A DNA stretch of 64,000 nucleotides from Cordylochernes scorpioides (lineage: Eukaryota; Arthropoda; Arachnida; Pseudoscorpiones; Chernetidae). Below, one piece after another: positions 1-64,000 of the stretch. How positions within the stretch are numbered: position 1 is the first letter of the stretch; every line of letters starts with the position of its first letter. Below the pieces are notes generated by a model. That model was given only the letters and a program-made list of their open reading frames with translations. It was not told the origin of the DNA and searched no databases. The stretch is from positions 113,088,010-113,152,009 of the forward strand of contig CP092863.1 in assembly GCA_030710605.1 (NCBI GenBank), given 5' to 3'. A program made the position numbers and the translations under genes.

Positions 1-1535
1 GAGGCAATTTTCCAGTTTTCCAGGAGTTATTGAAAATATCAAGAAGTATTTCTTTGCCATTTTTGCCCAAGTTTGATATCATTTGGCCATGGATTCCATC
101 TGGCCCAGGAGTCTTGTTTAGGTCAGTGTTTTCTAATGCATAATCTAGCTCTTTCATATTGATTTTTTCATGGAAAATATTATGAGTGCTGGTGAAATTT
201 TTACAGTCATGAATAATCTTTCGGGCCTTTTTTTCAACTTTCTTATCTTTTATTTCGAATTTGATTTTACTACTTATTTGATATGAATTACCTAAAAGAT
301 TAGCAGCATTTTTGTCATTAGTTGCTGGGGTACCATCCGTATTCTTAATCATATTTGTGTTTTCAGTTTGTGGCTGGGCTCTGTCAATTTGTTTTGCCAA
401 ATGCCAAAGTTTTGTATTCGGGTTTCTTGGGTTCAGGTTTTCACAAGTTTGTTTCCATTTTTCCCTTTTCATATTTACGTATAACCTTTTTATTTTTGCA
501 TTCACAATGTTCAGTTCAGTTCTACAATTTGTTTGGTTTTGGGTGCACTTTTTTTGTAGTTCATTTCTTTTAGTTATAAGTGTTTGAATATCTTTTGCCT
601 GGTGTGTATAATTTGGAATCCATTTCTTAATATTACCTCTTGGTATTGAAACTTTGGCTGCTTTAATAATGGTGTTTTTGAAAGATATCCAATTTTGTTC
701 CAGATCTTTTATTCTAGTGGGTGCTTTTCTAAAGTCTTCATTGGTGTTTTTCTGATAAAGATTCCAATTAGCCTTTTTGAAGTTCCAGAATTTTTCTTTA
801 ATTGAGCTGGTTTTGGTCTTGGTGCTAATTTCTATCAAAATAGGCAAATGATCACTTCCAATACTTTTTAATATTTGCCATTTGCATTTGTGGAAAATGT
901 CAGGACTGGAGAAACTTATATCAAGTGCTTGTGCAGTATTATAGCTGTAGGAATGGTGGGTGGGATTCCCATCATTTAAGCACATGAAGGCATTGTCGTC
1001 AAATATGTTTGAAAGTATTTTGCCTCTTGGGTTTGGCATGGAACATCCCCATAGTTGATGTTTGGCATTAAGGTCACCTACAATAATTGTGTTGTCTGTA
1101 AGAAATTGAGCCATTGTTCCATCGTCAATAAGTTTATTGTTTGGTGGGTGATACATATTGAATATGTTGATGGTTTTGTTTTGACTGAGGTAGACTTTGA
1201 TACCTTGGGCTTCGAGGTCTGATGTGTTTGGAATATTAATGGCTATGTCTTCATAGTACAAATTCTTGATTAAAAATGCAAGGCCACCCCCTTCTTTATT
1301 TCTGTCTTTTCTGAGGATATTATAGTTTTTATATTTGAGATTGTACTTTTCATTTAATTTGGTTTCCTGTAAGGCTATAATTTGTATCTTTTGTTTTTCA
1401 GCTATTTCCATTATTTCTTCTAATTTTATTTTTGTTGCTGTTGAGCACAATCCATTTATGTTGCACTGCAAAATTCTCAATTGCTTGGAAGCTGCAAAGT
1501 TAGAAGTTTGTGGAGACTGTATTATACTTATCGGA
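1..1535 (-). mobile_element. LINE ORF2 fragment: endonuclease plus start of reverse transcriptase (Jockey-like)
   Basis: Read on the minus strand, one frame stays open from about 1535 to the left edge. It begins with an apurinic-like endonuclease domain: LRILQCNINGL near 1480-1448, ALQETKL near 1375-1355, GDLNAKHQLWG at about 1078-1046 and SDHLPI near 860. A linker follows, then the opening of the reverse transcriptase, with NKTPGPDGIHG near 117-85. This is the usual order of a non-LTR retrotransposon ORF2. I checked three of the motifs and all fall in the same frame, so no break is visible. The element continues beyond the left edge, so the RT catalytic motif cannot be seen. Assignment to the Jockey superfamily is inferred from motif wording; another APE-type clade is possible. 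Confidence 0.9.
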
Positions 1536-1616
1536 CAGAACCCTCTACCTAAGTCCTGACCGCGCCCCCTGTTTATTCTGCGCGACGGGCGATGCAGCAT
1601 GCAAATCAACATCTGA

Positions 1617-1885
1617 TCTCATGGAATGGGGTATAGGGGTGCAGCTTTCGTTGATCATGGCATTATGATCCAGGCACACTTTGGTGAAAGTCTGACTTTG
1701 CCTGTAGTTTGAGGCCGTTCCTAACATGGAAGCAGACGCCTTTGCTGCCGACTCTAACATGAGTACAGACGCAGCTCCTCCGTATCCCTGGAGTGGGACC
1801 CTTGCTGAGGTCTATCAACTGGGTCAGTTGAAGTCAGGATTTTTAAAGAGGTCTACTCCTCTTCTAACAATGCTGCTGTTGGTCC
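1617..1885 (+). repeat. Dispersed repeat R1, copy 1
   Basis: The stretch containing GTGCAGCTTTCGTTGATCAT, followed by AGGCCGTTCCTAACATGGAA and later CCCTGGAGTGGGACC, recurs inverted at 7795-8050. The two copies differ by scattered substitutions. No ends or coding potential were identified, so the class is unknown. The remainder of 1536-2005 shows nothing recognisable. Confidence 0.7.
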
Positions 1886-2005
1886 GCGACTGCTTATTCG
1901 TCAGAGTTATTCTGCTTGTTTCGCAGCTGGCCTTCATATCTGAAGGTCGTTCCCCTATCCGCCACCTGGGGACGCACCCTATAGCAGTCAGCTCTGCCAA
2001 GGGGA

Positions 2006-3510
2006 GTATGTTCTACTGTAGAGAGGTGTCCTCTAGCTGGAGTGTCCTCTCATGGAGTATGTTCTACTGTAGAGAGGTGTCCTCTAGCGCGAGTGTCCTC
2101 TCATGGAGTATGTTCTACTGTAGAGAGGTGTCCTCTCATGGAGTATGTTCTACTGTAGAGAGGTGTCCACTAGCGGGAATGTCCTCTCATAGAGTATGTT
2201 CTTCTGTAGAGAGGTGTCCACTAGCGGGAATGTCCTCTCATAGAGTATGTTCTTCTGTAGAGAGGTGTCCACTAGCGGGAATGTCCTCTCATAGAGTATG
2301 TTCTTCTGTAGAGAGGTGTCCACTAGCGGGAATGTCCTCTCATAGAGTATGTTCTTCTGTAGAGAGGTGTCCACTAGCGGGAATGTCCTCTCATAGAGTA
2401 TGTTCTTCTGTAGAGAGGTGTCCACTAGCGGGAATGTCCTCTCATAGAGTATGTTCTTCTGTAGAGAGGTGTCTACTAGCGGGAATGTCCTCTCATGGAG
2501 TATGTTCTACTGTAGAGAGGTGTCCACTAGCGGGAATGTCCTCTCATGGAGTATGTTCTACTGTAGAGAGGTGTCCTCTAGTGGGAATGTCCTCTCATGG
2601 AGTATGTTCTACTGTAGAGAGGTGTCCTCTAGCTGGAGTGTCCTCTCATGGAGTATGTTCTACTGTAGAGAGGTGTCCTCTAGCGCGAGTGTCCTCTCAT
2701 GGAGTATGTTCTACTGTAGAGAGGTGTCCACTAGCGGGAATGTCCTCTCATGGAGTATGTTCTACTGTAGAGAGGTGTCCTCTAGTGGGAATGTCCTCTC
2801 GTGGAGTATGTTCTACTGTAGAGAGGTGTCCTCTCATGGAGTATGTTCTACTGTAGAGAGGTGTCCTCTCATGGAGTATGTTCTACTGTAGAGAGGTGTC
2901 CTCTAGCGGGAGTGTCCTCTCATGGAGTATGTTCTACTGTAGAGAGGTTTCCTCTAGCTGGAGTGTCCTCTCATGGAGTATGTTCTACTGTAGAGAGGTT
3001 TCCTCTAGCGCGAGTGTCCTCTCATGGAGTATGTTCTACTGTAGAGAGGTGTCCTCTAGCTGGAGTGTCCTCTCATGGAGTATGTTCTACTGTAGAGAGG
3101 TGTCCTCTAGCGCGAGTGTCCTCTCATGGAGTATGTTTTTCTGTAGAGAGGTGTCCACTAGCGGGAATGTCCTCTCATAGAGTATGTTCTTCTGTAGAGA
3201 GGTGTCCACTAGCGGGAATGTCCTCTCATGGAGTATGTTCTACTGTAGAGAGGTGTCCTCTAGTGGGAATGTCCTCTCATGGAGTATGTTCTACTGTAGA
3301 GAGGTGTCCTCTAGCTGGAGTGTCCTCTCATGGAGTATGTTCTACTGTAGAGAGGTGTCCTCTCATGGAGTATGTACTACTGTAGAGAGGTTTCCTCTAG
3401 CTGGAGTGTCCTCTCATGGAGTATGTTCTACTGTAGAGAGGTGTCCTCTCTTGGAGTATGTTCTACTGTAGAGAGGTGTCCTCTCTTGGAGTATGTTCTA
3501 CTATAATATT
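2006..3510. repeat. 51-bp minisatellite derived from a pogo-like MITE terminus
   Basis: About thirty tandem units of roughly 51 bp, each containing GGAGTATGTTCTACTGTAGA and GAGGTGTCCTCTAGC, with shortened units of about 35 bp near 2120, 2830-2880, 3360 and 3440-3490. Read in reverse, a unit is CAGTAGAACATACTCC, then ATGAGAGGACA, then GAGGACACCTCTCTACA. This is the terminal sequence of the MITEs at 8642-8802 and 32895-33074. The 51-bp unit is a multiple of three and lacks stops in some frames, so long repetitive reading frames arise; I do not regard them as genes. Confidence 0.93.
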
Positions 3511-3556
3511 AAATAACTATGACAAGTTTATAAACTAAACTGGTGTATGTGTGCAG

Positions 3557-3642
3557 GAGTCCACAATGTGGAGTTTATCTTGACCGGAGCCATGAGGCAA
3601 AAGTTGGACTTTGAGTCCTTTGTCATCTCAGGTCCTGCCTAG
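3557..3642 (+). CDS. Candidate terminal coding exon of an unidentified gene
   Basis: A plausible splice acceptor (ATGTGTGCAG, ending at 3556) is followed by a frame that encodes VHNVEFILTGAMRQKLDFES, then FVISGPA and a TAG at 3640-3642. The residues look like a natural protein end rather than random translation. About 1.3 kb of AT-rich, UTR-like sequence with an AATAAA near 4922 follows. Upstream exons would lie left of the minisatellite or beyond the left edge. I do not recognise the protein. It could be chance, since it is only 27 codons. Confidence 0.35.
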
Positions 3643-3873
3643 TCCTCATCACTGTCATCATGCAATGAGTTGTTATTTTGTTTGTATAAAGATGTTTTTT
3701 TTTTTCTTTTTATAAAGAATTATCACTTAAAATGTTTTTTTTTTTTTTTAAGATAAAAGTAAATAATGTATATATGGCTTTTGTATAGTTCTTTGAAAAA
3801 TATTTTTTATTATTGATTCTATAAATATACATTATATAACATTTTTTTATATAAAAAGGAACTATTTTGTAAT

Positions 3874-3908
<35 letters not shown>

Positions 3909-4940
3909 TATAGAGAGATTTTGAGAGTGTGTGGCATTATAATTTTTTTTTTTTGTTACTGATTTATTTTTTATTTTTTTCTCATCTCGCTTTCATCATC
4001 ACTTATTCTGTCATCATCATCCTTGCTCAATATTTATTATTTTTTTCTTCCCCTCACAGACCATTGAGATCGTGCGCCACCATTGGAGAGCTATTTGCAT
4101 ACTGCCTCATCTCTCATTCTGTATAGAATTACAACCAATATATAGTGTCACAAAACAACGAAGAAATTATTGCAGAGCACTTGTAAATATTTTTGTACTA
4201 CATATATATATATATATATAGCACTTTTTTTTTTTTTTTTTGGCTCTCTCTCTGTAAATAGAAACTTTGGACCACTTTGCCACTCAGGAAACAAACCTAA
4301 ATATGCAATTATATATGTAAATAGATTCTGGTCAGAGACAGCACTAACTGGAAGGTTTAACTAACATTGCTAAAAAAAAAAAGATCTCCTTTTCTAAGTC
4401 TTTTAAGTTCTGTTAAGGGATTTAAGTTCTAACCTTTGTTGCATATATTGGCTGCAGTATGTAATTTAAAAGAGGAATGCTGCCTCCTCTTTCTTTTTTC
4501 AACTTTTTAAGTTTTTGATCTCTTCCAGTAACCTTGTACACCAGTTACAAACAGTATTGGTCTGTACTTTTGTATCATTGTGAGATAGATTATTTTTGTA
4601 CACATTTTGTAAATAATGTATTTTTAAGAAGAAGATGGGCAAGCACAAAAGCCACTAATATAATCATTAAAATTTATTTTTTAAGATATATATATAAGCA
4701 ATGTGTCATCATCTATATACATCATCATCCCCACAAGTGCTATGTACAGTACAGCTTGGTCAGTTGGTGCCTCATCTCCCGGCCTGCACAACATTTTACT
4801 GATGGTTACAAACACATATTTGCATCTATATATCTACTATAATTTAATGTTCTCTACTATTACTGTGACCTAAATCAGCATTGAGTTCATTAGCTAATTA
4901 GTGTCCAGTATTTTTTAAATTAAATAAACAAAAGTTTCAT
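3643..4940 (+). other. AT-rich 3'-UTR-like region
   Basis: Long T and A runs, TA microsatellites (3879-3905, 4204-4220) and no convincing coding. An AATAAA near 4922-4927 could end a transcript from the candidate exon just upstream. This reading is an inference. Confidence 0.3.
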
Positions 4941-4949
4941 ACTAAATAT

Positions 4950-5225
4950 AAAAGTCTTTGCCGCTCCCAAGCCTGGATGAAAAAGGAGGCGGGGGAGCAG
5001 TAAGAAGAGCTAGCAAACCTGGGCTCAGCTGGCCCGGCTGATAGCACCCTGTAAGGACTCCAGGGATACAGGATGAGTCTGTACTCCATGTTAGGAGTGG
5101 CTGTATATGGCATCTGTTCCTCATGTCAGAAGTGGACATTTCATATTGGAGCTAAGTTGACCTGACACTGAGTATGCTCCCAGTCTTAATAAAAAAGCGG
5201 ACACATTCTACTTCACCCAGTCTTG
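4950..5225 (+). repeat. Dispersed repeat R2, copy 1
   Basis: Starts around CCCAAGCCTGGATGAAAAAG, contains GGCTGATAGCACCCTGTAAG, and ends near TCTACTTCACCCAGTC. Homologous copies lie at 9420-9680 (plus) and 25400-25705 (minus). The copies share ends at the CACCCAGTC side, suggesting a defined element of roughly 260-300 bp of unknown class. Confidence 0.75.
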
Positions 5226-6177
5226 ATTGTCGTCAGAAGAAAGCATGGCTTCAATTCTTAGTTCTTTTGTTTGGGAGGAGGGGGGTAATCACAAAATATA
5301 TTTTCCATTCTATCTGTATTCTGGGAGATGTATTTAGGAATTGATGTTATTTATTGTGTTGTATTATAGGGACTATCTTATTGTGTAATGGTGAATTTTA
5401 ACAGCCTGAGGACAGTTCATTACGGACACATTTAAAAGTTTAATTATGGAATTTGTGTATGCTTTACACAAGGGGATATAAGAAACAACAAAATTTAATA
5501 ATTCTTGTCCTGTCACATGTGCTAGGACTATGGGCAATACATATGTGAAAAAAACAGTACAAAAGTGAAATTGCACTGGGATCAGGTGGATAAATTGAGA
5601 AAAAGGTATCTCCTGATTGTGCAACTAAGCCATCTGTCAATTACTGTTTCGGGCTGTTTTCCCTCATCAGCGTGGGGCAGGGTGTACTTCAATGACTAAA
5701 AAAAGCTGGTTTTTGGGGCATCCTGAAAAATCATGAAACAGGTATTTAAGGCCAGAAGGGCATGACAACGCCAAACTATGTGAAAAATGGAATAATGGTG
5801 AAATTGTAATGGATTCAGGTGGATACAATAAGGCATCTCCTGATTGTGTAACAACAGGGAAGACTATTCCTCCCTTTATTTCTCTACACTCTGAATCTTA
5901 CACTTTTGATATTTATAATTAAAAACTCAACTCCGAGACCTACCTTTCAGCAAGGGACCATATTAACAAACTACAACTGATAAGGAACCATGAGATAGTT
6001 TCCATCATCTTGGTACCAAATAGAAAACCCCAAAAAACAGACCCTCCAACTAAACAGAAGGAAGTCGACACAGTTGGCCAGATGGAAATCTGGTCACCTG
6101 TGCCCTCTAGTCTATAAAGAGGAGCCCAAAAGCTTCCCCATGTGTACTAGGTGAAAACCGAAGAGGCCACTCCCCAA
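5226..6177. repeat. Foldback-element debris and the first part of an interrupted LINE tail
   Basis: Sequences such as GGCATCTCCTGATTGTG and TTGTAATGGATTCAGGTGGA recur in inverted form at 7350-7690, marking remnants of one foldback family. The end of the stretch (about 6130-6177) matches a repeat that resumes after the 569-bp insertion at 6191-6759 and is seen uninterrupted at 54790-54965. No gene is visible. Confidence 0.5.
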
Positions 6178-6190
6178 CATATACTAAATT

Positions 6191-6759
6191 AAAAATAAAA
6201 AAGGCATCTCCTGACCAGGAGCACATGTGCTTTTTAGATGGCAGAGCACCATCTAGTGGAGCAAAAATAAACTAAATGTTTATTTAGCTTGCTCCGTGAT
6301 ATTTGGCCAACCCTCTGCCATCTAAAAAGCACATGTGCTCGTGGTCAGGAGATGCCTTTTTTATTTTTAATATCAACACCTGACCCACTTATCTTTTATT
6401 TTTTTCTTTTTTTTTTTCATGTGTTAAGCGTCTTTACGCAAATTTGGCCTTAAATGCCCATTTTCTGATTTCTCGGGAAGCCATTGGGACCAAAAATCTT
6501 TTTTGGTCGCAGTGGTTACAGCCTTCTCCACGCTGACGAGCGCCAACAGCGCGAAACGCATTCGTGGATGGCTTTTCTTGATAAATCAAGAAATTGGGTT
6601 GGCCAAATATCACGGAGCAAGCTAACTAAACATTTAGTTTATTTTTGCTCCACTAGATGGCGCTCTGCCATCTAAAAAGCACATGTGCTCGTGGTCAGGA
6701 GATGCCTTTTTTATTTTTAATATCAACACCTGACCCACTTATCTTTTATTTTATTTTTT
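6191..6759. mobile_element. 569-bp inverted-repeat insertion with 13-bp target duplication
   Basis: CATATACTAAATT occurs at 6178-6190 and again at 6760-6772, and removing the interval restores the repeat seen uninterrupted at 54790-54965. The insert carries AAAGGCATCTCCTGACCAGG at its left and the inverse AGGAGATGCCTTTTTTATTT at its right. An extra internal copy of the right end sits at about 6300-6400. It has no coding capacity that I can see. The long target duplication is more like retrotransposition than a typical cut-and-paste MITE. Confidence 0.75.
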
Positions 6760-7139
6760 CATATACTAAATTGTATTGGAAAGGACAAATGATCCCCTGT
6801 ACAGAGAACCAAGAAGAGTTCCTGAACTTCTTTATGAGCACAACCTCCAAGATCTTGTCTAATTTAGACTAATAAAAGGATATATAAGTAAAAAAAATAA
6901 TAATAATAATTAAAAACTCATTAAAATAATGAATTTCCCAAAATGCACACCTCTATGTGTAGAATTCGCTGATCAGTGAATATGCCATAGCTTTGGAAAG
7001 TTCAGAAACCCATGGTACTCTTCAAAAAAGAGGCAACATCAATTTAGTGATATCCAAACGGGGTAATTTCTAAATTCAGCTAAAAAAAAAAAGATTAGGA
7101 AAAAGGCATTTCTTAATTTATCAACCTTTTTTTAAAAAT

Positions 7140-7345
7140 TATTATCCCTAGTACACGTGGTATAGGCCACGATAATCATGGTGGTTAGAGGTTGATGACA
7201 GCTTTTACTGTAAGTGCATCACATGTCCACACATGTGAAAAGCAGTTCGACTTTTGCACTTACAATTGTGCCAGATCCCCGTTTGGTTACTTGCATTCGT
7301 TGGTGGGGTTGGACTTTTGTAAGAATCATGGGCCATTGGAGCATT
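7140..7345 (-). mobile_element. SINE fragment (tRNA-derived family)
   Basis: Matches the body and tail of the full SINE at 19411-19721, including ACCACATGT repeats, GCAGTTCGACTTTTGCACTT and GGTGGGGTTGGACTTTTG. The tRNA-like head with the B box is absent. Confidence 0.85.
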
Positions 7346-7700
7346 ATTTATCAACCTGATCCCATTACAATTTCACTTATGTAGTTTTTCATAGCTTGGT
7401 GTTCTCATGCCCTTTACAGCCTTAAATACCACCCATTCCTTGATTTTTAAGGATGCCCCAAAGAAAAGTTTTTTTGGTCGTTGAGGTAAAGCTTGCACCA
7501 TGTTGTTGAGGTCAAACCGTCTGAATGGGAACATGTTTATCTTTTCTTTATTAATTGAGAAAGGGTATTTGGCCAATTCTGGAATAATAGAAAAAAAAAA
7601 TTTAACGATTAGTTGATATTTATTCTGACAGATGGCGCAAGCTATCAGTAACTTTTAGTTGCACGATCAGATGTCTTTCTTTCAATATATCACCCTGATC
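7346..7700. repeat. Foldback element remnant
   Basis: Inverted partner of the 5560-5860 region: CTGATCCCATTACAATTTCA here against GAAATTGTAATGGATTCAGG there. No transposase or other coding is visible. Confidence 0.5.
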
Positions 7701-7794
7701 CAAGTACCATTTCATTTTGGTGCAAATGTTTTCATAAAAAAATATATATTATTGATGCCAACATCATCAATTAAGCTCTATTTTCCGGCTTCCA

Positions 7795-8050
7795 ACTACA
7801 GCAGCATTGTTAAAATAGGAGTAGACTGAGTTCATCTGACCTGGTTGATGGACCTCAGCAAAGGTCCCACTCCAGGGATACGTAGGAGCTGTGTCTGTAC
7901 TCATGTTAGAGTCAGCAGCAAAGGCGTCTACTTCCATGTAAGGAACGGCCTCAAACTACAGGCAAAGTCAAACTTTCACCAAAGTGTCCCTGGATCATAG
8001 TGCCATGATCAACGAAAGCTGCACCCCTACACTCCATTCCATACTCATGG
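7795..8050 (-). repeat. Dispersed repeat R1, copy 2
   Basis: Inverse of 1617-1885, sharing GGTCCCACTCCAGGGATACG and GATCAACGAAAGCTGCACCC. Lies downstream of the last recognised MED19 exon. Confidence 0.7.
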
Positions 8051-8264
8051 AATTCGTGTAATCTTTACACAAGGGGATAAGAAACAACAACAAGATGCTG
8101 CTATGATAAGTCACAATTTGGAATATATATTATAAACACAAGGTAATAAGACCAAATAAATCAATAGTGTGTGAAGATGCTGCTAGAGTATCACTGACTT
8201 CTCTAATGGCCAGTCTAGCAACCCAGCAGCAACTTGGAGAGTGTAGGTCAGGTTATCACAGAAA

Positions 8265-8377
8265 TTATACCTTTTTCTTCTTCTTTTCTTTTTTCTTCTT
8301 TTTACGCTCCTTGTCATCATCGTGACGTTTCCCCTTCTTGTGCTTCTTCTCGTGGTTTCCTTCAGAGGCTCCGCCAT
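8265..8377 (-). CDS. MED19: MED19 exon 5 (basic tail)
   Basis: Follows the acceptor GTGTTTACAG and encodes DGGASEGNHEKKHKKGKRHD, DDKERKKKKKEKKKKK. It can end in two ways: read-through gives a Val codon and TAA at 8267-8265, or AAG followed by GTATAA (8270-8265) is a splice donor leading to a last exon. Relatives usually continue with a short NRHSPDHPG-like tail. I searched the minus strand down to about 4900 and did not find one, so the final residues are uncertain. Confidence 0.88.
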
Positions 8378-11300
8378 CTGTAAACACATGGTTTAACACA
8401 CTGTATAGAGACAGTATATATGTGGCTACAATGGCTTTTTTAAAGAAACGAATGAAGAGAAATTTTATAAAAGGACCGTAACACCATGGAGTGGAACCAA
8501 TCATGTTGTATATACAAGGTAATAAGACCCAATCCAAATTGGTGAGCAATACAGAATGATTTCTATTTTAGTTTCAAAATACTTTTTATTTTTAGGGTAT
8601 TTTTAATCGGTATGAAAGGAAAGAGCAAGATTTTATTAATACAGTAGAACATACTCCATGAGTGGACACCTCTCTACAAAGAACAGCTTTCATTTACAAA
8701 AATGGCCATTTTTACTATTTAGCAGCTCTCTGGTAAGAGGAAACCTCTCTACAAAGAACACTTTAGCTCGCAATTAGGTCTCTTTTACAGGGGGTTTTAC
8801 TGTATTATTATTTTTTTTTTACATTTAAACCTATTTATTTAATTTTTAAAAGACAAAAATAAGAGAATTTAAGACTTTATTTTTACATGTTGCTCTAGCA
8901 AATGTTGTGTTAAGCACAAGGGCTGTATCTCTGTAAGACAAGCATGTCAAACTCAAATCCTAACACGGGCCAAATAAAAAAGTAATAAGATTATGTGGGC
9001 CGCAAAAAAAGAAAACAAGTAATTAAATTTTTATAGTAACATTTATGTAGGTTTATTTTAAAAAATACTAATAAGAAAAAAGAAAGTAAAGTTAATATTT
9101 TTTCCCTGATATTTGGCATCTCTTTTCTGCTACCATCTTTCCTACTTATTCTATAAATTTTTTAATTAAAATATATTGTCTGGTGGGCCGCAAATTTATT
9201 CGTTGTGGGCCGCATGAGGCCCGCGGGCCGCGAGTTTGACATGCTTGCTGTAAGACATTTGTTAAGGGTTGGTGACTACAGCTCTCTGACCAAAGTTATC
9301 TCTATACAAGGTGGGGGCTACAATTTGGATTATACATAGGGAGGTGACAAGATCACATCTAACTTAACAAAATGTTTCATTAATTTGCTAACTTATATTT
9401 CTACTAATCTGTTTCTACTAAACTCTGCCTTTTCCAGTCCCAAGCCCGGATGAAAAAGAAGAAGAAGAAGCAGTAATAAGCTTGCTAAAAAACTTGGGCT
9501 CATGTTGCCTGGCTGATAGTACCCTGTAAGGGATACAGGATGTACTTCATGTTAAGAGCGGCTACACATGGCTTCTGTTCCTCGTGTCAGAGGCGGCCCT
9601 TTCATATTGGAGCCAAGTGCTGCTGAGTAGTGTTCCCAGTCTTAATGACAAAGACATTCTACTTCACCCAGTCATGATGGATGTCTAAGATAAGTAATCA
9701 TTATCAAGAGCAAAATAAACCTTTGAGAATAACAATATATTTTGTTATAACACACAACAGTTATCAATTTCAACAGTACTGGACCAGTTGGGAATATATC
9801 ACAGGTTTTTAAAAAAAGTGATTCACAATTTGGATTATAGATTATAAACACAAGGTAATAAGACACTAAATCCAAATAAATATATAGTGTGTGACATTTT
9901 GGTAACAGCGTTGTTATCATCTTTAGACAAAAGTACTGAAAATGAGAAAAAATATCTTAAATAAATTTTAAAAATATGCTGTGATATTTTTTTCTCATTC
10001 AGTACTTTTGTATGATAGTAACAATGCTGTTACTGAAACATCACATTATTTATTTATATGGATTTGGTGTCTTGAATATTTGACACTATTATAGACGCGT
10101 ATGATTATTTTGAAAATTAAACAATTTCCACTGCCCTTACTGCAATGGAAAAATTAATGGGAGGACCTGGCTCATTAGTGGTAAACCCTCCCAGTGGTTT
10201 CGCCAGTTTAATCTACCTGGGAGGGTTCACCACTGATGAGCCAGGCCCTCCCTTTAATTTTTCCATTACAGTAAGGGCAGTAGAAAATTGTTTAATTTTC
10301 AAAAGAATCATACGCATCTATAATAGTTTCAAATATTGATAACAGATGGCGCACTGACACATCATAATATATTAGCTTGTGTTTATCACAGGTTTTACTT
10401 CACCCACACACAATCATGGTCGTCAAATCTCCATTGATGAGATCTACTCAGCACATCAAGGCTAGATATGATTGTTGAGTGGAGATAAGAAAGACTAATC
10501 TGTAGGTTATCCCTCACCTTGCTGGGAATCCTGGGAAGGAGTGTCTCCCGGCTTGTGCTTATGTTTCTTGTGCTTGTGCTTCTTCTTCTGTGGGATCTGG
10601 GTGCTGGTGGGCCTCATCTGCTCTGGGATCTGTTGGGACACACCCACTGGTGACATAACAACACTCCACATGGCAGTGGGGTGGATTATAGGATAAATTA
10701 CTGTTAGAATGATTTGGTTGGAATTTGGAAGACTTCTGAACTATAGTCCATTAAATTAAAGGAGATAATTTGGCTGAAATTTTTTTTAAATGGCTGAATT
10801 ATAAGGATTTTTGAGCAAAAATATCATTGGTTATATACTCATGGATAAAACTAAAAGAAGTTGAAAGTCCGACGTTGCTGGCTGTCTATTTTTTCACTTT
10901 TTTTTGAAGGAGACAGAGGCTGTTCACACTTGTTTATCTTGTGTGTCTTCAATAAAGGTCACTGTAATATATTTCAGAGTTATTGTCTGAATCCCGATAT
11001 ACATGTTGAAAGATACAACTTCCTTAAGTTTTTTCCATGAGTGTATCTTTCAGAGTTATTGTCTCAATCCCGATATACATGCTAAAAGGTACAACTTTCT
11101 TAAGTTTTGTTCATGAGTGTACATTCAATTAGCTAATAAATTTGAGATTTGAAAAAAATATATATATATATATTGATTGTTGACCTATAGTAGGCAAAAT
11201 TAAAGTAAATGAATTGGGGCCTAGATTTTAAAAAATAAAATAAACAAATTGTTGAATGATAGTTGTTTAAATTAAAGTAGGTCATTTGAGGTTTATATAA

Positions 11301-14300
11301 ATTGTTGAATTGAAGAAGTTGTAGTCCCTCTTCCAATCCAAGGTAACAACCAAATAGATTAAAAACTGTTTATTATTGTTACCCCAGGTTTCTAATCTAT
11401 ATAAAAAAAATCCAGATTGTGCCTTATCATAAACTCCTCTACTCCTATTACAATCTTGTTTATTGCAGTTTCCACCATCTTTCTTCCTTTTGGTTTGCCT
11501 TTGTTTGAACATATTCCACTCCTTCTTTTGTGACCTGAAATACCTTTTCCTTCATTTATTTATTAACAAACACAAATGTTTAGGGGTGCTCAGGGAACCA
11601 ACATATGGACATAAGGTCTGCAGAGGTGCACACAAATTCCCAAGAAAAAAGAAATTGAGTTCACAAGGTAATAAGACCAAATCCAAATAAATAAATAGTG
11701 TGTGACATTTCAGTAACAGCGTTGTTACCATCTTCAGACAAAAGTACTGAATATAGAAAGTACTGAAGATGGTAAAAATGCTGTTACCAAAACGTCACAC
11801 ACTATTTACTTATTTATTTGGATTTGGTCTTATTACCTTGTATTTATAATCTATAATCCAAATTGTGCCTATCAAGAAATTGAGTTATTTCTTATCCCCT
11901 TATGCAAAGATTGCACCAATTTCATGAGTCCATGCTCCTCGAGCTGTTTGATGATAAGCAGTGGCCTCTCCCAAAGGTCCAAGAAATTGAGTAAAATATA
12001 TTTTATATTAAAGAGTTATATTTTATTAGCAAATTATATTTTAACTACCATCTATTAATAACATTTGTAATTATTATTTTTTGACAATGTTTCTTATTCT
12101 TTAAAATATATTATAATGCCTTTTTCTCATTTAATGATTTTTATCATTGAAGTAAGGTCTGTAGCAACTTGATACAATATGTATATCCCAGGTTTTTCCC
12201 TCCCTCGACGAGAATGGGTGCTTCTAAACCGCTTTAGGACAGGACAGGGAAGGTGTGCAGAGCTGATGAAGTTATGGGGCTACACCAAAGATCCAAATTG
12301 TGCCTGCAACGTCCCACAATCAATGTTCCATATACTAGATGACTGCCCGCTGTACAAATTCAATGGAGGAATCTCCAATCTCCACTCTGTCACCCCGGAA
12401 GCCCTGAACTGGCTGAAGGCCTTGCCTCTCAGACTTTAATGACCGAGAAGTCCTCACTTCTTTTTTCTAGATTTGATTCATTTTGTCTCCTCTCTTATTG
12501 TAAAGACGTTGCTGTATCACCTCATAAGCATAAATAAAACAATATGTATACCCTCATGGAGACAGGAAGTTGTACCTTTTAGCATATATATTGGGATTCA
12601 GACAATAACTCTGAAATATATTATAGTGACTTTTATTGAAGACACGCGAGATAACCGAAAATTTGAGATAACCAAGTGTGAACAAAATTGTCTCTGTCTC
12701 CTTAAAAGAAAAAAATATGAATGCCGACATCAAAGACTTTCCACTTTCTTAAAGTGTTGTCCATGAGTGGTTATATAAATATGAGTGGTGAGGATAGGTT
12801 TCTTTTATATATATATCATATTCCTAAAAAAATAATATATTTAATATTTTTATAATAAACACAACAAAAAGTTATCACTAATAATGATTCTAACTTCATG
12901 ATAAGGCACAATTTGGATTATAGATTTTAAACACAAGGTAATAAGACCAAATCCAAATATATAAATAGCATGTGATGTTTCGGCAACAGCATTGTTAGCA
13001 TCTTCATACAAAAAAGTAAAAAAAAAATCATTCAGTACTTTTATCTGAAGATGGTAAAAACGCTGTTACGTCACACACTAATTATTTATGTAGATTTGGT
13101 CTTATTACCTTGTGATTCAAACTTCCCAGATAGATGGCACAGAGTGGTACTCACTGGGCCTGGGTGGAGACGGAAGCCGGCCAGCTGAGTGGAGGTGAGG
13201 GGCACAATGTCCTTGCCACCAATGGGAGGCTTCTCTATCAAGGACCGGAGGGAGCTGCTCACATGGTCAGCAATGTGTGAGAGCATTCCTTCAGTGGTGA
13301 ACACACTCTACAGAACCCATTTTACTGAGTGTGGAGGTATCTACAAGGCCTAGTGCTATTAACCAAATCAGAACTGAGAGAGATGCACCTGAAGAAAGAA
13401 ATGGACTTATTGGAAGATTTCACACCTCCTCCCATAGGATGTCTTTTTTTTTTATTATCCAAAGTACATGTGGTACACGCCATGATAATCATGGTGGGTA
13501 GTTAGCTACTGCTTATACTGTAAGTGCACCACATGTCTACACATGTGAAAAGCAGTTCGACTTTTGCACTTATAAATGTGCCAAAGCCCCATTTGGTTAC
13601 TTGCAGTCGCTGGTGGGGTTGGACTTTTACAAGAATCAGGAGACCCTTGGAGCATTTTTTTTTTAATTAGAAAAAAGTGCCCAATGCGGGATTCTATACT
13701 GGGTTGTTGCGGTGGAAAACCAATGATTTAGACCATCCTTCCACCGACCCCTTATAGGATGTCATAACTTCTCACTGTACTGAGATGCGGACCATAGCCT
13801 GAAACCATGTACCAAGTAGGCATTTATCACACACACAAAAGCCTTTATTAAGACACACAGGTCTTACAGAGGATTCTCCTTGGGGTTACAAAACGGAGAA
13901 ACCTATGAAAGTGGGAAATAAAAAATGGAGAAAGATTATATACATTTGGTAAATATATACAGATTATAAGAAAGAATAAAAAATAAGAAGAATAAAAAAA
14001 AATCAAAAAAAGAGAAAAAAAAAAAAATTTTTTGGAAATATGGATGGGAGAAGTGGAGAGCGAAAAGAGGAAAGAAAACAGGTATTTACATATGGAGCAA
14101 GACCATTTAAGCTCTCACACAGCACAGGTGGGCCATGTATTTTTTAAGAAATCTTTAAGAGATTTCCCAGGAAATCCTCGTGTTCAGGGTTGTAAGGTAA
14201 ACACCGTTTTATCATTGTTAACTTATCGTATCTGCCTAAACAAATAATTGGATGTTGGTTCTGTCTTTCTCATCAAACAGAAATTTTTGGTATGTTTGAA

Positions 14301-17300
14301 TGTTCGGTTAAGTCTTTCTTTTTTACAGCATTTTTATGGAAGTTATATAGATTTAGAGCTACTGAACTATTGTCTATAAAGTTGGATAATAAAGAATATA
14401 ATGTGAAGTGTGTATGGCCTATCTTAGAGAAGAGTATTTTTCTTTCCGTGTCAAGAGGCATGCATTCAAATATATAATGTTCTAATTCATTTTCGGTTCT
14501 ATTTTTGCATAGTTGGCAATACAAGTCTTCTGTCCTTAGATATTTTATATGGTCTTCTCGATATAAAACAAATAGAATTCTAGTAGGCATTTATCCGAAT
14601 TGGCTAAAGCAGGTGTTGTGGGATATTGATTGTGTTTCTGCACAGAAATGTGTCTTGCTGGCATGTATAAAGGTCACCTGTTGTCCTGGTTGCTGGGGGT
14701 GTCGATGTTGCCTGGCAGGTTGGGCAGGAAGGCAGACAGCTGGTCCTTCATCTTGCGGCCACAGAACTTGGAGTACGAGTGCTCCAGGTTGTGGTGGACC
14801 ATCAGGTTGGTGGCTCCTGTTAGTTCGCTCTCCGCTGACACACACATCCACAGTGTCATTCACTGGAAGGAAGTTGACATGTAACATTTCTGTAACCCTC
14901 GGCGGTGAGTCCCCCCTGTAATGTCCATATATCTCTAATACAGAGATCAGTTCATGGTGGAATGCCATTTCTCTATCTCTCTAGTCAATTTATATATAAT
15001 AACTAGCCGAATGACCCGGGCAACGCCCGGGTTTTACCCGATTAAATGTTTTTATTTAAATACTATTCGTTACAATTATAAATTGGCGGCGTGGATGTCA
15101 CTCTTGTGAAACGTCCCGCTCCAAACTTTGTGTCTGAGAAGCGATATTTTTATAGAAAGATGATATGGCTTTTGTTTTCTGCTCGAATGAATGTTTTTCT
15201 GTTAGAATTTTGTTCCTGCGTACAAAATAATGAGCTGGTTTCACCCGTGGTCTCTGCTTTTTGGAATTTTTCCCGATATAATTTTGTATCTGATAATCTT
15301 ACATGATACAGCAATATCGTCATCATCATTTTCTGACTAATAATATATAGTTTTAATAATTGATTTATATATTTTTTAAAATAGCCTATCGTCTTCCCCG
15401 TATTTTTTTACCTATGTATGGAAATTTTGGTTTGAATTAGTGAACTACTGCGAATTTGTATACCGGACATACAAACCAACAAACAAACATACAAACATTC
15501 ATTTTTATATATATAGAAGATATAATATGAATAAGTTTTAAAAATTGTTAAAAAAAAATGCATCGGCCGGGAATCGAACCCTGGCCGCCCGCGTGGCAGG
15601 CGAGCATTCTACCACCGATGCTTTAAAAAAATGGCCATATTTAGGTATTCATTCCATTCCGGATTAGTCCGCGTAAAAAAAAGTTCTTCAAATGAAAAAA
15701 AGAAATAGCCAAAAATACTAATCAAAATGCAGCCGAAAATTTTCCTCAGGTTCATAAAAAGCGACATGCAAAATTTGGTACCAATTGGTTCAGTAGTTTT
15801 TGAGTTTATCGCGAAACAGACAGAAATTGACTTTTATATATATAGAGATATTGTAGCAAAGTATTTATTATTTTATTAACACAGTATCATTTTTACATTT
15901 TGCTACTCTGTAAACTTCACTTATTGCTAATTTTTTTTATATTGTTATTTCTTAAATAAATTTCTGTGTCATCCTGAAGTTTGTATTTCCTAATTTTCCA
16001 CATGGCATTTTGGTGGAGATGCTGGGTAGATTGGGGAAGACAAACTGAAGATCGCTGAGAAGACCTTGAAGCAATAGGTGCTGTGATCTACATTATCAGA
16101 CTGGCTCCAGGATTCCACCGCTGTGTGTCAAAGCCAAGACTTCCCTCCAAGATGACGATGTCCCTATAGACGATACGACAACAAAGCCACTCTCCACGCC
16201 GCAAGAAAAAAGACACAAAGGAACTAGGGACAAAGTTCCAAGACTTTAATGGAATCCTTGGCAGAAGCACGTCAGATCCATGTCAGTATCTACAATAATT
16301 ACAAGCTGTGGGTCACAGCTTCCAAAGGGAAGGAGCTATGTAGCGAAGTATTTATTATTTTATTAACAGAGTATCATTTTTGATGTTTATATTTTGTTAC
16401 TCTGTAAACTTCCCTCTTTGCTTGTCTTTGCCTTAAAATAAATTGCTGTGTCATCCTGAAGTTTGTCTTTCCTAATTTTCCACATGACAATATTATTCAA
16501 TTTTCTATTTAACCTTATATAGAAATTGTGAGTTTCAATCTCTCTCTGCTTATCTTTTTTTTTTTTGCTTATCCCTAGTACACGTGGTACAGGCCATGAT
16601 AATCATGGTGGGTAGTTAGCGACTGCTTTTTACTGTAAGCGTACCACATGTCTACACATGTGAAAGCAGTTCGACTTTACACTTACAAATGTGCCAGAGC
16701 CCCGTTTGGTTACTTGCACTCGCTGGTGGGGTTGGACTTTTGCAAGAATCGGGGGGCCATTAAACAGAAAAAAATGTCCAATGCGGGGATCGAACCCGGG
16801 TCGTAGTGGTCGTAAACCAAACGGTTTAACCAGCTTTCCACCGACCCCCCTGTTTATCTTAAAATTCTAGACCACTCTATATTGAGATTATCAAACCTTC
16901 CTTGGTCTACCACTCACTTTGAGCTGAATGGGCCAGAGTAGTGATAGAGATGGTCCACCATTTCCCCACCAAAGACTACACTACTGAAGAAGCCATGTAC
17001 ACCAACACTCCAACTATTTGAACCATGGTCTAATCATAGAAATGTTTCAACATCAATATTTTTTTTGGCTTATCTCAAGTACACATGGTACAGTGTCCTG
17101 ATGATATCATGGTGGGTAGAAGTTGACGACTACTTTTACTGTAAGTGCACCACATGTCTAAACATGTGAAAAGCAGTCAACCAAATCAAAATAAATAGAC
17201 CATTCAATGTAAGATGTCAGCTTGTTGTTAGCCTCCATCAAGTTGACTAGGAACAAATATTCTCCATCTGTTGGTGGCCACATCTGTGGTAGCTCCTCAC

Positions 17301-20300
17301 AGCTGCTGGATCTTCCGGCTAAGGCTGGATTGTACATCAGCTTATTCTCTTCATCCAGTGAGATAGTGTCCCATCTGATGAGCAATCACCTTTCAGCATC
17401 ACCATGAAGGACAAAGGGATAGGTAGACCAAGGATGGGTAGCTCAATAATCTAATGGCCAGAAGACATGACAAGAATTGCTAAGAACATGGTGCTCTGTG
17501 ATGGTTAACCACTGTACCATCAGCCAATACCTTTATTAAGACCTTTATATAGGGATTTTCTCCTGGGAGAGATACAGAAAGGAAGGGGGAAAAAAAAGGA
17601 AAAAATTCCTATTTACAAAGTTATATGAGAAATATGTATATACAGTAGAACATCCCTTTAGTGGACACCTCTCCACAAAGGACAGTTTTCATTTGCAAAA
17701 TTACCATTTTTACAATTTAGCAACTCTCCGGTAAGAGGACACCTCTCTCTAAAGGACACTTTTGCTCTGCAATTAGGTGTCCATTACAATGACACTATAT
17801 CTATAAAGCTATATTGGCATTATATCATTCTAACTGGCTTCCATCAGCCAATCAGAAACAATCTTTATTGCAAGGGGTAGGGGGAAGGTGTTTGTGGTGA
17901 AAGGGGGAGAGAAACATGGCAAAGCATCTTATTTCCTGTAAATAGATGTTTTATGCTTTGGTTTGATGGCATGCAGACTCCTATTCTTGTCGCTTGCTGA
18001 TTGCAATATGCATTAAAAGTTTTTACTGTCCTCCTTAATGTCCATAGTTTGATTAAATACCATAAAACCAAGATTCCACACTACATATATAAGCAGAGTC
18101 ATCCAATACAGTTGTAAAGCTTAAAGAAAGTGGTATGTGGTAGATTAAACTGCTGGGAGGGTTTACCATTGATGAGTCAGGCCCTTCCAATATTTTTTCA
18201 TCGCAGTTAAGGACAGTGGAAGATGTGTTTTATTTGAAAAATAAATAAATGGTACTTTACTAGTTTCATTTCTCATACTTTCATTTGAATATAATTGGTG
18301 CATTATTTATATACAGTAGAACATCCCTTTAGCGGACACCTCTCCACAAAGATCAGTTTTCATTTGCAAAATTATCATTTTTATAATTTATCAACTCTCC
18401 GGTAAGAGGACACTTCTCCCTAAAGGACACTTTGGCTCTGCAATTAGGTGTTGTCCTTTACAGGGAGGTTTTACTGTATATAAAAGTCAACGTATGTATG
18501 TATATATGTTTGTCGGCTATGCACGTCCTCAATATACAACTAATCTGTATAAGGCACAATTTGAATTATCTATATATATAAAAATGGATGTTTGTTGGTT
18601 GGTCCGTCCGTGAGTGATAATCTTCTACATCGCTCAACCAATCGTGATGAAACTTTGGGAAGATGTTTAGTATACTACAGGGATGGTTTCTGGCTAATTA
18701 CCCTTTAGAAATAACCTTTCGTTGCATTTTTATTTACAATAAAACGTAAATTCACTCGCAATCAGCGCCCCTCTCGCGGCAGACGGGAGATGGCGGCGCG
18801 CGACGATTGGCTGCCGGCGCAGCACGTGACTTCCCTGCCCCCCCCCCCCGCCGGGTAAATGAGATCTCCCGGCTGACGGCCGAGCAGCGCCCTCTAGAAC
18901 GCGTGACGATTTTGACGGCGCGGGGCGCTCCCGGTTGGACAGTTGCGCGGGGGCAGAGTGACCTCGCGGGTGCCCTCCGGGAACTACGTCCATCTTCCAT
19001 ATGTAATATACATTTAATCGTGGTAACCCGGGCGTTGCCCGGGTCATTCGTCTACAAATTCGCAGTAGTTCACTAATTCAAACCAAAATTTCCATACATA
19101 GGTAAAAGAATACTGGGAAGACTGACATTTATTAATGCAGTGATTATAATCAATGATTACAATGAAGGGCTATATTGTCTATATATATATAAAAAAATCA
19201 CTTTCAAATTATAACGTAACGTTCCATTCTCAATCCCGTTGGGCTTTAGATCGGCTAAAACATTTTTATCTTTATTAGTGAATATTAACTTTACTGTACT
19301 GAATAGTTTAGTATAATGTTAATTCAACATATTTCAATTTAGCCACTGCAACGCGTGGCCGGGTTCGCTAGTAGATTATAAACACAAGGTAATATTACCT
19401 TGTGTTTATAGGGGGTCGGTGGAAGGCTGGTTAAACCGTTTGGTTTACGACCACTACGACCCGGGTTCGATCCCCGCATTGGACACTTTTTCTGTTTAAA
19501 AAAAAAAAATGCTCCAATGGCCCCCCGATTCTTGCAAAAGTCCAACCCCACCAGCGAGTGCAAGTAACCAAACGGGGCTCTGGCACATTTGTAAGTGCAA
19601 AGTCGAACTGCTTTCACATGTGTAGACATGTGGTGCACTTACAGTAAAAAGCAGTCGCTAACTACCCACCATGATTATCATGGCCTGTACCACGTGTACT
19701 AGGGATAAGCAAAAAAAAAAACCTTGTGTTTATAATCTGTATATAGAATTGAATCTGAAAAAACTTAATAGTCAAATTTTTAGGTCTTTACTCAAATATT
19801 TTTAGGGTTATTTATAAATTTGCCAATTTCACTCACAACCAGCACCCCACTGCGATAACTGAGAGAATTACGTCATGGACATGTGCAGTGACTGAAGTTG
19901 AAGTTAGGTTTCAGTTTTTGCAAGAAGCCTGCTGCATGTCTTACGACTCTCAGGTATTGTACTTTATAAGTCGGAGTTAGGTTTTGGTTTTGGAAAGAAG
20001 CTTGCTACACCTTCAAGACAAGAGCATTTAGTAATACAACCTAGGCACCCAGGTCAGCTAGTGTTTAATAAAAGTTTTTCTTTTATATCATTACTACAAT
20101 GATATGGAACTGAAAATGGCCTTGTCCGCAAAGGCTACTGACATGAATAAAGACTGATATGAATAAAGAAAAAGTTGAGTTAGAAAAATTCCCTTTATTT
20201 TTATAATAGCCTATATAATGTCTTGTAGTTAGAGACCTAAGTGCTATCAAATCAAAAATATCATATTAATACTATTGTCAAATTTCAGGCACAAATAAGA

Positions 20301-21257
20301 ATTAATAAAAAGTAATCCATCTCCAAATTGAATACAGAGTGTATATTTTGTCTTTAAAATGGGAGTTCTGAAGTTTTCATGTTGTCACATCATTCTAATT
20401 AGCAAGTATCAGCCACTCAGAAATGACCATATTTACATGCTGTAGGCCGTTGTAAAAATCTAACTTCCTATTGGCTGATGGAAGTATATGTCAGTTAGAA
20501 TGACATCACAACTGCTAACACTTCCTAATCCGCAGGTATGTTCTATGATGAACAAGACTGGCATGATACAAAACCACCTGCCCTTTAAACTTATCAAAAT
20601 TTAATATCCAGGTTTATACTGTTTAAATATCCAAAAATAATTTAATAAATTTATATTCATTTTGCTTATAGATAACTATAACTGCCTTCATATAACCCAG
20701 GTTCTTCTGGAGTGTAGGTAACTATTCTAAAAAACCTGAATAAAACATTCCCATCTTATACTATGTGGCAAAGATGGTGTAGTTAAATGTTTATATTTTT
20801 TTAAATGACGTTTTTATTTAAAAAATGATGTATTTGGTTGACAAGCTTTATTTAAATATTGGATGAACATCTTTAATTACAAAACTAAAATTAACTATAA
20901 TTTTAAATTTTATGATAGAGGTATAAATATTGAAAATTAATTTTTAAATAGTTCATTAAATGAGATGTGCAAAAATTGTGTCACTTTTGAGAAATTTGCT
21001 TATTTAACTGTATTAAATATTTCTTCTTTTTTTAAATCAACAAATATCTAACAACAAAATATGATTATATACTTACTTGGAGCTTCTTTCATCAAATAAA
21101 ATGGCCCAATATGAACGATTGCAGGTGTTTTGCCAAGGGAAATGGTCGTTTTTAAAGTTCCAGACGAATCTTGCCTTGGAACAACAGGAGATCTAGCTCC
21201 TCTTGGACTCGACTTTGGCGAATACTGATCAACACGCCTTATGGCATCAGACATCAT
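8265..21257 (-). CDS. MED19: Mediator of RNA polymerase II transcription subunit 19 (five exons)
   Basis: Five minus-strand exons join in frame: 21257-21077, 14834-14678, 13254-13155, 10629-10518, 8377-8271 (or to a stop at 8265). All internal junctions have AG acceptors and GT donors, and phases match (1, 2, 0, 1). The product is about 220 residues. It has an N-terminal SPKSSPRG and TLKTTISLGK segment, GPFYLMKE, the MED19 core (ELTGATNL, HSYSKFCG, FLPNLPG), SSLRSLIEKPPIGGK and AGFRLHPGP, then a lysine/histidine-rich tail (KKKHKHKKHKHK, KRHDDDKERKKKKK). MED19 belongs to the head/middle region of Mediator and links transcription factors to RNA polymerase II in the nucleus. Length is close to vertebrate MED19 (about 244) and shorter than the fly protein. 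Identification comes from recalled family sequences. The introns hold a large number of transposable elements. The true last exon may be missing (see exon 5). Confidence 0.94.
8642..8802. mobile_element. Pogo-like MITE with TA target duplication
   Basis: Flanked by TA on both sides, with ends CAGTAGAACATACTCC and its near-inverse GGGGTTTTACTG. Contains the internal pairs GGACACCTCTCTACAAAG and CTCTCTGGTAAGAGG. Relatives lie at 17643, 18314, 28840, 31445 and 32895. It sits just upstream (in MED19 sense) of exon 5. Confidence 0.88.
8939..9247. mobile_element. hAT-type MITE, 309 bp, intact ends
   Basis: Perfect 16-bp terminal inverted repeats, CAAGCATGTCAAACTC and GAGTTTGACATGCTTG, flanked by the 8-bp target duplication CTGTAAGA (8931-8938 and 9248-9255). 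Subterminal GGCCGC-rich blocks (GTGGGCCGCATGAGGCCCGC) are typical of hAT elements. No transposase is encoded. Confidence 0.95.
9420..9680 (+). repeat. Dispersed repeat R2, copy 2
   Basis: Homologous to 4950-5225, sharing CCCAAGCCCGGATGAAAAAG, GGCTGATAGTACCCTGTAAG and CTACTTCACCCAGTC. Lies in the MED19 intron between exons 4 and 5. Confidence 0.75.
9826..10074. mobile_element. Foldback MITE family F1, copy 1 (right end cut)
   Basis: Arms pair TAAACACAAGGTAATAAGAC...AACAGCGTTGTTATCATC with GATAGTAACAATGCTGTTAC...GGATTTGGTGTCTT around an AT-rich centre. The right arm stops where the hairpin element at 10075 starts. F1 elements are near-symmetric and code for nothing. Confidence 0.8.
10075..10337. 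mobile_element. Long-hairpin MITE (arms about 120 nt, 22-nt loop)
   Basis: The left arm (10075-10193) and right arm (10217-10337) are inverse copies with only a handful of mismatches. For example, AAGGGCAGTAGAAAATTG on the right answers CAATTTCCACTGCCCTT on the left, and TGATGAGCCAGGCCCTCC answers GGAGGACCTGGCTCATTA. The loop is the short stretch around GGTTTCGCCAGTTTAATC. Partial relatives: 18125-18235, 28970-29050, 32445-32510. It lies in the MED19 intron 4, so it is transcribed with the host gene. Confidence 0.9.
10518..10629 (-). CDS. MED19: MED19 exon 4
   Basis: Begins IPEQMRP, the counterpart of the family's LPEQYR motif, and continues TSTQIPQKKKHKHKKHKHK and PGDTPSQDSQQ. Acceptor context GTCCCAACAG; donor GTGAGG. 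The reading frame is short and has no internal start. Confidence 0.93.
10836..11121. mobile_element. Tc1/mariner-like MITE with a duplicated terminus
   Basis: Ends TACTCATGGATAAAACT and AAGTTTTGTTCATGAGTGTA form terminal inverted repeats. Inside, GAAGACACACAAGATAA-like and CACTGTAATATATTTCAGAG blocks are shared with 12546-12772 and 28105-28250. The right end is present twice in tandem (near 10975-11055 and 11045-11121), the first step towards the 76-bp array at 29.65-30.87 kb. Confidence 0.82.
11122..11663. other. Intronic AT-rich stretch, nothing recognised
   Basis: Contains a TA run (11158-11172) and AT-rich sequence with short inverted pieces. I see no gene or intact mobile element. It lies in the MED19 intron between exons 3 and 4. 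Confidence 0.5.
11664..11872. mobile_element. Foldback MITE family F1, copy 2
   Basis: Two arms of about 100 nt, TAAGACCAAATCCAAATAAA...AACAGCGTTGTTACCATC and GATGGTAAAAATGCTGTTAC...GGATTTGGTCTTATTACC, with almost no centre. One of the most complete copies of the family. Confidence 0.88.
12179..12603 (+). mobile_element. 5'-truncated LINE, C-terminus and 3' UTR
   Basis: The ORF to 12439 reads RREWVLLNRFRTGQGRCAEL, MKLWGYTKDPNCACNVPQSM and HILDDCPLY, the cysteine/histidine pattern found after the RNase H region in Jockey-type ORF2 proteins, and ends EALNWLKALPLRL. The 3' tail (to about 12540, AAGCATAAATAAA) is repeated at 22472-22603, which fixes the element's 3' end. Confidence 0.85.
12546..12772. 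mobile_element. Tc1/mariner-like MITE, copy 2
   Basis: Ends TACCCTCATGGAGACAGG and GTTGTCCATGAGTGG. The interior shares GACAATAACTCTGAAATATA and GATAACCAAGTGTGAACAAA with the copies at 10836 and 28105. Confidence 0.75.
12904..13112. mobile_element. Foldback MITE family F1, copy 3
   Basis: Arms ACACAAGGTAATAAGACCAA...GCAACAGCATTGTTAGCATC and GATGGTAAAAACGCTGTTAC...GATTTGGTCTTATTACCTTG. Its right end lies about 40 bp from MED19 exon 3. Confidence 0.85.
13155..13254 (-). CDS. MED19: MED19 exon 3
   Basis: Encodes SLRSLIEKPPIGGKDIVPLT and STQLAGFRLHPGP. Bounded by an AG acceptor after GTGAGCAG and a GTGAGT donor. A foldback MITE (12904-13112) ends about 40 bp downstream of the donor. Confidence 0.95.
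13444..13753 (-). mobile_element. tRNA-derived SINE, near full length
   Basis: Minus-strand copy of the family represented at 19411-19721. It runs from a GGGGTCGGTGGAAGG-like head to a T-run at 13444 (the A tail). Flanked by the direct repeat ATAGGATGTC (13434-13443 and 13754-13763), the target duplication. The B box is mutated in this copy. Lies in MED19 intron 2. Confidence 0.9.
13829..14581 (-). mobile_element. 5'-truncated LINE inside MED19 intron 2
   Basis: Flanked by a perfect 14-bp target duplication AGTAGGCATTTATC (13815-13828 and 14582-14595). The minus strand encodes a LINE C-terminus with CQLCKNRTENELEHYIFECM, a zinc-finger-like pattern, followed by a 3' UTR that ends TCTTAATAAAGGCTTTTGTG then GTGTGTGA. 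The same 3' tail occurs at 36967-37220 and in part at 17520-17640 and 28600-28665, so this is an active-type family. The insertion stops 96 bp from exon 2. Confidence 0.93.
14678..14834 (-). CDS. MED19: MED19 exon 2
   Basis: Encodes the conserved core: ESELTGATNLMVHHNLEHSY, SKFCGRKMKDQLSAFLPNLP, then GNIDTPSNQDN. The acceptor follows GTGTGTGTCAG and the donor reads GTGACC. It is flanked by a LINE insertion (13829-14581) on its downstream side, only about 96 bp from the donor. Confidence 0.95.
15003..15850 (-). mobile_element. Helitron-like element carrying a tRNA-Gly pseudogene
   Basis: On the minus strand the 3' end reads CCCGGGCGTTGCCCGGG, a hairpin, then TCATTCGG and CTAG before a T (15006-15002). 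This is the Helitron 3' signature of a GC hairpin 8-12 nt before CTRR. Two TC-start 5' ends (TCTATATATATAAAA) fit on the minus strand, at 15517 and at 15847, so two elements may be nested. The tRNA-derived insert sits between them. The classification rests on terminal structure; no Rep/helicase is present. Confidence 0.65.
15559..15621 (-). pseudogene. tRNA-Gly(GCC) pseudogene, D-arm deleted
   Basis: Minus-strand sequence begins GCATCGGTGGTAGAATGCTC, continues with the anticodon region GCCTGCCACGCGGGC and ends TTCGATTCCCGGCCGATGCA. Compared with the copy at 44333-44403 it lacks 8 nt of the D arm, a deletion between short ACCA repeats. It shares the T-stem change described for that copy. It cannot fold a normal D arm. 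Confidence 0.9.
15852..16489 (+). mobile_element. TRIM: miniature LTR retrotransposon without coding capacity
   Basis: Two direct repeats, 15852-16007 (156 bp) and 16339-16489 (151 bp), start TGTAGC and end CATGGCA or CATGACA. They flank 331 bp that open three bases after the LTR with a primer-binding site, TTGGTGGAGATGCTGGG, and close with a purine tract (AAAGGGAAGGAG). The 4-bp target duplication ATAT flanks the element (15848-15851, 16490-16493). No gag or pol is encoded, so it must depend on another element. The 14 bases TTGGTGGAGATGCT are identical to the primer-binding site of the gypsy element at 38241-43450. Confidence 0.88.
16556..16849 (-). mobile_element. tRNA-derived SINE, full length
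   Basis: Minus strand: GGGGGTCGGTGGAAAGCTGG head, perfect B box GGGTTCGATCC, body, and a poly-A tail after GGATAAGC. Flanked by CTGCTTATCTT and CTGTTTATCTT, an imperfect target duplication. Lies in MED19 intron 1. Confidence 0.92.
17060..17180 (-). mobile_element. SINE tail fragment
   Basis: Carries the tail-side sequence of the SINE (ATCATGGTGGGTAG, TACTGTAAGTGCACCACATG) and breaks off at 17180. Confidence 0.8.
17520..17640 (-). mobile_element. LINE 3' tail fragment
   Basis: Minus strand ends in GGTCTTAATAAAGG, like the 3' ends at 13829 and 37220, preceded by a degraded CAGGAGAAAATCCC counterpart of the family's AAGGAGAATCCTC. Confidence 0.6.
17643..17787. mobile_element. Pogo-like MITE, right end truncated
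   Basis: Preceded by TA and starting CAGTAGAACATCCCTTTAG. It shares the two GGACACCTCTC blocks of the family and stops after ATTAGGTGTCC without the closing terminus. Confidence 0.8.
18125..18235. repeat. Fragment of the long-hairpin MITE family
   Basis: Contains CTGGGAGGGTTTACCATTGA and TGAGTCAGGCCCTTCC, the right arm of the element at 10075-10337. Confidence 0.75.
18314..18476. mobile_element. Pogo-like MITE, complete
   Basis: CAGTAGAACATCCC at the left and GAGGTTTTACTG at the right, with TA on both sides. Internal blocks as in the other copies. Confidence 0.88.
18569..19054 (+). mobile_element. Helitron-like element with GC-rich interior
   Basis: Starts A|TCTATATATATAAAAATGG, the usual TC start after an A. 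The end carries the hairpin CCCGGGCGTTGCCCGGG followed by TCATTCGT and CTA. The terminal CTAG is altered and the next bases match the interior of the 15003 element, so the copy is chimeric. The interior (18770-18980) is strongly GC-rich, unlike its surroundings, and open reading frames there occur on both strands; I treat them as composition effects. Confidence 0.65.
19178..19371 (+). mobile_element. Short Helitron-like element
   Basis: Begins TCTATATATATATAAAA and ends GCCACTGCAACGCGTGGC, a hairpin, then CGGGTTCG and CTAG followed by T. The structure matches a non-autonomous Helitron of 194 bp. A TC start alone is weak evidence; the hairpin plus CTAG|T end is the stronger part. Confidence 0.62.
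19411..19720 (+). mobile_element. tRNA-derived SINE, full length, reference copy
   Basis: Head GGGGGTCGGTGGAAGGCTGG, a perfect pol III B box GGGTTCGATCC at about 19461, then a roughly 200-bp body and an A tail. Flanked by a perfect 14-bp target duplication ACCTTGTGTTTATA (19397-19410 and 19721-19734). The tRNA-like head covers about 75 nt. The insertion split a palindromic F1 MITE end (ACACAAGGTAAT then ATTACCTTGTGT). Other copies: 7140, 13444, 16556, 17060, 25720, 31735, 32225 and the array at 24350. Confidence 0.95.
19735..21076. other. MED19 intron 1, mostly unclassified
   Basis: AT-rich. One inverted pair (TCATTCTAATTAGCAAG near 20390 and GTCAGTTAGAATGACATC near 20490) marks a small foldback remnant. 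No gene seen. Confidence 0.5.
21077..21257 (-). CDS. MED19: MED19 exon 1
   Basis: Starts MMSDAIRRVDQYSPKSSPRG and carries RSPVVPRQDSSG, TLKTTISLGK and GPFYLMKEAP. It ends one base into codon 61 at a strong donor (GTAAGT, minus strand, 21076-21071). The first Met is preceded by an AT-rich leader. A second Met directly follows, so either could initiate. Confidence 0.95.
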
Positions 21258-22471
21258 TTTGAAAACTTAAATAATTTCTACTAGACTAAATACATCAAAG
21301 ACGAATTGTCCCTAAGAACAACATCGGAATAGAAACACCAAACAAGAAAAAAAAAATGGCAGCGACGCCAAATCAAAATATTCGAGAAAATGTTCACGGA
21401 AAAAAAAAAGAAACAAAATAAAATATAGTGCAAAAATTGATAAACGTGGAGTGAAAGTTAATGATTTTATTTAAAACTACATTATATATTGTTGTATATG
21501 TGAATATATATATATTTTAAGATCGTCTATATAGAGAGATTTTAAATTCATTTTAAATGTGCTACACAATTAGAATATTATTAATTGACTCAATTAAGAT
21601 ATAATTATATAAAAAAAATTGCTACAAAAAAAAAATAAATTCATGACAAGAACAAGCTCTGATAATCGAATTTCTCCCTCGAAAGTAAATATTGCATTCA
21701 TTCATAACATATGACCCTTACATTCCCAATGGATACAATGATTGTACCAGAGAACTCTTATATACACATTTTAGCCCCGCCTCCTCTATATTAATACTTA
21801 AATACCAATTTCTTGATTTTTACAAATCTTCTTTGTTATTACTTTAGTGTATCATTCAGGTACAACCTGAACCACGCTGTCTTTTCTAATAATCAAGAAA
21901 ATGAATTGGCCAATATTCTGGAATAAACCTTTGCGCTTTGCCATTTAAAATGCTTATTTTATGAGTCATTTTAGGCATATACAGCACTATAATCACAAAT
22001 ACACTTCACTATATATAAGCTATACAATAATTTAAATAATATCGCCTACATGGAAACCAATGAAATATGATAATTTAAAAACATAAATAACATGGACGAT
22101 CCTCAAATTTAAATTGGGAGAAATAATATGTTGTGTGCGCTGATACGCAAACACCAGAAAAAATGAAAGCAAGCGCAAAATGCTTTACCAACTACAACTT
22201 TGAATTAGTCACACACAAACCCTCTTTTATACTTCAAAGAGTATAGGTAAGAATTACTATACACTATATATATATATGTATCGATATATCCCAAAGGTTA
22301 TTGCCAAACCCTCCATCATCACACGCTCCAAACTTCATGTAACTGATTAACTTCAGAGATTATTGATTAGTAAGTTGAAGAGAACATTAAGAAATCGTTA
22401 TGTAATTTTTTTAAAGTTATTCAAAATCAATAAAAATTTTAAAGAAACATATCTTTTTTAATTGGAAAAGT

Positions 22472-22603
22472 ACTGGCTGAAGGCTTTGCCTCTCAGACTT
22501 TAATGACCGATATGTCCTCACTTCTTTTTTCTAGATTTAATTCATTTTGTCTCCTCTCTAATTGTAAATACGCTGCTGTATCACCTCATAAGCATAAATA
22601 AAT
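22472..22603 (+). mobile_element. LINE 3' end fragment
   Basis: Nearly identical to 12412-12540: CTGAAGGCTTTGCCTCTCAG, then TATCACCTCATAAGCATAAA. It ends at the same point, as expected of a 5'-truncated insertion. Confidence 0.85.
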
Positions 22604-22609
22604 TGGAAA

Positions 22610-22728
22610 AGTGAGCTTTCGAGCAATGAAGCTCTTCTACTAGCCTAATAATATTTCTCCACTTGACATTGCCAAGCCAGTAGAAGAGCTTCGTTGCTCG
22701 AAAGCTCGCTTTTCCAAAAAAAAAAAAA
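22610..22728. mobile_element. Small foldback MITE
   Basis: GGAAAAGTGAGCTTTCGAGC and AATGAAGCTCTTCTACT are answered by AGTAGAAGAGCTTCGTTGCT and CGAAAGCTCGCTTTTCC. Arms of about 37 nt flank a roughly 40-bp centre. Confidence 0.8.
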
Positions 22729-23021
22729 AAAGATACTTATTGTTAATTTTTTTAAAATTAATTTTAGAATATTAAGAAACCTACACCTTTGGTGTCACAG
22801 ATTTGAAATATCGGCAAAAATTCACGTTCAATTTAACACTATCATTAAATTTATTATTATACTGTACTTATATATTTTTTCATAATTAAGGTCTTAAAAT
22901 ATTTTGACCATATTTAATCTTATTTGTATTTTCTATTTGTACATTTTTATTTTTTCGGGAAACATTGTTTTTGTTTTGAATATTATGTAACCTACATTGC
23001 TTATTTCTAAATCATTGAAAC

Positions 23022-24254
23022 ATGGCTTTTACATCAGTTCCAGTAATTAATGTTGATGATTCTAATTTAAAAAAAATATGGCCAAATATCATACATTCAA
23101 TAAAACAATCATTATATGTATCAATTGATTTGGAATATAGTGGTATTGGCGATAAGAAAAATCTCCGTGCGCCTTCTGTTGAAGATAGATATACCTATAT
23201 GGCAGAATTAGCTAAAACAAGATCCATATTGTCTTTAGGCATATCTTGCTTCAATCATAAAGGTACAGACGAAAAAAATACAAAATGTCATCATTTTGAA
23301 GCTACAGCATATAACATTTTCGTTTTGTGTACAGAATCCTATATTATTGAACCTTGTTCAATGAAATTTCTTGCTGAAAATGGATTTAATTTCAATAAAC
23401 ACTATGGATATGGAATACCATATTATAAAGGTAATGATAAAGGTATTGATGAAGATATTTGTATCAGAAAATTGATCAGTACAATAATCTATTTAAAAAA
23501 AACAATTATTGTTCATAATGGACTTTTAGATTTGGTTTATTTGTATCATTGTTTTTATTGTAATATACCATCCAATTTTCGAACCTTTCTAACAGACTTA
23601 ACAGAAATGTTTCCAAATGGTATATTTGATACTAAATACTTAATTGAATACCATATACGTCTTCAAGCATCTTATCTTGAGTATGTGTTCCGTTATCGAC
23701 AAAGAGAAAACTATGATAAAATTAAAGCGGGAAGAAATTACGCAGAAGTAACTTTTCACAATACCAATGAAGATCAAGTATATTCAACAACCCATGATGT
23801 AAATATAAATCCCATTAACACACCACAGCACAAGAATATATGTAAAAATTATGCTAATTATGGTTGGTGCACTAAACAAAATGAATGTCCAAAGTCGCAT
23901 AGGATTGACGACATTGTCGATGTTGCATATTGTAAGATGGAGGGAGCAAGAAAGATGTCAAAGTTAGAGCCCGAGGTGGTAAACAGTTCGTCGAAGGTGT
24001 TCAATTCTGGGAAACATGACGCTGGAATGGATGCTTTTATGACTGGATTTATCTTTGCAACGTATCTGGCAACACGGTTCAGAACAGACGACTACTCGCT
24101 GGAGAATGCACAGTTGGACCACCTACAGAACAACCTCTACTTGATGGGCAAGGACATCCCGCTGAAGGTGATTGAAAGCTGCTTCTCCAGAATCTCAGAA
24201 AACCACAGAGCCAAGTACAAGAAACTTCAGCTGGAACTGGCAGAGACTCTGTAA
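23022..24254 (+). CDS. TOE1: Target of EGR1 protein 1 (TOE1), 3'-exonuclease
   Basis: 410 residues, one exon. It has a CAF1-type DEDD deadenylase: SIDLEYSG at 34-41 (catalytic D36, E38), HNGLLDLVYLY near 166, FDTKYLIEY after it, and HDAGMDAFMTG at 332-342 (H332, D337). A CCCH zinc finger, CKNYANYGWC-X5-C-X3-H, lies near 275-293 and is inserted in the nuclease fold as in TOE1. In animals TOE1 is a Cajal-body 3'-5' exonuclease that trims the tails of snRNAs and other small RNAs. All motifs are intact and there is no stop. AATAAA follows near 24268. It is shorter than human TOE1 (about 510), mainly at the termini. Base composition is AT-rich up to about codon 300 and clearly more GC-rich after about 23930. 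Confidence 0.95.
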   Translation: MAFTSVPVINVDDSNLKKIWPNIIHSIKQSLYVSIDLEYSGIGDKKNLRAPSVEDRYTYMAELAKTRSILSLGISCFNHKGTDEKNTKCHHFEATAYNIFVLCTESYIIEPCSMKFLAENGFNFNKHYGYGIPYYKGNDKGIDEDICIRKLISTIIYLKKTIIVHNGLLDLVYLYHCFYCNIPSNFRTFLTDLTEMFPNGIFDTKYLIEYHIRLQASYLEYVFRYRQRENYDKIKAGRNYAEVTFHNTNEDQVYSTTHDVNINPINTPQHKNICKNYANYGWCTKQNECPKSHRIDDIVDVAYCKMEGARKMSKLEPEVVNSSSKVFNSGKHDAGMDAFMTGFIFATYLATRFRTDDYSLENAQLDHLQNNLYLMGKDIPLKVIESCFSRISENHRAKYKKLQLELAETL

Positions 24255-24349
24255 ATCTATTTTATAATAAAATATGTTTTCCTTCCACAACACACTGGCT
24301 TTGTATAATAAACTCTCTTCCTCATTGTAGTACATTGGTGTAAACTGTC

Positions 24350-25140
24350 CATTGTTGACAGGTGGGTAGTGACTGCTTTTACTGTAAGTGCACCACATGT
24401 CTACACATGTAGAAAGGACTTTTGCACATAAAATTGTGTAACAGTTTGATAATCATGGTGTGTAGTTAGCAATTGTTTTTACTGTAAGTGTGCACCACAT
24501 TCTACACATGTAGAAAGGACTTTTGCACATAAAATTGTGTAACAGTTTGATAATCATGGTGTGTAGTTAGCAATTGTTTTTACTGTAAGTGTGCACCACA
24601 TTCTACACATGTAGAAAGGACTTTTGCACATAAAATTGTGTAACAGTTTGATAATCATGGTGTGTAGTTAGCAATTGTTTTTACTGTAAGTGTGCACCAC
24701 ATTCTACACATGTAGAAAGGACTTTTGCACATAAAATTGTGTAACAGTTTGATAATCATGGTGTGTAGTTAGCAATTGTTTTTACTGTAAGTGTGCACCA
24801 CATTCTACACATGTAGAAAGGACTTTTGCACATAAAATTGTGTAACAGTTTGATAATCATGGTGTGTAGTTAGCAATTGTTTTTACTGTAAGTGTGCACC
24901 ACATTCTACACATGTAGAAAGGACTTTTGCACATAAAATTGTGTAACAGTTTGATAATCATGGTGTGTAGTTAGCAATTGTTTTTACTGTAAGTGTGCAC
25001 CACATTCTACACATGTAGAAAGGACTTTTGCACATAAAATTGTGTAACAGTTTGATAATCATGGTGTGTAGTTAGCAATTGTTTTTACTGTAAGTGTGCA
25101 CCACATTCTACACATGTAGAAAGGACTTTTGCACATACAA
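24350..25140 (-). repeat. 101-bp tandem array made from a SINE fragment
   Basis: About 7.5 units with a period of exactly 101 bp (unit starts at 24481, 24582, 24683 and so on), nearly identical to each other. Each unit contains TGATAATCATGGTG, TTTTACTGTAAGTG, CACCACATTCTACACATGTA and GGACTTTTGCACAT, which come from the tail half of the SINE family. The first, partial unit (24355-24420) is closer to the parent SINE than the rest, so it marks the origin. Confidence 0.92.
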
Positions 25141-25399
25141 GTTTCATTCATTATTACAGGATTGAGGATTTTGACAAATTCCAAAATCATATAATGCCAC
25201 AACTCTGTTTTTTAATCACTTGATCAAAGGAAGTGTTTGGGCGGCAACCCCTTCTTCAGATAACATAACTAAATGTTGGCTGAAGAATTCCTTGATCAGA
25301 GGTGAATAAAAAATAAAAAGAGTTGTAGCGATATATCTTCTTCATCTTTCTCCACTCTTTCTCTTCTCCACTCAATCATATTAAGGTATCAAGCTTGTT
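25141..25399. repeat. Foldback remnant
   Basis: Short inverted matches around CACTTGATCAAAGGAAGTG and TTCCTTGATCAGAGGTGAA, with no coding. The class is not determined. Confidence 0.4.
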
Positions 25400-25705
25400 T
25401 GACAACCATCATAACTGGGTGAAGTAGAATGCGTCTGCCTTTGTCATAAGACTGGGAGCACTACTCAGTGGCAAGCCACTGACTTAGCTCCAAAAGAAAT
25501 GGCCGCCTCTGACATGAGGAACAGACGCTATGTGCAGCCGCTCCTAACATGAAATACAAACACTGCTCATCCTGTATCCCTGAATTAGGAGCCCTTACAG
25601 GGTACTATCAGCCAGGCCAGCTGAGCCCAGGTTTTTTAGCAAGCTTGTTACTGCTCGCCCTCCTCCTTTTTCATCCGGGCTTGGGAACGACAAAGGCAGA
25701 GTTGT
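25400..25705 (-). repeat. Dispersed repeat R2, copy 3
   Basis: Inverse of 4950-5225 and 9420-9680: GACTGGGTGAAG-like start, CTTACAGGGTACTATCAGCC, then CCTTTTTCATCCGGGCTTGG. On the minus strand a short frame reads SPDEKGGGRAVTSLLKNLGS, which may be the decayed end of an ORF. Confidence 0.75.
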
Positions 25706-25719
25706 AGCGATATATGATT

Positions 25720-25866
25720 TTTGTAACTCACAAGTGTGCCAGAGCTCTGTTTGGTTACTTGTATTCATTGGTGGAGTTGGATTTTTGCAAGAATCAGGGC
25801 CCATTGAAGAAATATTTTCTTTAAGAAAAAGTGTCCAATGTGGGATTTGATCCTGGGTTGTGTCAA
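25720..25866 (-). mobile_element. SINE fragment including decayed B box
   Basis: Carries GTGCCAGAGCTCTGTTTGG, GGTGGAGTTGGATTTTTGCA and GTGTCCAATGTGGGATTTGA. The B box has lost its consensus. Confidence 0.8.
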
Positions 25867-25883
25867 CAGAATTGACATTTTAT

Positions 25884-25961
25884 TATGCAACAATGTCATC
25901 AATCCTATGCGACTTGGGACATTCATTTTGTCAACCATAATTGGCATAATTTTTACATATA
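25884..25961 (-). pseudogene. Inverted fragment of the TOE1 zinc-finger coding sequence
   Basis: The minus strand reads ATATGTAAAAATTATGCCAA, then TGAATGTCCCAAGTCGCATA and GGATTGATGACATTGTTGCA, matching TOE1 at about 23838-23929. It has two small deletions (about 10 nt after TATGGTTG, 6 nt before TTGCATA) and a few substitutions. It spans the zinc finger codons, is broken, and abuts a SINE fragment. Confidence 0.85.
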
Positions 25962-26620
25962 GTCCAATAAACCATACTCAGGTTTGAGACTAGAATCCAA
26001 GTCAGTGTCCCTATGAGTGTCATAAAGGAGGGATTAGGAGCTACGTCTCTCCTTGACCTAAAAGTAGGAATGGCACCATTCAAGATATCTTTGGAGATAG
26101 AAGAGAGTGGCCTTCTCTTCTTCTTTCTTATCTCCACTTAATCATATTGTGGTGAAGAAATAATTTATTATTTAATATAATATTATTCAATGAAAATATT
26201 CAACAGATTATATAAATATATATTACTCTGTATTTGTAAAATCATCTTTAAAATATTTCTTTGCTTGTTTGTTCAAGATTTCCTAGCTGTAGATAGTTTG
26301 GTTAATAATTGTTGACTAGTCGCTGTGACGTCATCAATAAATACTTTCACACCTTCAGATATACAAAGGCTTGATTTCTACGATATAATATCAGGGTATC
26401 AAGACTGTAAAGCTTGTTGATAGTGTCTGCTGGGGATGAGTAGAGCTCATCAATGGATGAGTCAATGATATGGTTTCTGGTTGCAGATTGACACTTAGTA
26501 CATAGTGGGAAAACCTTGAAACCATTGTCATTGTCCGTAGATGACCAGGGCTTCTGGTCATTGACAACCAAGTCTACACCACCATCCTATTTGGTTTGGT
26601 CAACAAACCCAGTATCAAAA
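25962..26620. other. Unclassified AT-rich stretch
   Basis: Shares short pieces with 31130-31290 (TTCTTTCTTATCTCCACT, ATCATATT, GAGCTCATCAATGGATGAGT), so it is repetitive, but I cannot assign a class. No gene seen. Confidence 0.5.
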
Positions 26621-26621
26621 G

Positions 26622-26820
26622 TTTAATAAGACCAAATCCAAATTATTGTAATGTTTGTGAGGTTTTGGTAACAGCATTGTTACCATTATTATACAAAGTA
26701 CTAAAAAAGGTACTTTGAGTACAATGCTGTTTCCAAAATGTTACAAACATATCAATAATTTGGAAATAATCTTTTTACCTTTTGATACTAATCTATAATC
26801 CAAATTGTATCATTTCAACA
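26622..26820. mobile_element. Foldback MITE family F1, diverged copy
   Basis: Arms TAAGACCAAATCCAAATTAT...AACAGCATTGTTACCATT and GAGTACAATGCTGTTTCC...ATAATTTGG. More diverged than the other copies. Confidence 0.7.
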
Positions 26821-26884
26821 AACCTCTTTCATAAATCAGAATAAAATTCATGATTATTTATATTTCTACATATAAGCGATTTGG

Positions 26885-27100
26885 TACAATTTGAATTATA
26901 GATTATAAACACAAGGTAATAAGACCAGATATAAATAAATAAATAGCGTGTGACATTTCAGTAACAGTGTTATTACCATCATCAAACAAAAGTAGTGAAT
27001 AGGAATTCAGTACTTTTCTCTGATGATGGTAACAAAGCTGTTACTGAAATGTCACACGCTATTTATTTATTTGGAATTGGTCATATTACCATGTGTTGCT
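26885..27100. mobile_element. Foldback MITE family F1, complete copy
   Basis: Long arms GACATTTCAGTAACAGTGTT and GCTGTTACTGAAATGTCACA, ends at AACACAAGGTAATAAGAC and ATTACCATGTGTT. Confidence 0.85.
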
Positions 27101-27547
27101 GTTATTTCTTATCCCCTTGTGTAAAGATTACACAAATTCCATGAGTCCATGCTCCTCAAGCTGTTTGATGATAATTTAGCAGCGGCCAAAGGTCTTGTAT
27201 AGTGCATCTAATGCAAGCCAAAATGTGTTCTGGAGCTGAAGGTACCAAGCTACAATTACCATGTGTTTCCACGTATAATGGAATGCTACGTACAAGTTGG
27301 ATGTGTTCTACTGTAATCTATTCATAAAGGAAATTTCTGCACAAGTGGACAGAAGGGTGACATTTGAATGAGGTGGATCAAAAAATCCCACAGGTGTCAT
27401 TTTTATTGTTGTCGTGTCCAAAGAAGAGTCTCAGATGTCTCCATGAATCTCCATCACAGCAGCAGCAATATCCACTATCTTGGGTGTGTAAAGCGTCATT
27501 TTTATTGTTTCATCTATTGTCATTCCCAGCAGAAGTTCAAGAATGAA

Positions 27548-27900
27548 AAAATATATCTAAAGAGACAAACGTCACCTCTCCCGTCAAAATAGACGTCTAA
27601 AACCAGACACCATCTATTGACCGTCGCCGAAAACTAGCTGCCTCGGGTCGGTGACAAAGCCACAACACCAGCTTTGACAAACTGAAAAGCGTCCATCTAG
27701 AGACCGTGGTTTTAGGCTAATGGCCCTTGTCAGCCTGGGGTGGACTTTATTCCATGAGATCCACAGATTGCCAAAGCTGGTGTTGTGGCTTTGTCACCGA
27801 CCCGAGGTTGCTAGTTTGCGGCGACGGTCAATAAATGCATCTGGTTTTAGACATCTATTTTGACTGAAGAGGTGACCCTTGTCTCTTTAGATCAATTTCC
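27548..27900. mobile_element. Foldback MITE family F2, complete copy
   Basis: CAAACGTCACCTCTCCCGTC, TAGACGTCTAAAACCAGA and GGGTCGGTGACAAAGCCACA at the left are answered by TTGTGGCTTTGTCACCGACC, CTGGTTTTAGACATCTA and GAAGAGGTGACCCTTGTCTC at the right. Arms about 140 nt. Relatives at 52560-52690, 53530-53720 and 55480-55800. Confidence 0.85.
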
Positions 27901-27929
27901 TCCCGGCAAAATTTCCATCTATAAAAAAT

Positions 27930-28095
27930 ATACATACGTTAGAATCTCTCTCAGAAGAACACCTAGTTGCAGAGTGAAGGTTTTCTTTTACCCACAAAGA
28001 AGAGCTGATTAGTATAAATGATAATTTTGGCGATGATAATTGTCTTTGTAGAGAGGTGTCTTTTATAGCAGGGGTGTCCTCTTATGGAGATTCTA
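27930..28095. mobile_element. Degraded pogo-like MITE
   Basis: GTAGAGAGGTGTC and GTGTCCTCTTATGGAG...TTCTACTGTA are the family's right end in inverted orientation; the left part is poorly preserved. Confidence 0.65.
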
Positions 28096-28104
28096 CTGTA
28101 TTTA

Positions 28105-28260
28105 TATATGCTCAAAACTTAAGAAAGTTGAACGTCTTTGATGTCACCAGTTATCTATTTTTTTTTAAGTAGACAAGCAATTTTGTTCACATTTGGTTAT
28201 CTCGTATGTTTTCAATAAAGATCACTGTAATATCTTTCAGAGTTATTGTATGAATCTACA
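28105..28260. mobile_element. Tc1/mariner-like MITE fragment
   Basis: Shares TTTGTTCACATTTGGTTATC and TTCAATAAAGATCACTGTAA with 10836-11121. A second piece ending in TCCATGAGTGTA lies at 28665-28735. The sequence in between (28260-28600) shows no gene. Confidence 0.65.
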
Positions 28261-28599
28261 TTTTTGGTTTTGTTGCTTGGAGAAACACAGAGGTTGATTT
28301 ATCCTTGTCTCAATCTGATAGTCAACAAATATATAACTGGATGAATACAATGATGTTTGATCAAGGTCTTTGGTTTATATAACTTCTACAAGACTGCAGT
28401 CACCGTTCGGAGGAGATTAATAGAATCGCCGAATGTCGTGGTCCATTTGGATGAGGAAAGTGAAGACTAGAACAAGGCTGATTCCACACTCGTCTTTTCA
28501 GTGATACGTTAACCTATGTACGGTGTGGCTACTGGACATGTGTCAGACCTAGAGGCTGTTGTTGGGTTCTGTGCTGTCTGGAGTTTAGGAGCTCCATCT

Positions 28600-28665
28600 A
28601 TTATTTCTTCCTGTGGTGAATCTGTATAAGAATGGTGGTCTTAATAAAGCTTTGTGTGTGTATGT
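28600..28665 (+). mobile_element. LINE 3' tail fragment
   Basis: GGTCTTAATAAAGCTTTGTG followed by TGTGTATG, the same 3' end as at 13829 and 37220. Confidence 0.55.
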
Positions 28666-28839
28666 TATTGTCTGAATTTGTATAGACAAGATAAAAGGTA
28701 CAACTTCCTTAAGTTTTGTCCATGAGTGTAAATGTGTTGAAAGTTTCCATTTTTCACAAGAAATAGGAATGTGTCAACCAGACACACTGGTTTAATTCTA
28801 AAATTAACTACTGTATGTAAATATTTCTATATAAATATA

Positions 28840-29188
28840 CAGCAGAACCTCCATGAAAAGACACTCACTCTAGAGGACACCTCTCTACAAAGGACAGTTT
28901 TCATTTAAAATAAAAGGATTTAAAAGCGTGAATGTTTCTTTTATACATAAAACAAACTTCTACTGTCCTTACTGCGATGAAAAAATATATTGGGAGGGCT
29001 TGGCTCATCAGTGGTGAACCTTCCCAGCGGTTTCGCCAATTTAATCCACCAGACCGCTTCTCAGAGCTCTAAGAGCAAATTTTACATTTTTACTATTTAG
29101 AAACTCTCTGGTAAGAGGACAACTCTCCATAAGGGACACTTTGGTCCTGCGAGTAGGTGTTGTACTTTACAAGGAGTTTGTTCTACTG
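28840..29188. mobile_element. Pogo-like MITE interrupted by a hairpin-MITE fragment
   Basis: The left half (CAGCAGAACCTCCATG to GGACAGTTTTCATTT, about 28918) and right half (from about 29073 to GTTTGTTCTACTG) belong to one pogo-like element. The intervening 155 bp contain GGGAGGGCTTGGCTCATCAG, a piece of the 10075-10337 family. This shows which inserted later. Confidence 0.8.
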
Positions 29189-29496
29189 TATATTTCAACC
29201 TATTTTCAGCTGTAATATTGCCTTATCTCCATGCCTGATGGCATCCATCTTCATTTGTTTTTGTCCGTTGAAGAGCAGGTTTTGCTCTGAAAGCTTGCAA
29301 CATCTCAAAATAAACTCTTTGCCCTAATTTTGCTTATTCCAATATTTCTGGATAACTATTGCTTACAATTATAAGTATGTCCTTCTGCAGTTCTATAAAC
29401 TTATGTCCATATATTTCCCAACTCAACTGCCCCATTAGAAAATTCAAAAATATTTTATCGACACTCCTAGTCAATTAATACTAAAATTAATGTGAG

Positions 29497-29600
29497 AATT
29501 ACAAACACAAGGTAATAAGACCAAATACAAATAAATAGTGTGTGACGTTTCAGTAACAGTGTTGTTACCATCTTCAGACAAAAGTACTGAATCCATTCAT
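29497..29600. mobile_element. Foldback MITE family F1, half element
   Basis: One arm only: ACACAAGGTAATAAGACCAA to CCATCTTCAGACAAAAGTAC. It stops before the centre. Confidence 0.75.
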
Positions 29601-29648
29601 TCATTCATTATACATTCAGCTAGCATTTAGTAGATATATCGGAATTCA

Positions 29649-30868
29649 GACAATAACTCTAAAATATACACTCATGGATAAAACTTAAGGAAGTTGTACC
29701 TTTTAGCATGTATATCGGGATTCTGACAATAACTCTGAAAGATACACTCATGGATAAAACTTAAGGTAGTTGTACCTTTTAGCATGTATATCGGGATTAT
29801 AACTCTGAAAGATACACTCATGGACAAAACTTAAGGAAGTTGTACCTTTTAGCATGTATATCGGGATTCTGACAATAACTCTGAAAGATACACTCATGGA
29901 TAAAACTTAAGGTAGTTGTACCTTTTAGCATGTATATCGGGATTATAACTCTGAAAGATACACTCATGGACAAAACTTAAGGAAGTTGTACCTTTTAGCA
30001 TGTATATCGGGATTCTGACAATAACTCTGAAAGATACACTCATGGACAAAACTTAAGGAAGTTGTACCTTTTAACATGTATATCGGGATTCTGACAATAA
30101 CTCTGAAAGATACACTCATGGACAAAACTTAAGGAAGTTGTACCTTTTAACATGTATATCGGGATTCAGACAATAACTCTGAAAGATACACTCATGGACA
30201 AAACTTAAGGAAGTTGTACCTTTTAACATGTATATCGGGATTCAGACAATAACTCTGAAAGATACACTCATGGATAAAACTTAAGGAAGTTGTACCTTTT
30301 AACATGTATATCGGGATTGAGACAATAACTCTGAAAGATACACTCATGGACAAAACTTAAGGAAGTTGTACCTTTTAACATGTATATCGGGATTCAGACA
30401 ATAACTCTGAAAGATACACTCATGGACAAAACTTAAGGAAGTTGTACCTTTTGACATGTATATCGGGATTCTGACAATAACTCTGAAAGATACACTCATG
30501 GATAAAACTTAAGGAAGTTGTACCTTTTAGCATGTATATCGGGATTCTGACAATAACTCTGAAAGATACACTCATGGACAAAACTTAAGGAAGTTGTACC
30601 TTTTAGCATGTATATCGGGATTCTGACAATAACTCTGAAAGATACACTCATGGACAAAACTTAAGGAAGTTGTACCTTTTAGCATGTATATCGGGATTCT
30701 GACAATAACTCTGAAAGATACACTCATGGATAAAACTTAAGGAAGTTGTACCTTTTAGCATGTATATCGGGATTCTGGTAATAACTCTGAAAGATACACT
30801 CATGGACAAAACTTAAGGAAGTTGTATTTTTTAGCATGTATATCGGGATTCAGACAATAACTTTGAAA
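29649..30868. repeat. 76-bp tandem array derived from a Tc1-like MITE terminus
   Basis: About 16 units of 76 bp, with shorter ones lacking CTGACA. Each carries GATACACTCATGGACAAAAC, TTAAGGAAGTTGTACCTTTT and AGCATGTATATCGGGATT. These are the terminal 76 bp of the MITE at 10836-11121 in inverted orientation. The array ends in a flank (30868-30945) that continues as the MITE interior, so the array grew from one end of a real element. Confidence 0.93.
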
Positions 30869-31300
30869 GATGTTACAGTGACCTTTATTTTGAAGACACA
30901 CAAGATAACCAAGTGTGAACAGTCTCTGTCTCCTTCAAAAATAAAAAAAAATGACTGGAGCGATTTCAAAGGCTTTCCACTTTCTCAGTTTTATCTCCAT
31001 GTATGTGAGTCCATCTGTGTGTGACTTAATAAAGGCTTTGGTGTGCGAGTATTTTCAAGGTCAACTGTTGACCACTACACACAGCTGCAATGTTCCTTCA
31101 ATATTTCAGGAGTACAGTCAAAACTTCTTAAACCTTTCTCTTCTTCTTCTTTCTTATCTCCACTCAATCATATTAAGGTATCAAGCTTGTAAAGCTTGTT
31201 GATGGTGTCTGCCGGGGATGAGGAGAGCTCATCAATGGATGAGTCAATACAGTCAATAATGTGGTTTGGGGTTGCATGTTGAGTTAAACCTTTCTGAATC
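30869..31300. repeat. MITE remainder and a LINE-like tail
   Basis: GATAACCAAGTGTGAACAGT belongs to the Tc1-like MITE, and TGACTTAATAAAGGCTTTGG (31021-31040) resembles the LINE 3' end. The part from 31130 matches 26110-26480. No gene. Confidence 0.55.
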
Positions 31301-31444
31301 ACATAAGGTAATAAAACCAAATTCAAAAATAAAGTACTCTAATTAGTAAATTAAATTTATAAATGAATTGGCATCTATCAATAAAATTTACTGGCAATGT
31401 GTTTATCATTGCAGTAAGGACTATAGAGATAATATTTGATGATA

Positions 31445-31615
31445 CAATAGAACCTCCACAAGAGGACACTCCCATTAGAGGACACCTCTCTATAAAGGAT
31501 AGTTTTCATTTGCAAAATTACCATTTAGAAACTGTCCAGTAAGAGGACACCTCTCCCTAAAGGACACTTTGGCTCTGCAATTAGGTGTTTCCTTTACAGG
31601 GAGGTATTTCTAGTG
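31445..31615. mobile_element. Pogo-like MITE
   Basis: After TA, CAATAGAACCTCCACAAGAG; closes AGGGAGGTATTTCTAG. Both internal GGACACCTCTC blocks present. Confidence 0.82.
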
Positions 31616-31734
31616 TATTATTAAAAATAAACACATTGCCAGTAAATTTAATTGTTATAAATTTTATATTTATACATTATTTATTTAGATTTGGTCTTTA
31701 TGCCTTATCACCTTTCTTAATAATATTTGTGCTC

Positions 31735-31830
31735 AACGGCCCCATCTTCTTGTCCAGTGAGTGCAAGTAACCAAACAGGGCTCTGGCACATAGAAAGTGC
31801 AAAAGTCAAACTGATTTTGACATGTATAGA
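31735..31830 (+). mobile_element. SINE fragment
   Basis: GAGTGCAAGTAACCAAACAG, GGGCTCTGGCACAT and AAGTGCAAAAGTCAAACTG are from the SINE body. Confidence 0.8.
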
Positions 31831-31839
31831 TGATAAGTC

Positions 31840-32230
31840 ACAATTTGGATTATAAACACAAGGTAATAAAACCAAATAAATAAATAGTGTGTGATGTTTC
31901 AGTAACAGCATTGTTACCATCTTCAGACAGACAGTACTAAATAGTATCTTTATCATCAGTACTTACAATAATATCAGTAATGATAAAGTACAATTTGGAT
32001 TATAGATACAGGTATATAAGACACCTAATCCAAATAAATTAATAGTGTGTGACGTTTCAGTAACAGCATTGTTATCATCATCAGACAAAATAATAAAAAA
32101 AATATATTTTAAAATTATTTAGGTCTTATTTTCCTTTAATAATAATATCAGTAGTTTCTGTCGAATGATGGTAACAATGCTGTTACCGAAATGTCACACT
32201 ATTTTATTTATTTGGTCTTATTACCTTGCG
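31840..32230. mobile_element. Two F1 foldback MITEs, one partial
   Basis: One arm at 31848-31930 (ACACAAGGTAATAAAACC to GTTACCATCTTCAGAC) and a fuller copy at 31985-32228 whose right arm reads GATGGTAACAATGCTGTTAC...GGTCTTATTACCTTG. Confidence 0.75.
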
Positions 32231-32330
32231 ACAAGTGTAGAGATGTGGTGCACTGGTAGTAAAAGCAGTAGCTAACTACCTACCATGATTATCATGGCCT
32301 GTACAGTATATATATAGGGATCATAATAAT
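32231..32330 (+). mobile_element. SINE tail fragment
   Basis: GATGTGGTGCACTGGTAGTA, GCAGTAGCTAACTACCTACC, ATGATTATCATGGCCTGTAC. The tail ends at a TA run. Confidence 0.8.
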
Positions 32331-32893
32331 AAAAACAAACTTTGTATAACATTGTACATAACTACCTCTCTACCAATAAGCCTTCCATTGAAATTATATA
32401 CAGACTATCCAATACAAACAGGAGATTAATTAGAAGAAACTGCTGAAAGGGTTCACCACTGATGAGCCAAGCCCTCTCATACAATAATTTCTATCATCAA
32501 TGTAAAGTTTATATATATATATATATATATATATGTCATAATATTGCTCTTCCAGGAATAATAAAGTAAACCTAGAGTCAGCTCAGAGAGAGACAGCAGC
32601 TAAAGTCCAGTCATTTGAGACACCAGCGACATTCCAGGGGGCGACCACAGGGGCGTTACTTGGAACCTCAGGACTAATTAAGAGAGTTGAGGATTGTGTT
32701 CGATACGAACGGCCGGCCGCTCAGCGGTGGCCGGACCGTCTCTCTCTCTGGTTGTCTGGGTTCATCTACCAAATTGTGGTGTGATTATTTCACTTTCCCC
32801 ACATTATTATTATATTGCCACATTAAAAGTCGACAGGATCTTATCACATATATATAAATAAGTGTAAATTCTATTTTATAACTGAAGAATAAT
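32331..32893. other. Unclassified stretch with a GC-rich core
   Basis: Includes a hairpin-MITE fragment (32450-32510), a TA run (32510-32534), and a GC-rich block (32560-32760) with GAACGGCCGGCCGCTC. The block could be a piece of an LTR; I cannot prove it. No ORF of note. Confidence 0.4.
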
Positions 32894-32894
32894 A

Positions 32895-33074
32895 CAGTAG
32901 AACATACTCCATGAGAGGACATTTTCACTAGAGGAAACCTCTCTACAAAGGACAGTTTTCATCACCGGAATTACTCTTTTTACTAATTAGCAACTCTCCA
33001 GTAAGAGTACACCTCTCTCCCTAAAGGACACTTTGGCTCTGCAATGAAGTGTCCTTTACAGATTTGTTCTACTG
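32895..33074. mobile_element. Pogo-like MITE next to LEO1
   Basis: TA then CAGTAGAACATACTCCATGA, ending TTTGTTCTACTG then TA. Its first 30 bases are the closest match to the minisatellite unit at 2006-3510. Confidence 0.88.
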
Positions 33075-33236
33075 TAGGTATAAAAAATTTACCAAATTTT
33101 TGTTGTTTACAACAGTTTGATATATCCCAGCCACACATATCAGCTCAGAGTCAGAAACTTGCATAAATAGATTTTATTCCTGGTGGTGTATTGAGAGAAT
33201 ACTAAATAATACATATTTACATATCGGCACCCCGCA

Positions 33237-35372
33237 CTAGCTGGAGTCCTCGTCGCTCTCCTCAATGGCAACCTTCTTCTTCTTGCCCTCAGTCCGCTTC
33301 CTCTCCAGGATGTCATCATCATCATCGTCGTCATCATCATCCAGGACCTTGCTCTGCTCCAGTCTCTTGGTCCGGATCTCCTCGTCCGATCCCTCCTCGT
33401 CGGAGGAGTAGATGGACTGCCGTTCCTTGGTGGAGAGTCGGCCTCCCTTCTTGTACTTGTTCTTGATGGCGGAGAGGGAGATGGCCCCTTCGTCGTCATC
33501 GCCGTCTTCCAAGTAGGAAGCGCTGATGCCGCGGGTGTGGGACTTCTCCTTCATCCTCCGTTGCTTGTTCTCCCTGCGAATGGAGGCCCTCAACTTGTCC
33601 TCCTCCTTCTTGATCTTCTCCGACCTGTTAGCCTCGGGGTCCATGCCCACATTGGGCAGCACCCGGATCTTCTGGGTCTTCTGGTTGCGGTCTGCTAGGG
33701 ACAGGGTCATCTTGCGATGGGTGAAGCTGTCCGTGGAGTGGGGCCGGAAGGTCAGCTTGGTCCTGAACACAGCCTGACCCTGGAGGCCGGTCCCCTGCCG
33801 GATATAGAGGTGGTTGTGGTCTCCAGGCATCAAGTTCTGTCTGTGGACATCAAAGATCTCAGTACCCAGGTGCATAGAGAGGCTTCCGTCTGACCAGCGG
33901 ATGATCTTGGCATTGCTGATCTTGTTCTCATTCCCTTCCTCGTCCAGCTCAGTCTTCCACCGGATGGTGTTCTCCACCTTGAGCTTCAGCCTGGCTCGGC
34001 CCTCTTCATCCAGTACCTCATCTTCATCCACCTCGTCCTCATAGGTTTCCGGGTCGTACGGCCTGGTGTCCACACTGAGGAAATTGGGAAGCTTGACAAA
34101 ATGTAGCTCGTCCCCCAAGTTGGCAGAAATTCTGGGAATTTCCACCTCAATCCGAGTTTCCTGTGGAGGAGGCTCTTCTTCTTCCTCGTCTTCCTCAAAT
34201 GCCGGCCTCCTCACAGGCTCCTCCTCCACTTCCATCTTCTCCTGCTGCTCCTCCTCCGAGCTCAGCTCCCCAAACAGATCTTGGGCCGTTGCCTTCGACT
34301 TATCCTCATCTTCTTCATCGGAGTCCTTGGTTGCAGACTCATCACCAGAGCCTTCTGTTCGAACATGCTTCTTCTTCCTGCCAATAATTGAACCATCCGA
34401 CCCGTCAGAATCTTGTTTCTCTTCCTGAGCAGCGGAACCCTCAGCATCTGAAGCACGGGATGGAGACCCTGGTTCTGATCCCTCAAGATTTTGCCTCTTG
34501 GCTTGGTTTTCATCATCAGATTCTTTTTCATCATCCTCAGAGCGTTTCCTTTTTCTTGAACTTGAAGAACCATGGGAAGCATCTGATTCTGCTTGTTCAT
34601 TCCCAGATCTTTCCCCATCAGATTCATTTGTTTCCATTTTTGTTGAGCCTTCCTCATCTTCGGAGTGTGATTTCTTTTCACTTTCCTTTTCATCATCTGA
34701 TGCTTGTTCTGCTTCATGGACAGAACTCTTCTCTGCATCAGAGTTTTCTTCACCAGAATGCTCTGCCTCAGAATTTTCAGCTTCACTCTGGGCTTTTTCA
34801 CTACTGGCTGGGCTACGTTCTGAGGACTTGCGTGGGCTATGTTCAACCTCTGAACCTGATTCATCATTTTTTTCATGTGTTTCTTCTTGTTCCTCTTCCT
34901 CATCTGAACCACGAGTTACTGCTTCCTCTTCCTCTTCATGTTTTTCTTCTTCTGAATTACTACCATCACCTGAATGATGGCTTCCTGCATCAGAATGTTG
35001 GCTTTCTTCATTTTCTGAATGTTGTTCTGCCTCACTTTCTGAACGGGCTTGTTCTTCTGCCTCAGAATGGCGTTCTTCGTCATCCGAATTTTGTTCATTT
35101 TCTTCTGCATCTGATGCTGCTTCATTTTGTGATGCGACGCTTTCTCGATCAGAATGTTCTGCATTACCTTGACTTCCTTCATTATCCGATGATTCGGAAT
35201 TATTTTCATTACCAGATGATGCAGCTTGTGGCGAATGCTGTTCTTGTTCGTCGCTGTCACTATTATTTTGACGGGGCGACCCTACCGAATGCTCACTTTC
35301 GGCATCCGATTGTTCGTGGGCAGATTGCGGACTATTTTGGGAATATTCACTACTATTAGGGCTATCTCCCAT
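33237..35372 (-). CDS. LEO1: RNA polymerase-associated protein LEO1
   Basis: 711 residues in one exon, starting [20 protein letters not shown] and ending IEESDEDSS. Residues 1 to about 400 are a low-complexity, Ser/Glu/Asp-rich acidic region. The conserved Leo1 domain follows (about 405-600): [61 protein letters not shown] and [12 protein letters not shown] basic/acidic tail closes the protein. LEO1 is a subunit of the Paf1 complex, which travels with RNA polymerase II and supports histone H2B ubiquitination, H3 methylation and elongation. Length is close to the human protein (666). AATAAA lies downstream on the minus strand near 33175. Codons are AT-rich in the first 900 bases and GC-rich afterwards. 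Reading frames on the opposite strand are shadows. Confidence 0.97.
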
Positions 35373-36029
35373 TATAATTTAATAAGGCGGACTATATATA
35401 ATAGTATGGTTATTTTTATTATTAAATAATTTATTAGAAATAGTGTAAACACATTTATTTTAAACAAAATAAAAAATATAAGGTCAAAATGAAATATATT
35501 ACTATCACTGAATTGAAAAAAATCTATATTAATAAAATGCATATTTTATATATTTAAAAAATATAACTTATATTTTATTTAGTTTTAATTTTATAGCTTC
35601 AAAATTTTAATTATATTTTATACTAGTCTTATAATTATTATTTAAAAATTTTAAATTCTTTAAAGTAACTATACAAGTATATAAACGATTTTAACATTCG
35701 AATTTTTGATATTTTTGAATATTCACAAAACATTTGGACTTTAGAATTTTTATTACTCAAAATCATATTTAAAAATCGGTGTTTTTTATTATTATATTTT
35801 TATATCCACTAGTCTAGCTCATGCGAAATTTAAATCACTGAAATGTTAAATATTAGTTTGGTAATTTAAAAAGAAGAAATCTGAAATTTATTACACTTGA
35901 TAGTACCACCCAGAATTATTTTTATAGTAAACAAATTTCTTAATCAAATTATTTAGATAAAAATTGCTTTAACATGTATAGAAACTAAGAAGGTAAGTTT
36001 TCTCTTATGATTTCTGAAAAAAAAAAAAA
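35373..36029. other. AT-rich region upstream of LEO1
   Basis: Very AT-rich, with no recognisable element or gene. It should hold the LEO1 promoter by position. A 20-bp A run is at about 36017-36037. Confidence 0.4.
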
Positions 36030-36966
36030 AAAAAAAAGACCTCAAGGAACTTCAATGACAACGATGCAAAAAAGACAGGCTGTCCAACTGATTAGAACAA
36101 ACTATTAACTATCAGTTCTAATCATGGCCTCAGTGGGTTACTGAACAGAACAAGTTAATCAAAAAATCTCAAGCTCTAATTGAGTCTGAGGAGAGCTGGT
36201 CATAGATTGAGATAGTTCAGTCCAAGAAAAATATGAACAGTGAGGGTAGGTTTGGTATGTTTCTGAGATTCTTGAACGCAATTTTCGCCAGGACATGTTC
36301 GTGACCTATGTCAAAGGTAATGATGACATCTCTGTGGCAGATCTAAGGCAGAAATTTTAAGATATGGTTTAGAGAGTAGATACAATTGTCCAGAGGAATT
36401 TGGTGAAGTAGTCATGAGTATATATACTTCTGCTCAGACCACAAGAGCAATCATATTTAAAGTAAACGATCAAGGCAGGATGAAATTAGGTGTATAAAAG
36501 TGGAAATAGCAGCATTGTTTGCAGCCCTGTCTGCTAATTCTTTGCCTTGACTTCAGTACAGATACTTCTTAGCACAGACCTGCAATCTGAATCAATGGCC
36601 ACTTCTGAGTTGGTTGGATAATTAACTGCAAGGTAATGGGCCAGAGAATAGAAAATAGTTCAGCTTGGAAAGCTGTGCAGTATAGATGGAGCTATAGAAG
36701 GATTGGTGGCTGATTTTTGTTAAGGGATGATAATTGTAGCACCCTAACACTTGAAAAACTTTTTGAAACATCTGTGAAGATAAATGCCATTGTTGCTCTT
36801 TCAAGGTTCAGACAAATTAACAAGAGCGTATGAATAAAGAGTTTAACACTGAGACAGGGCTTCATAGAGTAAAACTGGGATCACAACTGATTGGAGAATT
36901 TTGATGCCAGCAGCATAAGAAATGCCCATTTTCTATGGATTTAGTTAGTGATTATGAAATAATTGT

Positions 36967-37220
36967 TTTTCTTTCCTCTCTTCACTCTCCACTTCTCCCA
37001 TTCATATTTCTAAATTTTTTTTCTTATTTTCCATTAATTATTTCCATATATTAGGATTATTCAAATAATAATCTGTATATATTTACCATGTGTATATAAT
37101 ATTTCTCCATTTTTATCCCTTTGTATATTTCCCACTTTCATGGGTTTCTCCTTCTTGTAACCCCAAGGAGAATCCTCTGTAAGACCTGTGTGTCTTAATA
37201 AAGGTTTTTGTGTGTGTGTG
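36967..37220 (+). mobile_element. 5'-truncated LINE 3' UTR with 15-bp target duplication
   Basis: Flanked by the perfect repeat TTATGAAATAATTGT (36952-36966 and 37221-37235). Ends CCTGTGTGTCTTAATAAAGG, then TTTTTGTGTGTGTGTG, the family 3' end also seen at 13829. It carries only the UTR, from TTTTTCTTTCCTCTC onward. Confidence 0.93.
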
Positions 37221-37251
37221 TTATGAAATAATTGTACAACTTATATGAGTG

Positions 37252-37337
37252 ATTATGAAAAAAGGCATCTCCTTATCGTGCAACTGAAAGTTGCGCAACT
37301 TTCAGTTGCGCGATAAGGAGATGCCTTTTTTCATAAT
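37252..37337. repeat. 86-bp palindrome with no loop
   Basis: Arms 37252-37294 and 37295-37337 are inverse copies with one mismatch. The centre reads GAAAGTTGC|GCAACTTTC and the outer part ATGAAAAAAGGCATCTCC. The outer sequence links it to the GGCATCTCCT foldback family at 5600-7700. Confidence 0.93.
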
Positions 37338-38240
37338 TATGCACCTTATCCCAGTACAATATCACATTTGTACTATTTTTTTCACATTATATGAGTGAGT
37401 TTGCACAAATGATGAACAAATCCTCAGGTTTGTCAAATTCCAGGGATGAGGCTTGGCTATATATCCAGATAGCTGACATGAGAAGATAGTGACACTCTTG
37501 CTATAGTTTGTTAAAAAAATCCCAATAGGACACCAGTACTCTGACTGCTATGGTGAGGGTAACTACCAACTTTCTGAGCCAGCTCAGCTCGGGGGCCCAC
37601 CATATTTTCGATGGTCTAAAAGAGCTGAATTAGTGGAGTCTCCGTATGGAAGAGTAAAATTTTTGTTTGTATAATGGATGTAAGCAGGAGAATCACATTT
37701 TTGGTGTCTTCAGGTATAAAAACCATATGTAGGAGGGAAGTAACATTAGGAAAGATAAGTTAAAAAATACTATAAAGTGTCTTGCTTGCACGAATATTCA
37801 ACCCAGGTGTCTGGGAGTAATATGTAAAGATTAGGATGTGATCAGTGAAGGAATTTTCTCAACCAAGCTCCTAAATGGAAGAGGTTTGACCATGAAAAGT
37901 TCACTGAAAGGACCAGAAACAGAGGTTAGAGGTCGGAATTGAAACGGGATAAATATTCAAGGCTTTCCTTTACTTTGCACCAATGCTACAGGTGAAGAGT
38001 GCATCCGTGCCCATGATCACAAGAAGTAAAGTCTGGCTGATGAATTCTTCAAAATTGAAAAACTCTCTTCTAACCTCTAGACATTCAATAGGCTGATCAA
38101 ATTGCAATTATTCGCTGAACCAGGCATATGGAAATATGTCTCGAAACAATCTAATGGGAAGAAGTCTTTGTCCATTGACAGGTCAATGCTTTGTTTGAAA
38201 GGAGCACGTTCAAAATTAATATAATACGCATAATAGATAG

Positions 38241-38582
38241 TGTTGCACCAGGTTGCGGCTTGGCAGACTCTTCAGCCTTGATTCTCTCCTGTGCTGGGTC
38301 TTGCATCTTACCAGAGCGTGTTTCAACCATCCTACAAATTTATATAAGGGAATAATGAGATAAGTCTACTTTAAGTAGCCTCCAGAATACTTTATTTATT
38401 TTCTCACATCAAAGAGAGCAGTGAAGTCACGTGTACCTAAATACAAATGATGATAAACTAAATAATCTGTTTTAAATAAATATCATAGAATATTTTATAT
38501 AAAAATAAATAAATATATATAATTTAAATTTCAAATATATTGAAAATAATATAAGAAATACGCCATTAATCATGACGTAACA
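38241..38582 (-). repeat. Gypsy 3' LTR
   Basis: 342 bp, TGTTAC...GCAACA on the minus strand. Differs from the 5' LTR by a few bases (for example CATGACG against CATGATG). It also contains the first gag codons. Confidence 0.95.
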
Positions 38583-39582
38583 CTTCCCCCTCTCCAGAGG
38601 TCGTCACGTCCTCGTGATTGACCTCATCAATTCTTTCAAAATAGGGTTTGATTCTTGAGACATGGACAATCAATGGGTCTTGGCCAGGATTATCTTTTGG
38701 TTCAATTAAGTAATTTACGTTGGACAGCTTCTTTAATATTTTATATGGGCCAAAATATTTTCTCAGTAGTTTCTCACACTTTCCTATTTTCCTAATTGGT
38801 GTCCAAACTGCTACTAATTCTCCTGGTTCGTAGCTTCTTTCCATGTGTTTCTTGTCATAGTTATTTTTCATTCTTTCTTGAGTCTTTATTGTGTTGTTAA
38901 TAACTAATTTTCTTGTTCTGTTTATTTTGTCTAAGTGATGTTTTATGTATTCATCATAATCATCCTTGTCAATGTCTACCGAGATATTCCTGTCGTCCAA
39001 AAGAGACGTGGGTTCTCTTCCAAACATCAGGAAAAAGGGAGAATATCCTGTGGTTTCCTGAATTGTAGTATTGTAAGCGTGAGTGATGAATGGGAGTATT
39101 TCGTCCCAATTCTTCTGATCAGTGTTCACATACATACTGAGCATATTGATCAATGTTCTATTTAACCGCTCTGTCAATCCATTAGTCTGGGGATGATAAC
39201 TCGTTGTGAAGCAATGTTTAATCTTGCACGTTTTCATCACCTCTTTCATTAAATTACTGGTAAATTGAGAGCCTCTGTCACTAATAAGATATTGTGGGGC
39301 TCCGTGCCGGAGAAAAATATCCTCTACTAGAAATTTAGAAACTTCTTTCACTGTTGCTTCCGAGACTGCTCTTGTTTCTGCATATCTAGTGTAGTAGTCC
39401 GTCAGCACGATTATCCATTTTTTTCCTGTTTTTCGTAGATGGCAGTGGACCAACAAAGTCAATTCCAATTCTTTCGAAAGGAAAGTTGGCTGGGGGGATG
39501 GGCTGTAGTAGTCCAGAAGGTAATTGGTTTGAGCCTTTCCTACTTTGGCAAAGGTGACACGTCTTAACGAATTCTGAGACAT
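38566..39582 (-). pseudogene. Gypsy pol, integrase core and C-terminal part
   Basis: 338 residues of frame. Contains the rve core with catalytic-type residues in ITDYYTRYAE-like context, ISDRGSQFTSNLMKEV and HPQTNGLTERLNRTL (D,D-35-E pattern), then a chromatin-binding-type C-terminal region (ERSYEPGELVAVWTPIRK). The true upstream sequence is in another frame, and the switch falls at a run of A (plus 39418-39424). Stop lies within the 3' LTR. Confidence 0.9.
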
Positions 39583-40195
39583 CCTTTAGCATGGATGGCC
39601 AAAAGTATTTACTCTTTATGCGGTACATGGTTCTGGCGACGCCCAGATGGCCATTCGACATATGATTGTGATATTCTTTCATAATTTCTCTCTTTTTCTT
39701 CTCTGGAACCACAAGCAACCACGCCCTGCCTTCAGGGTTCGGGTTTTTCTTAAAGAGGCATCCATCTTTTTCTTTAAAGTTTTGCGCAATTGATCGCCTG
39801 CTTCCATTAAGGTTTTTCTTAACACTTTCGATAAATTTATCCTCTTCGTCTGTTATTTGATTTAAAAATAGCCTTTCAAAATCCTCATCCCAATCAGTTT
39901 CTGGTAAGGGTCCCCTAGATAAGCCATCGGCGTCCAGATGCTTCTTTCCTGATTTATGTATTATATCGAAGTCATATTCTTGAATTTTCAATGCCCATCT
40001 TGCCAATCGACCTGTTGGATCTTTCAAGTTTTTGAGCCAGCATAAGGCGTGATGGTCTGTTACTATTTTAAAGTGTCTTCCATAAAGGTAGGGTCGTAAT
40101 TTTGACATTGACCAGACAACGGCCAGACATTCTTTTTCGGTGGTTGAATAATTTTGCTCCGCTTTACTCAGGGTACGACTCAAATATGAGATCAC
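39386..40195 (-). pseudogene. Gypsy pol, RNase H and integrase zinc-binding part
   Basis: 269 residues. RNase H: SYLSRTLSKAEQNYSTTEKE, CLAVVWSMSKLRPYLYGR, VTDHHALCWL, and LARWALKIQEYDFDIIHKSG. The integrase HHCC zinc finger follows (YHNHMSNGHLGVARTM, then CHLC). It joins RT upstream and the integrase core downstream only by one-base frame changes, both at A-runs. Confidence 0.9.
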
Positions 40196-40253
40196 CTTCT
40201 CTTCACCACCGATGTCTTGGACAAGAGTTGCACCTATGCCGATGTTGGACGCA

Positions 40254-41642
40254 TCAGTATGAATATAAGTAGGCGCATTTGGATTGAAGTGCCCTAAGAT
40301 TGGTGGACTTAATAGTGCTGTTTTTAGGGTTTGAAACGCTTCCTCTTGCCTTTCTGTCCAGGTAAATGATACACTTTTTTTTAATAAGGTTGGTCAAAGG
40401 GTCAGCAATTTTTGAGAAATCTTTGATAAATTTTCTATAATATGAGCACATTCCCAAAAATGATTGTACTTCTTTGACCTTTGTGGGCCGAGGAAAATTT
40501 CTGATAGCTTTGATGTTATGTTCCGCGGGTTTTATACCATGTTTGCTCGTTATATAGCCGAGAATCTCCAATTCTTCAAAACCAAATCGGCATTTTTTGT
40601 CGTTTAATCTTAAATTAGATTCACGAATACATCTAAAAACAGCTTCGAGTCTTTTGAGGTGCGTTGGAAAATCCGGGCTATATATGATAACATCATCCAG
40701 ATAACACAAACAAATTTGCCATCTCAGGTTTCCAAGCATATTCTCCATATTTCTCTCAAAGGTAGCAGGCGCGTTACAAAGTCCAAAAGGCATCACGTTG
40801 AATTCATATAACCCATGTGCCGTAGTGAAAGCCGTCTTCTCTTTGTCTCTCTCTTCAATTTCGACTTGCCAATATCCCGATTTGAGATCTATTGCTGAGA
40901 AGTACTTGGATCCTTGGAGAGAATCCATTACATCATCAATTCTTGGGATTGGATAAACATCCTTCACTGTTACTTCATTTAATTTCCTGTAATCCACACA
41001 AAATCTGTATTTGCCATCTCGTTTTTTGACCAATATAACGGGAAAGGACCAGGGACTTGAAGATGGTCTAATTATTCCTTCTTCAAGCATCTCGTCTATT
41101 TGATCCTTTATGATGGTTCGTTCCTTAGCACTTACCCTGTAAGGCTTGTGCTTTATCGGTTTTGCGTCTTCTGTATGAATCTGATGTTTTGCCAAATTGG
41201 TCCTGCCTAACCTCGATGAGAACAAATCAGTATACTTGGCCAAAATTTGTTTTAACCTCTCTTGTTCTTTAAATGATAAATTTTTGTTTATTTGAAATTG
41301 TATTTCGTCATTTTCATTCTGCTTCTCTATATTCTCTATAAAATTTACCTCTGCAGGAAGACTTCCATAAGCCAATGTTTGGTCTTTCATGATTTTTAAA
41401 GGTCGAGGATAAGGGTTCGTTATCCAGATATGAGTTTTCTTATCCGTGACAGTAAGCAAACTTCTTGCCAATCGAAGACCATTTGTTTGAGTCATTTTGT
41501 TGTTCTCTTCGATGACATATTCCCCATCCTCTGCTTCTATTGAGGCCCTAATCAATTTAATAGATAGTTTAGGTATAACGGTATCTGTCGTGCTCTTTAT
41601 TTTTTTTAGGTCATAATTGCTTACGTCATGATTACTCATCAA
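40254..41642 (-). pseudogene. Gypsy pol, reverse transcriptase
   Basis: Frame contains YRFCVDYRKLNEVTVKD, FSAIDLKSGYWQVEI, FNVMPFGLCNAPATFERNME and the catalytic YLDDVIIYS (near residue 316), all normal for Ty3/gypsy RT. The last 30 residues are out of frame: an A-run at plus 40374-40381 shifts the reading frame before RNase H. The start at 41642 is not an ATG; this frame overlaps the end of protease, so a frameshifted polyprotein is likely. Confidence 0.92.
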
Positions 41643-41650
41643 TTTATATT

Positions 41651-41977
41651 TTATCGTTTCCGTTTACAATCAATTTTAGCATTCATTTTTTTAAGGAAAT
41701 CTCGTCCAAGAATAAGAGTTCGTAGATGCGCGTCCATTACTACAAATTCGTGGGATAATTCAGTGTCATCAATTTTTAAATCTAAAATAATGCTACCTAC
41801 CATATCTAATTTTTTCCCATCGGGTCCTGAACATGTTTTAGTGAGACTATTTATTTCACGGCCAGCAAAAAGTGCTGTCCTTAGGTCGACCACTGAAAGA
41901 TCGGCGCCTGTATCAATCAAAGCTTCGCATAACCCTATCTTGTCCACATTAATATTAATTTTGTACCTAGGGTCCAA
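41651..41977 (-). CDS. Gypsy protease
   Basis: 108 residues with the aspartyl protease motif ALIDTGADLSVVDL near residues 19-32 and LILGRDFLKK near the end. In a different frame from gag and from RT, consistent with translational frameshifting or small mutations. Confidence 0.88.
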   Translation of the reverse strand: MDPRYKININVDKIGLCEALIDTGADLSVVDLRTALFAGREINSLTKTCSGPDGKKLDMVGSIILDLKIDDTELSHEFVVMDAHLRTLILGRDFLKKMNAKIDCKRKR

Positions 41978-42033
41978 CTTTCTAATTCCATTTATGGTCG
42001 ACTTGCTTTGATTGAAGGAATCAGGCGCGACAC

Positions 42034-43197
42034 TTAGTTTAAATCTTCCAACACGGAATATCTATTCCGTGTAGGAATATTCGTTTGTGTGTCATTACAA
42101 ACATCCGCATAGAGGCGAGGCCGTGTATAATCTTTTCTTTCGTCCATTTGAAGATTTTCTTGACTCTTGTCTTGGGAAACTGAGGGGTCCTCTTCTACGA
42201 TCCTCACAAACTTGACTCTGCAATACCGCGCTACGTGTCCTGGCTTGTTACACTTGAAACATATTGGTCTCCCGTCTTCTGTCCTATTCCTATTTGAATT
42301 TGGATTCTTATTGTATGTTTTACTTGGGTAGACCGGTTTTGGCTCAGGATTGGGAGTGTAAGATCGTCTAGGGGCAGATACCTGGGGCAGAGGCTTGTTC
42401 TGGTAGTACCTCGGAGTGGGGGCCTGGGACTTGGAGGTGTTCTGGTAGTACCTCGGAGCGGGGGCCTGGGACTTGGAGGTGTTCTGATATGGTCTTCTGA
42501 ACGACGTAGCATTCTTCCATTGCTCTTGATGATGGGGACGAGGAGAGCGTGGTCCAATATATAGAGCTCTTGATTTTTCTGCACGTTCTTGGTAATTCTT
42601 TTCGAAAAAATCCAGCTTTTTACAAATTTCTAGAAGTTCATTGGTATTTTTAGGAGGGTTTAGGTGAAGGGCAAAAGAGTATTCTTTCTTTAACCCTCCA
42701 ATAACCCAGTTTATTTTAGTCTCTTCTTCCATTTGGGGGTCGACCTTGTTGCACAGTACAAGGATATCCTCTGCGAACCTGATTGCAGGTTCATTCCACT
42801 GTTGCATCCTGTTTAGTCTCATCTTTATTTCTTCTTTGTTGGCGTCTGAGGCAAAATCCTCAATTAGGCGGCTCTTGAAATTTTCCCAGCTGGTGAAACT
42901 TATCTTGTGTAGGTTCAGCCAGGTTTTGGCGCTACCAATCATATTCATGGCAGCATAACGAGAGATAATGTAGTCTGCCCAATGGTACAGGAAGCCAATT
43001 TCTTCAAGAGATTCAATCCATGGGCGAGGGTCTTCCGTTCCATCATACTTGGGGATGTCGATGTTGGGATTCAGGACAACTGGGTCGGAACTAGCATCTC
43101 CACCAATTGTTGCACCAGGTTGCGGCTTGGCAGACTCTTCAGCCTTGATTCTCTCCTGTGCTGGGTCTTGCATCTTACCAGAGCGTGTTTCAACCAT
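42034..43197 (-). CDS. Gypsy gag
   Basis: 387 residues, MVETRSGKMQDPAQERIKAE to NRYSVLEDLN. A capsid-like region (FKSRLIEDFA, LILCNK-type helices) is followed by a proline-rich stretch with a 14-residue tandem repeat (plus 42395-42490) and a CCHC zinc knuckle CFKCNKPGHVARYC at about residues 315-330. The start codon and first ~28 codons lie inside the 5' LTR, and the frame runs through the primer-binding site. Confidence 0.93.
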   Translation of the reverse strand: MVETRSGKMQDPAQERIKAEESAKPQPGATIGGDASSDPVVLNPNIDIPKYDGTEDPRPWIESLEEIGFLYHWADYIISRYAAMNMIGSAKTWLNLHKISFTSWENFKSRLIEDFASDANKEEIKMRLNRMQQWNEPAIRFAEDILVLCNKVDPQMEEETKINWVIGGLKKEYSFALHLNPPKNTNELLEICKKLDFFEKNYQERAEKSRALYIGPRSPRPHHQEQWKNATSFRRPYQNTSKSQAPAPRYYQNTSKSQAPTPRYYQNKPLPQVSAPRRSYTPNPEPKPVYPSKTYNKNPNSNRNRTEDGRPICFKCNKPGHVARYCRVKFVRIVEEDPSVSQDKSQENLQMDERKDYTRPRLYADVCNDTQTNIPTRNRYSVLEDLN

Positions 43198-43450
43198 CCT
43201 ACAAATTTATATAAGGGAATAATGAGATAAGTCTACTTTAAGTAGCCTCCAGAATACTTTATTTATTTTCTCACATCAAAGAGAGCAGTGAAGTCACGTG
43301 TACCTAAATACAAATGATGATAAACTAAATAATCTGTTTTAAATAAATATCATAGAATATTTTATATAAAAATAAATAAATATATATAATTTAAATTTCA
43401 AATATATTTAAAAATAATATAAGAAATACGCCATTAATCATGATGTAACA
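43108..43450 (-). repeat. Gypsy 5' LTR
   Basis: 343 bp, TGTTACATCATG at the start and GGTGCAACA at the end (minus strand). Followed by the primer-binding site. Confidence 0.95.
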
Positions 43451-43454
43451 ATAG

Positions 43455-43815
43455 GCAGACATTTCTATTGACTATACAGACATTTGATGAGGGAAGAAGG
43501 AAATATATGAAAATAGAAACGAAATAATATAAATATTATCATTTTATAACCATCAGTATATATTAAATGGATAAATTAACTAAGCCAACAATTAAACAGT
43601 TTAAAATAGAAATAAAAAGGGGGAAATGAAATATAAAGTATAAATATTTTTTTATTTTCAAAAATATTTTTATAAAAAAAAATAATTATGAGGGCTATGA
43701 CAAGGTTCACGCTGCAAAAGCTTCGGCAGTTACGCGTCATATATGCAGAACATAAGATTAAAGGGAAAGAGGTGAAGAGAGTTAGAGTATAAAAAAAGCT
43801 AAATATATATATCTA
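43455..43815. other. AT-rich spacer
   Basis: Between the gypsy element and the Helitron pair. No gene or repeat recognised. Confidence 0.5.
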
Positions 43816-44650
43816 CTAGCGGATGTGTACCCGGCTTCGCCCGGGTTTTATCCGAGTGAAAGTTTGCCTAACGAATATTATATATTATGAAGTATAATAA
43901 ACAATGCTAAAGATTAGTTTTAATTATTAATCAAAATTTTTTGTGAATATGTGAGAAAGATGTAATATCGTTGTTGTTTTCTTGGCCGACTGTTTTACAT
44001 ATGGTGTTATCTTAAAATTGCTTGTTTTGAATATTTTTTTTAGATTGAGTTGAATGAATTGCTGAATTTTTTTTGTATTTATATATAAATAAAATTAACT
44101 CTGTTGAATTTTTTTTTGTATTTTATCGATAACAGCAAAGTTATGTATTTTAAAGTTAGGAAAAATATTTTGATGTTAAGCAAAACCTGCTCCATCTCGT
44201 TTTACATAAATGTTGAAAATTTGGTCGAAATTGATGCATTGTAACGAAAGTTTATAGCGAACACCACTTATGAAATTTCCATTTATATAGAAGATATAAT
44301 ATAAATGAGTTTTAAAAATTGTTTAAAAAAAATGCATCGGCCGGGAATCGAACCCTGGCCGCCCGCGTGGCAGGCGAGCATTCTACCACTGAACCACCGA
44401 TGCTTTAAAAAAATCAAATTCATTTATCGTCGCGACAAGTGCTGCGCCCTAGCGGTAAAAGACTGGAACTAACGCTTTTTGGTTTTTATTTAAAAAAAAA
44501 AGCACATTAACTTTTTTAGTTTTTTGAATAGCCTATATGTTAAACGAAATCTTCAGCTACCTACATGCGAAATTCCATAATGATTGAGTCAGTAGATTTT
44601 GCGTGATGCGATAACAAACATCGATTTCGCATTTCATTTTTATATATATA
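43816..44650 (-). mobile_element. Helitron-like unit 1 carrying tRNA-Gly
   Basis: 835 bp. Minus-strand 3' end: hairpin CCCGGGCGAAGCCGGG, spacer TACACATCCG, CTAG, then T. The 5' part, TATATATATAAAAATGAAAT, and the ACTGACTCAATCATTATGGA block match the start structure seen at 15847. It is arranged head to tail with unit 2, which repeats it with few differences. There is no replication protein, so it is non-autonomous. Confidence 0.72.
44333..44403 (-). tRNA. tRNA-Gly(GCC), best-preserved copy
   Basis: 71 nt on the minus strand: GCATCGGTGGTTCAGTGGTA, AGAATGCTCGCCTGCCACGC, GGGCGGCCAGGGTTCGATTC, then CCGGCCGATGCA. Anticodon GCC sits in the expected loop (CCTGCCACG). The acceptor, D and anticodon arms pair normally, and A and B boxes are present. 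The one departure from the usual arthropod tRNA-Gly is an A in place of C in the T stem, producing an A-G mismatch; the same change is in all three copies in the window. It could be a working gene or a mobile-element passenger. Confidence 0.85.
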
Positions 44651-45490
44651 CTAGCGGATGTGTACCCGGCTTCGCCCGGGTTTTATCCGAGTGAAAGTTT
44701 GCCTAACGAATATTATATATTATGAAGTATAATAAACAATGCTAAAGATTAGTTTTAATTATTAATCAAGATTGTGTGTGAATATGTGAGAAAGATGTAA
44801 TATCGTTGTTGTTTTCTTGGCCGACTGTTTTACATATGGTGTTATCTTAAAATTGCTTGTTTTGAATATTTTTTAGATTGAGTTGAATGAATTGCTGATT
44901 TTTTTTTGTATTTATATATAAATAAAATTAACTCTGTTGATTTTTTTTGTATTTTATCGATAACAGCAAAGTTATGTATTTTAAAGTTAGGAAAAATATT
45001 TTGATGTTAAGCAAAACCTGCTCCATCTCGTTTTACATAAATGTTGAAAATTTGGTCGAAATTGATGCATTGTAACGAAAGTTTTTAGCGAACACCACTT
45101 ATGAAATTTCCATTTATATAGAAGATATAATATAAATGAGTTTTAAAAATTGTTAAAAAAAAAAAGCATCGGCCGGGAATCGAACCCTGGCCGCCCGCGT
45201 GGCAGGCGAGCATTCTACCACTGAACCACCGATGTTTTAAAAAAATCAAATTCATTTATCGTCGCGACCAGTGCTGCGCCCTAGCGGTAAAAGACTGGAA
45301 CTAACGCTTTTTGGTTTTTTATTTTTTAAAAAAAGCACATTAACTTTTTTTAGTTTTTTGAATAGCCTATATGTTAAACGAAATCTTCAGCTACCTACAT
45401 GCGAAATTCCATAATGATTGAGTCAGTAGATTTTGCGTGATGCGATAACAAACATCGATTTCGCATTTCATTTTTATATATATATAAGGA
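44651..45490 (-). mobile_element. Helitron-like unit 2 carrying tRNA-Gly
   Basis: Repeats unit 1 at a distance of 835 bp with scattered small changes (for example CAAAATTTTTT against CAAGATTGTGTG). The same 3' hairpin and CTAG (44651-44654) abut the 5' end of unit 1. The outer 5' limit near 45490 (TCCTTATATATATATAAAAA) is approximate. Confidence 0.72.
45166..45235 (-). pseudogene. tRNA-Gly(GCC) pseudogene, acceptor end changed
   Basis: As the copy at 44333, including the T-stem change, but the first base is A rather than G (plus 45235 is T), which breaks the 1:72 pair, and the discriminator is T rather than A. Likely impaired. Confidence 0.8.
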
Positions 45491-45771
45491 AGGAAGGATT
45501 AAGTTAGAGATGAAATACTTATCATCAAAATATACATTAATTTTATTTAAGACAAAATTCTGTGAGCCATCTTTTTAATTTATTTTACCAAGGCTAGATG
45601 GCGCCAGGTATTCAAGCATTCCTAACAAACAGAACAATGCTGATCTCATCCACTTTCCAAACTCTCCATTATGTGTAAAAGTAAAAACATTGTTATTATG
45701 GTTTTATTAAGATTGAGAAGTTATGAAATATCACTACATGTATACAACACATGCCCTAGCTGAACTGGCAC
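45491..45771 (+). other. Spacer ending in a possible interrupted exon
   Basis: Mostly non-coding. The last bases join across the BEL insertion to a frame that reads ALAELALLDAQNEIENRSPD and QYLVKTKI before TGA at 51829-51831. See the separate entry at 51759. Confidence 0.3.
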
Positions 45772-46617
45772 TGTTAAAACTATTTTATAGATCCTTTTCT
45801 TTTGTACATAGAAGGAAGGTCTTAGGTGAAGGGAGACCACGAGCAAGACATCTATATCTATAGATAGCCCCAGCTTGGACCGACCGAGGGCAAAGGTCGG
45901 CGTGGGCGGAGACGACGGAGCGTCATGTTACATTCTTTTTTGGTCAGATGGCAGGATTCCCTTGTTAGAAGCGGAGGGGAAAGTTGAGTTCCCTTGCCAG
46001 GCGGAGCAGACACGCCAAGAAAATCCTACAAGCAGCGTCTTGTAGACGGAACGACGTCGAAGAAAATCCCACGAGCAGAGTCACGTGGACGGAAAGACGT
46101 CGAAGAAAATCCCACGAGCAGAGTTTCGTGGACGGGAAAGGACGCATTGGAGTATCCCTCAAGCAGCAACTTGAGGACGGAAAAGGACGTCTTAGACAAC
46201 CAACGAGTCGTGACAATTAGACAACCAACGCGCGACAATTGGACATCGCACAAGACAAGAAAAGCCTGCGACGGTGCTGCCACTCCAGAGGTACTGTGTA
46301 AACAAACGCTCGACACCCCCCCCCCCCGCCATTTATTTTTGTCTTCCTTCCCTAAGACTACTTTAATTTTTTTACTTTCTCTTTTGCTTAACCTTGTTTA
46401 TTGTTTTTTATACATAACCCCTTAGATATAAGTATAATTTAGCTTAACCATTTTTCTTGTTTTTACCCATAATAATAGTATAATAGTTTTTATCCCTTTT
46501 GTTTTTAATTTTTTAAAATAAATCCTTTTGTTATACTGTGTTTCTGTGCATTTATTTCCCCCATTGTTTTTCCTTTCAATCGATCACCCTTTTATTTTTT
46601 TTAAACGAACACGAACA
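45772..46617 (+). repeat. BEL 5' LTR with a four-hairpin array
   Basis: 846 bp. Contains TATAGATAGCC near 45878 as a possible promoter, four 20-nt stem-loops at 46026-46176, a C-run at 46315-46327 and AATAAA near 46518. Ends GAACACGAACA. Confidence 0.95.
46026..46176 (+). other. Array of four 20-nt hairpins with compensatory stems
   Basis: CTACAAGCAGCGTCTTGTAG (46026-46045), CCACGAGCAGAGTCACGTGG (46069-46088), CCACGAGCAGAGTTTCGTGG (46112-46131) and CCTCAAGCAGCAACTTGAGG (46157-46176). Each is 20 nt and starts 43, 43 and 45 nt after the one before. Stems differ but stay paired: pair 2 is T-A, then C-G three times; pair 3 is A-T three times, then T-A; pair 5 is A-T, G-C, G-C, A-T. All have the GCAG loop entry. 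Repeated in the 3' LTR. Function is unknown; a structured RNA or a protein-binding array is inferred. Confidence 0.85.
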
Positions 46618-46653
46618 TTTTGGTGAGCCGGACGTGATCGATTTAAGGGAAAT

Positions 46654-49600
46654 ATGGAGGAAATGGATGCACTTAAAAAGCGCAGGAAAGCCATAAGAGG
46701 TACTTTCACTAGAATTATCAATGAAATAAATGGGGAATTTGAAAAGTCTCAAATTGATAGGAATGATATTTATTCTAAATTTAATAGACTAGAGTCTTAT
46801 TACACGAAACTTGTAGATCTAAACGAAAAATATCAGGCTTTATTGGTAGTGAAAGAAGGGATTACAGAGGAAAGTATTGATAAGGAATGGCAAGAATGCG
46901 ATAAATATGAAGAGGAAAAGTTTGATATTCAACAGAAAGTCAGTGTACTACGGAATCCCGATAAAGAAGAAACAATCCCGATTGCTAGCGAGGACACTGT
47001 AATAAATGTGAAATTACCAGAGTTAGCCCTAAAAAGCTATGACGGCTCTCTGGAAGGTTGGTTGCCCTGGTGGGCGCAGTTTTCGAAAATTCACGAAAAT
47101 AAGAATTTATCCGATAGCGACCGGTTTTTATATTTGCGTCAAGCAATTGTACCAAATTCAGAAGCCTATCGTGTTGTAGCAAGCTATCCCGTTACAGGCG
47201 CCAACTATGTTTTGGCAGTACAAGCCCTACAGGAGCGATTCGGTGACCCGAATATACTGACAGAACTGTATGTCAGACGTCTATTGAATTCGGTTATATC
47301 TAATGTAAAGAAGGAAAATAGAAATTTAAGCAGTCTGTACGACGAACTGAGCAGTCACCTCCGGTCGTTAGAGACACTGGGCATTGATCCCCAGTTGTCG
47401 GGTATTTTTTTATACCCTCTTGTCGAGTCTTCATTACCTTCGGATATTTTGAAAATATGGCACAGGCATCCTTCTTCGGGTTATGGTATGGAGTTAGCAA
47501 AACGGGAAGAGTCAGATAAAGGGGTTGGAGGAGCTCAAGAAAGGCTCAGGTTATTATTGGACTTTCTAAAAGCCGAAGTAAGGAGTGCTCAACGGCTGAA
47601 ATTTGTGGAAAAAGGCTTTAAGCAGGAGGAACCCTATAAAAGGTCTTACAATGATGGGACCAGAACAAGGAGCAATTTCAGACCCGCCACTGTGTCTAGT
47701 CTGTTCGGAGGGCGAACTAATATAAAATGCTTCTTTTGTGAAAGAACAAATCATGCGAGTCATCAATGCCGCTCCATAATGAAAATGTCTCCGGGAGAGA
47801 GAAATGATAAAATACGTAGTGCCCATCTATGTTTCAAATGCTTAAGAAAGGGACACATACAGAGTCAGTGCCGAGAACAATTGGAGTGCAAAAACTGTGG
47901 GAGAAACCACTTGGAAGTTTTATGTGAAGGAAATTCTTCTAACCGGTTAACGAAACCGGGAAGAGAAAATCCAAAGGAAAATGCAACTGAACCCGTTGCA
48001 TCGCTTTCTAGTCAAGCCTGCACAGGTCAGGTCTTGCTGATGACCACGGTAGCACTGTTAAGAGGCCCAAATGCCTCTAGAAGGGTTAGAATTCTCCTCG
48101 ACAGTGGAAGTCAGTTTTCGTATATCAAACAGTCGTTAGTCTGGAGTATAGGAATAGAAAGAAAGGGCGAAATAACCATAGCTAAAAGTCTTTTTGGAGG
48201 TAATAAGATTGGTGAAGAAAAGCACGGTAAATTTATGTTAGAATTAGAGAATTTAGGTAATAAAAGAGATGTGATCCATATTGAGGCGCTGGATCAACGT
48301 AAAATTTGCGACGCCATACCACCTTTGCCAAAAGGAGACTGGTTAGAAAAATTGAAGATTAAGGGCATAATATTGTCTCAGGACAATTTTAAAGGACAAG
48401 AGATTGACATATTGATTGGCGCTAACTATCTAGGTATGATTTTGACAGGAAAAATAGTTCAAGTTGAAGCAGATTTAACTGCGGTGGAAACGAAATTAGG
48501 TTGGACACTAATGGGCAATTCGCCAATTATTGATAGCAATGACAATGTGCAGCAGACTTTGAATCTGCTAACAACGCGATGCGATTTAAAGGATTTGTGG
48601 GATCTAGAAGTACTAGGCATTAGGGATCCTGTTGAAACTTGCTCCAAAGAGACCAGATATCAGGAAATAAAAGAAAAGTTTATAACAAAAATTCAAAGAC
48701 AAAGTGATCAGAGATATTCTGTAGGTCTACCTTGGAAGGTAGAAAATGAGTCAATCCCCAGCAATCTTGACATAGCGATAAAAAGGTTAGATATAAGCAC
48801 TAAGAAAATGACCTCACAGAATAAGTTGACCGAATATAGTCAGATCTTTAGAGACTGGCTGACTGAAGGACTCATTGAAAGAGTCGAGGAAAATCCTCTC
48901 GAGAGAAGAGGCTATTATTTACCTCACCGCCCTGTGTACAAGATGGAATCTAAAACGACGCCCATACGTCCGGTTTTCGATGCTTCTTGTCTAGGCCATA
49001 ATGGACTATCTTTGAATCAATGTTTAGAAAAGGGACCGAATTTATTGGAAAGAATCCCTGAAATGATGATAAGATTTCGGGAAAATAAATTTGGAGTCAC
49101 GGCAGATATAAGAAAAGCATTCCAGATGGTGGCGATTGAAGAATCTGAACGGAACTATCTTAGATTCCTTTGGTGGGAAAAGGAGAGCGAAAGAGAACTA
49201 ATAGCTTACAGGCATAAGAGACTTGTATTTGGCTTAAACTGTAGTCCTTTTGTGCTGAACGCCGTAATAGAATACCATCTTCAATCAATAAGAGGCCCAC
49301 TTGTTCAATGGGCAAAGATTTTAGCTCAATCCTTCTACATGGACAATTGTATTACCTCGCTGGAAACCAAGCAGGAAGTGCAGGAATTTCAAAAGGCCGC
49401 AATTGAAATTATGGACAGGGCTAAAATGGACTTACGAGAGTGGGAATATTCTCTGGAGGAAAACCCTGAAAAGGGGACTTGTACAAAAATATTGGGTGTT
49501 GTTTGGAATAAAATGGAAGATTCATTAAAATGCGAACTCCCTGACAATTTGAGTCTTCAACCCAAATTAACGAAAAGGTTGGTACTGTCCATGGTTCAGC

Positions 49601-50259
49601 GGATATTTGATCCACTTGGATTTTGCGCTCCAGTATTCTTGACACCAAAGTTGTTACTGCAGCGATCATGGGGACTGAAACTAGGTTGGGATACACCTCT
49701 ACCCGAAAGTATGGCCCAGGAATTTCGAACCTGGTTGGATCAAATAAAATTAATAGAGTTAATAAAGATACCGAGATATATGTGGAATGATCTCATTTTC
49801 CCTACAGAAGTTCATATCTTTTGTGACGCTAGTCAAATAGGCTATGGAGCTGTTGCCTATTTACGGAGCGAAACGGGACGAGAAAATACTCTAACTTTGA
49901 TTTGGAGCAAAGTCAGATTAGCTCCTATGATGAGTATTACGATCCCTCGCTTGGAATTAATGGCCATGGTACTAGGAGCTAGACTAGCCAATGCAATCCA
50001 AGCTGCCTTGAAGAGAAAATGTGAAACAACTCTTTGGTCTGACTCTACTACCGCGCTAAGTTGGATAAAGAAAGAAATTGAGTGGAGAGTTTTCGTGAGA
50101 AACCGAGTCAGAGAAATACAGGCCACTACCAATTTGAACGATTGGAGGTTCGTTCCTAGTCAGTTGAACCCGGCCGATCTTCTGTCTCGAGGTTGCCCTC
50201 CAAGCCAGTTTGTGCAAAGCAGATGGTGGGAGGGCCCCCGAATGGTTGAAAAAACCTAA
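46654..50259 (+). CDS. BEL/Pao gag-pol (gag, protease, RT, RNase H)
   Basis: 1201 residues from an ATG 36 bp after the LTR. Gag is followed by CCHC-type knuckles (CFFCERTNHASHQC near 362, CFKCLRKGHIQSQC near 393, CKNCGRNHLEVLC near 413). Protease is at about 480 (LLDSGSQFSYI). RT has FDASCLGHNGLSLNQCL, TADIRKAFQMV, LVFGLNCSPFVLNAVI, and YMDN near 895 where most RTs have YxDD. RNase H follows (FCDASQIGYGAVAY near 1054, then LWSDSTTALSWI and NPADLLSRGC). The frame ends after SRWWEGP because of an extra base in a C-run at about 50236-50240. Confidence 0.93.
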   Translation: MEEMDALKKRRKAIRGTFTRIINEINGEFEKSQIDRNDIYSKFNRLESYYTKLVDLNEKYQALLVVKEGITEESIDKEWQECDKYEEEKFDIQQKVSVLRNPDKEETIPIASEDTVINVKLPELALKSYDGSLEGWLPWWAQFSKIHENKNLSDSDRFLYLRQAIVPNSEAYRVVASYPVTGANYVLAVQALQERFGDPNILTELYVRRLLNSVISNVKKENRNLSSLYDELSSHLRSLETLGIDPQLSGIFLYPLVESSLPSDILKIWHRHPSSGYGMELAKREESDKGVGGAQERLRLLLDFLKAEVRSAQRLKFVEKGFKQEEPYKRSYNDGTRTRSNFRPATVSSLFGGRTNIKCFFCERTNHASHQCRSIMKMSPGERNDKIRSAHLCFKCLRKGHIQSQCREQLECKNCGRNHLEVLCEGNSSNRLTKPGRENPKENATEPVASLSSQACTGQVLLMTTVALLRGPNASRRVRILLDSGSQFSYIKQSLVWSIGIERKGEITIAKSLFGGNKIGEEKHGKFMLELENLGNKRDVIHIEALDQRKICDAIPPLPKGDWLEKLKIKGIILSQDNFKGQEIDILIGANYLGMILTGKIVQVEADLTAVETKLGWTLMGNSPIIDSNDNVQQTLNLLTTRCDLKDLWDLEVLGIRDPVETCSKETRYQEIKEKFITKIQRQSDQRYSVGLPWKVENESIPSNLDIAIKRLDISTKKMTSQNKLTEYSQIFRDWLTEGLIERVEENPLERRGYYLPHRPVYKMESKTTPIRPVFDASCLGHNGLSLNQCLEKGPNLLERIPEMMIRFRENKFGVTADIRKAFQMVAIEESERNYLRFLWWEKESERELIAYRHKRLVFGLNCSPFVLNAVIEYHLQSIRGPLVQWAKILAQSFYMDNCITSLETKQEVQEFQKAAIEIMDRAKMDLREWEYSLEENPEKGTCTKILGVVWNKMEDSLKCELPDNLSLQPKLTKRLVLSMVQRIFDPLGFCAPVFLTPKLLLQRSWGLKLGWDTPLPESMAQEFRTWLDQIKLIELIKIPRYMWNDLIFPTEVHIFCDASQIGYGAVAYLRSETGRENTLTLIWSKVRLAPMMSITIPRLELMAMVLGARLANAIQAALKRKCETTLWSDSTTALSWIKKEIEWRVFVRNRVREIQATTNLNDWRFVPSQLNPADLLSRGCPPSQFVQSRWWEGPRMVEKT

Positions 50260-50743
50260 AGAATTCTGGCCTAATTCAGAGTTCTCGATAAATCCAAAAG
50301 AAATAAATGTTGAAGAAAACATTATGAAAACCAGAGAATTAAAGCAGAGATTCTTAAAGGAATATTTAGGCGCGCTTATTCAGAAATCCGAAAATATTGA
50401 TAGAAGACAGTTGAAAGTAGGAGACGTTGTACTGATCGGGCAAGAAAATCTTAAAAGAATGTTTTGGCCTAAAGGGCGAATAGTAAATCTCATTCCAGGA
50501 AAAGATGGAATAGTGAGAGTGGCCCATGTTAAAACATCCACAGAAACCTTGATCAGGGCTCTACAACGCTTACACCCTCTTGAAATATCCTCGAATGTTA
50601 AGACGATTCAAATGGACAATTCAAATACCGAACCCCAATCTGAAGCATTTTTAGGAAATAGGCCCAATATTGAATCCAGGGACTCTAGAAATAGATATGG
50701 TAGGGTAATCAGAAAGCCTGCAAGGTATGACTCGAAGGACTAG
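50210..50743 (+). pseudogene. BEL/Pao pol 3' remnant (C-terminal domain, integrase lost)
   Basis: Frame of 177 residues. Its start overlaps the end of gag-pol in another frame. PEWLKKPKEFWP is the normal post-RNase H sequence, but within 30 residues it moves to LKQRFLKEYLGALIQ and VGDVVLIGQENLKRMFWPKG, the domain that normally follows the integrase. The zinc-binding and catalytic parts of the integrase (several hundred residues) are gone. Confidence 0.9.
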
Positions 50744-50911
50744 TGAAAGTACCTATAGAGAAGAAAAAAAAAGGTGTAATATGTGTATTCTTTTATGTGT
50801 ATTTTATGTAATGTAATAGGCATATCTACTCTTGTGTGTATTGTGTATATATATGCTCTTTTGTCTTATACTTAATTTTGACTTCTTTCAGAGCAAAATT
50901 ATGTGGGAGAA

Positions 50912-51758
50912 TGTTAAAACTATTTTATAGATCCTTTTCTTTTGTACATAGAAGGAAGGTCTTAGGTGAAGGGAGACCACGAGCAAGACATCTATATCTA
51001 TAGATAGCCCCAGCTTGGACCGACCGAGGGCAAAGGTCGGCGTGGGCGGAGACGACGGAGCGTCATGTTACATTCTTTTTTGGTCAGATGGCAGGATTCC
51101 CTTGTTAGAAGCGGAGGGGAAAGTTGAGTTCCCTTGCCAGGCGGAGCAGACACGCCAAGAAAATCCTACAAGCAGCGTCTTGTAGACGGAACGACGTCGA
51201 AGAAAATCCCACGAGCAGAGTCACGTGGACGGAAAGACGTCGAAGAAAATCCCACGAGCAGAGTTTCGTGGACGGGAAAGGACGCATTGGAGTATCCCTC
51301 AAGCAGCAACTTGAGGACGGAAAAGGACGTCTTAGACAACCAACGAGTCGTGACAATTAGACAACCAACGCGCGACAATTGGACATCGCACAAGACAAGA
51401 AAAGCCTGCGACGGTGCTGCCACTCCAGAGGTACTGTGTAAACAAACGCTCGACACCCCCCCCCCCCCGCCATTTATTTTTGTCTTCCTTCCCTAAGACT
51501 ACTTTAATTTTTTTACTTTCTCTTTTGCTTAACCTTGTTTATTGTTTTTTATACATAACCCCTTAGATATAAGTATAATTTAGCTTAACCATTTTTCTTG
51601 TTTTTACCCATAATAATAGTATAATAGTTTTTATCCCTTTTGTTTTTAATTTTTTAAAATAAATCCTTTTGTTATACTGTGTTTCTGTGCATTTATTTCC
51701 CCCATTGTTTTTCCTTTCAATCGATCACCCTTTTATTTTTTTTAAACGAACACGAACA
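50912..51758 (+). repeat. BEL 3' LTR
   Basis: 847 bp; the only difference I found from the 5' LTR is one added C at about 51455-51467. Repeats the four hairpins at 51166-51316. Confidence 0.97.
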
Positions 51759-51831
51759 GGCACTATTAGATGCTCAAAATGAGATCGAAAACAGAAGTCC
51801 TGATCAATACCTCGTCAAAACCAAAATTTGA
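51759..51831 (+). pseudogene. Coding-like sequence split by the BEL element
   Basis: If the element and one target-site copy are removed, 45753-45771 joins 51764 onward in one frame: ALAELALLDAQNEIENRSPD, then QYLVKTKI and TGA at 51829. An AG lies just before the GAA codon of ELALL (45758-45759). A stretch resembling a 3' UTR with AATAAA near 52020 follows. About 28-30 codons could be chance. The protein is unrecognised. Confidence 0.3.
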
Positions 51832-52179
51832 CTATTTTAACTATATTATAATTTATATACACCCATAAGAAACATATAATAATAGTATATTTTGTCACGT
51901 TTGTGAATTTTTAAAATTAATTATTTCTTTTTTTAAAATGAATTTTGTATATTAATTTAATATGTCATTTTTTGTTATTATCATAACATACAATGTTATT
52001 TTTTGATAAACAAATGCTAATAAATAACGACAACAATGTAATTTGCATCTTCATTATTATAAAACAACATTAAATTAGCAATCTAAAAATATATTTTAAC
52101 ATTACAACATTTTAACATTTAACACAAAAATGTTACAATATATTTATAAATATGAATATAGAGTAATTCATATTTAAAT
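51832..52179. other. AT-rich stretch, nothing recognised
   Basis: Extremely AT-rich sequence between the coding-like fragment and a foldback element. No gene. Confidence 0.5.
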
Positions 52180-52436
52180 ATTTAGATAATAAAAAGGCAT
52201 ATATTGGATTGAATGAAAGATTTATTTCCCAATATTTCGTTTGTCTGAACGCCAACCTTTGTCAAGGTATTACATTTTGTATAAATTCAGCGCTGCATAG
52301 TGTCTGTATGCGGCGTTGAGTTTGTCTATACAAAATGTAATGCCTCGCAAAGGTTGGCGTTCAGCCAACCGAAATATTTTGGCAAATAAATCTTTCATTC
52401 AATCCAATATATGTCTTTTTATTATCTAAATATTTA
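52180..52436. mobile_element. Foldback MITE family F3
   Basis: Left arm AGATAATAAAAAGGCATATA, TTGGATTGAATGAAAGATTT, CGCCAACCTTTG; right arm CAAAGGTTGGCG, AAATCTTTCATTCAATCCAA, TATATGTCTTTTTATTATCT. Arms about 100 nt. Confidence 0.88.
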
Positions 52437-53760
52437 TTGTAACGTAGAAACCTAGTGGCTGGATATTTAAAGATGTAAGAGTTTTATTAATGGCGTCAGA
52501 ATGTATAGGCGATACTTGTTAATTGAATAGCTAGAGAACATTGATCGACCAAACTATTGAATGTTTTCGCAAACTAGCGGCCTCGGGTATGTGTCAAAGC
52601 CAGCTTTGGAAAACTGAGTAGTGCTCACCTGGAGACTATGGTTTCGGGCTTATGGGTTTCGTCAGTCCAGCGCTGGCTTTATTTTATTATATCCACAAAA
52701 TATTAACTAAGTTGGCGTTTTTATTACACGAGATCTGAGAGACCGCGTCTTTATACAGGGATGACCGTAAACGAAAGTACAGATATTTTGAATACTGAGA
52801 ACAATAACAGTCATGCACGTCCTTCATATAGATTAACAGAAAGTGTAAGAATGGGAATTCTGCTGATATATCATGTTTCATTTCTTGTTGTTGAAGGGAA
52901 GTACTATGAAGCGGACCGTCGTTGAAATTTCATACGTCGTAGAGGCATTCGTTCATCAGTACTGGAAATTCCATCAGAAGAGCACCCACACAGCGTTTCG
53001 AACAACGTTTAAAATAACGGGCAGCATCTGAAAGGTCATACTGCATTCTGTTCTCAAATTTCGCGAGAAAGCAAATTAGAATAATAAAAGGTCCTCTAGG
53101 AGACCATGATTGTAACGTGGGGCAAATTGAACGTGTGCCCAAAGTCCAGGCCTAAGGAAGTCTATGCCGTCTAAGGATATCAACTTGGCAATAGTGTCGT
53201 AAAGTGCATATTCCACGTATATAACAGTGTGCGGCGAATCTATAAAAATAACTTACAATATTGTATCCATATAAGGTACAGGTACCTGAATTGTACGACT
53301 AGGATAAAGGCCAACAAACCACATTCTGTGATTTGCTAATCAACATAAGTGATGAGAGAACACCTTATCACGTCCGTAGAAGATCATTTCCACCTCAGTG
53401 GTTACGTTAGTAAACAAACTATCGTTAGATAAATATACGCCACTGTTGAATGAAACGCCATTACACAGTGTGTAGCGAGTCAAGCCTGTGTCCCTATTAT
53501 ATTAGGGGTATATGAAATGAACCTCATCTATTGGCAATCTCCGCAAACTAGCGGACTCAGGTCGATGACAAAGCCACAACACCAGCTTTGACAAACTGAG
53601 AAGTGTCCACCTGGTGACCATTGTTTCGGGCTAATGGCCCTCGTCAGTCTAGGGCAAACTTTATTTCATGATATCCACAAGGGATCAAATGGAATCTTCA
53701 CAATCTGCCAAAGAGGTGTTTAATTGGCAAATCAGCAGGTCATTTTGGTGTCAATAATGA
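52437..53760. repeat. Repeat debris with F2 foldback fragments
   Basis: Pieces of F2 at 52560-52690 (CGCAAACTAGCGGCCTCGGG) and 53530-53720 (CGATGACAAAGCCACAACAC, TCGGGCTAATGGCCCTCGTC). The middle, 52700-53500, has no recognised gene. Confidence 0.55.
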
Positions 53761-54265
53761 AAGTTTGGCTATATTATTCCATAACTTTGTAATGAATTCA
53801 TGTTGCGCTGTCTTAAGTCAGCTTACTGCCAGTACATCCCGTGCTGATACCAGTTCGGGTTTTTCAAAGCTCCTTCACCTCAGCTTCCAACTCCTTCTGG
53901 TCATTGAAATGTCGCCCGAGAAGGAAGTGAGACATTGACCAGAACACGTGATAATTCGACGGTGCAAGGTCCAGACTCTATGCTGCGTGTGGCAGTAGTC
54001 ACACTGGTTTAAGATACTGGAGTTTTATGTGCGGGGTTAGAGTACTATGCGGTTTGGTGTTATCCTCTTGTAGAAAAATGTGTTTATGTTCACCAAAGCC
54101 GGGTAGTTCTGCTTCAAAACAGTAAACAACCGCTCCAGATATATAGAATACAGATTGGCGTTGATGATTGGACCGTTTGGAATGAACCTTCAGTGGGTTA
54201 TCTCTTCAAAATTTTCCAGACGTACAGCATCGACTTATGTTTCTGTTCCAAAATAAATTTATTGG
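53760..54265 (-). pseudogene. Mariner transposase, C-terminal half, decayed
   Basis: Minus strand: PGFGEHKHIFLQEDNTKPHS (second catalytic Asp in EDN) near 54110-54050, then LDLAPSNYHVFWSMSHFLLG (third Asp) and HFNDQKELEAEVKEL, the end of a mariner transposase. In-frame stops are present. The N-terminal half lies about 850 bp away at 55107. Confidence 0.85.
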
Positions 54266-54356
54266 GTATCGCTCAAAAACCTAGCTTATGTTATTGACTA
54301 AATTAAACTCTTCGAATATAAATAGTAAAATATAACGACGATTGAAGAGTAATGTA

Positions 54357-54780
54357 TTATAAGAACTTTATTCGCAAGCTTTCAGACGTCCTTCTACAGG
54401 CTTTACTATGACAAAAAGAAAGAAATATGAGATGAGTATAAATAGAACAAGATATTTTGTATATGACAAAAATATAGTATTTATAAATATAAATGAAATT
54501 GAAAACGTAAATTTTGTATATAAGGTATATATTGCATATTGTTATTATAACAATGAAAATATATCTAAACTTTGTATATAAATTTGACGTGAAGTTGTAC
54601 TTCAGGATCTCCGTATTGAAGAGCATGTTGGCCCGAAAGTTTGAGAAATAAAAGAAACCAAACCCTTGATTCCTTATTGATTGAATCAAAGTGTGAAAGC
54701 AGGGAAGAATCTTTATAATGAAAAATATGAAAAGGTTCTTCTCAAGAAAATTGTACACTGCGGGATTCGATCCCGGTTCA
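54357..54780. other. AT-rich insert inside the mariner
   Basis: Low-complexity AT-rich stretch with no recognisable family. It ends in a B-box-like GGGATTCGATCCCGG at about 54760-54774, possibly a SINE or tRNA remnant. Confidence 0.4.
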
Positions 54781-54789
54781 TTTTTTTTT

Positions 54790-54965
54790 ACTTATCCTTT
54801 TAGTCTAAATTAGACAAGATCTTGGAGGTCGTGCTCATAAAGAAGCTCAAGAACTCTTCTTGGTTCTCTGTACAGGGATCTTTTGTCCTTTCCAATGCAA
54901 TTTAGTAAATATTGGGGAGTGGCCTCTTCGGTTTTGCACCTAGTGCAAATGGAAAAGCTTATCCC
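54790..54965 (-). repeat. LINE-like repeat, uninterrupted copy
   Basis: Minus-strand counterpart of 6150-6177 plus 6773-6870: CCGAAGAGGCCACTCCCCAA, then ACAGAGAACCAAGAAGAGTT and GACCTCCAAGATCTTGTC. It proves that 6191-6759 is an insertion. Confidence 0.8.
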
Positions 54966-55106
54966 GGTTCATGGCTGTGGGAAACCGACTGACTATTTTT
55001 TTTTTCGACTTATGTTCGAATAATCCATGTTTGAAAACAGGTTCAGGAGGTTGACCGAGGCTCAACCATTGCTTTTTGGATGTTAGAATTATGATAATAG
55101 ATCAAT

Positions 55107-55380
55107 TTATAATGGCATGTAGTTTAGCTTGCCGTTCCTTGCACATCTTCCACTTGGCAGCGGTTTGCCTGAGCTAACGTCAATTCCTGAGGTACAAAGC
55201 GACAGCTCCTGTTGACCTTGTCTAGTTGGTGAAGGTGATGAACCACGGTGGATTGTGATGTCCCCAGATCGTCTGATATTCTCTGAGTGCTGGATGTCGG
55301 ATTTGCCTCCACACACAGGACGCCATTATACAAGGTTTGCAACCTACCCTTCCTTGGATCAGTTTCAAAATTCCTGTCAT
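55107..55380 (-). pseudogene. Mariner transposase, N-terminal half
   Basis: Minus strand: VEANPTSSTQRISDDLGTSQ, STVVHHLHQLDKVNRSCRFV, PQELTLAQANRCQ, matching the paired HTH region and the WVPHEL-type linker of mariner transposases. Broken shortly after. Confidence 0.85.
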
Positions 55381-55479
55381 ATAAGCAAAATTTTGTGACC
55401 TACATTTTTTTTATATTGTTCCCCATTTCTTTTTTTTTCTAAAATATTCCCCTAGATGGAAATCTTCATTTTTATAGAT

Positions 55480-55800
55480 CCTCCCGGCAAAATTTCCATC
55501 TATATTTTGGCCATAGATTTGGCCTAGCCACTTTGCCAGCTAAACACCTCTTTGGCAGATTGTTACGATTCCATTAGATCCCTTATGGATCTCATGGAAT
55601 AAAATCCGCCCTGAACTGATGGCCATTAGCCTGAAACCATGGTCTCTAGGTGGACGCTTCTCAGTTTGCCAAGGCTGGTGTTGTGGCTTTGTCACCAACC
55701 CGAGGCTGCAAGTTTACAGCGACGGTCAATATAATATCTTCTAGTTTTGACGTCTATTTTGACGCGAGAGGTGACGTATGTTTATTTTTATAGATAAATA
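55480..55800. mobile_element. Foldback MITE family F2, second copy
   Basis: Homologous to 27548-27900: GGTGTTGTGGCTTTGTCACC, CGACGGTCAATA and GAGGTGACG at the right side; the left side is shorter. The CTCCCGGCAAAATTTCCATC border is shared with 27898-27920. Confidence 0.8.
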
Positions 55801-56375
55801 TTCTCCTAGTTGATGAATATACCCACAATCATCCCGAGGATCTGACTTTGAGAGATTTTTTCTACTGACAATTTTATTCCAGGAAAGTGAGTTACAATAT
55901 ACTAGTGGCTTTCCCTACTAATTGGAACCACGCTTAATCGGAACAATTAGAGAACTTGCAATAAAATAATTCATAAATTTCAAATCTTAGAACCTTGAAC
56001 CCAAAGATGCGCACTGTGTTATTAATGCAAACACTGTAGTTGCTTAAAGTAAATAATATTTGAGGCAATGTTCATAGTAAAAGACACTTCAAGCCTAAGC
56101 TTGCTAAGAGAATTCTAAACAAAGTTTCATTGATTCTGCAGCTGATGAATGGAGCACGCCCAGGAAAATCCCGAAGGGGGCGTGCGACGGCTGTGACATC
56201 ATACTAATGAGATAGGTGACGTAATTCTGTCTTCAATAAAATACGCCACAAATCCTATCGGAAGTACAAGACCATCGTCGCTATCGCGTACTTCGGAGAA
56301 TTTGGCAACACATGCCAGATAACATTCCAGCTCCGTAACCTTGAAATTGTCCGTCGTTGAGGCGGCACATCTGTG
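55801..56375. other. Unclassified flank of the satellite
   Basis: From 56240 a frame reads SYKTIVAIAYFGEFGNTCQI, TFQLRNLEIVRR, then stop; it looks slightly coding-like but is short and unrecognised. Nothing else is seen. Confidence 0.35.
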
Positions 56376-59300
56376 GGGTGTGGCTCTCGGTACTGTATGT
56401 TCTGTCCCTCGGTGTGGCTCTCAGCACTGTATGTTCTGTCCCTCGGTGTGGCTCGCAGCACTGTATGTTCTGTCGCTCGGTGTGGCTCTCAGCACTGTAT
56501 GTTCTGTCCCTCGGTGTGGCTCTCAGCACTGTATGTTCAGTCCCTCGGTGTGGCTCTCAGTACTGTATGTTCTGTCGCTCGGTGTGGCTCTCAGTACTGT
56601 ATGTTCTGTCCCTCGGGGTGGCTCTCAGCACTGTATGTTCTGTCCCTCGGTGTGGCTCTCAGCACTGTATGTTCTGTCCCTCGGTGTGACTCTCAGCACT
56701 GTATGTTCTGTCCCTCGGTGTGGCTCTCAGCACTGTATGTTCTGTCCCTCGGTGTGACTCTCAGCACTGTATGTTCTGTCCCTCGGTGTGGCTCTCAGCA
56801 CTGTATGTTCTGTCCCTCGGTGTGGCTCTCAGCACTGTATGTTCTGTCCCTCGGTGTGGCGGCACATCTGTGGGGTGTGGCTCTCAGTACTGTATGTTCT
56901 GTATCTCGGTGTGGCTCTCAGCACTGTATGTTCTGTCCCTCGGTGTGGCGGCACATCTGTGGGGTGTGGCTCTCAGTACTGTATGTTCTGTCCCTCGGTG
57001 TGGCTCTCAGCACTGTATGTTCTGTCCCTCGGTGTGGCGGCACATCTGTGGGGTGTGGCTCTCAGCACTGTATGTTCTGTCCCTCGGTGTGGCTCTCAGC
57101 ACTGTATGTTCTGTCCCTCGGTGTGGAGGTACATCTGTGGGGTGTGGCACTCAGCACTGTATGTTCTGTCCCTCGGTGTGGAGGTACATCTGTGGGGTGT
57201 GGCTCTCAGCACTGTATGTTTTGTCCCTCGGTGTGGAAGTACATCTGTGGGGTGTGGCTCTCAGCACTGTATGTTCTGTCCCTCGGTGTGGAAGTACATC
57301 TGTGGGGTGTGGCTCTCAGCACTGTATGTTCTGTCCCTCGGTGTGGCGGTACATCTGTGGGGTGTGGCTCTCAGCACTGTATGTTCTGTCCCTCGGTGTG
57401 GCGGTACATCTGTGGGGTGTGGCTCTCAGCACTGTATGTTCTGTCCCTCGGTGTGGAGTTACATCTGTGGGGTGTGGCTCTCAGCACTGTATGTTCTGTC
57501 CCTCGGTGTGGAGGTACATCTGTGTGGTGTGGCTCTCAGCACTGTATGTTCTGTCCCTCGGTGTGGCCCTCAGCACTGTATGTTCTGTCCCTCGGTGTGG
57601 AGTTACATCTGTGGGGTGTGGCTCTCAGCACTGTATGTTCTGTCCCTCGGTGTGGAGTTACATCTGTGGGGTGTGGCTCTCAGCACTGTATGTTCTGTCC
57701 CTCGGTGTGGAGGTACATCTGTGGGGTGTGGCTCTCAGCACTGTATGTTCTGTCCCTCGGTGTGGAGGTACATCTGTGGGGTGTGGCTCTCAGCACTGTA
57801 TGTTCTGTCCCTCGGTGTGGCGGTACATCTGTGGGGTGTGGCTCTCAGCACTGTATGTTCTGTCTCTCGGTGTGGCGGTACATCTGTGGGGTGTGGCTCT
57901 CAGCACTGTATGTTCTGTCCCTCGGTGTGGCGGTACATCTGTGGGGTGTGGCTCTCAGCACTGTATGTTCTGTCTCTCGGTGTGGCGGTACATCTGTGGG
58001 GTGTGGCTCTCAGCACTGTATGTTCTGTCCCTCGGTGTGGCGGTACATCTGTGGGGTGTGGCTCTCAGCACTGTATGTTCTGTCACTCGGGGTGGCTCTC
58101 AGCACTGTATGTTCTGTCCCTCGGTGTGGCTCTCAGCACTGTATGTTCTGTCCCTCGGTGTGACTCTCAGCACTGTATGTTCTGTCCCTCGGTGTGGCTC
58201 TCAGCACTGTATGTTCTGTCCCTCGGTGTGACTCTCAGCACTGTATGTTCTGTCCCTCGGTGTGGCTCTCAGCACTGTATGTTCTGTCCCTCGGTGTGGC
58301 TCTCAGCACTGTATGTTCTGTCCCTCGGTGTGGCGGCACATCTGTGGGGTGTGGCTCTCAGTACTGTATGTTCTGTATCTCGGTGTGGCTCTCAGCACTG
58401 TATGTTCTGTCCCTCGGTGTGGCGGCACATCTGTGGGGTGTGGCTCTCAGTACTGTATGTTCTGTCCCTCGGTGTGGCTCTCAGCACTGTATGTTCTGTC
58501 CCTCGGTGTGGCGGCACATCTGTGGGGGGTGCCTCTCAGTACTGTATGTTCTGTATCTCGGTGTGGCTCTCAGCACTGTATGTTCTGTCCCTCGGTGTGG
58601 CGGCACATCTGTGGGGTGTGGCTCTCAGCACTGTATGTTCTGTCCCTCGGTGTGGCTCTCAGCACTGTATGTTCTGTCCCTCGGTGTGGAGGTACATCTG
58701 TGGGGTGTGGCACTCAGCACTGTATGTTCTGTCCCTCGGTGTGGAGGTACATCTGTGGGGTGTGGCTCTCAGCACTGTATGTTTTGTCCCTCGGTGTGGA
58801 AGTACATCTGTGGGGTGTGGCTCTCAGCACTGTATGTTCTGTCCCTCGGTGTGGAAGTACATCTGTGGGGTGTGGCTCTCAGCACTGTATGTTCTGTCCC
58901 TCGGTGTGGCGGTACATCTGTGGGGTGTGGCTCTCAGCACTGTATGTTCTGTCCCTCGGTGTGGCGGTACATCTGTGGGGTGTGGCTCTCAGCACTGTAT
59001 GTTCTGTCCCTCGGTGTGGAGGTACATCTGTGGGGTGTGGCTCTCAGCACTGTATGTTCTGTCCCTCGGTGTGGCGGTACATCTGTGGGGTGTGGCTCTC
59101 AGCACTGTATGTTCTGTCCCTCGGTGTGGCGGTACATCTGTGGGGTGAGGCTCTCAGCACTGTATGTTCTGTCCCTCGGTGTGGCTCTCAGCACTGTATG
59201 TTCTGTCCCTCGGTGTGGAGGTACATCTGTGGGGTGTGGCTCTCAGCACTGTATGTTCTGTCCCTCGGTGTGGAGGTACATCTGTGGGATGTGGCTCTCA

Positions 59301-61735
59301 GCACTGTATGTTCTGTTCCTCGGTGTGGAGGTACATCTGTGGCGTGTGGCTCTCAGCACTGTATGTTCTGTCCCTCGGTGTGGAGGTACATCTGTGGGGT
59401 GTGGCTCTCAGCACTGTATGTTCTGTCCTTCGGTGTGGCGGTACATCTGTGGGGTGTGGCTCTCAGCACTGTATGTTCTGTCCCTCGGTGTGGAGTTACA
59501 TCTGTGGGGTGTGGCTCTCAGCACTGTATGTTCTGTCCCTCGGTGTGGAGGTACATCTGTGTGGTGTGGCTCTCAGCACTGTATGTTCTGTCCCTCGGTG
59601 TGGAGGTACATCTGTGTGGTGTGGCTCTCAGCACTGTATGTTCTGTCCCTCGGTGTGGCCCTCAGCACTGTATGTTCTGTCCCTCGGTGTGGAGTTACAT
59701 CTGTGGGGTGTGGCTCTCAGCACTGTATGTTCTGTCCCTCGGTGTGGAGGTACATCTGTGGGGTGTGGCTCTCAGCACTGTATGTTCTGTCCCTCGGTGT
59801 GGAGGTACATCTGTGGGGTGTGGCTCTCAGCACTGTATGTTCTGTCCCTCGGTGTGGCGGTACATCTGTGGGGTGTGGCTCTCAGCACTGTATGTTCTGT
59901 CTCTCGGTGTGGCGGTACATCTGTGGGGTGTGGCTCTCAGCACTGTATGTTCTGTCCCTCGGTGTGGCGGTACATCTGTGGGGTGTGGCTCTCAGCACTG
60001 TATGTTCTGTCACTCGGTGTGGCGGTACATCTGTGGGGTGTGGCTCTCAGCACTGTATGTTCTGTCCCTCGGTGTGGCGGTACATCTGTGGGGTGTGGCT
60101 CTCAGCACTGTATGTTCTGTCTCTCGGTGTGGCGGTACATCTGTGGGGTGTGGCTCTCAGCACTGTATGTTCTGTCCCTCGGTGTGGCGGTACATCTGTG
60201 GGGTGTGGCTCTCAGCACTGTATGTTCTGTCACTCGGTGTGGAGGTACATCTGTGGGGTGTGGCTCTCAGCACTGTATGTTCTGTCCCTCGGTGTGGCGG
60301 TACATCTGTGGGGTGTGGCTCTCAGCACTGTATGTTCTGTCTCTCGGTGTGGCGGTACATCTGTGGGGTGTGGCTCTCAGCATTGTATGTTCTGTCCCTC
60401 GGTGTGGCGGTACATCTGTGGGGTGTGGCTCTCAGCACTGTATGTTCTGTCTCTCGGTGTGGCGGTACATCTGTGGGGTGTGGCTCTCAGCACTGTATGT
60501 TCTGTCCCTCGGTGTGGCGGTACATCTGTGGGGTGTGGCTCTCAGCACTGTATGTTCTGTCACTCGGTGTGGAGGTACATCTGTTGGGTGTGGCACTCAG
60601 CACTGTATGTTCTGTCCCTCGGTGTGGAGGTACATCTGTGGGGTGTGGCTCTCAGCACTGTATGTTCTGTCTCTCGGTGTGGAGTTACATCTGTGGGGTG
60701 TGGCTCTCAGCACTGTATGTTCTGTCCCTCGGTGTGGAGGTACATCTGTGGGGTGTGGCACTCAGCACTGTATGTTCTGTCCCTCGGTGTGGCGGTACAT
60801 CTGTGGGGTGTGGCTCTCAGCACTGTATGTTCTGTCCCTCGGTTTGGCGCTATATTCGTGGGGTGTGGCTCTCAGCACTGTATGTTCCGTCCCTCGGTGT
60901 GGAGGTACATCTGTGGGGTGTGGCCCTCAGCACTGTATGTTCTGTCCCTCGGTGTGGCTCTCAGCACTGTATGTTCTGTCCCTCGGTGTGGCGGTACATC
61001 TGTGGGGTGTGGCTCTCAGCACTGTATGTTCTGTCCCTCGGTGTGGAGGTACATCTGTGGGGTGTGGCCCTCAGCACTGTATGTTCTGTCCCTCGGTGTG
61101 GCTCTCAGCATTGTATGTTCTGTCACTCGGTGTGGCTCTCAGCACTGAATGTTCTGTCCCTCGGTGTGGCGGTACATCTGTGGGGTGTGGCTCTCAGCAC
61201 TGTATGTTCTGTCCCTCGGTGTGGAGGTACATCTGTGGGGTGTGGCACTCAGCACTGTATGTTCTGTCCCTCGGTGTGGAGGTACATCTGTGGGGTGTGG
61301 CCCTCAGCACTGTATGTTCTGTCCCTCGGTATGACTCTCAGCACTGTATGTTCTGTCCCTCGGTGTGGAGGTACATCTGTGGGGTGTGGCTCTCAGCACT
61401 GTATGTTCTGTCCCTCGGTGTGGAGGTACATCTGTGGGGTGTGGCTCTCAGCACTGTATGTTCTGTCCCTTGGTGTGGAGGTACATCTGTGGGGTGTGGC
61501 TCTCAGCATTGTAGTTATGTCCCTCGGTGTGGAGGTACATCTGTGGGGTGTGGCTCTCAGCACTGTATGTTCTGTCTCTCGGTGTGGCGGTACATCTGTG
61601 GGGTGTGGCTCTCAGCATTGTATGTTCTGTCCCTCGGTGTGGAGGTACATCTGTGGGGTGTGGCTCTCAGCATTGTAGTTCTGTCCCTCGGTGTGGCGGT
61701 ACATTTGTGGGGTGTGGCTCTCTGCACTGTATGTT
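56376..61735. repeat. 5.4-kb GC-rich satellite of 34- and 55-bp units
   Basis: Two unit types alternate. The short one is 34 bp (TGTGGCTCTCAGCACTGTAT, GTTCTGTCCCTCGG). The long one is the same plus a 21-bp insert (TGTGGAGGTACATCTGTGGGG, with variants CGG, AGT, AAG). Short units dominate 56376-57150 and 58090-58700; long units dominate elsewhere. Blocks of several hundred bases recur (for example 56690-57400 and 58150-59000), showing higher-order duplication. All three plus-strand frames stay open for long distances; I treat these as a by-product. Confidence 0.95.
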
Positions 61736-61807
61736 TTGTCCGCAATGTCCGCGGATGTCTGCAATTTGGTGTTCTGTTGGACAATATATCAGGTTAAACT
61801 TTTGAGC

Positions 61808-62518
61808 TTAATCTTTCACTAAATGATATTTGACATCAATATGTTTAGTTTTAGTGGTAAATTGGCCTGATTTTATAATTTTTATAGTGCTTTGGTTATC
61901 AACATAGAGATTTATATCAAAATTATCTGGAATTAATTCTTCTAATAGGGATCTTATGTATGACACTTCTTTGCATGCATCTGCTGCAGCAATGAACTCT
62001 GCTTCAGTGCTGGAAAGGGCAATTACAGGTTGCTTTCTGGAGCACCAACTTATGGGACCTCCACATAAGTAAACTACATATTCTGTGGTACTTTTTCTAG
62101 TTTTAATATTTCCAGCAAAATCAGAATCACAATACACATTTAATTCAAATGGCATCTCTCCATCATATGATATGCCTAAATTGGTGGTGTGATTTAAATA
62201 TCTTAGGGTTCTTTTGATGTTTATAAAATCTTGAGTTGTAGGATCATGCATTGACCTGCTTTCAAAATTTGTGGCAAAGGTCATGTCTGGTCTAGTTTTG
62301 TTTGTCAAATATAAAAGGCTTCCAATTGCTTGTCTGTAGGGAAATTTGTTATCATTTGATATTTCCAAGTTTTTGTCTAATTCCTTTACTACATCTGTAA
62401 TGGGAGTGGGTACTGGTTTTGAGTTTTGCATATTATATCTTTCAAGAACTGCTTTTGCATAATTTTCTTGTGAAATTAAAATTTTAATTTTTTCCTCAAA
62501 ACACAAATTTATTCCCAA
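61808..62518 (-). pseudogene. Copia pol: end of RT and RNase H
   Basis: 236 residues: KSTTEYVVYLCGGPISWCSR, KQPVIALSSTEAEFIAAADA and TKHIDVKYHLVKD, the RNase H of Ty1/copia. It stops just after KYH where family members run on for some 25 more residues. Separated from the upstream part by a frameshift at a run of T/A (plus about 62540). Confidence 0.93.
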
Positions 62519-62835
62519 AAAAGTTCTTGGATCATTGTTTTTTTTTTAACTTCAAACTCTTGGGATAGTTTTTCCAAAATATCATTTAATTCTTCTTCAT
62601 TATCTCCCATTAAGATACCATCATCTACATATATTGCAAGGTACATATATCCTTTGTTGGTTTTAAAAAGACATGGCTCTGATTTTAGTTGTATGAAATC
62701 TTGGGATTTGAGAAAGGTTTTTAATCTTTCATTCCACTTTAATGGGGCTTGCTTTAAACCATACAATGCCTTTCTTAACCTGCATATGTTCCCTTTATAA
62801 CCTTCTGGCAATTGAACATATATTTGTTCATCCAA
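62509..62835 (-). pseudogene. Copia pol: RT middle
   Basis: 108 residues: QIYVQLPEGYKGNICRLRKA, LYGLKQAPLKW and the catalytic YVDDGILMG. Frame differs from neighbours on both sides. Confidence 0.93.
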
Positions 62836-63026
62836 AACCCATATAGAAAAGCTGTTTTTATGTCAAATGTTTTAAAAACAAACCTTTTCTTAGCCATTAG
62901 AGCAAAGTATATCCTTAAAGAGACAGTGCTTATAACTGGACTGAATATCTCATCATAATCAATGCCTGCTTCTTGTTCAAAGCCTCTTACAACTAGTCTT
63001 GCTTTGTAGCGACCATCTTCTTTCAC
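62775..63026 (-). pseudogene. Copia pol: RT start
   Basis: 83 residues: KARLVVRGFEQEAGIDYDEI, FSPVISTVSLRIYFALMAKK, FDIKTAFLYG. A frame change follows at about 62840. Upstream, a stop (near 63040) separates it from the integrase part. Confidence 0.92.
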
Positions 63027-63352
63027 TTTGAAGAGCCATTAAGAGGTCAGAATCTTCTTGTTTGACGCTTCATTTTCTTTTACTATTTCCCAAACTTCAT
63101 TTTTGGCAAGATACTCTTTTTCTTCTTTTATTGCCTTTTTCCATTTTTCTTGATTTGGACCAGATATAGCCTCCGAGTAAGTTAGAAGAGCTGATTCTGT
63201 TGTTCCATCCCGCTCTAAATAGAAGTCTTCATATCTTGATGGTGTTTGTAAACTACTTCTTGGTCTAAGATTATATTTTGAAGTACTTGGTTTTGTAGGG
63301 ATATCTTCTTTGTCTTCAGAGACTTCTGGTAGACTTGGTTCTTCATTTAATT
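63027..63352 (-). pseudogene. Copia pol: linker between integrase and RT
   Basis: Degraded reading frame with pieces of sequence typical of the low-conservation linker; no motif can be placed with confidence. Follows from the element's order. Confidence 0.6.
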
Positions 63353-64000
63353 CTAGTTGGTCTTCAGATTCTTCTTCTGGTTCGACAATAGGTATTTTTC
63401 TTCTTTATTTATACATCCTTTATCTAAAAATATTACAACTCTAGCTGTAAAGATTTGTTTGCTTTGTTCATCCCAAAGGCGATAACCATTTGGTGCATAA
63501 CCTATAAAGGTATATTTTTTACTTCTGTCTTCCAATTTCTTTATGTGTTTTAGGGTTTTGACATAAGCTTCACAACCAAAAAGTTGTAAGTTTGACAAAT
63601 TTGGTCTTTTGTTGAACCAAAGTTCTGCAGGGGTTTTCTCTAATTCTTGAGTAGGGCTTCGGTTCAGCAAATAGGCTGAAACCCTTACAGCTTCTCCCCA
63701 CATGTATTTTTCTACACTAGAGTCAATCAAAAGAGCTCTAGTTTTCTCCATCAGGGTTCTATTTAATCTTTCAGCTTTGCCGTTTAGCTGAGGTGAGTGA
63801 GGTATGGTGAGATCCATAATGATTCCTTTAGCTTTGCACCAGGATTTTATATCTTCATTTACATATTCTCCGCCATTGTCACATCTTATTTTTGAAACTT
63901 TTAGATTCATTTGGTTTTCTGCTTCTGTAATAAATTCTTTTAGATATCCTTTTACTTCATATTTATTTTGTAACAAATACACATGACAAAAATGTGCGTA
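63353..64000 (-). pseudogene. Copia pol: integrase, runs off the right edge
   Basis: Integrase core: IRCDNGGEYVNEDIKSWCKA, IPHSPQLNGKAERLNRTLME and the PAELWFNKRPNLSNLQLFGC, FIGYAPNGYRLWDEQS continuation (catalytic Asp and Glu visible). Gag and protease, and the 5' LTR, lie to the right of the window. Frame changes at about 63395. Confidence 0.92.

Follow-up and report, generated by a model that had tools for sequence, protein, structure and literature searches.

The best described relatives of the elements considered here are the Helitrons, of which the canonical form, as outlined in PMC4067079, starts with TC after A, inserts at A|T, is without terminal inverted repeats or target duplication, and has at its 3' end a palindrome of 16-20 nt, about 11 bp away, and then CTRR followed by T. 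The capture of pieces of protein genes by such elements is well known, and the Helraiser Helitron is documented to read past its 3' end as far as a later terminator, in both cases as summarised in PMC4778049. A tRNA gene enters the picture in Arabidopsis, where a cluster of tRNA-Cys genes overlapping annotated Helitrons consists of tandem one-tRNA units with CTAG motifs; its authors propose a tandem duplication of tRNA-containing Helitrons, and, in the outline given there, three Helitron finders returned no reliable prediction over the tRNA genes (PMC10701932). Our literature search, largely at the level of abstracts and for that reason weak evidence, found no Helitron-carried tRNA gene besides this one. 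The Dada transposons are likewise DNA transposons tied to tRNA genes, but according to the summaries in PMC3706591 and PMC8869645 they insert into tRNA and snRNA genes as targets, whereas in the present case the tRNA gene lies inside the element.

The evidence base is a 64-kb window, by which we mean the whole stretch of DNA analysed, in which elements of this kind occupy two independent loci. At one of these, two units lie head to tail on the minus strand, at 43816-44650 (unit 1, 835 bp) and 44651 to about 45485 (unit 2, ~835 bp), and align with 819 identities, 12 mismatches and 7 gap columns (97.7% by blastn), in agreement with the two head-to-tail units of about 835 bp proposed in a first-pass annotation of this DNA. 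The GC hairpin followed by CTAG|T, which that annotation had placed at the 3' end of each unit, is present in both, as an 18-nt palindrome (43829-43846 in unit 1, 44664-44681 in unit 2) lying 9 nt before CTAG|T, with the CTAG of unit 1 at 43819-43816 and the next T at 43815. Each unit also contains, in the orientation of the element, the tRNA-Gly(GCC) gene that had been read there, called by both Rfam and ARAGORN and followed by a run of T. The 5' edge of unit 2 is indistinct, lying in a TA tract; a candidate A|TC is seen at 45498, for this outer unit only, and the tandem junction, which reads CTAG|TATATATA / CTAG|TATATATATAAAAATG, is without TC.

Less than 300 bp from the tandem units lies a BEL/Pao-type retrotransposon (45772-51467, plus strand), which is probably young because its LTRs at 45772 and 50912 share 556 identical bases, with the likeness resuming past a difference in the length of a C run, and because it retains an open frame of 1210 aa. 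A link between this retrotransposon and the units by way of tRNA-Gly priming was considered and set aside, since TGGTGCATC is absent across the whole window.

The second locus holds copy 3, a composite of 846 bp at 15003-15848, also on the minus strand, which runs from A|TC (T at 15848) to CTAG|T (CTAG at 15006-15003, T at 15002) and has a 19-nt palindrome at 15014-15032, 7 nt before CTAG|T. Within it an outer 5' arm (15633-15848) is followed by a block containing the tRNA gene, and the block directly by A|TCTTCTATATATATAAAAATG, a Helitron-type 5' end, from which the 518 bp onward to CTAG|T (15003-15520) make up an element by themselves. The outer 5' end, at 15848, and the inner one are alike, with 33 identities and 5 mismatches, a score reached by 0 of 200 shuffles. 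Between its A|TC and its CTAG|T, copy 3 thus contains a 5' arm, then the tRNA block and then an entire Helitron-type element; the parts of the tandem units follow in the same order.

Outside the block the two loci are distant relatives. In the outer arm, ~90 bp are related between unit 2 and copy 3 (63 identities, 16 mismatches and 11 gap columns; 0 of 500 shuffles), and the remainder, about half of the arm, is unalignable, its score being reached by 387 of 500 shuffles. In their inner 5' regions, unit 1 and copy 3 share 42 identities against 22 mismatches (22/64), and the last 60 nt of the units and of copy 3 share 38 identities against 11 mismatches (11/49); since each of these two comparisons beats all 500 shuffles, we take the backbones to be distant, and presumably old, relatives. 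The inner bodies, once trimmed, are weakly above chance (4 of 500 shuffles). Because the inner 5' regions are related, the inner part of unit 1 (43816-44294, from TCTTCTATATAAATGG to CTAG) probably starts with a Helitron 5' end that has diverged. Within unit 2, on the other hand, outer and inner 5' regions show no likeness to one another (132 of 200 shuffles reach the score), which leaves a second Helitron 5' end inside the tandem units weakly supported.

A further sequence of this type, at 18569-19122 on the plus strand, opens with a 5' end of Helitron type, A|TCTATATATATAAAAATGG, and has a palindrome close to position 19027 with an altered 3' end, GTCTA, in which CTAG is missing; joined directly to this palindrome are 73 bp with 95.9% identity to positions 15391-15463 in copy 3. 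It is a chimera of related elements, and as such provides a local precedent for rearrangement among them.

How far do these sequences belong to the Helitrons? At all three 3' ends a palindrome of 18-19 nt lies 7-9 nt before CTAG and T follows CTAG. Scanning for a GC-rich stem (5 bp or more) placed just ahead of CTAGT, with limits set after the sites were known, gave 3 matches in the 64 kb (43816, 44651 and 15003) and none in each of 30 dinucleotide shuffles, while a stricter hairpin scan of the window returned the 15-kb site only, and a loose palindrome-CTAGT pattern with one mismatch allowed gave 2 matches, which is not significant, at least 2 being found in 30 of 100 shuffles. At the other end, the motif A|TC(TC or TTC)TATATATATAAAA, likewise defined after the sites were known, has 3 matches (15848 and 15520 on the minus strand, 18569 on the plus strand) and none in 100 shuffles. 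In none of the four elements tested do the first and last 60 nt match in inverted orientation better than chance (116 to 433 of 500 shuffles do as well), and the flanks show no evident target duplication. The Helitron-type ends that had been claimed are accordingly supported by the palindromes, by CTAG|T and by the A|TC of copy 3; the tandem junction, without TC, is where the claim fits less well.

Set beside canonical non-autonomous animal Helitrons, as these are sketched in PMC4067079 and, for the Hel-2 family, in PMC4344730, the elements have the same palindrome size, the CTAG end and the A|T site, copy 3 shares the A|TC 5' end as well, and terminal inverted repeats are not above chance; they differ in that the tandem units have no clear TC and in that the composites enclose a tRNA gene. 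Membership of the Helentrons or HINEs was considered and rejected: the edges of copy 3 are A|TC and CTAG|T, not the TT preferred for insertion by that group, and its subterminal inverted repeats do not appear above chance in the elements examined, the best inverted case, in copy 3's inner element, being 11 nt with one mismatch, a match that 116 of 500 shuffles attain. The first-pass annotation had suggested looking for a relative with Rep/helicase. No such relative appeared among the Pfam families listed (25 of 26) for 62 of the 93 open reading frames of the window, nor was a Helitron Rep/helicase present in a further set of 9 window proteins, as is to be expected for a non-autonomous element. 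Patterns for the T-arm, the unit 3' end, palindrome-CTAGT (two patterns) and one 5' end had 0 matches in scans of a collection of viral contigs and, in one case, of genome contigs, a result uninformative on rarity, since a T-arm pattern permitting any base, the ordinary letter included, also gave 0 in both.

The state of the tRNA genes differs among the copies. That of unit 1 (44333-44403, minus strand, 71 nt) scores 59.4 bits with Rfam and is called by ARAGORN; in the Rfam alignment its sole non-standard pair is an A facing G in the T-stem, at a site where animal tRNA-Gly(GCC) genes usually have C. The gene of unit 2 (45165-45235, minus strand; 45164-45236 by ARAGORN) scores 51.3 bits and has, in addition to the T-stem A, a change of G1 to A by which the first acceptor pair is lost. 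In copy 3 a broken tRNA-Gly(GCC) of 63 nt (15559-15621, minus strand) carries the same T-stem A and is without 8 nt of the D arm, which were probably lost between two GTGG repeats. The claim that the third copy also holds a tRNA-Gly is borne out by an Rfam score of 37.1 bits, with the qualification that the D arm is 8 nt short and that ARAGORN calls no tRNA there. The single T-stem substitution said to unite the three is indeed found in every one, A facing G in three of three. A run of at least 8 T stands directly after each of the three tRNAs. In form, the cargo resembles a complete gene closed by a Pol III-type terminator; the loss of the first acceptor pair in unit 2 and of 8 nt of the D arm in copy 3 gives it the appearance of cargo now decaying.

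The tRNA genes do not stand alone in being shared, for each lies in a sharply bounded block that comprises 11 nt upstream, the tRNA, and ~50 nt downstream beginning with the T run and ending at TCTTCTATATA. The block occupies 44284-44414 in unit 1, 45115-45246 in unit 2 and 15510-15632 in copy 3, all on the minus strand, and between unit 1 and copy 3 it shows 3 mismatches in 123 aligned columns together with the 8-nt deletion. This is far fewer than the 16/79 of the outer arm between unit 2 and copy 3 (p 3e-5), and the non-tRNA flank of the block taken alone, with 3 of 61 positions mismatched, also differs less than the arms do (p 0.011). The divergence of the block, 3/123, does not differ from that of the two tandem units from each other, 12/831 (p 0.43). 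A common origin of the three tRNA copies, deduced at first from the T-stem letter, is therefore strengthened by the 11 nt upstream and ~50 nt downstream that they have in common. The accompanying idea of a single capture holds as regards this one origin, but the copying of one element alone is not supported, and the description of 15003-15850 as a more diverged copy is only partly apt: it may hold for the backbone, because the outer arm, the inner 5' region and the 3' end are all related, whereas the tRNA block is nearly identical and the divergence is thus not uniform. The best reading of these values would be that the block is recent and the backbones old, and that one captured block is shared between two distantly related backbones. 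As a nearly identical block sits in distantly related backbones, the history would include a transfer of the block, or of the arms.

We lean, with slightly better than even confidence, towards regarding the elements as non-autonomous composites of Helitron type whose cargo is a tRNA-Gly(GCC) gene, the block having passed between two backbones. Read in the orientation of the element, the composite would begin with a Helitron 5' arm, continue with the tRNA block (the tRNA preceded by 11 nt and followed by the T run and ~40 nt more), and end with a second Helitron-type 5' end running on to the palindrome and CTAG|T. In such a scheme, transposition would have begun at the upstream 5' end, met no working 3' terminator, crossed the tRNA gene by read-through and stopped at the CTAG of the next Helitron's 3' end, so fixing the tRNA gene in a new unit that was presumably mobile in the past. 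After capture the block could have passed between the two distantly related backbones by recombination, gene conversion or template switching via the related Helitron arms on both sides. The tandem pair would have arisen at about the same evolutionary distance as the sharing of the block; its source may be head-to-tail rolling-circle replication or an unequal exchange involving the TA tracts at the two edges, and the latter is slightly favoured because the junction is without TC.

Other histories can account for parts of this pattern. Since tRNA-Gly genes are usually multicopy, a host tRNA-Gly gene might have been repeated together with its flanks, different Helitrons then inserting independently, some downstream at the same A|T site and others upstream, in which case no element carries a tRNA at all. 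The completeness of the inner element of copy 3, whose 5' end lies exactly at the block border, would suit such insertions, as would the merely distant relationship of the backbones; the order of the parts, the TCTTC start and the related outer arms at both loci would, however, have to arise twice, and the tRNA sits within the duplicated tandem unit, so that we regard this history, including the absence of cargo that it implies, as rather unlikely. The relationship of the outer arm, the inner 5' region and the 3' end between the units and copy 3 (none of 500 shuffles in each case, and 4 of 500 for the trimmed inner bodies) could instead point to one ancient composite Helitron family that split into two old lineages, in which gene conversion, or selection on the tRNA, has since homogenised the tRNA blocks. 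Such a family is not favoured by the outer arm, roughly half of which is unalignable, and selection is an improbable cause, and one we have rejected, of the likeness of the blocks, given that the non-tRNA flank is itself more alike than the arms and that two of the three tRNAs are damaged. Taken as a whole we hold this family history to be unlikely, although its gene-conversion version overlaps with the explanation we prefer.

It is more improbable still that the units are not Helitrons but a SINE-like retroposon or a plain tandem cluster of tRNA genes. Eukaryotes commonly have tRNA genes in tandem units, and a unit read on the plus strand does end in a TA-rich tail. Against this stand unit borders that coincide with palindrome-CTAG|T, the at least 8 T directly after each tRNA, a run at which Pol III would terminate without reaching a SINE body, and a shared block that starts 11 nt before the tRNA; a tRNA-derived SINE, which should start at the tRNA and be read through into its body, was disfavoured in view of that upstream share and the T run.

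To judge from its genes, the window is eukaryotic DNA and probably that of an animal. It contains genes of BEL/Pao-type, Gypsy-type and Copia-type (RVT_2) retrotransposons, and at 2-1618 on the minus strand a frame of 539 aa, with an endonuclease domain of the non-LTR retrotransposon type, extends past the window edge; no match to this frame was found among solved structures. Two frames, of 713 aa for Leo1 (33237-35378, minus strand) and of 411 aa for a CAF1-family gene (23019-24254, plus strand), each run across the matched domain with no intron to interrupt them and may be retrocopies or reflect an intron-poor host. A minisatellite of 34- and 55-bp units (56275-61797) is open in several frames up to 1148 aa, probably as a by-product of the repeat. 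Further tandem arrays lie at 1991-3431 (51-bp units), 24299-25204 (101 bp) and 29501-31004 (76 bp), the 76-bp unit having relatives at 12564 and, inverted, near 10968.

Returning to the composite reading, with a tRNA-Gly gene as Helitron cargo, its resemblance to known captures is plain in that Helraiser and HelibatN3 likewise have host sequence inside a Helitron after a 3' end was passed; their cargo, in the summary of PMC4778049, is promoter and exon sequence of protein genes, whereas here it would be a whole Pol III gene. Compared with the Arabidopsis tRNA-Cys cluster, as it is outlined in PMC10701932, the present elements have clearer ends, with a palindrome and CTAG|T closing each unit, and the block recurs at a second, unlinked locus, although they are known from 64 kb alone.

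What, then, could such elements mean for the genome that harbours them? A tRNA gene has its promoter inside it and its terminator beside it, and a transported copy could therefore arrive ready to work, any transcription from the present copies being conjectural. It is a tentative and somewhat doubtful possibility that in an animal genome rolling-circle elements disperse whole Pol III genes that bring their own promoters, the block serving as modular cargo near the 5' end that moves between Helitron lineages; were this so, Helitrons would be a source of new tRNA genes, of tRNA pseudogenes and of Pol III sites. If the elements prove numerous, they would inflate tRNA gene counts and seed tRNA pseudogenes, and would offer a tractable case of cargo common to Helitron lineages.
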